Source: a virus. From it: a DNA stretch of 32,636 nt. Under the pieces are notes generated by a model. The model had not been told where the DNA came from and ran no database searches. It saw only the letters and a program-made list of their open reading frames with translations. The position numbers were made by a program, and so were the translations under genes. The stretch spans positions 1-32,636 of IMG/VR virus record IMGVR_UViG_3300048837_002347; one strand, 5' to 3'. Shown here piece by piece: positions 1 to 32,636 of this stretch (the stretch's first letter is position 1; the number at the start of each line of letters is the position of its first letter).

Positions 1-240
1 TTACCCCGTGATCCAGGTGATGATGCCCGACGTGGCGGCGGTGATTCCTGAGCCGATGACCAGCCAGATCAACTTGCCCTGGCGCTTGGCATCCTGCTCC
101 AGTCGGTCCAGACGCACGTTGATCCCTGGATGGCCGTTGCCACGAATGGCCTCATCCAGCCGGTCCAGCTTGCGGTGCAGTTCCTCGAACTCGCGCTCGC
201 AGGCAATGCGAAAGTCGGTGCTGACGGGCGATTCACTCAC
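1..240 (-). CDS. Small coiled-coil protein with C-terminal membrane segment
   Basis: This 79-residue protein has a charged heptad-like N-terminal half (residues 10-55, rich in Glu, Arg, Leu and Asp). A single hydrophobic segment follows at about residues 57-78 (LIWLVIGSGITAATSGIITW). That layout resembles small XhlA-type phage proteins that pair a coiled coil with one transmembrane helix, so a holin-associated or membrane-anchoring role is possible. The start is a GTG overlapping the TGA of the upstream gene (GTGA), with a GGAG about 7 bases before it, so the two genes are probably translationally coupled. A longer frame upstream is only a shadow of the neighbouring gene. Its position after head-completion genes fits a phage gene, but no function can be assigned. 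Confidence 0.7.
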   Translation of the reverse strand: MSESPVSTDFRIACEREFEELHRKLDRLDEAIRGNGHPGINVRLDRLEQDAKRQGKLIWLVIGSGITAATSGIITWITG

Positions 241-593
241 GTGTCGGCTCCGATCTCCTTGGTGTGGATGCGGTAGGTCTGCCGGTACGGGTCGCTCCAG
301 CGCCAACAGCCCTCGCCGCCTAAGTTCATGACCTCGTACCGCCGGCCGTCGGCCGCGATCACGTCGCCGGGTTCGGGCTCGATCCCCGGCAGTGCGTCGG
401 CCAGGATCAAGAAGTCCCACACCTGGGCGGTGATGGTCAGGCCCGCCTCGTCGGCGATTTCGAAGCCGGTCTTCCCGAAGGTCGCCAGGACGCTCCATGC
501 ATCCGGCGGCCTGCGGTACTCGACTGAGCTGGAGCAGTGCGCGGTGCGCATCTGCTCCAGCCACTGCGAGCCTTGGCGAAGCAGGTCGGGCAT
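237..593 (-). CDS. Possible phage head-completion or head-tail joining protein
   Basis: This 118-residue soluble protein has no signal peptide or membrane segment. It contains a central beta-rich stretch (residues 50-95) with GDVIAADGRRYEV, the kind of small beta-barrel seen in head-tail connector proteins. The gene lies directly after the capsid and decoration genes, where head-closure proteins usually sit. It is 2 bases from the previous stop, has a GGAG 8 bases before its ATG, and shares a GTGA overlap with the next gene. The role comes mainly from position; I do not recognise the exact family. Confidence 0.7.
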   Translation of the reverse strand: MPDLLRQGSQWLEQMRTAHCSSSVEYRRPPDAWSVLATFGKTGFEIADEAGLTITAQVWDFLILADALPGIEPEPGDVIAADGRRYEVMNLGGEGCWRWSDPYRQTYRIHTKEIGADT

Positions 594-595
594 GG

Positions 596-931
596 CTACT
601 GCTCCAGCCGCACGCGCACCGTCGCATCGGCGTCGGCGGCCGCCCGGACGCTCTTGCCCAGGTACTTGTTGCCGGTAGCGGTGGTTGTTGCCTGCTTGTT
701 GGTGGCGTTCCAGTAGACCTTCGCGCCCGCCGCGATGGCGGTGCCCGCGCCGCTCGCCTTGGGCACGTCGAATATGCCGGTCACGGTCAGCGCACCGAGC
801 GCCCCGGCAGCAATATCCAGTTTGGCTATGCCCACGAGATCACCTTGCACGACCACATCCCCGGCGCTCACATTGGCGCTCGGGGTGTAGTCGAGGGTGT
901 TGCCGTCATGAATGAACTGTGCAGTTGCCAT
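596..931 (-). CDS. DUF2190 family capsid decoration protein
   Basis: This 111-residue protein begins MATAQFIHDGNTLDYTP and contains AGDVVVQGDLVGIAKLDIAAG. Both are characteristic of DUF2190, a family found directly after phage major capsid genes and thought to cement or decorate the capsid surface. The sequence is rich in Ala, Gly, Thr and Val and predicts an all-beta protein, with AKVYWNATNKQATTT in the C-terminal half. The start has a strong AAGGAG 8 bases upstream. It follows the capsid fusion gene after a 76-base gap, in the expected gene order. Family assignment is from recognised motifs. Confidence 0.88.
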   Translation of the reverse strand: MATAQFIHDGNTLDYTPSANVSAGDVVVQGDLVGIAKLDIAAGALGALTVTGIFDVPKASGAGTAIAAGAKVYWNATNKQATTTATGNKYLGKSVRAAADADATVRVRLEQ

Positions 932-982
932 GAAGAGTGCTCCTTAAGCTTTAACGGGGTCTGATGACGCGTCACGAGCGAG

Positions 983-1019
983 GGCTTATGCCTCGCCAGC
1001 AAAAGGCTTATGCCTCGCC
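983..1019 (-). repeat. 15-bp direct repeat spanning the capsid stop codon
   Basis: GGCTTATGCCTCGCC occurs at 983-997 and again at 1005-1019. The right copy contains the last three sense codons and the stop of the capsid gene (Gly-Glu-Ala-TAA on the minus strand). The left copy repeats that end 22 bases downstream, which looks like a small tandem duplication just past the stop. Each copy also contains the short inverted repeat GGC-TTAT-GCC. Confidence 0.8.
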
Positions 1020-3059
1020 CTTCATCATCAGCGCGCCGCGGTGGTCCTGTTCTTTGACGCCGAAGTCGATGTAGCCGCGGAACATCACGCCCAGGGTGTT
1101 GAAGTCGGCGTCGGTCTTCTCCACCGTCGGCCGGTCCACGCCGTTGAGGAAAGCGACCTCGATGGCGGGAAGCCGGTTGGGGTCGGCCAACAGGTACCAG
1201 GCTTTGTCCGAAGCGCCCGTGAAGGTGGGATTGGACAGGTAGACACTGGAGACGACCTCGAACTTGCCCACGTGCGGGTTGGTGCTGGGCTTGGGCTTGT
1301 TGGCCGTGGTGGTCTCATTGAGATTGACGCTCTTCATGAGCATCTCGGCCGGGACCTTCAGGGCTGTGGGAACCAGCAGAAGGCTGGGGCGGATGCCCAG
1401 GGGTTTGCCGTTGGGCTTGACCTGCTTGCCGAAGGAGACCTCCGCGTCCGTCAGACCGTCCACCGTCAGCGCGGTGTCCGCACCGGCCTTGTAGTTCTTG
1501 TGATCGACGTGGAAGAACGCCTTGCCGTCCGACTGGCTCGGGTTGGAGAGCCACAGGCCCCACACCGCATCGGCGATGGCCTCGGCCGCGCCCATGCCGA
1601 TCTGGCGCGGGATGTCGGTGAACGCGCCCATGTCATCGTTGATGATCATCTGCCGCGTCAGCGCGAACATGATCCCGTGCGTGTCGGCCTTCTGCCGGAA
1701 GCTCTGCTCGCCCAGCTGCCCGTGCTTCAGTTCCCCGTCGGGACCGACCTGCTGGAACTGAAACGCCCCGGTCATCCGGTAGCGGGTGTGCTCCTTGAAG
1801 TCGTTGACGGAGGCGATCTTGGCGATGCTCCGCCAGGCATCCTCGACGTAGTTGTAGCCCTCCAGCAGCATCTTGTTGGCGATGTTGGAGAGGATGCCCG
1901 GCAGCGACGCCGTGCTGAAGGCGGCCTGGAGCCAGCCCGAGGCATCACGGCGGAAGCGCGGCAGCTGCTGACCGCTGGCCAGTTCGCAGAACTCCTGAAT
2001 GCCCACACCGCGCAGTTTGTCGGCGGCTTCCAGGACCGGCTCGGCGTAGGTTGCCTGGATGCGGCTCTGGGGCAGACCACTGGCCATTAGCGCCACCGCC
2101 TCAAAGACCTGCGGACTGGCGTTGCGCGGACGGCTCGAGACCGCCGGCACCTGCGGCCGGCTGGCACGCAGCACATGCAGTTCGGTGCGGCTCTCGTCCC
2201 AACCCTCCTCGATGGCCTTGGCCTCGATGTCCGGATACTTGCCGGCGCAGACCTTGCGGATTGCCTCGATGCGCCGCGTCTCGGCGGCCATCTGCTGGCG
2301 CATCTGCGTGAGCGGGTCATCACCAGCGGCGGATGCTTGAATGGTGGAAGCAGTCGTGGTCTGCGGCTTGGGCACGGCGGGCTCCTGCGCCCCTTGCGCC
2401 GCCTGCGGGGTGGCGCTGCTTGCGGTGGTGGTGTTCGCGTTACCCGTGGCATCGCCATCAATCTGTCCCGCATCCTGCTGGGTCGGGTCCTGGTGGGTCG
2501 TGCTGGTATCGTCCATGAGTGCTTGCTCCTTATGTTGTGCAGCGATCCGAGCCGAAGTGGCCGGGTCTGCGCCGCTATCGACGAACGAGATTTCTTTGAG
2601 GATGGCCTGGCGGACCACGTGCAGTGGCCCGGCGAGGGTCCTTCCGTTGACGGTGATGCTCTGACCGTTGGGCACGAACTCGGCATCCACCACGGCCGCG
2701 CCGATACTGGCCTGCCACGGAAAGCCGTTGACGGCGCTCTTGGCCACGTCCCGCGCCCAACTGGTATCACGGCTGACCATGCCCTCGGCGATGACCTGAC
2801 CGTTTTCGATGACGACGCGCTGCGTGTGGCCGACGCCCTGACGCGGGTTGTGGTCCAGGCGGACCGGGATGTCCTGGCGGTCGATGGCAAGACCCTCCAG
2901 GTCCACCACCACTGGGTGCGGGAAGCCGGCGATGCGCATGGTCCCGCCGGTATAAGCCACCATCCGAAAACGCGGCATGGCCTTGTCGGCGTCACCCGCT
3001 GCCTCGAGGGCAATCGGGCAGCGGAACATGACGTATTCAGGCTGCTTGCTCTTCGACAT
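1008..3059 (-). CDS. Prohead protease / major capsid protein fusion
   Basis: The 683-residue product combines two head-assembly functions. Residues 1 to about 185 resemble an S78-type (HK97-like) prohead protease, with a His in the VRLDHN segment and a Ser in WQASIGA as the likely catalytic pair. ILKEISFVDSGADP closes that domain. Residues 186-330 are a low-complexity Thr/Ala/Gln linker followed by a charged helical region, which could serve as an internal scaffold. Residues 340-683 resemble the Mu gpT-like major capsid family (for example FHVDHKNY, LLVPTAL and the C-terminal FGVKEQDHRGA). Many phages encode protease and capsid separately. GGAGG stands 9 bases before the ATG, and the gene overlaps the portal end by 23 bases. 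Confidence 0.9.
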   Translation of the reverse strand: MSKSKQPEYVMFRCPIALEAAGDADKAMPRFRMVAYTGGTMRIAGFPHPVVVDLEGLAIDRQDIPVRLDHNPRQGVGHTQRVVIENGQVIAEGMVSRDTSWARDVAKSAVNGFPWQASIGAAVVDAEFVPNGQSITVNGRTLAGPLHVVRQAILKEISFVDSGADPATSARIAAQHKEQALMDDTSTTHQDPTQQDAGQIDGDATGNANTTTASSATPQAAQGAQEPAVPKPQTTTASTIQASAAGDDPLTQMRQQMAAETRRIEAIRKVCAGKYPDIEAKAIEEGWDESRTELHVLRASRPQVPAVSSRPRNASPQVFEAVALMASGLPQSRIQATYAEPVLEAADKLRGVGIQEFCELASGQQLPRFRRDASGWLQAAFSTASLPGILSNIANKMLLEGYNYVEDAWRSIAKIASVNDFKEHTRYRMTGAFQFQQVGPDGELKHGQLGEQSFRQKADTHGIMFALTRQMIINDDMGAFTDIPRQIGMGAAEAIADAVWGLWLSNPSQSDGKAFFHVDHKNYKAGADTALTVDGLTDAEVSFGKQVKPNGKPLGIRPSLLLVPTALKVPAEMLMKSVNLNETTTANKPKPSTNPHVGKFEVVSSVYLSNPTFTGASDKAWYLLADPNRLPAIEVAFLNGVDRPTVEKTDADFNTLGVMFRGYIDFGVKEQDHRGALMMKGEA

Positions 3060-4470
3060 CCCTGTCGACCTCCTCGTTTTCCTCTGGGGCGGCCGGGCGG
3101 GGCTCCTCCGTGAGCCCCAGCTCGACCATCAGCTTCTTCTCTTTGGCGCGCTGGTGGAGTTCCGTCTCCCAGTCCTTGCCCGCTCGGGCGTATTCAGCGG
3201 CAAGAGTGGTGGTATTGCTGGCCAGGCGCGTCGTCTGGGCATTGGCTTCCTTGGCGGGGTCCACGTGCTCGGTGCCGTCGAAGAACCACTGGTGGCTCGC
3301 CCCGCGCAGGTCAGGCAGGTCAAGCGCCAGCTGCGCCTCATCCAGCCAGGCTGCGAAGATCGGGTCCAGCACCGCCTCGGCCAGGTGGGCCTGCTCGACT
3401 CGGATGGACTTGTAGTAGGTCTGGTGATCCAGACGGCCGGAGGCGTAGTTGTAGCCCGAGCTATTACAGGCGGCGATGTTGTAGGGCAGGTTCAGACAGC
3501 GTGCGATTTCGTTGAGGATCTCTCGCTTGAACTCGGCGTAACTGGTCGTGGGCTGCTGGGCCTCAATCTGCCCGAGTCGCCAGCCGTCCGGCAGCACCGT
3601 GGCCATGCGCTTTTCCAGCTCGACCACGTCCATCGGCTCCAGGGCCTGGGCTTCGCCGTTGGCCGGGGCATCGGTGAACAGCACGGCGGCGAAGTCGGCG
3701 GCCGTTTCCGCCGCCGCAATGACCGCCAGCGTGTAGCGCCGCAACTGGGCAAACAGCGGCAGCGCCGGCGTGATCTCCGGGATGCCCCGGTGCTGCCCCG
3801 GCCGATCGCTGCGGAACCAGTGGATCACCGCCTCCGCCGGCACCAGGTCGTACTGCGTCTTCCAAGTCGCCAGATCGCCGGGGTGCTGGCGGAGGATGGT
3901 GTAGGTCTGTGGATTGCCCCAGGCATCGAGCGTGATGCCGTCAATGTCGCCGTCGGTGGGCAGAACCGACAGAATCGGCGACGCCACGCGGTCGGCCTCG
4001 ATGAGCTGAACATCCAGCAGCACCGGCGAATCGACGTTCGGGTTGGCGCTGAGCACGGCAAAGGCCTCGCCGTCGGTGGTCTTGGCCAGGCGCAGGGTGC
4101 GCAGCTTCTGGGCCAGCTTCACCGCCTTGGCCCACTGGCCAAATGCCGCTTCCACCTGCCGATTGGCTTTAGGGTCGTCCGTCAGCAATTGCAGACGCGG
4201 GCCGGTGCCGACGCAGTCGTTGGCGAGCGTCAGGGCGATGCCCTTGGCGTAGCTGTTATTGGCGACCTCGTAGCGGGCGCGCTGGCGGAGCGTCTTGCGC
4301 ACGTCGGCACAAGCCGCGCCATCGGCCGACAGGGCGTCGGCCATCGCCCAGTGCCGGGCGTTTTCCGCGGTGGTCTGCGCCGCGTCGAACCGCGCCCGCA
4401 GCAAGCCCGGAATCTTCGGCCAAGCCGGGAGGGACCGCTGGACCTTCCTGTCTTTGCGGAACGGCCACAT
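3037..4470 (-). CDS. Lambda-family phage portal protein
   Basis: This 477-residue protein should form the dodecameric portal ring at one capsid vertex, through which DNA is packaged. It matches the lambda-type portal family: an N-terminal ARFDAAQTTAENARHW, then RYEVANNSYAKGIALTLAND, and later GRLDHQTYYKSIRVEQ and FAAWLDEA. Length is normal for the family. The start is the ATG at 4470, which shares one base with the preceding TGA and has GGGAGGG 8 bases upstream; a TTG one codon earlier is less likely. The acidic C-terminal tail (EENEEVDRDVEEQ) overlaps the capsid gene start. Confidence 0.93.
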   Translation of the reverse strand: MWPFRKDRKVQRSLPAWPKIPGLLRARFDAAQTTAENARHWAMADALSADGAACADVRKTLRQRARYEVANNSYAKGIALTLANDCVGTGPRLQLLTDDPKANRQVEAAFGQWAKAVKLAQKLRTLRLAKTTDGEAFAVLSANPNVDSPVLLDVQLIEADRVASPILSVLPTDGDIDGITLDAWGNPQTYTILRQHPGDLATWKTQYDLVPAEAVIHWFRSDRPGQHRGIPEITPALPLFAQLRRYTLAVIAAAETAADFAAVLFTDAPANGEAQALEPMDVVELEKRMATVLPDGWRLGQIEAQQPTTSYAEFKREILNEIARCLNLPYNIAACNSSGYNYASGRLDHQTYYKSIRVEQAHLAEAVLDPIFAAWLDEAQLALDLPDLRGASHQWFFDGTEHVDPAKEANAQTTRLASNTTTLAAEYARAGKDWETELHQRAKEKKLMVELGLTEEPRPAAPEENEEVDRDVEEQAA

Positions 4471-4667
4471 CAAACGGTCCCTCCCGGCGAGAGTTTGGCC
4501 AGCTTGATGCCGAGTCCTTTCGACCGGCTGGCCTTCTTGGATTCCAGATACTTGTCGGCGGCGATCTGGTCTTCAACCGGATGCTGCTCGACAGACCCGG
4601 AATCGCCGCTGGCCTTCCGTGGCCCGGCGGCGTTGTCGCGGATGGTGTGTTGAAGGTCGTCGGCCAC
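4470..4667 (-). CDS. Small phage protein between terminase and portal genes
   Basis: This 65-residue hydrophilic protein contains QIAADKYLESKKASRSKGLGIKLAKL and a C-terminal PGGTV. Its position between the large terminase and portal genes is where lambda-like phages carry a small gpW-type head-joining protein, but I see no direct gpW match. I place the start at the GTG at 4667, with GGAG 8 bases upstream. An in-frame GTG at 4697 would give 75 residues but lies inside the 18-bp repeat and has a weaker binding site. The stop overlaps the portal ATG by one base. A phage gene is very likely; the role is inferred only from position. Confidence 0.75.
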   Translation of the reverse strand: MADDLQHTIRDNAAGPRKASGDSGSVEQHPVEDQIAADKYLESKKASRSKGLGIKLAKLSPGGTV

Positions 4668-4693
4668 GGCGTAAGCTCCGGCAAAATGCCCTG

Positions 4694-4711
4694 TCACTAG
4701 TTACCTATGCC
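4694..4711 (-). promoter_or_regulatory. Phage operon motif, copy 1
   Basis: TCACTAGTTACCTATGCC (GGCATAGGTAACTAGTGA on the transcribed strand) lies about 27 bases before the preferred start of the portal/capsid operon. Two identical copies occur at 20177 and 31729, each upstream of another minus-strand operon. Copies 1 and 2 also share the following GCCGG and, after a short gap, CGCCCCGC. The motif carries stop codons in all three minus-strand frames, so it separates transcription units cleanly. Promoter, operator or leader function is inferred. Confidence 0.65.
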
Positions 4712-4767
4712 GTGCCGGAGTGAGCGCCCCGCCGCCGCTCCGGAAAAACCCGTAGAGCGAGCAGATT

Positions 4768-4783
4768 GTTCTGTATGTAGAAC
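4768..4783. promoter_or_regulatory. Possible operator: short inverted repeat
   Basis: GTTCTGTATGTAGAAC is an inverted repeat with 5-base arms (GTTCT/AGAAC) and a 6-base spacer. It lies in the terminase-portal intergenic region about 57 bases upstream of motif copy 1. It could bind a dimeric repressor controlling the head operon. It occurs once and is short, so support is weak. Confidence 0.3.
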
Positions 4784-4905
4784 GTAACGGGGGTCCGAAC
4801 TTGGTAATCACGCGCGCTGCGGAGTATTTTGATCGGCTGCTGTGTAGATCACCCGGAAATGCCGGCAGCCTCCGCGCGCCCTTGCGATCTTCTGCGGTTT
4901 CCGAT

Positions 4906-7176
4906 TCATCTCCGCCTTCCTTGCAGGTTCGAGAGTCGCATGCGAGGCCTGCGGGGTTCGTGGCGGGCGTCAGTGCCGAAGAGCACCGCGCCCTGCATGC
5001 TCGCAGCGACGGCACAGCCGACCAGGCAGTCCAGCCAGTGGTTGTCGGTCCCGGGCGTGCGGAGCTTCCATTCCTCCAGCTCGCGCCCGCGCCCGTGGGT
5101 CTTTACGCGGTACTCGGCCGTCAAATGCTCTGAGAGCAGGCGGTGATCGTGCCCGGTGAACAATGACAGACATCCCGGATCGCCCATCGGCACGGCCAGA
5201 CGGGCGTGGACGAAGCTCTTCCAGTAGTTCGTGTCGATCAAGGCATAGCGCACCGCGCGCTTGCCGGTGATCCCGGGCACGCGCCAGTGGAGGCCCACGC
5301 GGTCGCCGCGTTTGGGTTTGTAGTCGGAGAATGGCGTCGAAGCCGCGCCGACGTAGCGCCCGTGGCTGGGCATGAGCAGTGCGCTGTGCGGGTTCTGGCG
5401 GCAGAACTGGTAGACCACGTCGGTGGAGTTGCCCCAGTTCGCGTCGATAAGGCAGCGCTCCACGCTCATCTCCGCGCCATCATCGCGGCGGTACTTGTGC
5501 ATCAGACGCTCGGTAGTCAGCGCCTCGAGCCCGGCGTAGATCGCACCTTCCTGACCGGTGCCTTTGTGAACGCCCATGAGCGTGCGCCGCACGTCGCGCA
5601 GGGTGTAGTACGCCCGCTTCTGATCCGGGTACTCCCCGTAGTCGAGCACGTAGCCGGTGAAATCCTCCTCCCAGCCGCAGACCATCCAGAACAGCAGCGT
5701 CCCCTGGACGTCGATGAACATCGTCAGGTGGTTGACGCCCACCGGCACCTCCCCGCACTTCATGCCGTTGGTCTTGGCGGCGATGGTATCGGCCGAGAGG
5801 GAGTCGCCCTCGACCTCATCGGGGAGCGGCTCGTTCTGGTATTCGGCCCAGAACGCGGCGTCGCCCTGATCGAGCTTCAGGTTCATCGCGTGCTGAATGG
5901 CGGTCAGCTCATCGGGGTTGTGGCGCTGCGGCCACGCGACGAGTGCCCCGGCGTCCATGTCGTTCTGGTTGGCGCGGTAGAACGCCGTCGCCTCCGCCAC
6001 GCCGCGGTCTGACCGCTGGCCTTCAGCCCGGAGCTGCGCGTACTGCTGCCAGAGCTTTTCGCTGGATGGGAAGGCATAGACCATCTTGGTCCGCTCACCT
6101 TGCCACTGCGGATGCTTCTCGCGATCCAGGATGCGATCGGCCATGTCGGCAGGTCTCACCACCGTAAGCGTCATGAGACCGGCAATCTTCCGCCCGGGGC
6201 CGGCCAGACCCAGGATCGCGCCTGCGAGGATCTGCTCGCGCGTGGCGCACTGGCTGGGTGAGCGCGCCGACTCGTCGGTCTGCGGGTCATCGAGCAGCAC
6301 CAGCGAGGGACGCACGGTCTTCCCGTCGGCGCGCTTGTGCTTCATGCCGCGAATGCGCCCGGTGATGCCGGCGACCTTGATGATGGCACTGGACGCGACC
6401 GAACCTTCGATGGTCGGCAGCACGATCTCCTTATTCGTCCACCCCACGTGCGTCCGCGCCCCGCGATAAAGCTGGCCGGCGGCGCGCTGGTGGATGCCCT
6501 CCAGCGCCCGAATGGGACCGCAGACCTCGGAGAAGTCCTCCTCCAGCAGGTCGTTGTTCTCCATCTCGCTCTTGATCGCGTCGAGCATGTCGGCAGCGTG
6601 CTCTTCGTCGGACCCGATCAGGGCGACGAACTCGCGGTGCCCGTAGAGCAGCGCCCACAGGCACGCCGTCTCGCACAGCGTGGTCTTGCCGCTACCGCGC
6701 GGCATGGCCATCGCGAACAGCCCGCCGTCGATAACCGCCGTTTCGATCTTCCCGATCACCTTCAGGTGATCCGGCGACCAAGCCAGGTGGAAGGTCTGCG
6801 GGAAATACGCCTCGCAGAAGCGGCGGAACGAATTCCGGCAGGCATCCTTGCGCTCGGGGTTGCGCGGTTCGTGAACCCAGCCCTCGGCGGCGATGTCGCG
6901 GGAGGATTCCGAGAGCGCTTTGCTGCGGGCGTTGACCGCGTCCTTGTGCGCTTCGTAATTGGCCTCCGTCCATCCCGGCGCAAAGTTCTCGCGCCGGGCG
7001 TGGAACAACCAAGCAGCGTAGCGGAGTAGGTCGATGCGCCGCCCGTCGCCGATCTTGTAGGCGGCGCGATTCAGATGCCGGTAGACCAGGTGCGGCTGGA
7101 CCACCTCGCCCAGGGGCGTGGAGTTCAAGAGCCGCACGGCTTCGGCCACGCGAAGTTGACGGGGATCGACCTTCAC
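4906..7176 (-). CDS. Phage terminase large subunit (GpA-like)
   Basis: This 756-residue protein is the packaging motor: an ATPase that drives DNA into the procapsid and a nuclease that cuts it. The ATPase Walker A is MPRGSGKTTL near residue 160 and Walker B is LVLLDD near residue 295. The C-terminal nuclease shows Asp residues in MFIDVQG, CLIDANW and HWLDCLVG. Length and order fit lambda GpA-like terminases. The first 60 residues contain a segment (LRVAEAVRLLNS and later LLRYAAWLF) that matches the small protein encoded just upstream. I chose the GTG at 7176, which overlaps the upstream TGA and has GGGAGG about 10 bases before it. A GTG at 7203 would add 9 residues. Confidence 0.93.
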   Translation of the reverse strand: MKVDPRQLRVAEAVRLLNSTPLGEVVQPHLVYRHLNRAAYKIGDGRRIDLLRYAAWLFHARRENFAPGWTEANYEAHKDAVNARSKALSESSRDIAAEGWVHEPRNPERKDACRNSFRRFCEAYFPQTFHLAWSPDHLKVIGKIETAVIDGGLFAMAMPRGSGKTTLCETACLWALLYGHREFVALIGSDEEHAADMLDAIKSEMENNDLLEEDFSEVCGPIRALEGIHQRAAGQLYRGARTHVGWTNKEIVLPTIEGSVASSAIIKVAGITGRIRGMKHKRADGKTVRPSLVLLDDPQTDESARSPSQCATREQILAGAILGLAGPGRKIAGLMTLTVVRPADMADRILDREKHPQWQGERTKMVYAFPSSEKLWQQYAQLRAEGQRSDRGVAEATAFYRANQNDMDAGALVAWPQRHNPDELTAIQHAMNLKLDQGDAAFWAEYQNEPLPDEVEGDSLSADTIAAKTNGMKCGEVPVGVNHLTMFIDVQGTLLFWMVCGWEEDFTGYVLDYGEYPDQKRAYYTLRDVRRTLMGVHKGTGQEGAIYAGLEALTTERLMHKYRRDDGAEMSVERCLIDANWGNSTDVVYQFCRQNPHSALLMPSHGRYVGAASTPFSDYKPKRGDRVGLHWRVPGITGKRAVRYALIDTNYWKSFVHARLAVPMGDPGCLSLFTGHDHRLLSEHLTAEYRVKTHGRGRELEEWKLRTPGTDNHWLDCLVGCAVAASMQGAVLFGTDARHEPRRPRMRLSNLQGRRR

Positions 7177-7394
7177 TTGGCTTGCACCTCCCGCATCAGC
7201 CACGCGGCGTAATGAACCAGGTTGACGCGGCCGCCGGGCAGCGCCGGCGCGCCGGCGTCGATGTCCGCCTGCACCTGCTCGGGGCCTACCTTCCGCCCCC
7301 CGGCCGCCGACAGAAGTCGGGCCAGTTCTTCAACGGTCAGCGAGAGCGGATTCACTCCGCCCTGGACCGAGGTTTGCATGGGCGAATCGGCCAT
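7173..7394 (-). CDS. Small protein sharing a module with the terminase N-terminus
   Basis: This 73-residue protein sits immediately upstream of the large terminase, where a small terminase subunit is expected. Residues 19-70 (LTVEELARLLSAAGG, then GRVNLVHYAAWLM) align with residues 10-60 of the large terminase (RVAEAVRLLNS, then GRRIDLLRYAAWLF). Both look like a short helical DNA-binding module followed by a conserved YAAWL helix. A role as small terminase subunit or DNA-recognition adaptor is inferred from position and this similarity. The ATG at 7394 has only a weak GGTG before it. The gene starts 7 bases from the divergent leader of the amidoligase operon. Confidence 0.72.
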   Translation of the reverse strand: MADSPMQTSVQGGVNPLSLTVEELARLLSAAGGRKVGPEQVQADIDAGAPALPGGRVNLVHYAAWLMREVQAK

Positions 7395-7400
7395 GTTTCA

Positions 7401-7488
7401 CCATCCCTAACATCTTGGAATTACTCGACTTACAGAGATTGATAGCTTGATGTTCTTGCATGGATGCCGCTGAATGTGTTCATCGAAA
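7401..7488 (+). promoter_or_regulatory. Leader/promoter repeat A (amidoligase operon)
   Basis: Four sequence blocks reappear with the same spacing at 9127-9213. They are CCATCCCTAACATCTTGG with AATTAC (7401-7424), GCTTGATG (7445-7452), GCTGAATGTG (7469-7478) and TCGAAA (7483-7488). Between the two copies the spacing differs only by one base within block 1. The copy ends just before the AAAGGAG of the amidoligase gene and lies in the divergent gap to the terminase operon. It may be a phage-specific promoter or a regulatory 5-prime leader. No clear sigma-70 -10 box is visible at normal spacing. Confidence 0.6.
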
Positions 7489-7498
7489 GGAGAAAACG

Positions 7499-8356
7499 AT
7501 GAACGCCAGCGACATGACCTTCGGAGTTGAGATCGAGACGATTGCCCCGCAAAGCGCCATCGAAAACGACGGCCTCCGGATCGGGGCCTACCACCACGGA
7601 ATCCAGGTCCCGTACCTGCCTCAAGGCTGGAAGGCCGAGCGGGATGGTTCGATCGACGCCTGCCGCGTCCCCGGCGGCCACGCCTGCGAGATTGTCAGCC
7701 CGGTCCTCCGCGGGCCGGCGGGGTTGGCCCAGGTCGCCGAGGTAGTCCGAACGCTCGAGGCCAAGGGCCACAAGGTCAACATCACCTGCGGCGTCCACGT
7801 CCACATCGGCTGGAGCCGCAACCTGCCCGCCGAGGCCTTGGCCCGCCTGGTCACCATCGTCTCCTACACCGAGAAGGGCCTCTACGCGATCACCGGCACC
7901 AAGAGCCGCGAGCGCGGAACCTACTGCGGCGGGGTTCGCAAGTACGGGAACGACAAAGACGCCAAGCCGGTCCTGGACCGCAACCGCTACCACGCCTTGA
8001 ACCTCACCAACCTGGCCAACGGCCGCAGCGAGACGGTCGAGTTCCGCATCTTCAGCGGGACGGTCAACCCGGTGAAGGTGGTCGGCTGGATTCAGGTCTG
8101 CCTGGGCCTGGTCGAACGGGCGATCAACGCCAAGCGCAGCCCGACCTGGACGCCCAAGCCGCTGCGGGGGGGATGGAAAAAGGCCGGCGAGGGCGCGAGC
8201 GAAGCCGAACGCCTGATGGGCTACCTGGCCTGGGGCGCGGGTTACGCCCGCATCCACGGGGGCATGCAGTACGGGTGGGTCAGCGACGTGATCCCGCAGG
8301 ACCAGATCAAGAGCGAGTTCCGCCGCCTGGCGGCCAAGTACGACGCCCAGAACTAA
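7499..8356 (+). CDS. Amidoligase family protein (COOH-NH2 ligase)
   Basis: This 285-residue protein resembles the Amidoligase_2 family, relatives of gamma-glutamylcysteine and glutamine synthetases that use ATP to join a carboxylate to an amine. Visible motifs are FGVEIET near residues 8-14, CGVHVHIG at 97-104, NRYHALNL at 162-169 and VEFRIFSGTVN at 180-190, which together would supply the metal/ATP-binding acidic and His residues. The start is the ATG with AAAGGAG 6 bases upstream; an earlier in-frame ATG at 7460 lacks a site. The next gene encodes a class II glutamine amidotransferase, suggesting the two act together, with glutamine as ammonia donor. The substrate is unknown. Confidence 0.85.
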   Translation: MNASDMTFGVEIETIAPQSAIENDGLRIGAYHHGIQVPYLPQGWKAERDGSIDACRVPGGHACEIVSPVLRGPAGLAQVAEVVRTLEAKGHKVNITCGVHVHIGWSRNLPAEALARLVTIVSYTEKGLYAITGTKSRERGTYCGGVRKYGNDKDAKPVLDRNRYHALNLTNLANGRSETVEFRIFSGTVNPVKVVGWIQVCLGLVERAINAKRSPTWTPKPLRGGWKKAGEGASEAERLMGYLAWGAGYARIHGGMQYGWVSDVIPQDQIKSEFRRLAAKYDAQN

Positions 8357-8366
8357 GCACGCAGCC

Positions 8367-8398
8367 GGAGCCCGGAGCGCAAAGACGCCCCGGGCTCC
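8367..8398 (+). promoter_or_regulatory. Intercistronic hairpin between amidoligase and amidotransferase
   Basis: GGAGCCCGG (8367-8375) pairs perfectly with CCGGGCTCC (8390-8398); GCG/CGC pairs can extend the stem inward. Only two T residues follow, so it is not a standard intrinsic terminator. It may attenuate transcription, protect RNA ends or set the relative output of the two genes. Confidence 0.5.
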
Positions 8399-8416
8399 TT
8401 GCAGATTGGAGTAACC

Positions 8417-9160
8417 ATGTGCGGCATCTTTGGATTTGTCACACGCCAGGGCGAGGGGCCGGAGATTGCCCGCCTCCGGCGGCTGGCACTGATCACGCAG
8501 ACGCGCGGCGAACACGCCTTCGGCCTGGCCTGGCTCGACAGTGACGGCGCGATGGAGACGTTCAAACGCCCCGGCCCTGCGCAGAACTACCTGGACGAGC
8601 TGGAGCGATGCCGCGACGCAATCATCGTCGTCGGCCATTGCCGGTACGCCACGCATGGCTCGCCGGCCGACAACCGCAACAACCACCCGCACCCCGTGGG
8701 AACCGGGCAGTTCGTTCACAACGGCGTCGTCCACAACCACGAAGATCTGATCGAGCGCTACGGCCTGCGGCCAGAGACCGAGTGCGATAGCGAGGTGCTC
8801 GGGCTGCTCATGGCGCGCTGCCCCGGCACCGCCAACCAGCGCGCGGCGTGGACGGCCAACCAGGCGCTGGGCGACTTGGCGATGCTGGCGGTGTGGCGTA
8901 AGCCAGCGCGGTTGCTCGTGGCGCGCCGGGGTCGACCGTTGCATTTCGGGCAGGGACGGGATGGATACTACTTCGGCAGCCTTCCGGATGGTCTGCCGGG
9001 CCGGGCACAGGGCGTCACAGATCGCACCAGTCGCGTCCTGGGCTACCGGGGCGGGGAACTGGCCCTGGTGGGCCAGCCGATCGCCTTGGGGCCGGGCGGG
9101 GCGGGAGTTGGCGGAGCGCAGTTTGACCATCCTAACACCTTGGAAATACAGGAATTATGA
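8417..9160 (+). CDS. Class II glutamine amidotransferase domain protein
   Basis: This 247-residue protein is an Ntn-type glutaminase that releases ammonia from glutamine. After removal of Met1, Cys2 (MCGIFGF) would be the catalytic nucleophile. GHCRYATHG at residues 73-81 binds glutamine, HNGVVHNHEDL at 101-111 supplies the Asn-Gly oxyanion hole, and CDSEVLG at 123-129 carries the substrate-binding Asp. These are the landmarks of the PurF/GlmS/AsnB N-terminal domain, but no synthetase domain follows. The partner is probably the adjacent amidoligase. GGAG lies 6 bases before the ATG. The last codons run into leader repeat B, and the final 30-40 residues look unlike a folded domain. Confidence 0.88.
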   Translation: MCGIFGFVTRQGEGPEIARLRRLALITQTRGEHAFGLAWLDSDGAMETFKRPGPAQNYLDELERCRDAIIVVGHCRYATHGSPADNRNNHPHPVGTGQFVHNGVVHNHEDLIERYGLRPETECDSEVLGLLMARCPGTANQRAAWTANQALGDLAMLAVWRKPARLLVARRGRPLHFGQGRDGYYFGSLPDGLPGRAQGVTDRTSRVLGYRGGELALVGQPIALGPGGAGVGGAQFDHPNTLEIQEL

Positions 9161-9213
9161 GCGGATTCCGCTTGATGCGTTCCCGAACGCATGGCTGAAT
9201 GTGCATGTCGAAA
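9127..9213 (+). promoter_or_regulatory. Leader/promoter repeat B
   Basis: This is the second copy of the leader found at 7401-7488. The blocks are CCATCCTAACACCTTGG with AAATAC (9127-9149), GCTTGATG (9170-9177), GCTGAATGTG (9194-9203) and TCGAAA (9208-9213). Sequence between blocks has diverged, while block spacing is kept. This copy contains a perfect 7-bp hairpin, ATGCGTT-CCCG-AACGCAT (9175-9192), that copy A lacks. It overlaps the end of the amidotransferase gene and stops before the AGGAG of the next gene. Confidence 0.6.
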
Positions 9214-9230
9214 ACGAACAGGAGAACGCG

Positions 9231-9440
9231 ATGAAGATCAACGCCAACAAGCCCGCCAAGACCCTGGACCAGATCCTGAAAGAGACCTTCCGCTTCACCC
9301 GCCGCGACCTGGCCTTCTCCTTCGCCCACCGGGCCGAGAAGGCGCTGTGGGTGATGTTGGGCGACGACGGGCGGTTCTGGGTCACCACCCCGGCAAACTG
9401 CCAGCGCCTCGAGCGGATGGGCTACGAATGGGCCGACTAA
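9231..9440 (+). CDS. Small protein of unknown function
   Basis: This 69-residue protein starts MKINANKPAKTLDQILKE and contains FRFTRRDLAFSFAHRAEKAL, then DGRFWVTTPANCQRLERMGY. It appears to be a small alpha/beta domain without membrane segments. The ATG has AGGAG 7 bases upstream, directly after leader repeat B. The larger frame that extends upstream is not the gene. I do not recognise a family; good codon use and the ribosome binding site support it as real. Confidence 0.72.
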   Translation: MKINANKPAKTLDQILKETFRFTRRDLAFSFAHRAEKALWVMLGDDGRFWVTTPANCQRLERMGYEWAD

Positions 9441-9464
9441 CCCGCAGCACGAAGGACCACGACC

Positions 9465-9734
9465 ATGCGTACCACGCGAATCGAACTCGACGGAGATGCC
9501 GGACACCTTTCTATCCAGCGCGAGCGCGGCAGCCGGACGATCCGGATCGACTCGATCATCCGCGACCCGAAGCGTGGCCAGCAGGCCTGGAAGAGTTGGG
9601 AGCTCGACGCTGCCGTCAGCGACGAGGACCTCTTCAAGGTCGCCATCGAAGTGCAGTTCCGCACCGACGGCGGCACCGGCACCAACAGCATGATCCACGA
9701 CTTCTTCCGCGAGATGCAGCGGTTCCAGGACTAA
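9465..9734 (+). CDS. Small hypothetical protein
   Basis: This 89-residue protein is dominated by alternating hydrophobic and charged residues (MRTTRIELDGDAGHLSIQ, then SRTIRIDSIIRDPKRGQQ), which suggests a beta-sheet domain. A helical C-terminus (MIHDFFREMQRFQD) follows. AAGGA stands 8 bases before the ATG, and the gene lies 24 bases after the previous stop in the same operon. No family is recognised. Confidence 0.7.
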   Translation: MRTTRIELDGDAGHLSIQRERGSRTIRIDSIIRDPKRGQQAWKSWELDAAVSDEDLFKVAIEVQFRTDGGTGTNSMIHDFFREMQRFQD

Positions 9735-9746
9735 CCGGAGAACGCC

Positions 9747-10031
9747 ATGACCAAGAAGTACGACCTCTTCACGCAGATCGCCCGCCAGCACCTGCACATC
9801 GATGCGCTCAAGCAGCGCAATCGCGATCACCTGGACTTCCACGACGTCGGGGTGGTCGGGGTGCAGCGGGCGCTCGACGCCGCCTACCGCGCCGGGCAGG
9901 CCGAGCTTCTGGCCGCCGCCGAGGCGCTGGTGGCGGCGAAGGACAACCAGATGGAGACGGCCGACGAGTGGCGATGCCTGCGGCGGGCCATACGCCACGC
10001 CAACAAGCAGAACGCACTCCCGAAGCCCTGA
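9747..10031 (+). CDS. DUF6900-like small protein
   Basis: This 94-residue, mainly helical protein contains FTQIARQHLHIDALKQRN followed by DHLDFHDVGVVGVQRALDAAY. The LDFHDV pattern followed by an amphipathic helix with AAYRAG is what I associate with the DUF6900 family, found on plasmids and phages without known function. GGAG is 6 bases before the ATG and 12 bases separate it from the previous gene. The family name is recalled from pattern and should be treated as probable. Confidence 0.72.
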   Translation: MTKKYDLFTQIARQHLHIDALKQRNRDHLDFHDVGVVGVQRALDAAYRAGQAELLAAAEALVAAKDNQMETADEWRCLRRAIRHANKQNALPKP

Positions 10032-10073
10032 ACAAGGGCTTCGGTGGTTTACGGGGAGGCTTCGCCTTCCCTC
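10021..10073 (+). promoter_or_regulatory. Two consecutive hairpins at the end of the DUF6900-like gene
   Basis: CGAAGCCCT (10021-10029) pairs with AGGGCTTCG (10035-10043) around a 5-base loop that includes the stop codon. A second, weaker hairpin follows around a TTC loop in the run GGGGAGGCTTCGCCTTCCC. No T-tract follows either, so an attenuator, processing site or weak terminator is more likely than a strong intrinsic terminator. Confidence 0.45.
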
Positions 10074-10130
10074 GGGGCATGTCGCCCCAGCGGCCCGGCC
10101 AGCCCGAATAAGGCCAAAGGAGACACGGTC

Positions 10131-10673
10131 ATGAAAAACAGCGAAGTCACCCTCAGCGGCACGTACCTGGCCAAGATCACCGACAAGGTGGTCCCGGTGC
10201 GGATCGACCAGGCCAACCCCCACGGCGGGTGGGACGCCACGAACCTGGCGACGGGCAAGAAGGTCCGCATCAAGAGCGCCCAGCGCCTCCGCGGGCCGGC
10301 CCCGGATCGCCAGGCACAGCAGCGGACGCGCGCCGTGGCCGAGGCCCAGGCCGCTGACGCGGCCGCCAATGCCCACGCCGTGCCCGCCGACACCACCGCG
10401 CCGGCCAAGGCACGCAAGAACAAGAAGAACGCCGGCGAGGCCAAACCCAAAAAGGTCAGCGGTCTGGACGCGGCCTACGAGGTGCTCAAGGCCAAGGGCG
10501 AACCGATGAGCGCCGGCGCGATCGTCGAGGAGATGCTGGCAAAGGGATTGTGGAAGACCGACGGCAAGACGCCGGCCGCTACGATCTACAGCGCCATGAT
10601 CCGCGAGATCGACACCAAGCCCGGCGAGAGCCGCTTCGCCAAGACGGGCCGAGGATTGTTCAAGGCCGCCTGA
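10131..10673 (+). CDS. HARE-HTH domain protein
   Basis: This 180-residue protein has three parts. An N-terminal beta-rich segment occupies residues 1-60 (LSGTYLAKITDKVVPVRID, then WDATNLATGKKVRIKSAQRL). An Ala/Lys-rich linker spans 61-107. A C-terminal HARE-HTH winged-helix domain lies at about 108-180 (LDAAYEVLKAKGEPMSAGAI, then EEMLAKGLW and GKTPAATIYSAM). HARE-HTH domains occur in bacterial RNA polymerase delta, restriction enzymes and eukaryotic ASXL proteins and are proposed to bind DNA, possibly sensing base modification. AAAGGAG lies 10 bases before the ATG. It ends the plus-strand operon 6 bases from the convergent methyltransferase gene. Confidence 0.85.
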   Translation: MKNSEVTLSGTYLAKITDKVVPVRIDQANPHGGWDATNLATGKKVRIKSAQRLRGPAPDRQAQQRTRAVAEAQAADAAANAHAVPADTTAPAKARKNKKNAGEAKPKKVSGLDAAYEVLKAKGEPMSAGAIVEEMLAKGLWKTDGKTPAATIYSAMIREIDTKPGESRFAKTGRGLFKAA

Positions 10674-10679
10674 CATTGT

Positions 10680-12050
10680 TTAGTGGCCCTCCGCAGCACC
10701 CACCCCAGCCAACGCGGCTGGGGTGTTCTCCGGCATGTCCGTTCCCGCCGTGTCCGTCGCCGTCATTCGCCGGGCCTTCTTCCCGCTGAACTTCTCCCAG
10801 CGCTGCACGATCACATCGCAATACAGCGTGTCGAGTTCCATCAGGAAGGCGTTGCGACCGGTCTGCTCGGCGGCGATCAGCGTCGAGCCCGAGCCGCCAA
10901 ACAGGTCCAGCACGTTCTCGCCCGCCAGCGAGGAGTACTGCATCGCCCGAACCGCCAGCTCGACCGGCTTCTCGGTCAGGTGGACCATCGACTGCGGGTT
11001 GACCTTCTTCACATGCCAAAGATCGGTGACGTTGCTGGGTCCGTAGAACTTGTGGCCCGCCCCTTCCTTCCAGCCGTAGAACGCGATCTCGAACGCGCCC
11101 ATGAAATCCTTCCTGGTCAGCACCGGATGCTGCTTGTCCCACACAATCCCCTGGCTGAAGTACAGGCCGTTCTTCTTGAGGAACGGCGGGTAGTTGCCCA
11201 GATTCGCGTAGCCGCCCCAGATGTAGAACCCGCGCCCGTCCTCCAGCACCCGCGCCATATTGCCGAACCAGGCGTCGAGCATCTGATCGAAGGCCTCGTC
11301 GGAGACGAAGTCGTTGGCCAGCGGGCGGTCCTTCGCGCGGAGTTTCTTCTGGGTAGGCTTGGCCTTGCCGGGGTGGCGCTCGACGTCGAGCTTCTGGTGG
11401 TGGGTCGTCTCGAACGAGGAGAGACCAGCCGCGATGGCGTTGTTGCTGCGCGGCTCGACCTTCACGTTGTACGGCGGGTCGGTGTTGACCAGGTGGATCG
11501 TCGCGCCATCGAGTAGGCGGTCCAGATCCGCGGGCTTGCTCGAGTCGCCACACAGCAGCCGGTGGTTGCCGAGAATCCACAGGTCGCCCGGCTGCGTGGT
11601 CGCCTCGTCGGGCGGCGCGGGGATGTCATCGGGATCGGTCAGGCCCTGCTCCACGTCGCCGGACATGATCCGCTGGAGCTCCTCCTGGTCGAACCCCAGC
11701 GTCTCAATGTCGAAGTTCATCCCCTGCAGCGCCGAGAGTTCAATGGGCAGCAGTTCGTAATTCCATTCGGCGATCTCGTTGGTCGCGTTGTCGGCGATGC
11801 GGTACGCTCTAACCTGCGCCGGCGACAGGTCGGTCGCGACATGCACGGGCACCTGCGCGAGGCCCAGCTTCTGCGCGGCCTTGAAGCGGGTGTGGCCGAC
11901 GATGATCACGCCCTCGGCGTCCACCACGATGGGCTGGCGGAACCCAAATTCCTTAAGGCTCGCCGCCACCGCGTCCACCGCCTCATCGTTCTGGCGCGGG
12001 TTGCCGGGGTAAGGCTTGACCTGGTTGATGGGACGAAGTTCGATCTGCAT
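10680..12050 (-). CDS. ParB-like domain / DNA methyltransferase fusion
   Basis: This 456-residue protein begins with a ParB/sulfiredoxin-like nuclease domain (residues 1-110; PYPGNPRQND, then GVIIVGHTRFKAAQKLG). It continues into an N6-adenine/N4-cytosine methyltransferase with DPPYNV at 191-196 and LDLFGGSGSTLIAAE near residue 400. The catalytic motif precedes the SAM-binding motif, the beta-class order. Such fusions are common in phages and methylate phage DNA, often without a cognate nuclease. The ATG at 12050 has AAGGAA 8-9 bases upstream; the frame further upstream is low-complexity and not part of the gene. It is the last gene of the minus-strand replication block. Confidence 0.9.
   Translation of the reverse strand: MQIELRPINQVKPYPGNPRQNDEAVDAVAASLKEFGFRQPIVVDAEGVIIVGHTRFKAAQKLGLAQVPVHVATDLSPAQVRAYRIADNATNEIAEWNYELLPIELSALQGMNFDIETLGFDQEELQRIMSGDVEQGLTDPDDIPAPPDEATTQPGDLWILGNHRLLCGDSSKPADLDRLLDGATIHLVNTDPPYNVKVEPRSNNAIAAGLSSFETTHHQKLDVERHPGKAKPTQKKLRAKDRPLANDFVSDEAFDQMLDAWFGNMARVLEDGRGFYIWGGYANLGNYPPFLKKNGLYFSQGIVWDKQHPVLTRKDFMGAFEIAFYGWKEGAGHKFYGPSNVTDLWHVKKVNPQSMVHLTEKPVELAVRAMQYSSLAGENVLDLFGGSGSTLIAAEQTGRNAFLMELDTLYCDVIVQRWEKFSGKKARRMTATDTAGTDMPENTPAALAGVGAAEGH
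10701..10725 (+). terminator. Probable terminator of the plus-strand operon
   Basis: CACCCCAGCC (10701-10710) and GGCTGGGGTG (10716-10725) form a perfect 10-bp stem with an AACGC loop. TTCTCC follows on the plus strand. It lies 28 bases past the stop of the HARE-HTH gene, inside the last codons of the convergent methyltransferase gene. The T-tract is poor, so termination strength is uncertain. Confidence 0.5.
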
Positions 12051-12536
12051 ACACAATTTCCTTTCACGAAAGAAAGTCAGTTGCCGACGGTGATTGTTCC
12101 CGCGGCCATCTCCGGCCGCAAGCGCCAGGGAGGAACCGCTCCCCCCGCCCCCCTCGGCCATTTCCCTGCCACTTTGGCACCCCCACGCCGTTGGCCCCAG
12201 GGCGGGGACGAGACGCGGTTGGGCCGGATGGCCAAGGCGCTACAACGGACGCGACGTGGGCCAACACGTGGCCAACGGCGCGTACCCGTGCGGGCACGCC
12301 CAGGGGGTGGTGGGCAGCGCCGAGTCTTCTTTCACCTCTTTCACCACCCCCCTCACACACACACGCCCAGATACGCGGGCGGGCGTCGCGCGAGGGGATA
12401 GAGGTGAAAGAGAGAAAGAAGAAGAGAGAGTTGTTGTTTCTTCCTATATATGGGCTTTTCCGCAGGCCAACTTCTTTCACCTTGCCGGGGTGAAACAAGG
12501 GTGAAGAAGGGTGAAGCATGGCGGGCTTGGCGGTGT
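12051..12536. other. Intergenic region with iterons; no gene seen
   Basis: This 486-base gap separates the primase gene from the methyltransferase gene. It holds CA-rich and GA-rich low-complexity runs, an AT-rich patch (TTCTTCCTATATATGGGC near 12439-12456) and most of the TTTCACC/GGTGAAA iterons. A 158-codon minus-strand frame crosses it, but its product is low-complexity, rich in Ser, Pro and Arg, and is not credible. The combination of iterons, an AT-rich patch and an adjacent primase suggests a replication or control region. Confidence 0.6.
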
Positions 12537-12579
12537 TCATCTTTCACCTCCCACGCTTGTTTCACCCGCTTCTTTCACC
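12330..12579. repeat. Cluster of TTTCACC/GGTGAAA iterons
   Basis: Perfect TTTCACC starts at 12330, 12339, 12475, 12542, 12560 and 12573. GGTGAAA starts at 12403 and 12489. Two near copies (GGTGAAG) start at 12500 and 12510. The last three perfect copies lie inside the 3-prime codons of the primase gene. Eight exact heptamers in 250 bases is far above chance. Iterons beside a primase-helicase gene are typical of initiator-binding origins, though that role is inferred. Confidence 0.7.
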
Positions 12580-14834
12580 GCCCCGGCTGTCTCGACCAGG
12601 CGGTAGGCGCGCATGGTGCGGCCCGGGGTGGGCGCGGTGACAATCTCCACGTCCCCTTGCTGGCAAAGCGTGTCGATCAGCGCCGCAAACGCCTTCGTGT
12701 CCATCTTCATCCGCTTGAGCAGCACGCTGTGGGGGAGTTCGCCGCCGGGGGCGCTGCGTAACTTCTCCAGCGCCTTGAGACACTCGGCGTGGAAAGGGTT
12801 CTCGGCGACATGGCTGGCGGCCATGAAGAGCATGCGGCGGGTCTGGTGCATGACGAAGGCCGATGCCCATTGGACCGCCGCGAGGCTGATGCGCGGGGTC
12901 TGGTGGTTCTCGCTGATGGCGTACAAGAGCGCCAGCTTCCGCACTTGCTCGCTGACGCGCCCCCATACGGTCGTGCCGACCGAATCACTGCGACCCTCGG
13001 CCGCCGAGTATTCCGCCTCGGCTTGCTGGCGCGTCTCCACCAGACTGCGGCGGGCCTCGTCGCTGTGCTCGACGATCCTGGGCACCGGGTGGAAGTCTTC
13101 GAGGTTGCCGGTGCCCGGCCGGAAATCTGCCCACCACTTGGCCGTGGCCAGGATGCTCGGCGGAACCTCGCGAATGCTCGGCTCCTGACCCTCGGGCCGA
13201 GGGCCGGACTCGAGGATTATCATGCGGGCGAAGAAGCCGTTGGTGAGCATGCGCTCCGAGAGCGCCTCGTAGTAGTGGTTGGGGATCGCGGTGCCGAAGA
13301 TCACCAGCCCCGGCTGGTCGATCACCCCCGGCGACTCCTTGCCGGCCTTGCGGCGCATGGGAAAGACGCTGTTGGCCGACGAGTACATCGTCAGCAGCGT
13401 CGACATGATCGCTTCGTGCCGGGCGTCCTTGGCCTTGTTGATCGACTGGAGCATCCCGTCGATCTCGTCGGTTTGGAACAGCATGCTGGACGTCTGGAAC
13501 AGCGCGTCCTGCATCCCCTCGCCGCTGGCGAAGCGTTCGCCCAGGCATTCGGCCAGACCGACCTCGTGGACGATGCGGGTGTTGACCTTGCGGGGCCAGT
13601 CCTTCCCCGCTGACGAATGGGCCAGCCCCAGCAGGTAGATGTTGGTGCGGTTGTCGCCGGGGTCGCGCACCTTGCGCCCGGCCAGGAACGCCAGCAGCGA
13701 GAGCGCCCCGGCGAACGCCATGACGGGGTTGGGATACGGAGCGGTCGCCAGGCAGTAGTCCATCACCTCGCTGACGAAACCCGGCATGCGGAGCATGTCC
13801 ACGGGCATTGGGCCGGGGTCGGGGATCTCCGGCGCACGCGGCGCGCCGGCCGCGCATGCGCCGGCCCTGGGGGTCATGTTGACGATGCCGGAGATGTCCA
13901 CGCCGTGGTCGTCCTCGGGCATCGCGCCCCCATAGCCGGCCAGACGCAGCGCACGGGCGGCGTCTTCATACCGACCGCCGTGGTTGAGCAGCGCGAACAC
14001 CGAGAACGGCGAGTAGGCGCGATTGGGCTCGAAGGGCTCGGCGCTGGCGCTGAACACATAGAACACGCGGTCCTTGAGCGTGGCCGACCAGCCGGATTCC
14101 TTGCCCGGCCGTCGCCAATATTCGTTCACACCCTCGCGCACCCTCGTCCACCCGGCCTGCGCCAGTACGGCACGGATGTCCCCGCGCTGGTTGAAATCGT
14201 CACCAGGCCGCTCGGCGCTGGCGCACGACCCCGACGTGGTCGGCGGCGTGACTGTCGCGGACGCAGAACGCGGCGGCAGATCCACCACCGGCGGCACGTA
14301 CTCGTTGAGCTCCCATGCCGCCTGCAGAAGCACATCGCGCTCGGCTTCGGTGAGCATGGGCGGATGGGCCAGATCCCCCTGGAGCAGCACATAGCCAGCA
14401 GAGGGGGCGCACAGAAACAACCCGCCCTCGCCGCGCGTCTCAATGAGCGTGACAACCTTGCCCTCGCGCTGGCGCTGGGCCAGCTTCATGTTCCCGCAGA
14501 CCGGTGCCTGGCAGCGATAGAAAACATGGCGACCGTCGCGCTGCGTGCGCTCGATGACCAGCTTGGCCAGCAGGTCCGGCGGCACGCGCGCCGCCCAGGC
14601 GTCAAAGAGTTCGCCGCCGGCGTCGAAGTCGATCATCTCGGCATGGCCGGACACGGCTCCGCAGATGATGCACAGCGCGTCCGGCCCATTGGCCAGCCAC
14701 GCCGAAAGCTCCGCCTCCGTCGGCAGCCGCTCGCGGTAGCGCTTCCACTGGCCGACGGCCGGGCGCTTCTCGGCGCGCTTGGCCGGCAGTACGCACAGGC
14801 CCGCCTGCAGATATTGTCTGGCGAGATCATCCAC
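12537..14834 (-). CDS. Prim-Pol / DUF3987 primase-helicase
   Basis: This 765-residue protein probably primes and unwinds phage DNA. Residues 1-180 are a bifunctional primase-polymerase domain: GAVSGHAEMIDFDAG at 59-73 gives the catalytic Asp69 and Asp71, and His103 lies in GRHVFY. Residues about 340-650 match DUF3987 (YfjI-like), a helicase-type ATPase, with LGLAHSSAGKDWPRK at 403-416 as the phosphate-binding loop and LFQTDEIDGML near 460 as a Walker B-like segment. The C-terminal 100 residues could be a winged helix (GELPHSVLLKRMKMDTKAF). The GTG start at 14834 follows GAGGGAA by 11 bases. Its last codons encode three of the TTTCACC iterons. It seems to replace separate primase and replicative helicase genes. 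Confidence 0.88.
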   Translation of the reverse strand: MDDLARQYLQAGLCVLPAKRAEKRPAVGQWKRYRERLPTEAELSAWLANGPDALCIICGAVSGHAEMIDFDAGGELFDAWAARVPPDLLAKLVIERTQRDGRHVFYRCQAPVCGNMKLAQRQREGKVVTLIETRGEGGLFLCAPSAGYVLLQGDLAHPPMLTEAERDVLLQAAWELNEYVPPVVDLPPRSASATVTPPTTSGSCASAERPGDDFNQRGDIRAVLAQAGWTRVREGVNEYWRRPGKESGWSATLKDRVFYVFSASAEPFEPNRAYSPFSVFALLNHGGRYEDAARALRLAGYGGAMPEDDHGVDISGIVNMTPRAGACAAGAPRAPEIPDPGPMPVDMLRMPGFVSEVMDYCLATAPYPNPVMAFAGALSLLAFLAGRKVRDPGDNRTNIYLLGLAHSSAGKDWPRKVNTRIVHEVGLAECLGERFASGEGMQDALFQTSSMLFQTDEIDGMLQSINKAKDARHEAIMSTLLTMYSSANSVFPMRRKAGKESPGVIDQPGLVIFGTAIPNHYYEALSERMLTNGFFARMIILESGPRPEGQEPSIREVPPSILATAKWWADFRPGTGNLEDFHPVPRIVEHSDEARRSLVETRQQAEAEYSAAEGRSDSVGTTVWGRVSEQVRKLALLYAISENHQTPRISLAAVQWASAFVMHQTRRMLFMAASHVAENPFHAECLKALEKLRSAPGGELPHSVLLKRMKMDTKAFAALIDTLCQQGDVEIVTAPTPGRTMRAYRLVETAGAVKEAGETSVGGER

Positions 14835-14849
14835 GCGAGCGATTCCCTC

Positions 14850-15032
14850 TTACGAGCAACCCGTGGTTGTGCCGCACCCCAGGCACACGTAGCAGGTACC
14901 GGCGCGCACAGTCGCGCCGCTGCACTGACCGCAGCGCGGTCCTTGCGACGGCAACTGGGGCGGACGCGGGGTCGTGGTCGTTGGCTTGGCCGGCACGCTG
15001 GGCGCTGTCGCTGGGTTGGTCTTCTGGTGCAT
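14850..15032 (-). CDS. Stand-alone zinc-ribbon peptide resembling the NrdJ C-terminus
   Basis: This 60-residue protein has a Thr/Pro-rich first half. Its zinc-binding C-terminus is CGQCSG at 34-39 and then CYVCLGCGTTTGCS at 47-60. The pattern CxxC, CYxCLxCG, TxGCS closely resembles the last residues of vitamin B12-dependent (class II) ribonucleotide reductase, yet no reductase gene is present here. It may be a small nucleic-acid or protein-binding zinc ribbon. The start is the ATG at 15032 with GAGGAA 5-6 bases upstream; a TTG 18 bases earlier is less likely. It lies between the helicase and primase genes in the same operon. Confidence 0.75.
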   Translation of the reverse strand: MHQKTNPATAPSVPAKPTTTTPRPPQLPSQGPRCGQCSGATVRAGTCYVCLGCGTTTGCS

Positions 15033-15046
15033 GGTGTTCCTCGTGC

Positions 15047-16771
15047 TCAAAATGGGATGTCATCGTCGGCCGGCACGTACTCCGGCTCGTCCTGCGGCGC
15101 ATCAGCCACGGGCAGCTCCCCCAGGTCGGCGGGATCGGGCTTCTCGCCCAGTTCGCACTTGATGATCCGGTCGTACTTCTCGCCGGTGACGCTGCGGACG
15201 GTGATCGACAGCGCCGGAGCCAGCGCCCCGGCATTGGCCAGGGCGACCGCGTCATCGACGTTCTCGGGCACCGGCAGGTGCGAGCGCAGCTTCCACCAGG
15301 CTTCGGCCTTGCCCCGGGCGAAGCCGGTGTGCTCCAAACACACCCACTCGCTGCGGTAGTCATTGAAGCCGATGCGGTAGTCGACCCGCATGGTCCGCGG
15401 GTGCCCCTCGGGCGCGTCGCGCTTCACGTGAACGCTGTAGCCGATCTCGCTGACGGCGTGCTGCGTCTCGGTAATTTCGCCCGAGAGAATCCCCTCCGTG
15501 GAAGCTTCCTGTTCGTGCTGGCCGCGCTTGGGCGGCGGGAACTCATAGCCGCACTCGGGGCAGAGGCTGTAGGCGGCGTGGATCACCGCCTGGCACTGCG
15601 GGCATTCCTTGGCCGGCGCTTCGCCGTTGCCGGCGCTGCGGTCCCTAATCTCCAAGGCATCGACCGGACCGTGGCGGAGGATGTTGCCGCCAAAGTCCAA
15701 AACCAGGCAGTTGTCCTTCGACGCATCCAGCCGGAACCCTCGCCCGACCATCTGGTAGTAGAGCCCCGGCGAGTTGGTCGGGCGCAAGAGCGCCACGCAG
15801 TCGATGTTGGGTGCGTCAAAGCCGGTGGTCAGCACGTTGACGTTGACCAGGTACTTGAGTCCGCCGTCCTTGAACCTCTTGAGGAACTCCGTTCGCTCGA
15901 AGGGCAGCGTATCGCCCGATACAAAGCCGCAAGCCTGGCCCATCTGCCCCAGCACCTTCTGGACGTGCAAGGCATGCTGGACGCCGGCGGCGAAGATCAG
16001 CACCGAATGGCGATCGGCGGTCTGGTCGAGGATCTCCCGGCAGGCCGAGCGCACCAGGGACTCATCGTCCATGAGGGCTTCGACCTCGCCGGCGACGAAC
16101 TCCCCGCCTCGGATGTGCAGGTTCGTCGTGTCGATTTTGCGCTTGCCCGCCTTGGTCTTCAGCGGGCACAGATAGCCTTGCACGATCAGCTCGCGCACGC
16201 CCACCTCGTAGCAGACGTGGTTGAGGAGGTTCTTCGGGCCGCAGATCAGGCCTGTGGACATCCGGTACGGCGTGGCCGTCAGGCCGACCAGGCGCACGTT
16301 GGGATTGACCACGCGGGCGTCGGCCAGGAACATGCGGTACATCCCCTCGCCATCGGGCGGGAGCATGTGCGCTTCGTCGATGAGGATCAGGTCGAAGCGG
16401 TCGAGTTCGGTGGCGCGGCGGAAGACGCTCTGGATACCGGCCACGATGATGGGGTGCTCGGTGTCACGGCTCTTGAGGCCCGCGGAGTAGACCCCGATGC
16501 GGTTCCACAGGTCGGGGGCCATCGCGTGGAGTTTGTCGGCGGCCTGCTCGAGCAGTTCCTTCACATGGGCCAGGATCAGCACCCGCCCGTTCCACTGCTG
16601 CACCGCGTCCCGGCAGATCGTCGCCATCACCGGCGTCTTGCCCCCGGCCGTCGGGATGACCACGCAGGGGTGATCATCCCGACGACGCAGGTGGTCGTAG
16701 ACGGCGGCGACCGCCTCGGCCTGGTACGGCCGCAGCGTGATCGCACCAGAGGTTGGAGAGGACACGGTCAT
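15047..16771 (-). CDS. Superfamily 2 DEAD/DEAH-box helicase
   Basis: This 574-residue protein is an ATP-dependent DNA helicase or translocase. Motif I is PTAGGKT at residues 40-46, motif II is LIDEAHML near 131, and motif III is LTATPYR. The second RecA lobe has NVNVLTTGFDAP and the arginine-finger motif QMVGRGFR. A four-Cys zinc ribbon follows (CPQC and CPEC, near 395-415). The last 150 residues resemble the nucleic-acid-binding tails of phage helicases and end in an acidic DDDIPF, similar to the tails of single-strand-binding proteins. The ATG at 16771 is chosen; a GTG at 16810 lacks a binding site. RusA ends 5 bases upstream. Confidence 0.9.
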   Translation of the reverse strand: MTVSSPTSGAITLRPYQAEAVAAVYDHLRRRDDHPCVVIPTAGGKTPVMATICRDAVQQWNGRVLILAHVKELLEQAADKLHAMAPDLWNRIGVYSAGLKSRDTEHPIIVAGIQSVFRRATELDRFDLILIDEAHMLPPDGEGMYRMFLADARVVNPNVRLVGLTATPYRMSTGLICGPKNLLNHVCYEVGVRELIVQGYLCPLKTKAGKRKIDTTNLHIRGGEFVAGEVEALMDDESLVRSACREILDQTADRHSVLIFAAGVQHALHVQKVLGQMGQACGFVSGDTLPFERTEFLKRFKDGGLKYLVNVNVLTTGFDAPNIDCVALLRPTNSPGLYYQMVGRGFRLDASKDNCLVLDFGGNILRHGPVDALEIRDRSAGNGEAPAKECPQCQAVIHAAYSLCPECGYEFPPPKRGQHEQEASTEGILSGEITETQHAVSEIGYSVHVKRDAPEGHPRTMRVDYRIGFNDYRSEWVCLEHTGFARGKAEAWWKLRSHLPVPENVDDAVALANAGALAPALSITVRSVTGEKYDRIIKCELGEKPDPADLGELPVADAPQDEPEYVPADDDIPF

Positions 16772-16776
16772 GATGC

Positions 16777-17181
16777 TCAGTTGTTCTCCGGAGAAAACGC
16801 CGCGCCGCACAGGGGGCAGTGCGACAGCGGAAACTCGTTCAGTTCGACTTCCAGGCGGGGAGGCACGCCCAGGTCCCGGCGGCGGGTGACCAACAGGTCG
16901 ATCTGGCTGTCGTCTTCGTAGACCCCCGCGTGCTGGAGCGCATCGAGCACGGGCTTCTGGATGTTGTCCAGGTCGCGCCGGCGGCGGTCGGGCGGGAACG
17001 CGTCCATCGCCAGGGCGATACGCCCGCCCGTAGGTGGCTTGCGCGGCCCGTTGCCCCGGCCCCCGGCCAGGAGGGCGCAGACGTTCGTGCGGAACGCCCG
17101 GCCCTCCCGGCTGATCACGGTGCGACCCCGGAAGTGCCGCCAGTAATGGTTCACCGACGGCGGGTAGGGCAACGTGATCAC
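16777..17181 (-). CDS. rusA: RusA-type Holliday junction resolvase
   Basis: This 134-residue protein begins MITLPYPPSVNHYWR, the typical RusA opening. It has the catalytic acidic residues in RRDLDNIQKPVLDAL (Asp70, Asp72) and in YEDDSQID (Asp91 region). It would cut four-way DNA junctions made during phage recombination or replication before packaging. The C-terminal CPLCGAAF adds a possible half zinc knuckle not needed for the family. The GTG start at 17181 has GGGAGG 7 bases upstream and overlaps the previous stop (GTGA); a GTG one codon earlier is possible. Confidence 0.9.
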   Translation of the reverse strand: MITLPYPPSVNHYWRHFRGRTVISREGRAFRTNVCALLAGGRGNGPRKPPTGGRIALAMDAFPPDRRRRDLDNIQKPVLDALQHAGVYEDDSQIDLLVTRRRDLGVPPRLEVELNEFPLSHCPLCGAAFSPENN

Positions 17182-17405
17182 CACCTTGCCTCCCCCTTGG
17201 CCCACTTCGTCTTGCCGATGGCCATCCCGAGCTCGATGATGAGCAGGATTAGCAACAGGAACGTGCCGCCGAACAGGCACGCCGGAAGCCAGAACAGCCG
17301 ATCGGCCCTCGTCCACTTGCCATCGCCTTTGCGCTGCTCGCTGCGCACGTTGAAATAGGCAAGAGCGCCGTTGAAGAACCAGAGAAGCCAAAATAGTGCG
17401 TCCAT
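17178..17405 (-). CDS. Small two-helix membrane protein
   Basis: This 75-residue protein has two hydrophobic helices. The first is at residues 2-18 (ALFWLLWFFNGALAYF) and the second at about 38-62 (WLPACLFGGTFLLLILLIIE). A short charged loop lies between them (RSEQRKGDGKWTRADR). AAAGGAA is 6 bases before the ATG. Its position inside the recombination operon is unusual for a membrane protein. A role in superinfection exclusion or as a holin is conceivable, but nothing specific supports either. The stop overlaps the RusA start by four bases. Confidence 0.75.
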   Translation of the reverse strand: MDALFWLLWFFNGALAYFNVRSEQRKGDGKWTRADRLFWLPACLFGGTFLLLILLIIELGMAIGKTKWAKGEARW

Positions 17406-17458
17406 AGGGATTCCTTTGAACAAGTTGCGGTTGGAGTGCAGGCTCGTTCGTGAACCGA

Positions 17459-17923
17459 TCAGCGCTTCCACGGCGGCGTGTTGCTGGCCGCCGGAGCCTG
17501 CTGCGGCTGGCCCACCGCCGGCGCGGCGGCCTTGGGGGCGTAGCCCTTGACCTCGTTGGTCAGCTCGCCGGTGTCCTCGCGCTTCTTGCACTTGACGGTG
17601 ATCAAGAGCGGCAGGTTGTGCAGCTCGACGCTGTCGCGCGGCTGCAGAATGCCCACCGCGTGGCAGATCGCCGAGAGCTCGCTGCGGGCGATCTTCACCG
17701 CCGTGGCGTTGGGGTTGCTGAGGTTGAGCCGCGCCCAGACGACCCGGTTCTTGTACTCGCCGTCCAGGATCGTGAAGGTGAGTTGCAGGTAGCTGCCGCC
17801 GCCGTTCTTGGTCGGCTTCATCTCCGACTCGGTGATGGCGGCCAGGTACTTGCCCGCGGGCAGCGGATCAAAACTGCTGGTCGGTTCGACTTCGTTCGCG
17901 TTGAATGTGCCGAGATTGGCCAT
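17459..17923 (-). CDS. DUF669 family protein, likely single-strand DNA binding
   Basis: This 154-residue protein contains FDPLPAGKYLAAITESEMKP, then LQLTFTILDGEYKNRVVWAR and LNLSNPNATAVKIARSELS, all typical of DUF669. Family members sit next to Sak4-type ATPases in phages and are thought to be OB-fold single-strand DNA-binding proteins. The tail is Pro/Gln/Ala-rich and disordered, ending NTPPWKR. It follows the ATPase gene by 3 bases and has AAGGAG 9 bases before the ATG. Together with the ATPase, exonuclease and RusA it makes a coherent recombination set. Confidence 0.88.
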   Translation of the reverse strand: MANLGTFNANEVEPTSSFDPLPAGKYLAAITESEMKPTKNGGGSYLQLTFTILDGEYKNRVVWARLNLSNPNATAVKIARSELSAICHAVGILQPRDSVELHNLPLLITVKCKKREDTGELTNEVKGYAPKAAAPAVGQPQQAPAASNTPPWKR

Positions 17924-17926
17924 GGG

Positions 17927-18754
17927 TCAGTTCTCCTTGCTGGGGTTGGTGTTCTGCTCCGCGCCCGCCAGGCGCAGGTGTGGACCTGCGGCGGGCGGCG
18001 GGGCCTGAGTCAAAGCCTGCATCAGCGCCGGCCACGACAGGGGCAGTTCCGCCGGCAGGCTAAAGCGGTTCTTGGCGACACACGCCGGGCTGCCGACGGT
18101 GCGGAGGATGCGCTCGCCGCCATCCTTGCCCAGGCCGGCGGCGATGGTGCGGTCGCGGCCGAAGCCGCCTTCCTCGGTCTTGGTGATGATCTTCCGCGTG
18201 GCAAACAGCACCGCGTCGGACCATTCCGTCAGCAGCGCCGTCACGTGCTTGTGCAGGCGCGGCGAATAGCGGTCGTAGGCGGCGTGCTCGGGGTCCTCGA
18301 ACTTCTCGACCTTGGCGTGGGCCAGGAGGATCACGCACATGCCGCGCTGGGTGCGGAGCGTGTTGAGGTCGGCCAGGAGCCGCCGCCAGTGGGTGAGGGC
18401 GTGGGTGTAGCCCCGGGCGTAACCGCCATCGACCTTCTCGATGCTGGTCACGCCGTACTGCTCGCACAGCACGTCCCACACCAGGCGCTCGAGCCAGTCG
18501 GCCGAGTCGACCACCACCGTCTCGAAATTGTGCTCCTCCTGGATCAGCGTCCGCAGCGCCGACTCCACGTCGGTGAGGTTCTTGGCCAGCGGGAAGCTGG
18601 CGCAGTCGATCTGGTCCAGGCCGTCCTCGGTCGGGACAAAGATCGGCGTGGGGGCAGCGGCGGCGGTGGTGCTCTTGCCGATGCCCTCGGTGCCATAGAT
18701 CAGCAGGCGCGGCGGCGAATGCTTCCGCCCGCGATGGATGTTCGTAAGGGTCAT
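17927..18754 (-). CDS. Sak4-like RecA-fold ATPase (AAA_24)
   Basis: This 275-residue protein has a Walker A, YGTEGIGKST, at residues 20-29 and a Walker B, TVVVDSADWL, near 80-90. CVILLAHAKVEKFEDP near 140 resembles the sensor region of the family. Sak4-type proteins are phage RecA-like single-strand annealing or recombination ATPases that work with a single-strand-binding protein, here probably the DUF669 product just downstream. AAGGAG lies 7 bases before the ATG at 18754; the frame extending further upstream is spurious. The Pro/Ala-rich C-terminus is probably flexible. Confidence 0.88.
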   Translation of the reverse strand: MTLTNIHRGRKHSPPRLLIYGTEGIGKSTTAAAAPTPIFVPTEDGLDQIDCASFPLAKNLTDVESALRTLIQEEHNFETVVVDSADWLERLVWDVLCEQYGVTSIEKVDGGYARGYTHALTHWRRLLADLNTLRTQRGMCVILLAHAKVEKFEDPEHAAYDRYSPRLHKHVTALLTEWSDAVLFATRKIITKTEEGGFGRDRTIAAGLGKDGGERILRTVGSPACVAKNRFSLPAELPLSWPALMQALTQAPPPAAGPHLRLAGAEQNTNPSKEN

Positions 18755-18771
18755 GAACGTTCTCCTTGGGT

Positions 18772-19056
18772 TCAGTTGAGGTACTCGGGCATCAGCCAGG
18801 TCATGGCCATGCGGCCGCTGACGCTGCACGGACGCGCCGCGCCGTTGCGCACCTGCCCGTCGGCCCGGAGTTCCGGCAGGCGCTTGTGCGCCTTGATCCC
18901 GATGCGGGCTTCGATCTCGTGGGCGGTCAGGCCCGGCTCGGCGCGGACGGCCGTCAGGCACATCTCGCGCTGGCGCTGTGCGATGCCGGTGGTCTGCATG
19001 TGCCGCCCGGCCAGCGCCGAGGTCGGCGGATCGTGTTTGCGATGGTTGCAGTGCAT
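18772..19056 (-). CDS. Small winged-helix DNA-binding protein
   Basis: This 94-residue protein has a His/Cys-rich N-terminus (MHCNHRKHD). A helix-turn-helix follows at about 30-75 (REMCLTAVRAEPGLTAHEIE, then HKRLPELRADGQVRNG), ending in a wing (SGRMAMTWLMPEYLN). The LTAHEIEARIG to KRLPELRADG pattern is that of MarR/phage-type winged helices. It may regulate this operon or help replication initiation. GGAG is 9 bases before the ATG at 19056; the ATG is preferred over an earlier start at 19098. It lies 17 bases before the ATPase gene. Confidence 0.75.
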   Translation of the reverse strand: MHCNHRKHDPPTSALAGRHMQTTGIAQRQREMCLTAVRAEPGLTAHEIEARIGIKAHKRLPELRADGQVRNGAARPCSVSGRMAMTWLMPEYLN

Positions 19057-19130
19057 GTCTGTTGCTCCGTAAAGCACGTGGATCTGTCGTTGACACATCC
19101 CGTCACGCTGGCCAGCGGATTGGGGAACAA

Positions 19131-19205
19131 TGGCAGCTGCGGGACTCGAACCCGCATCCGGACCGGCCCGTCATAGGGCTCCGGTGACCCGTCCAGGGGC
19201 TGCCA
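19131..19205 (-). other. tRNA-like element
   Basis: On the minus strand, TGGCAGC (19205-19199) pairs with GCTGCCA (19137-19131) as a 7-bp acceptor-like stem. A perfect T-arm, GCGGG-TTCGAGT-CCCGC, occupies 19155-19139. A D-like arm can form near 19196-19181 with an ACGGGTCA loop. The anticodon arm is poor: GCCC/GGGC with a 6-base loop TATGAC, followed by a long variable region. CCA is not encoded. It may be a degenerate phage tRNA, a tRNA relic or a tRNA mimic. The same bases can also be read as protein, but no good start supports that. Confidence 0.45.
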
Positions 19206-19273
19206 GATGCGCCCGGGGTGGCTGTCGCAGAACGGACTCGCCACAAGCCAAGCGGGCGCGGAGAGATGCTCGT

Positions 19274-20083
19274 TTACGCCACGTCCAACACACGGACTTC
19301 CTCGTAGCCGGTGGGCCAGTGATCGTCCTTGCGGCAGGCCAGGAGCCGGCGGATGGCGGCTTCGTTCTCCTGGCGGGCGATGGCCAGGGTGTCGTCGATG
19401 ACGCGCCACACGCCGCAGCGGAACGGCTCCTTCTTCTCCACCGCGATCAGGTGAACCGGCACCATCAGGCCATCGAGGACCTGGGCCAGCACCGCCTGAT
19501 AGAAGGCCATCTGCTTGTGGTAGCTGTAGCGCTTCGAGTCGGCCTCGAACCAGGTCAGGTCGTCGCAGGTCTTGAAGTCCACGATGCCGCGCTGGGGATG
19601 GAGCCAGTCGATGCGGATCTGGCAGGGCGTGCCGCAGTACTCGGCCCGCACGACGCCCTCGCTGCGCCCGTAGAGCAAGAGGTCCACCGCCTCGCTGTTC
19701 ATGGCGACGCCCGAGGCCATCTGCTCGACCAACTCCACCTGCTCGTGGGAGAGCACCGGCTTGCCCTGGGCCTCGGCCCACGCGCGGAAGACCTGGGTGT
19801 TCGCGCCATAGGGCTTGCCGGTCTGCGGATTGATCGGCCCGCCCAGCGCGAAGGCCGCCGCGTAGGCCTCGCGGCCTTCCAGGACGCGCACATGCGCGGC
19901 CCGGCCGATCAGGTAACTGGCCGAGTCGCTGTTGCCGAGCAGGCCGATGGCCTTCTTGCGATGCAGCCACGGGCACTTGATGAAATCCAACAGCTGGTGG
20001 CTGGAGAGGAAGCGATCCACCTTGGCGTGGTACTCGGCGGCCAGTTCGACTTCCAAGATGTCCAGGTCGATGTCCAGTTCCAT
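19274..20083 (-). CDS. PD-(D/E)XK exonuclease-like protein (DUF3799/RecE type)
   Basis: This 269-residue protein shows the features of phage PD-(D/E)XK exonucleases related to RecE: GRAAHVRVLEG (His64), RIDWLHPQRGIVDFKTC (Asp159, Asp169, Lys171) and YHKQMAFYQAVL (Gln191, Tyr195). It would resect double-stranded ends to feed the Sak4-like ATPase and DUF669 protein encoded downstream. The start is the ATG at 20083 with GAGG 6 bases upstream; an in-frame start at 20140 gives extra residues without a good binding site. It is the first gene of the replication operon after motif copy 2. Confidence 0.88.
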   Translation of the reverse strand: MELDIDLDILEVELAAEYHAKVDRFLSSHQLLDFIKCPWLHRKKAIGLLGNSDSASYLIGRAAHVRVLEGREAYAAAFALGGPINPQTGKPYGANTQVFRAWAEAQGKPVLSHEQVELVEQMASGVAMNSEAVDLLLYGRSEGVVRAEYCGTPCQIRIDWLHPQRGIVDFKTCDDLTWFEADSKRYSYHKQMAFYQAVLAQVLDGLMVPVHLIAVEKKEPFRCGVWRVIDDTLAIARQENEAAIRRLLACRKDDHWPTGYEEVRVLDVA

Positions 20084-20176
20084 GTTCGTCCTCACAAGGG
20101 TCTGCCAGATCACTTCCGCCCCCTCGGAGGCCCGCAGCATCGGGCTTGGGCCTCCGAGGGACGACGTGTGGTGTGC

Positions 20177-20194
20177 TCACTAGTTACCTATGCC
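20177..20194 (-). promoter_or_regulatory. Phage operon motif, copy 2
   Basis: This is the identical 18-bp motif TCACTAGTTACCTATGCC. It lies between the stop of the sigma-like gene (20216) and the exonuclease gene, 93 bases before the preferred exonuclease start. Its flank (GCCGCGCCGG, then CGCCCCGC) resembles that of copy 1. Location at the head of the replication operon supports a transcription-start or operator role. Confidence 0.65.
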
Positions 20195-20215
20195 GCGCCG
20201 GTCCCCGCGCCCCGC

Positions 20216-20797
20216 TTAGTTCGCGCCGAGGCCGGCGTTTGCGAATTGGGGGCGGATGCGCGCCAGCGCGTTGGCGATCTGCCGCCAGGAAACGCCCAGC
20301 GCCTTGGCCGTGGCCCGCAGGCCACGCTCGGCCACGCTGCTAACCAAGGCGCGGTCTTCTGGAGCGAGCTTGGCCATCACGTGCTCGACGGCCTCGCGCC
20401 GGTCGAACTCCTCGATAGGCGAGACGGGATAGGCCTGGGTGCGGCGGCCGGCTTCCTCCTCCAACACCACAGCGCCCAAGGGCTGCATTTCCCCCTGGTA
20501 CTTCACCAGCGTTCCGTCCAGAGACACGGCCCGGAACGCCTCCCGGCGCTTGCCCCGGTTGCGGTAGCGCACCTCCATCGCCACCCAGGTCTTGATGGCA
20601 TTGGTGACAAACGCCTCAAGGTTGCCGCGCACCGGGTCGAACAGATGCCCCTTTCCCAGCAGGTAAGCGCGCATGTCCTGGCACAGGTCATCGAAATCCG
20701 ACCAGGTAAAGTCGGGTCGCCGGCAGAGCTGGCGAGCCTTGACGCGGATGAAAGTGATAGTGAAGGGGTCCGAAACGATTTGCTGGCTCGAGGCCAT
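20216..20797 (-). CDS. Sigma-70-like factor, phage-encoded
   Basis: This 193-residue protein resembles small (ECF-type) sigma factors. Residues 10-75 match region 2, with FTWSDFDDLCQDMRAYLL followed by NLEAFVTNAIKTWVAMEVRY. Residues 130-185 match region 4: VEHVMAKLAPEDRALVSSVA, then RATAKALGVSWRQIANALAR as the -35-binding helix-turn-helix. A charged linker lies between them. It may redirect RNA polymerase to phage promoters, and the three-copy motif is an obvious candidate target. GAGG lies 4-5 bases before the ATG. It is transcribed toward the replication operon, with copy 2 just beyond its stop. Confidence 0.8.
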   Translation of the reverse strand: MASSQQIVSDPFTITFIRVKARQLCRRPDFTWSDFDDLCQDMRAYLLGKGHLFDPVRGNLEAFVTNAIKTWVAMEVRYRNRGKRREAFRAVSLDGTLVKYQGEMQPLGAVVLEEEAGRRTQAYPVSPIEEFDRREAVEHVMAKLAPEDRALVSSVAERGLRATAKALGVSWRQIANALARIRPQFANAGLGAN

Positions 20798-20962
20798 AGA
20801 TCCTCGAGGCCGGTCGAAAGCTCCCGAATCAGCCGCCTAGCGCACGGTTGAAAACTGTGCCGCGACAACGCGCCGCGTGATCACACAGGTGCGGTCGGGG
20901 CTGAACCGGCAATGAGCCGATCCGGCCTCGACCGAGGCCCGGGGTGTCGCGGTTGGCGCATG

Positions 20963-20986
20963 AAAAAGGCGGAAGGTCATTCCGCC
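20963..20986 (-). terminator. Intrinsic terminator of the RM/unknown-gene operon
   Basis: On the minus strand, GGCGGAA-TGACC-TTCCGCC forms a perfect 7-bp stem followed directly by TTTTT. It begins about 30 bases past the stop of the 322-residue unknown protein. This is the clearest intrinsic terminator in the window and marks the end of the operon that starts upstream of HsdR. Confidence 0.78.
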
Positions 20987-21017
20987 GAAGTCGCCGTAAA
21001 CCTATACAAGAGCAGGA

Positions 21018-21986
21018 TTAGCGATACTGTAGGATTTTCTTTCCCCTGTCGCGGGATTGCGACGCGACAGTCCGGGCGACCGATGCGCTGTCATCTTTCT
21101 TCTTCACCGCCTTGGGACCTCCAGCGGCCTTCACCGCGCGCTCGACGGCCCAGCGATCGGTGACATATCCGTCGGCATTGAGGGCGTCGGCGGCCTTGCG
21201 ATATGAGCCGTGGATGCGATACGCCTGGACCAGCGCTTCATTGGTGATCTTGGACTCGATTACCTCGTTCACGTGTCGCCGAACCTTCTTCGCCGAGATG
21301 GCATCCAGAGAAAGCCCCGCCTGTTCGGACGAGCGCCGGTCGGCTTCCGCAACCACCTCACACAAAGCCATCGGATCGACCACCAGGTGATCGCCGTCGA
21401 CTGTCGTGACCTGCGATATTGCGACAACCGGCGGAACACGCCCAGGCCAGAGCCGATCATCCGGGACATGATGCGGGACGAGCACGATGGCGCGGCCGCT
21501 CGGCCCGACGTGTGCCGCTACGGCCGAACCATCGAGATCGTGGAGCCGCACCGCCAGCAGGACCTCGCGCGTCTGGCTGCTACCGGGGGGCCAAGGCATC
21601 CGCCCCAGTCGCCAGAGCCGGCCGGTCACCACGGTCTGCGGCGTAGCCGTCAACCCCAACGCTCTGGCGGTCGCACCCGCCAGCCCCGATGGGTCGATCT
21701 CCCAGCATTCGCACATCGCCGGTGCGACAGCGATCCGCAGGGCATCCCGGCACGAAATGTAGAATCGCCGGGTGCCGTCGGCGCGGGGGCGGACAATCAC
21801 CGGCTCCACATGGCGTTCGCTGCAGTTGGGACACGGGGCGTAAAGACCCGCCCCCGATTGGCGAAGAATCCCCATCACCCGCAGTCGCGCCAGCGCGCCC
21901 ATCGGCCACAGGGTTGTTGTGGCATGGTCAAACACTCGCCCCACATCGTCAGCGGCCACCAACAGCATCCGAACCAGGTCATTCAT
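21018..21986 (-). CDS. Unrecognised protein with Cys cluster and C-terminal HTH
   Basis: This 322-residue protein has an N-terminal helical segment, perhaps a winged helix (residues 1-45). A possible zinc site follows, made by CPNC, a single Cys in FYISC and CEC, all within residues 50-95. A central region contains TGRLWRLGRMPW and REVLLAVRLHDLDG. A C-terminal helix-turn-helix lies near residues 250-290 (ALVQAYRIHGSYRKAADALN, then VERAVKAAGG), with a basic Lys/Arg-rich tail. I do not recognise the whole family. The start overlaps the previous stop by 8 bases (ATGAATGA), so expression is coupled to the 393-residue partner. An intrinsic terminator follows directly. Confidence 0.8.
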   Translation of the reverse strand: MNDLVRMLLVAADDVGRVFDHATTTLWPMGALARLRVMGILRQSGAGLYAPCPNCSERHVEPVIVRPRADGTRRFYISCRDALRIAVAPAMCECWEIDPSGLAGATARALGLTATPQTVVTGRLWRLGRMPWPPGSSQTREVLLAVRLHDLDGSAVAAHVGPSGRAIVLVPHHVPDDRLWPGRVPPVVAISQVTTVDGDHLVVDPMALCEVVAEADRRSSEQAGLSLDAISAKKVRRHVNEVIESKITNEALVQAYRIHGSYRKAADALNADGYVTDRWAVERAVKAAGGPKAVKKKDDSASVARTVASQSRDRGKKILQYR

Positions 21987-23160
21987 GGCCGGCCACCTTC
22001 CACATCTTCAGGCAGCGCTCGCCCACTTCACGCTGCTCATCGGGCCAGCTTTTCAGATCGCAGGAACTGGGGACGCCGACGCTGAAGGTCATCGTCGGCG
22101 CTCGGCCTGGCCCGTCATGCCGAAACGTCAATCGGAAGGTTGCCTTGAGCACCTGGGTGCTGTCTCTGGAGAGGTGCTTTTCGCTGAGCCAACGCTCGAT
22201 CTTGCGATAGATGTCATTCGGCGGCCCTTTGATGTCCGCCTTGATCTCCACCGAACCGCCGCTCCCAATGGGAGCCAGCCGGAGCATAGTGATCCGGGCC
22301 TCGGCCACCAGGTCGTTCGGGTCGGCCGCCAGTGGGTAATCCGTCTGCAGCAGATGATCCAGCCGGTAGGAGGGACGAAGCGGGGCCGCAGCGTCCACGT
22401 CGATCTGGAGCACCGCCTTACAAAAGGCCGCCTCCAATGGTTCGCGCACCTGCCGGCCCCCCGGCGCGTAGAGCTCCATCGTGCCCTCGCCGCTGTTGTA
22501 GACGAAAACGTTCTCGAACGCGTAGCGCCCCGCCTCCATCGTCGGCTGGCCATCGTCGTGGAACACCACATGCTTTCCCGGATAGTCGTCCAGGTAGGCG
22601 AAGAAGTACTCCGCGCCACCGCTGCGCGGGTAATGCACGATCTTGCAGAACCGGCCGCGCATCTGGAACGGGCCGTAAAATTCCGTCAGCGCTGTCGCCA
22701 GGCGGTCCGTCATAGCTTTGTTGACCGTCAGCGTCCGCTTGGGCAGCCCGTTGCGCTTCTCCCAATACCGGGTAGCCGCCAACGCGTCGGCCCGCGCCAA
22801 GACCGCCGCTTCCTCAAAGAGCTTCGGGACATTCAAGTACACCCACATCGCCTTGTCCGCCTCGCCCATCTGGGCCTCGAATTCCGTCGCGCGGTCCGGG
22901 CATTCCTCACGCACGAGTTCCACCAGCGCCGCCACTCCCCGGTGATCGGCAAGCTCGTGGATGTCGCGCAGCAGAACCTGCACCTCCAACTGCGCCGCCT
23001 CCGGCAGCTTCTGCCAGGCCTCGAAGATGGGCTCGACCTTGTGCTCCGTCAGTTCATCCCACGGGACGTCGCCGAGTTCCCCGCGGCGCGTGAAGAATTC
23101 GCGCAGCAGCGGGTTTGCGATGTGTTTGAGGACCTTCCTCGGATCAAACGGTTTGGCCAT
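21979..23160 (-). CDS. Unrecognised 393-residue protein in the RM operon
   Basis: This is a soluble alpha/beta protein with a helical N-terminal half: FDPRKVLKHIANPLLREFF, LPEAAQLEVQVLLRDIHELA and AMWVYLNVPKLFEEAA. The C-terminal half is more beta-rich: GAEYFFAYLDDYPGKHVVFH, EGTMELYAPGGRQV and LKATFRLTFRHDGPG. No membrane segment, Walker motif or obvious catalytic triad is visible. GGAGG stands 7 bases before the ATG. The 3-prime end overlaps the next gene, so the two products probably work together. Co-location with restriction, XRE and ImmA/IrrE genes suggests a defence or regulatory role, but this is only context. Confidence 0.82.
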   Translation of the reverse strand: MAKPFDPRKVLKHIANPLLREFFTRRGELGDVPWDELTEHKVEPIFEAWQKLPEAAQLEVQVLLRDIHELADHRGVAALVELVREECPDRATEFEAQMGEADKAMWVYLNVPKLFEEAAVLARADALAATRYWEKRNGLPKRTLTVNKAMTDRLATALTEFYGPFQMRGRFCKIVHYPRSGGAEYFFAYLDDYPGKHVVFHDDGQPTMEAGRYAFENVFVYNSGEGTMELYAPGGRQVREPLEAAFCKAVLQIDVDAAAPLRPSYRLDHLLQTDYPLAADPNDLVAEARITMLRLAPIGSGGSVEIKADIKGPPNDIYRKIERWLSEKHLSRDSTQVLKATFRLTFRHDGPGRAPTMTFSVGVPSSCDLKSWPDEQREVGERCLKMWKVAGHE

Positions 23161-23196
23161 GATATGGCCTCCTTACCTTGGGGCGTCCGCGTCAAG

Positions 23197-23235
23197 TGAA
23201 CGGTAAACGCCGTGCCTAAAAAAACACGCCGTTCA
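23197..23235 (-). promoter_or_regulatory. Inverted repeat between the ImmA/IrrE gene and the 393-residue gene
   Basis: TGAACGG (23197-23203) and CCGTTCA (23229-23235) form 7-base arms around an interior containing AACGCCGTG, a run of seven A and CACGCC. On the minus strand the T-run falls inside the loop rather than after the stem, so this is not a normal terminator. It may be an operator or a partial attenuator for the two downstream unknown genes. Confidence 0.35.
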
Positions 23236-23991
23236 CGCGAACAGCGATGGTTCCTTCTTCCGCAGCAAGAGATTCAGGCCCTCCAGCCGAATGCGCATGG
23301 CCTCCGGCGAAACCTCGAATTTCTTCGCCAATGGCCGTGCCACATGCTCGAAGAGCGCATTGTCCACGGCTTCCTGGCCCATGCTCAGCCCGCCCCGGCG
23401 CAGTACCTCGCCCGCCAGAATCTGCGGCTGCCTCGGCAGCAGGTCATCCAGGCACACCGGGTCCATGCCGCCCTGCGCCTCGTGCCACGCGCGCTTCACC
23501 ATCTCACGCGGCATTAACAGGCAACTGGCCAGCCGATTCGCCTGGTATTCCTTCGGATCGGGCTTTCCATCACGCAGGACGTGGTCAGGCTTGGGCTCTC
23601 CGGATGGCAGAAGCTGCGGCTCATTGGCCCGCCGCAGATACAGGTGCCGATGCAGCCGCCAGTGCGCCAGTTCGTGCGCGATGGTAAAACGATAGCGCCC
23701 GCGCATCGCGGGAAATTCCTCGGGCACCAGGCGACGGTCCACCACGATCTTCCGGTCGTTGAAGTAGATCGCCCCCAGCACGTTGCCTTCGGGGAACTTG
23801 GCGACCATGTCCGTAATTTCCACCACCAGTTTGAAGTGCTTCTCGGCGATGTCGTCGATCGGCACCGGCGGGTCGTCTACCTGCTGGTGGGCATTGCCGT
23901 ACTCGGCCAGCATCAGCGCGGCCTCATCCTCAAACGCTTGCGGCGACAGGAAGGGCAAATCCGACTTGGGCTTGGTGAAACGCCGGGCCAT
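23233..23991 (-). CDS. ImmA/IrrE family metallopeptidase
   Basis: This 252-residue protein has the zinc-protease motif HELAH at residues 106-110 in RYRFTIAHELAHWRLHRH. A downstream EYQANRLASCLLMP near residue 146 supplies the third zinc ligand and the typical follow-on sequence. Family members cleave XRE-type repressors and so relieve repression after a signal such as DNA damage. The XRE gene lies immediately upstream (2 bases between coding regions), forming the usual repressor/protease pair. GGAGGGG is 8 bases before the ATG. The C-terminal 70 residues may form an additional helical domain. Confidence 0.88.
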   Translation of the reverse strand: MARRFTKPKSDLPFLSPQAFEDEAALMLAEYGNAHQQVDDPPVPIDDIAEKHFKLVVEITDMVAKFPEGNVLGAIYFNDRKIVVDRRLVPEEFPAMRGRYRFTIAHELAHWRLHRHLYLRRANEPQLLPSGEPKPDHVLRDGKPDPKEYQANRLASCLLMPREMVKRAWHEAQGGMDPVCLDDLLPRQPQILAGEVLRRGGLSMGQEAVDNALFEHVARPLAKKFEVSPEAMRIRLEGLNLLLRKKEPSLFA

Positions 23992-23993
23992 GA

Positions 23994-24359
23994 TCACTTC
24001 CCCTCCTTCTTCATGCGCTCTGCATCTTCCCGTAGCTTGCGCAACTGCTCGGCGGTCAGGCCGCGCACGGCGCGGAGCAGATCGGGTACCTCGGCCGACT
24101 CCTGGATGATTCCCGGTAGGTCTTCGGTCAAGCGTCCGGCTAACGACGTCCACTCGTCCACATTCTCGCCGAGGAGTTCGGCCATTCGCTTCACACGGTC
24201 GGCCGTGGGCGGGGCCACGTTATTCTGTTCGACCTGCGACAGGTAGGTGGGGCTGACATCCACGAGCTGCGCGAACTTGCGCAGGCTGTAACCTTTGGCC
24301 ATGCGCTTTTCGCGGAGCTCATCTCCGAATCGCTTTTGTGGTTTGCTTCCCATTCGCAT
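23994..24359 (-). CDS. XRE-family HTH transcriptional regulator
   Basis: This 121-residue protein has a lambda-repressor-type helix-turn-helix at about residues 12-66 (FGDELREKRMAKGYSLRKFA, then DVSPTYLSQVEQNNVAPPT). A helical charged C-terminus follows (LTAEQLRKLREDAERMKKEG). It likely regulates this operon and is a natural substrate of the adjacent ImmA/IrrE peptidase. The start could be the ATG at 24359 or the one at 24353, and AAGG upstream fits neither perfectly. It begins 7 bases after the HsdM-S gene stop. Position inside an RM operon recalls controller proteins of restriction systems. Confidence 0.85.
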   Translation of the reverse strand: MRMGSKPQKRFGDELREKRMAKGYSLRKFAQLVDVSPTYLSQVEQNNVAPPTADRVKRMAELLGENVDEWTSLAGRLTEDLPGIIQESAEVPDLLRAVRGLTAEQLRKLREDAERMKKEGK

Positions 24360-24366
24360 TCTGCCT

Positions 24367-26478
24367 TCAGTCAGAGACCGCTCCGTTCGACTCAATAAAC
24401 GCCTCTCGTCGGAGCGCATCGAGAGCACGGCCCGCCCGCTGCTCTGCGGCAACGGCCTTCGCGCGGATGCTCTCCAGCCGCCGGCACAGTTCGGCAAACC
24501 GGCCCTGCAACTCGTGATGATGCGGCACAGGGATCGGGATCTTCGCAAGCTGGTCGTAGTACAGCCTGAACCGCACGCTTCCCTTGGTCTTCTTGTTGAT
24601 CTCGTGTCGTCCGGCTTCGCTACGCAGGTAGTGGTAGACGTAATCAGGCAACAGCCCGGACTTGCAGCGGAAGACGACATAGTCGGGACTTGTGATGCCG
24701 GTCTGTGCCTGAGTGAGTGCCACACCAATCGACCCGATGTTGATTCGCATGGGGTTGTACGCAAGGTATCCCCGTCTCACGAGCTTATATGCCGAGGGCT
24801 TTGCGCCGATGCGGCCCTTGGGATCGCAAAAGCCGTCCGTGTTCGAGACCCCCAAGAGCCTCACGTCCTGCGAGTACTGCGCGCCGATCCGCTCATCGCA
24901 CTCCTCGGTCAGTTCGCCAAGCAACCTCTGAGGGCTGTCCCGAAGTTCACGCAGCACTGATTCGAACGTCTCCGCCACATGCTTCACATCGCCGAGCACA
25001 TCGCCCAGTTCCCTGCAAAGGTGAGAAAGGTTGCGTTCGGTGGAATCAATCTCCGCCAAACTGAGTCTGGGGTTCTTTAGGTCCAGGTTGACGTGTTCAT
25101 CTAACTGGTCAACGTTGACGGTCCAGGTCTGGGGAGATTCGGTTCGCCGCGACACCGCCGCGACGAGCGGCTCGATCCATTCGTACCGCAGCGGCTTGGT
25201 CTTGCTCAGGGCAACGCCCGCGGGAATCGGCGGCTCGCAATACAGAATACTCTTGGTCGGCCCCGATCTATCGAAGAAGACAAGGTTGGTCGTGATGTCG
25301 GTGTATGGCGCGAACACGTTATGCGGCAGACGCACGATGGTGGTGACGTTGAATTCACTGAGCAGCGCACGCCGAATACTGGCCGCCACGCCTGGTGCGG
25401 ACAAGGTGCCGTTTGGAACAACGACGGCCGCACGGCCAGGCCGGGGATCGCGCTTCAACTTTCGCATGATGAGCTGAAGGAACAGCAGCGCTGTCTCGGA
25501 TGTCTGCTTGTCAGCGGGGAAGTTGCCCCGGATGCCCGCCTCCTCCTCGCCGCCAAACGGCGGGTTGGTCAGGATTACGTCCACACGATCCTTCTCGCCC
25601 AGTTCGGTGATCTTCACCGCCAGGCTGTTCCCGTACTCGATGGCTGGGGCATCCAGCCCGTGAAGCAACAGGTTCATCTGCGAGAGCATGTACGGCAGCG
25701 GCTTCGCCTCGCCGCCGCGAATGCTCTGCTCTTGGAGCACCTTGCGGTGCTGGACGGTTTTGCACTGCTTCTCGAGGTGAACGAATGCCTCGGCCAGGAA
25801 GCCGCCCGTGCCGCAGGCGGGATCGAGCACGACCTCGCCGAGCTGCGGGTTGGTGACAGCGACCATGAACTGGATCACCGGGCGCGGCGTGTAGAACTCG
25901 CCGGAGTCGCCGGCGGCGTCGCGCATTTCCCGCAGCATCGACTCGTACAGCCGGGCCAGGGTGTGGATTTCCTCGGAGGAGTCGAAGTGGATGCCGTCGA
26001 TGAGGTTGATCACATCGCGCATCAGATAGCCGGAGATCATGCGGTTGATGACGCCGTCAAACACCTTGGCGATGACATCGCGCCGCCGATCGCCATTGGT
26101 CGATTGCAGCGAGCGCAGATAGGCCAGCAATCCCGGCCCGCGAGTACCGCTGGGCCGCACAGCCTCATCCTGGTTGACGAAGGCAATCAACTCGTCGCCG
26201 GTGATGCCTTGCTTGTTCGCGGCCCAGTCGCGCCAACGATATGGGGCTTCGATGGCGGACTTGTACTTCTTGCCGCCGATCCCGGCGCGGGTCTCCTCGA
26301 GCTTCTCGCGGTCGTCGAGGAACTTCAGGAACATGATCCAGGTCAGCAAGGGGAGGCGATCCAGATCGCCGTTAAGCCCCTTGTCCTTTCTCATGATGTC
26401 GCGGGCTGATTTGATAAGCGTTGACAATTGCTGTGCCGTCGTTTTGGGTTGCTCGGTCTTGGTCTGTTTCTTTGCCAT
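24367..26478 (-). CDS. Type I-like HsdM methyltransferase fused to a half HsdS
   Basis: This 703-residue protein combines modification and specificity functions. Residues 1-165 are the HsdM N-terminal helical domain (LLTWIMFLKFLDDREKLEE). The methyltransferase core has LDPACGTGGFLAEAF at 218-232 and the catalytic NPPF at 305-308. After about residue 480 comes one target-recognition domain resembling HsdS (VRLLGVSNTDGF, GYLAYNPMRINIGSIG, YDQLAKIPIPVP). A coiled helix follows (AELCRRLESIRAKAVAAEQR). Normal HsdS has two such domains. With one, the enzyme would probably dimerise and recognise a symmetrical site. HsdR lies 27 bases upstream. No separate HsdS gene is visible. Confidence 0.9.
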   Translation of the reverse strand: MAKKQTKTEQPKTTAQQLSTLIKSARDIMRKDKGLNGDLDRLPLLTWIMFLKFLDDREKLEETRAGIGGKKYKSAIEAPYRWRDWAANKQGITGDELIAFVNQDEAVRPSGTRGPGLLAYLRSLQSTNGDRRRDVIAKVFDGVINRMISGYLMRDVINLIDGIHFDSSEEIHTLARLYESMLREMRDAAGDSGEFYTPRPVIQFMVAVTNPQLGEVVLDPACGTGGFLAEAFVHLEKQCKTVQHRKVLQEQSIRGGEAKPLPYMLSQMNLLLHGLDAPAIEYGNSLAVKITELGEKDRVDVILTNPPFGGEEEAGIRGNFPADKQTSETALLFLQLIMRKLKRDPRPGRAAVVVPNGTLSAPGVAASIRRALLSEFNVTTIVRLPHNVFAPYTDITTNLVFFDRSGPTKSILYCEPPIPAGVALSKTKPLRYEWIEPLVAAVSRRTESPQTWTVNVDQLDEHVNLDLKNPRLSLAEIDSTERNLSHLCRELGDVLGDVKHVAETFESVLRELRDSPQRLLGELTEECDERIGAQYSQDVRLLGVSNTDGFCDPKGRIGAKPSAYKLVRRGYLAYNPMRINIGSIGVALTQAQTGITSPDYVVFRCKSGLLPDYVYHYLRSEAGRHEINKKTKGSVRFRLYYDQLAKIPIPVPHHHELQGRFAELCRRLESIRAKAVAAEQRAGRALDALRREAFIESNGAVSD

Positions 26479-26505
26479 CGTCTCTCATTCATCGCTCTAC
26501 CTGCC

Positions 26506-28869
26506 TCATGCGGCCGCGTAAAGCAGGGATTGAAGTTGGTTCACCGCATCGCGCAATTGCGCGACATCCCCAAACTTGCCGGCGATCTCGATCACATTGC
26601 CGTGACTGTTGATCGGCGGCAGTTCGAGGACATCGGGCACGACAAACTGCGCCGTGCCGTGTTCGGTGTACTTGTCCAGCAGTTCGTTCAGGATCTGCCG
26701 GGCCTCGGGGCCGTATTGGTCGAAGAAGTCCTGCCGCTCGGCGCGCAGGCGCTGGGCGCGCTCCCGCCGCGTGCGCAGCGGCGCGTTGAACGCCAGATGG
26801 CAGAGCAGGTCCAAGGGGTCGGCGTCAGGCTGGTTGGCGGCCTCGGCCAGGTGGTCGAAGTCGATGCCGCGCTCCTCCAGCCGCTCGATGATCCCGCGAC
26901 GCTGCTCTGGGTCCGCCCACTGACCACGCAGTTCGGCCGCATTGCGATACAGCGTCCGCACCTTGTCGGCGGTGTAGTCGGTGAACTGGACCACGCGGAG
27001 CTGGTTGCCATCCGGGTCAAGCTCGTACACCAGGTGCGCGGCGACCTCGACGCGTCCGCCGTCAAAGTAGAACTTGCGCCGTGGCCCATCTTCGGTGTCC
27101 GGCGGCAGTTCAACCGGTCCCTCGTCGCCATCGGGTTCTTCCTCGGGCGTGACGACCGTTTCGTCGCTGGTTGGCTCGCCGCTTTCGTCAATCGTCTGTT
27201 CCGTCTCGATGTTCGGATCGCCATCGAAGTCGGGATCGGCGAAGAGACGTGTGGCCGAGCCGGTGTAGTCGAGGATGCTGAAAAACAATTTGCCGTAGTC
27301 ATCACGAACGCGCGTGCCGCGCCCGATGATCTGCTTGAACTCCGTCATCGAGTTGATGACCCGCACCAGCACGATGTTCTGCACGGTGGGCGCATCGACG
27401 CCAGTGGTCAGCAACTGCGACGTGGTGACGATGACTGGCGTGCGGCGCTCCAGGTCCTGGAAGTTGCTCAGGTGCCCACGTCCCAGGTCGCCTTCGTCGG
27501 AGGTGATGCGGCAGACGTAATCCGGATCGTCGCGCACCAGGTCGGCGTTCAGGTTGTTCAGCGCCCGCCGCATCTCGTCGGCGTGCTCCTGATCGACGCA
27601 GAACACGATGGTTTTGGCGAATCGGTCAGTGCGCCGCAGGTAATCGCTCAGGTGTCGGGCAACCGCCTCGGTCCTGGCCCGCAGCGACACGCGGCGCTCG
27701 AAATCATTGGTGTGGTATTCCTCGTCCGGTATCTCCCGCCCGAACCGGTCCAACTCTCCCTGGCTGGGTCGCCAACCCGCTGCATCCCAGGTGGTCACCA
27801 CGCGATGGACGCGGTACGGGGCCAGGAAGCCGTCGTCGATCCCCTGGCGGAGGCTGTAGGTGTAGATCGGGTCGCCAAAGTAGTTGTAGGTGTCCGCGTT
27901 GTCCTGCCGGCGCGGCGTGGCGGTCATGCCGATCTGGACCGCCGGCGAGAAGTACTCGAGTATCTCTCGCCAGTTGCCATCGTCGCGGGCGCTGCCGCGA
28001 TGGCATTCATCCACGATGATCAGGTCGAAGAAGTTGGGAGGGTATTCGCGGTACAGGCCGGGGCGGTTGGCGTCCTGGGCGATGGACTGGTAGATGGCGA
28101 AGTACATCTCGCGGCTGGTAACGGCCACGCCATTGGCAATCTTCCAGCGGGCCTCGCCGAAGGGCGCGAAGATCTTGGCCATCGGATCATCAACGAGGAT
28201 GTTGCGGTCGGCCAGGTAGAGGATGCGCGGCCGCCGGTGTTCGCCGGTGCGGTTCCACCGCGACGACCACAGCTTCCAGCAGATCTGGAAGGCCACGACG
28301 GTCTTGCCGGTGCCCGTCGCCATCGTGAGCAGGATGCGCTGATCGCCCTGCGCCACGGCCTGGACGGCGCGGTTGATGGCGATCTCCTGGTAGTAGCGGG
28401 GCGACTTGCCGCTGAGGTGATAGGCGGGGGTCAGCAACGTCTCAGCGTCGCCCGTGGTGAGCGACTCGCTTGCGGCCAGGCGCGCGAACAACTCTGCGGG
28501 CGTGGGGAACGCGTCGATCTGGCGTTCCAGACCGGTCGTGTAATCGAACTCGACAATGCCGCGGCCGTTGGTCGCGTAGGCGAACTTCAGGCCAAGGATT
28601 TCAGCGTACTCCTTGGCCTGCTGCAGCCCGTCGCCTGGCGTCGCGTAAGTGGCCTTTGCCTCGACGACCGCGATGGCGAAATCAGGGCGATACCGTAGAA
28701 TGTAATCAGCACGTTTGCCCGGTCGCCGACGACCGCGCCGGCCCGCGACGATAATCCGCCCATCGGTGAACGTCACCTGCTCGTTGATCCGATGCGGATC
28801 GGTATCCCACCCGGCGGCCTGAAGCCGGGGGACCACATAGCGACGGCATGTATCGGCTTCATTGGGCAT
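26506..28869 (-). CDS. hsdR: Type I restriction endonuclease subunit R
   Basis: This 787-residue protein is the DNA-translocating nuclease. The N-terminal nuclease carries Asp55, Asp63 and the ExK pair in AVVEAKAT (Glu70, Lys72). The SF2 motor has ATGTGKT at 184-190, VDECHRG at 286-292 and MTATPRR near 310. Further motifs are VIVTTSQLLTTGVDAP and IGRGTRVRDDYGK. An acidic insert near residue 570 (EEEPDGDEGPVELP) and a C-terminal helical region follow, as in EcoEI-type R subunits. The ATG at 28869 has only a weak ribosome binding site. It is the first gene of the operon, downstream of a sigma-70-like promoter. Confidence 0.92.
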   Translation of the reverse strand: MPNEADTCRRYVVPRLQAAGWDTDPHRINEQVTFTDGRIIVAGRRGRRRPGKRADYILRYRPDFAIAVVEAKATYATPGDGLQQAKEYAEILGLKFAYATNGRGIVEFDYTTGLERQIDAFPTPAELFARLAASESLTTGDAETLLTPAYHLSGKSPRYYQEIAINRAVQAVAQGDQRILLTMATGTGKTVVAFQICWKLWSSRWNRTGEHRRPRILYLADRNILVDDPMAKIFAPFGEARWKIANGVAVTSREMYFAIYQSIAQDANRPGLYREYPPNFFDLIIVDECHRGSARDDGNWREILEYFSPAVQIGMTATPRRQDNADTYNYFGDPIYTYSLRQGIDDGFLAPYRVHRVVTTWDAAGWRPSQGELDRFGREIPDEEYHTNDFERRVSLRARTEAVARHLSDYLRRTDRFAKTIVFCVDQEHADEMRRALNNLNADLVRDDPDYVCRITSDEGDLGRGHLSNFQDLERRTPVIVTTSQLLTTGVDAPTVQNIVLVRVINSMTEFKQIIGRGTRVRDDYGKLFFSILDYTGSATRLFADPDFDGDPNIETEQTIDESGEPTSDETVVTPEEEPDGDEGPVELPPDTEDGPRRKFYFDGGRVEVAAHLVYELDPDGNQLRVVQFTDYTADKVRTLYRNAAELRGQWADPEQRRGIIERLEERGIDFDHLAEAANQPDADPLDLLCHLAFNAPLRTRRERAQRLRAERQDFFDQYGPEARQILNELLDKYTEHGTAQFVVPDVLELPPINSHGNVIEIAGKFGDVAQLRDAVNQLQSLLYAAA

Positions 28870-28879
28870 TGGCGGCCAC

Positions 28880-28918
28880 GATGCTGTCCATGTTTACCGA
28901 ACAGTTCATGGCAGCATC
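28880..28918. promoter_or_regulatory. Imperfect inverted repeat at the HsdR promoter
   Basis: GATGCTGTCCATG (28880-28892) mirrors CATGGCAGCATC (28907-28918) with a single-base bulge and a 14-base spacer. The right arm overlaps the -10 box and predicted start of the hsdR promoter. This is a natural repressor site, perhaps for the XRE protein encoded in the same operon. A leader-RNA hairpin is an alternative. Confidence 0.55.
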
Positions 28919-28944
28919 ATAACTGCAAGCTCAGCCGTACACAA
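28916..28944 (-). promoter_or_regulatory. Sigma-70-like promoter of the hsdR operon
   Basis: On the minus strand TTGTGT (28944-28939) and TATGAT (28921-28916) are separated by exactly 17 bases. The -10 box matches TATAAT at five of six positions; the -35 box is weaker. The region is noticeably AT-richer than its surroundings and lies in the 112-base gap before hsdR. It differs from the three-copy phage motif, so this unit may be driven by host polymerase. Confidence 0.55.
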
Positions 28945-28981
28945 TCCCCCGCATGCGAAAACATCAAATACGCATAACCTA

Positions 28982-29374
28982 TTAATCTCGCATAGCTTGC
29001 CGCCACATCTTCCGCTGCCGTCGCCAATCTTTCAGCCGTGTGATCGGCCGAAGATCACGCTCGGTGATGGGATCATCGCCCGCTTCGACCGGCTGCAGGT
29101 GTAGCAACTCCTCCTGGATGTCCGGGGCCAGATGCCGCAGGTTCATGATCTGCGTCATGCGCGGCTGGGTGACATGAGCCAGACGGGCCAGCTCCGACTG
29201 GTCCGCGACCTTGCCCTCGAAGAGCAGTTGGTCAAAGCGGATCGCCAGCGCCATGAGCTTGGAGACGCGCGGAATGCGTCCGACCGGCGCTACCGGTTCG
29301 GGGGCTGGGCCTGGCATCGCAACCTTCCGCCGTGCCTTTCTGGCGAAATGAATCTGCCTCGTAACGGTAGTCAT
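28982..29374 (-). CDS. HTH protein associated with the serine recombinase
   Basis: This 130-residue basic protein starts MTTVTRQIHFARKARRKV. It contains a helix-turn-helix at about residues 50-90 (VADQSELARLAHVTQPRMTQ, then NLRHLAPDIQEELLHL), followed by LRPITRLKDWRRQRKMW. Very similar small proteins commonly sit directly downstream of large serine recombinases in prophages and islands. They may act as directionality factors or regulators, though function is not established. The gene overlaps the recombinase stop by 4 bases (ATGA). Confidence 0.85.
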   Translation of the reverse strand: MTTVTRQIHFARKARRKVAMPGPAPEPVAPVGRIPRVSKLMALAIRFDQLLFEGKVADQSELARLAHVTQPRMTQIMNLRHLAPDIQEELLHLQPVEAGDDPITERDLRPITRLKDWRRQRKMWRQAMRD

Positions 29375-30939
29375 GCCGCCTCCTCCATCTTACGGTCGAT
29401 CAGCGAGCGAATGCTTGTGGGCCTGAAGGTGACGGACACAGTGCCCGCGTCGCCGTCGTACTCCACCGTCGAGATCAGCAACTTCAGCAGGCGGGCCTGC
29501 TCGCGCGGGACCAGACCCTGCCAGAGACCGTCGAAGTCGGCAAACACCGCGCGGGCGTTGGCCTGGGTGACGATCTGCCCCTCCAACGCGGCGATCCGAG
29601 CGTCGAGTTCGGGCAAACGCTGGTCGGCCACCGATAGGCGGGTGTGCAGGTCGGCAATGCGCCCGGTCACGTCCGTCGTGGTCTTGCCGCTCGTGGTGAG
29701 CTGCTGGAGTTCCCTGTCATGCCGGGCGCGTTCCTGCCGAACGTCGTCGCGATCCCGCCGAGCGGTCGCCAGTTCGCCCTCAATCGCGGCGTGCGCGTCG
29801 CTGATAACGCGGGCAAGCAGGGCTTCGTCCTGTGCCAGACCTCGCACCTCGTCGATGACCACGCGCTCGATCTCGCCGGCGGGCAGCATGCCGGAGGAGC
29901 AGACATCGCTGCCGTTCTTGATGGCGTGCGTGCAGCGGTAGTAGCGGTAAAAGGTACGGCCCTTACCGCTGTTGAACGTGTGCGACATGGCCGTGCCGCA
30001 GGACTTGCAGCGAAGCAGCCCGCGCAGCAGCGCCCCATACTTGTTGCGGACCTCCGCGCCACCGGTTCGCCCGTTGAACTTAAGCTGCTGCTGAACCTTG
30101 TCGAACAGGGTCTGGTCGATGATCGGCTCGTGCTCGCCCGGATGGAGTTCTCCTTTGAACCGCCGCTTGCCCGTGTAGGTCGGGTTGGTCAGCAACTGGT
30201 ACAAGGTCGCCTTGTCGAAGGGCCGACCGCCGAGCTCGCGGCCCTTCTTGGTGACACGCCCCTTGTTGACCCACCCCCGGCGTGCCAGTTCCTTCACCAC
30301 GGGCAGAAGCGACGCTTCCTGGAGGTACATGCGGAAGATCTCGCGGACGCGGCCCGCCTCTTTGGCGTTGATGACGAGTTTGGGGCTGGGGCCGGAGCGG
30401 GCCACGTCGTAGCCGAGAACCGGCGCTCCGCCGATCCATTTGCCCTTGCGGGCCTGGGCGGCAAGCTTGTCACGGATGCGTTCGCCGATGATCTCTCGCT
30501 CAAACTGGGCGAACGAGAGCAGGATGTTCAACGTCAGCCGGCCCATCGAGTGGCTGGTGTTGAACTGCTGCGTCACCGAGACAAACGAGACCTGTTTGGC
30601 CTCGAACACCTGCATGATGCGAGCGAAGTCCATCAGGGAGCGGGACAGGCGGTCGACCTTGTAGACGACCACGCAGTCGATCTTCCCCGCGTCAATATCA
30701 CGCAGAAGCCGATCCAGCGCTGGACGGTCCATGCTGCCGCCGGAGTAGCCGCCGTCGTCATAGCGGTCAGGCAGCGCCGTCCACCCCTCAGCCCTCTGGC
30801 TGGCGATGTACGCCTCGGCGCTCTCACGCTGGGCGTCCAGCGAGTTGAACTCCTGCTCCAGCCCCTCCTCGGTCGATTTCCGGGTGTAGATGGCGCAGCG
30901 CGTCGTCTGGCGCTCGGGTTTCTTGGGGGCTCGGCTCAT
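29371..30939 (-). CDS. Large serine recombinase (integrase/excisionase)
   Basis: This 522-residue protein should integrate and excise the element. The resolvase domain (residues 13-160) has the catalytic Ser22 in YTRKSTEEG, DGGYSGGSMDRPAL and VYKVDRLSRSLMDFA. A recombinase domain follows (about 165-285; GKWIGGAPVLGYD, LLTNPTYTGKRRF). A zinc ribbon (CKSC, then a Cys in YYRCTHA and in SDVC) and a long coiled coil (about 385-460) complete the fold. These are the parts of phiC31-type integrases. The ATG at 30939 has GGGAG 7 bases upstream and overlaps the previous TGA. The frame extending to 31038 is spurious. Confidence 0.93.
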   Translation of the reverse strand: MSRAPKKPERQTTRCAIYTRKSTEEGLEQEFNSLDAQRESAEAYIASQRAEGWTALPDRYDDGGYSGGSMDRPALDRLLRDIDAGKIDCVVVYKVDRLSRSLMDFARIMQVFEAKQVSFVSVTQQFNTSHSMGRLTLNILLSFAQFEREIIGERIRDKLAAQARKGKWIGGAPVLGYDVARSGPSPKLVINAKEAGRVREIFRMYLQEASLLPVVKELARRGWVNKGRVTKKGRELGGRPFDKATLYQLLTNPTYTGKRRFKGELHPGEHEPIIDQTLFDKVQQQLKFNGRTGGAEVRNKYGALLRGLLRCKSCGTAMSHTFNSGKGRTFYRYYRCTHAIKNGSDVCSSGMLPAGEIERVVIDEVRGLAQDEALLARVISDAHAAIEGELATARRDRDDVRQERARHDRELQQLTTSGKTTTDVTGRIADLHTRLSVADQRLPELDARIAALEGQIVTQANARAVFADFDGLWQGLVPREQARLLKLLISTVEYDGDAGTVSVTFRPTSIRSLIDRKMEEAA

Positions 30940-31445
30940 TTCTGGACTCCCAGCCTGAAGAAGCGGTAGCCGTTCATGTGGCTGCCGGTGATCTTCTTGG
31001 TGAGCGCCGACAGGGTGCGGAATCGCTCGCCGTTGCACTCAAAGGTTCGGCCGTCCTCGAGCACCACGGCTCGGATGGTGCGGCCCTTGTAGACGCGGAC
31101 GAGCGCCGATCCGGGCGGCGGGAGGCGGGGGTCGTTGGGGCGATCCCGGCCCGCCGGGGCGGGCTGCGTCACCGTTACCATCTCGCCGACCTGCGGCGGG
31201 CAGATCATGGTTTTGGGGGCCATGACGCGGATGTCGGCGTCGTTGGCGAGTTCCTTGGCCCGTTTGCGGGCACGCTCGGACAAGTCGCCCTCGGCGTTGG
31301 CCTGAATCCGCCAGGCGACCTTGCGGATGAGGTAGGCCCGATGGCGGGTCCGGCAGGGCTGGCCGTGCAGCTCTCGGTAGCGCTCGGCCAGGTCGCCCGT
31401 GCTCATGCGGTCCAAGGCGGCGATTTGGTTTCCAACGTCGTGCAT
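30936..31445 (-). CDS. DUF2924 family protein
   Basis: This 169-residue protein fits DUF2924. The N-terminal part has MSTGDLAERYRELHGQPCR and YLIRKVAWRIQANAEGDLS. The C-terminal part has GSALVRVYKGRTIRAVVLED, FECNGERFRTLSALTKKITG and NGYRFFRLG, which looks like a small DNA-binding beta domain. DUF2924 genes are regularly found just upstream of large serine recombinases in prophages, so an accessory role in integration is likely but unproven. The stop overlaps the recombinase ATG. Confidence 0.9.
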   Translation of the reverse strand: MHDVGNQIAALDRMSTGDLAERYRELHGQPCRTRHRAYLIRKVAWRIQANAEGDLSERARKRAKELANDADIRVMAPKTMICPPQVGEMVTVTQPAPAGRDRPNDPRLPPPGSALVRVYKGRTIRAVVLEDGRTFECNGERFRTLSALTKKITGSHMNGYRFFRLGVQK

Positions 31446-31485
31446 CGATGCGGCTCCTTGTATGCGGTTTCAGAGAACCGACCCG

Positions 31486-31695
31486 TTAACCCGCGGGTCG
31501 TTGAGCCACACTGAGCCTCGTTTCCGAAGGAAGATCAAGGCCAATTCCAGACCCCGGCGAAGATGATTGATGGGCGTCAGGATTCGATGCTTTGAGGTGC
31601 CGGACGCGGCGCAGCAGGCCGGCGGCCAGGATGCTGGCGACCTCGGCCCGACGCTCGTCGGCGGTCATGGATTCGGGATCGCGGGTCGAGTTCAT
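31486..31695 (-). CDS. Small protein of the DUF2924-recombinase cassette
   Basis: This 69-residue protein begins MNSTRDPESMTADERRAEVA and continues SILAAGLLRRVRHLK, with a Ser/Pro-rich middle and a C-terminal LPSETRLSV. I recognise this pattern from small ORFs that precede DUF2924 genes in similar integration cassettes. No function is known. GGGAG precedes the ATG, and motif copy 3 lies 33 bases upstream. It is the first gene of the integration operon. Confidence 0.8.
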   Translation of the reverse strand: MNSTRDPESMTADERRAEVASILAAGLLRRVRHLKASNPDAHQSSSPGSGIGLDLPSETRLSVAQRPAG

Positions 31696-31728
31696 GGCAG
31701 GCTCCCAGGGGCGGTGCTGATGCCGCCG

Positions 31729-31746
31729 TCACTAGTTACCTATGCC
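31729..31746 (-). promoter_or_regulatory. Phage operon motif, copy 3
   Basis: This is the third identical TCACTAGTTACCTATGCC. It lies 33 bases before the start of the integration operon, close to the spacing seen for copy 1 (27 bases to the preferred start). Unlike copies 1 and 2, the flank beyond GCC is ATTTGCG, so conservation stops sharply at the motif. That sharp edge supports selection on the 18 bases themselves. Confidence 0.65.
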
Positions 31747-31847
31747 ATTTGCGCGAGGCGCGCCCACTTCCGTTAACCGCATGAGGAGGGTTATAGTCTG
31801 TCCCATGAAATGTGATTGCGGTTCTCTACACGGCACGGAGGCCAGCC

Positions 31848-32192
31848 ATGAGCACGACAGCGCGGAAGCAACTTGACACCCTTAAGCGAAGGCTTGTCCC
31901 GCCAGCCGTGGTGCCTCTCATAGAGGTCTACACGAGCGACAATCGCAAATGGAACTCGAACCATCGCACTTCTGCCCAAGACCAGCTTCTCCAAGCGGTC
32001 AGAGAGGCCGAGACCATCGACGCGCTGCGTGAGTGGATACTCGCCCAGCGATACAGCGGTGTTCTCGTGGAAGTTTGGTTTGCGTTCCGCTGCTTCCGGT
32101 TCGCGGCAGATGCCGTCCTGCCTGAGGATGATCTTCAGACGGCAAGGTTGGTTATCGAGGCGTATGTGCGAGACTTCTACCGTGTCGCCTGA
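31848..32192 (+). CDS. Hypothetical protein
   Basis: This 114-residue protein starts MSTTARKQLDTLKRRLVPPA and contains QDQLLQAVREAETIDALREW, then VLVEVWFAFRCFRFAADAVL. It looks mainly helical, without membrane segments or known motifs. GGAGG stands 6 bases before the ATG; an upstream in-frame start at 31812 lacks a site. It is divergent from the integration operon, and its codons are less GC-biased than those of the phage genes. It may be host DNA or recent cargo. No family recognised. Confidence 0.72.
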   Translation: MSTTARKQLDTLKRRLVPPAVVPLIEVYTSDNRKWNSNHRTSAQDQLLQAVREAETIDALREWILAQRYSGVLVEVWFAFRCFRFAADAVLPEDDLQTARLVIEAYVRDFYRVA

Positions 32193-32264
32193 TTCTCGCT
32201 TGCTGGACACGCCGAGGGACGGCGCACGACCGCGCAATGCGAGCGACGCTTGGAGGACTTAGCT

Positions 32265-32636
32265 ATGGCGAAGGTTACGAAGGGCATGTCAATCGAGGAG
32301 GTGCGGCAGATCTGGCGTCCTCTCGCCGAGGCGAAAACGAAGGAGATAATCGATAGGTACTATGCCCAGCGTCCCTATTCCGGGGGGCGTGAAGGCCTCG
32401 GAATCTATGGCCAGTTCCAGGAGCGTGCCGCCCGCGAGAAGGTGCGGTTGGCAGTCCGGCTTCTTCAGCGGGCCGGGCTACAGGTGACCTTCACGACGAT
32501 CAACAAGGTTACGGGGCAGTCGCGGAGTACCATCAGCAACTACTGGGCTCCACCGACGGAACCGGCTGTTCCGCCCCCAGCGCCAACAGAAGACGAAGGA
32601 CCGCCGCCGCCGACCTATCGGTTCCCAGGGACGTAG
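32265..32636 (+). CDS. Hypothetical protein with possible HTH and Pro-rich tail
   Basis: This 123-residue protein begins MAKVTKGMSIEEVRQIWRPL. Residues 70-100 (RLLQRAGLQVTFTTINKVTG, then SRSTISNYW) read as a helix-turn-helix of the type that recognises DNA in replication or partition regulators. The last 25 residues are Pro-rich (PAVPPPAPTEDEGPPPP). GGAGG is 8 bases before the ATG. It lies 72 bases after the previous gene on the same strand and ends at the window edge with TAG. Function unknown. Confidence 0.72.
   Translation: MAKVTKGMSIEEVRQIWRPLAEAKTKEIIDRYYAQRPYSGGREGLGIYGQFQERAAREKVRLAVRLLQRAGLQVTFTTINKVTGQSRSTISNYWAPPTEPAVPPPAPTEDEGPPPPTYRFPGT

Follow-up and report, generated by a model that had tools for sequence, protein, structure and literature searches.

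We propose that two neighbouring plus-strand genes of a virus together probably encode a two-component, glutamine-dependent amide synthase, a reading that draws on sequence and on structure models. They lie in a 32,636-nt stretch of DNA, here called the window, which scans of its main genes with PHROG and Pfam identify as an incomplete phage genome. The first gene, AML (7499–8356), encodes a PF12224 amidoligase of 285 aa, and the second, GAT (8417–9160), a stand-alone class II (Ntn) glutamine amidotransferase domain of 247 aa with an N-terminal Met-Cys. The sequence-only reading had described a phage-borne two-gene module that would make amide bonds with glutamine-derived nitrogen and that runs opposite to the structural and replication genes, a description with which the sequences, the predicted folds and the linkage of the two genes agree.

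Sequence and predicted structure of the two proteins

AML begins with an ATG at 7499, behind a ribosome-binding site (GGAG, 7489–7492), and its stop codon ends at 8356. The protein matches Pfam PF12224 (Amidoligase_2) with E=2e-23 and 84 bits, where the curated cut-off is 22, and PHROG 2443 ‘amidoligase enzyme’ at 1e-33. The amidoligase motifs noticed earlier are kept in its relatives: GxExE (E11, E13), E64, GxHxH (H100, H102), R163 and ExR (E181, R183) show little or no variation among 25–34 sequences. No solved structures related to AML by sequence were found. In a Foldseek search, its AlphaFold2 model (pLDDT 93.9, pTM 0.93) matches GlnA (4lnn, E 1.1e-5), YbdK (1r8g) and Dop, the E values being 1e-5 to 8e-4 and the TM scores by query length about 0.34–0.51 and mostly 0.40–0.51, which is moderate and a match at the level of the fold only; it also matches phage amidoligases, including that of Arthrobacter phage Salgado. 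The predicted fold is thus of the glutamine-synthetase type.

GAT starts with an ATG at 8417, preceded by GGAG at 8408–8411, and its stop ends at 9160. It matches PF13522 (GATase_6) with E=9.5e-12 and 45.5 bits against a cut-off of 27, and its sequence also matches the glutaminase domains of GlmS and PurF. The class II landmarks first listed from the sequence (Cys2, Arg76, Asn102-Gly103 and Asp124) are borne out, since C2, R76, H101-N102-G103 and D124 are unchanged in 38/38 aligned sequences and line up with the HxRxAThG, vHNG and D landmarks of GlmS from E. coli (4amv/1xff). The AlphaFold2 model (pLDDT 88.4, pTM 0.86, only the last 17 residues being of low confidence) resembles the glutaminase domain of E. 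coli GlmS in isolated form (1xff; E 6.4e-14, TM 0.70), and a GlmS/PurF-type glutaminase fold is predicted. Structure prediction therefore places both proteins in the classes expected of them. GAT is not a full GlmS, as it scores 80 bits against a TIGR01135 cut-off of 418; the C-terminal sugar-isomerase domains of GlmS are absent from its 247 aa, the GlmS match stopping at residue 188.

Pairwise dN/dS was computed against two planctomycete relatives, a prophage of 88% identity and L041. The values are 0.07 (217 codons) and 0.13, respectively, for AML and 0.17 and 0.22 for GAT. Because the whole range is 0.07–0.22, both genes are under purifying selection, that is, selected as proteins.

Linkage of amidoligase and amidotransferase across phages

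We examined 80 viral relatives of AML, 11 of which are cut off by a contig end. Among the 69 non-truncated relatives, 39 have GAT downstream on the same strand. The gap between the two genes at these 39 loci has a median of 64 nt, with 26 gaps of 20–115 nt and 18 of at most 40 nt. One of the 80 has its GAT adjoining a second AML copy, and none of the 80 loci carries a fusion of the two genes. On the AML tree the pair appears at four or more positions, namely two groups of planctomycete phages, Arthrobacter phages and the PaP3/LUZ24 type, and the phage backbones that carry it differ, one being a 192-kb record. The association is therefore real, conserved and repeated on different phage backbones.

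Another 29 of the 80 relatives, a sister clade with AML in the same place, have no GAT nearby, and none was found anywhere in 18 whole records of this clade (up to 107 kb). AML without a detected GAT is also found in phages of Firmicutes and Porphyromonas. In the midpoint-rooted AML tree, the AML-only group (36 members including sequences truncated by contig ends, support 0.71) neighbours a GAT-linked group of 10 (support 0.97), while the GAT-linked group of 32 that includes the window lies outside both. Because the 29 sister-clade relatives have AML without GAT nearby, the pair is not obligate, and AML function does not in general depend on GAT. The earlier prediction of a two-part enzyme consequently stands as far as same-strand linkage, sequence and folds are concerned, but not as an obligate pairing.

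Where both genes are present, their distances are correlated (r 0.86 over 25 dereplicated pairs, matched in 0/2000 permutations), as would also be expected from plain co-inheritance. What the data show directly is the two genes with their catalytic residues, the folds predicted for them, the purifying selection on both, their closeness on one strand and their correlated divergence. Clustering of the neighbouring ORFs, among which high GC creates many shadow ORFs, gave no third partner clearly recurring across groups; in the close group the recurring neighbours are only the HARE-HTH, terminase, portal and ParB-methylase genes. One relative, L014, has two amidoligases, at 2689–5748 (minus strand) and 5998–6879 (plus strand): a 457-aa amidoligase with a C-terminal extension shares its strand with GAT, and the copy on the other strand is without GAT.

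Proposed reaction and alternatives

Enzymes of the glutamine-synthetase fold activate a carboxylate with ATP as an acyl-phosphate, which is then attacked by an amine. In the reaction we propose, GAT would lose Met1, leaving Cys2 as the N-terminal nucleophile, and would split glutamine into glutamate and ammonia. AML, with its GxExE, E64, GxHxH and ExR motifs and its predicted glutamine-synthetase-type fold, would receive this ammonia and, using ATP and Mg2+, would activate a carboxylate as an acyl-phosphate and convert it to an amide. We infer this reaction, a physical or functional complex of AML with GAT, and ammonia as the nucleophile. In line with earlier proposals for phiEco32 and RIO-1-type phages, the most likely target would be a carboxylate of host cell-wall peptide or its precursors, and the role may be to keep further phages out of a lysogen or an infected cell; no cell-wall genes lie beside the pair in the window. 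Three papers (PMC5498523, PMC10580990, PMC11318856) have already suggested that side chains of peptidoglycan are modified and that superinfecting phages are excluded, the peptidoglycan proposals citing the 2009 amidoligase survey (Iyer et al.). In the accessible parts of the literature, we found no experiments on the single enzymes of these phage gene sets and no phage amidoligase with a demonstrated substrate.

A somewhat unlikely alternative is that AML joins to its target not ammonia but an amino acid, a peptide or a polyamine, in the manner of GCS2/YbdK, PafA and gamma-glutamyl ligases, and that GAT, as a glutaminase or amidohydrolase, provides glutamate or strips off groups derived from glutamine. 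The many phages with AML and no GAT fit this alternative, as do the matches of the AML model to YbdK and Dop and the occurrence of EgtC, an Ntn amidohydrolase, among the structure matches of GAT. Furthermore, a gamma-glutamylcyclotransferase gene lies near AML in the AML-only phages Geobacillus GR1, C75C1 and Bacillus 031MP004, which points to gamma-glutamyl chemistry. However, no such gene (PF06094) was found in the window or in eight related records, and the best matches of GAT are ammonia-supplying amidotransferases (GlmS and PurF), which counts against this alternative.

It is quite unlikely that the pair is an auxiliary metabolic module feeding host nitrogen or amino-acid metabolism, as has been proposed for the planctomycete phage ZRK32. 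That phage is reported to promote growth with nitrate or ammonium, and the genes are named in this connection (PMC10945688), although tests of individual genes were not found in the available part of that paper. Class II glutaminases moreover consume glutamine, and the AML family consists of carboxylate-amine ligases, not central nitrogen enzymes. Modification of a phage or host protein or of DNA during host takeover, a role also offered by the sequence-only reading, is very improbable: the pair does lie apart, in a same-strand block that also encodes a HARE-HTH protein, but scanning the main genes of the incomplete window with PHROG and Pfam revealed no base-hypermodification gene, and the DNA methylases of the phage resemble ordinary methyltransferases.

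Related systems

The novelty first claimed for the pair was overstated, as the pairing of AML with GAT in phages has already been published. Such pairs are known from LUZ24-like, OM43 and planctomycete ZRK32 phages in publications, and from Arthrobacter phages in annotations. The peptidoglycan-modification cassette of phiEco32, RIO-1, LUZ24/PaP3 and related podoviruses (PMC5498523) also has an adjacent amidoligase and class II GATase, which in PaP3 are orf46 and orf45. The full phiEco32/LUZ24-type cassette adds a COOH-NH2 ligase, an ATP-grasp enzyme and a gamma-glutamylcyclotransferase, none of which was found in the window or in eight relatives. The COOH-NH2 ligase (PF14395) was not found in the incomplete window or in eight relatives by a search that did recover it from PaP3 and ZRK32 as a positive control, and PaP3 orf43 (ATP-grasp) as query had no match in nine records, in a search run without a remote-homology control.

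Phage-ZRK32, which infects the planctomycete Poriferisphaera, likewise has an amidoligase and a glutamine amidotransferase (PMC10945688). Unlike the window, it is of the full-cassette type, with genes for a COOH-NH2 ligase, a glutathione-synthase-like protein and a cyclotransferase, and its GAT, of about 508 aa, is 28% identical to that of the window. In the Arthrobacter phages Edmundo, Ottawa and their relatives (Laroyevirus, cluster AL), a PF12224 amidoligase is similarly followed directly by a class II glutamine amidotransferase, but the identity to the window pair is only 26–32% and the hosts differ; a gamma-glutamylcyclotransferase has been reported beside the pair in cluster AL (PMC5513430). 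A pair of PF12224 and PF13522 proteins is reported (PMC10580990) for the OM43 phages MEP401 and MEP402 and their metagenomic relatives, which we liken to the window from the published description and which belong to another phage lineage with a different host.

MurT/GatD of Staphylococcus aureus (PMC3267633) is alike in principle, being a ligase with a separate glutaminase that amidates a carboxylate. The folds differ, however: MurT resembles Mur ligases, and AML is predicted to be of the glutamine-synthetase type. GatD is a glutaminase of the class I type. As the predicted fold of AML is not that of a Mur ligase and GAT is class II, the pair was not assigned to the MurT/GatD system.

Phage amidoligases are widespread, with about 500 matching stretches in viral contigs in one profile-based scan. 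What sets the present pair apart is the reduced two-gene form and the natural contrast with AML-only sister phages, which together make a simple system for finding the substrate and the nitrogen donor.

Changed positions in the AML-only sister clade

Position 102 of AML is T in 29/29 sequences of the AML-only sister clade and H in nearly all GAT-linked ones. The clade has fixed H102T, N171H and T179R, so that one conserved position loses a His and another acquires one. We rejected the idea that H102T marks GAT loss in general, as the AML-only phages of Firmicutes and Porphyromonas keep HxH; from the alignment, it is a clade-specific change that represents one event at most. Because those other AML-only phages retain the histidine, the contrast between AML with GAT and the AML-only clade is a lead and not a result. 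A combined scenario, in which temperate planctomycete phages such as this one carry a minimal two-gene, glutamine-fed module for amidation of the cell wall or of peptides and the sister clade lost GAT along with H102T, N171H and T179R, is unlikely as a whole. If it were true, GAT loss together with the AML changes would mean that the sister-clade ligase switched its amine donor.

Downstream of AML in L105–L138, which are without GAT, the translated strings AWLMCV and MAHVCH recur before many small genes, which suggests a short repeated leader. Such a leader is perhaps like the start-associated sequences of some mycobacteriophages. An element resembling it is found in the window near 9187–9203.

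Organization of the plus-strand block

The pair belongs to a plus-strand block between the terminase operon and the ParB-methylase gene. GAT is followed on the same strand by orf9231 (9231–9440), a small protein that is 95% identical in L043 (the 88%-identical prophage), then by another small protein (9465–9734), a DUF6900 protein (PF21841; 9747–10031) and, as the last gene of the block, a HARE-HTH domain protein (PF05066; 10131–10673) that is commonly near AML in related phages. As had been proposed, the block has its own leader, at about 7395–7498 between AML and the divergent minus-strand orf7173. A second copy (about 9121–9230) overlaps the end of GAT and precedes orf9231. The two copies, matching between about 7395–7488 and 9121–9213, are 71% identical over 98 columns, with a local score of 40 against at most 16 in 500 shuffles, and by sequence comparison they are diverged copies of one sequence. 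The leader also precedes AML in close relatives and may carry a promoter, though no sigma-70-like site was found. A scan with a short leader motif, allowing two substitutions and gaps, was too loose and was discarded for its chance matches.

The hairpins suggested earlier are represented by a strong one at 8367–8398, between the AML stop and the GAT start (z -3.3, with 0/200 shuffles as stable), which is not followed by a T-run. It is kept in L043, while L004 and L041 have other hairpins instead, that of L041 being followed by a T-run. A role for the hairpin as a general regulator was rejected, as it is not conserved and most close relatives have gaps of 13–27 nt and no hairpin. The terminator ascribed to the block found no support, no intrinsic terminator being found on the plus strand.

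The phage and its host

The left of the window holds, on the minus strand, genes for head-tail joining and cement proteins, capsid/protease, portal and terminase; the middle holds ParB-methylase, primase, helicase, RusA, SSB, a Sak4-like annealing protein and an exonuclease; and the right holds a type I restriction-modification system and a serine integrase. In a scan of bacterial genomes, AML relatives were found only in Planctomycetota MAGs. One of these hits, contig C11 (342 kb) of a Phycisphaerales MAG, contains the prophage L043, with about 88% DNA identity over window positions 7703–31844. The serine integrase and this prophage together identify the window as a temperate phage of Planctomycetota. 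At the phage edge lie the integrase and a DUF2924 protein (29374–31445, minus strand). C11 continues past the point that matches window position 31844, and the stretch of it examined, up to 37 kb, is without further similarity to the window; the end of similarity may correspond to the attachment site or the prophage border.

The type I restriction-modification system beside the integrase is compact (24370–26478 and 26509–28869, minus strand), in which one protein combines an N6-methylase of the HsdM type with a specificity half (MTase_I 1e-169, Specificity_I 7e-26) and the other is a type I restriction enzyme (2e-230). Adjoining the AML-GAT block, a ParB-like domain is fused to a DNA methyltransferase (10680–12161, minus strand; phrog_498, 5e-127), and this protein is very conserved in relatives, mostly at 65–86% identity.
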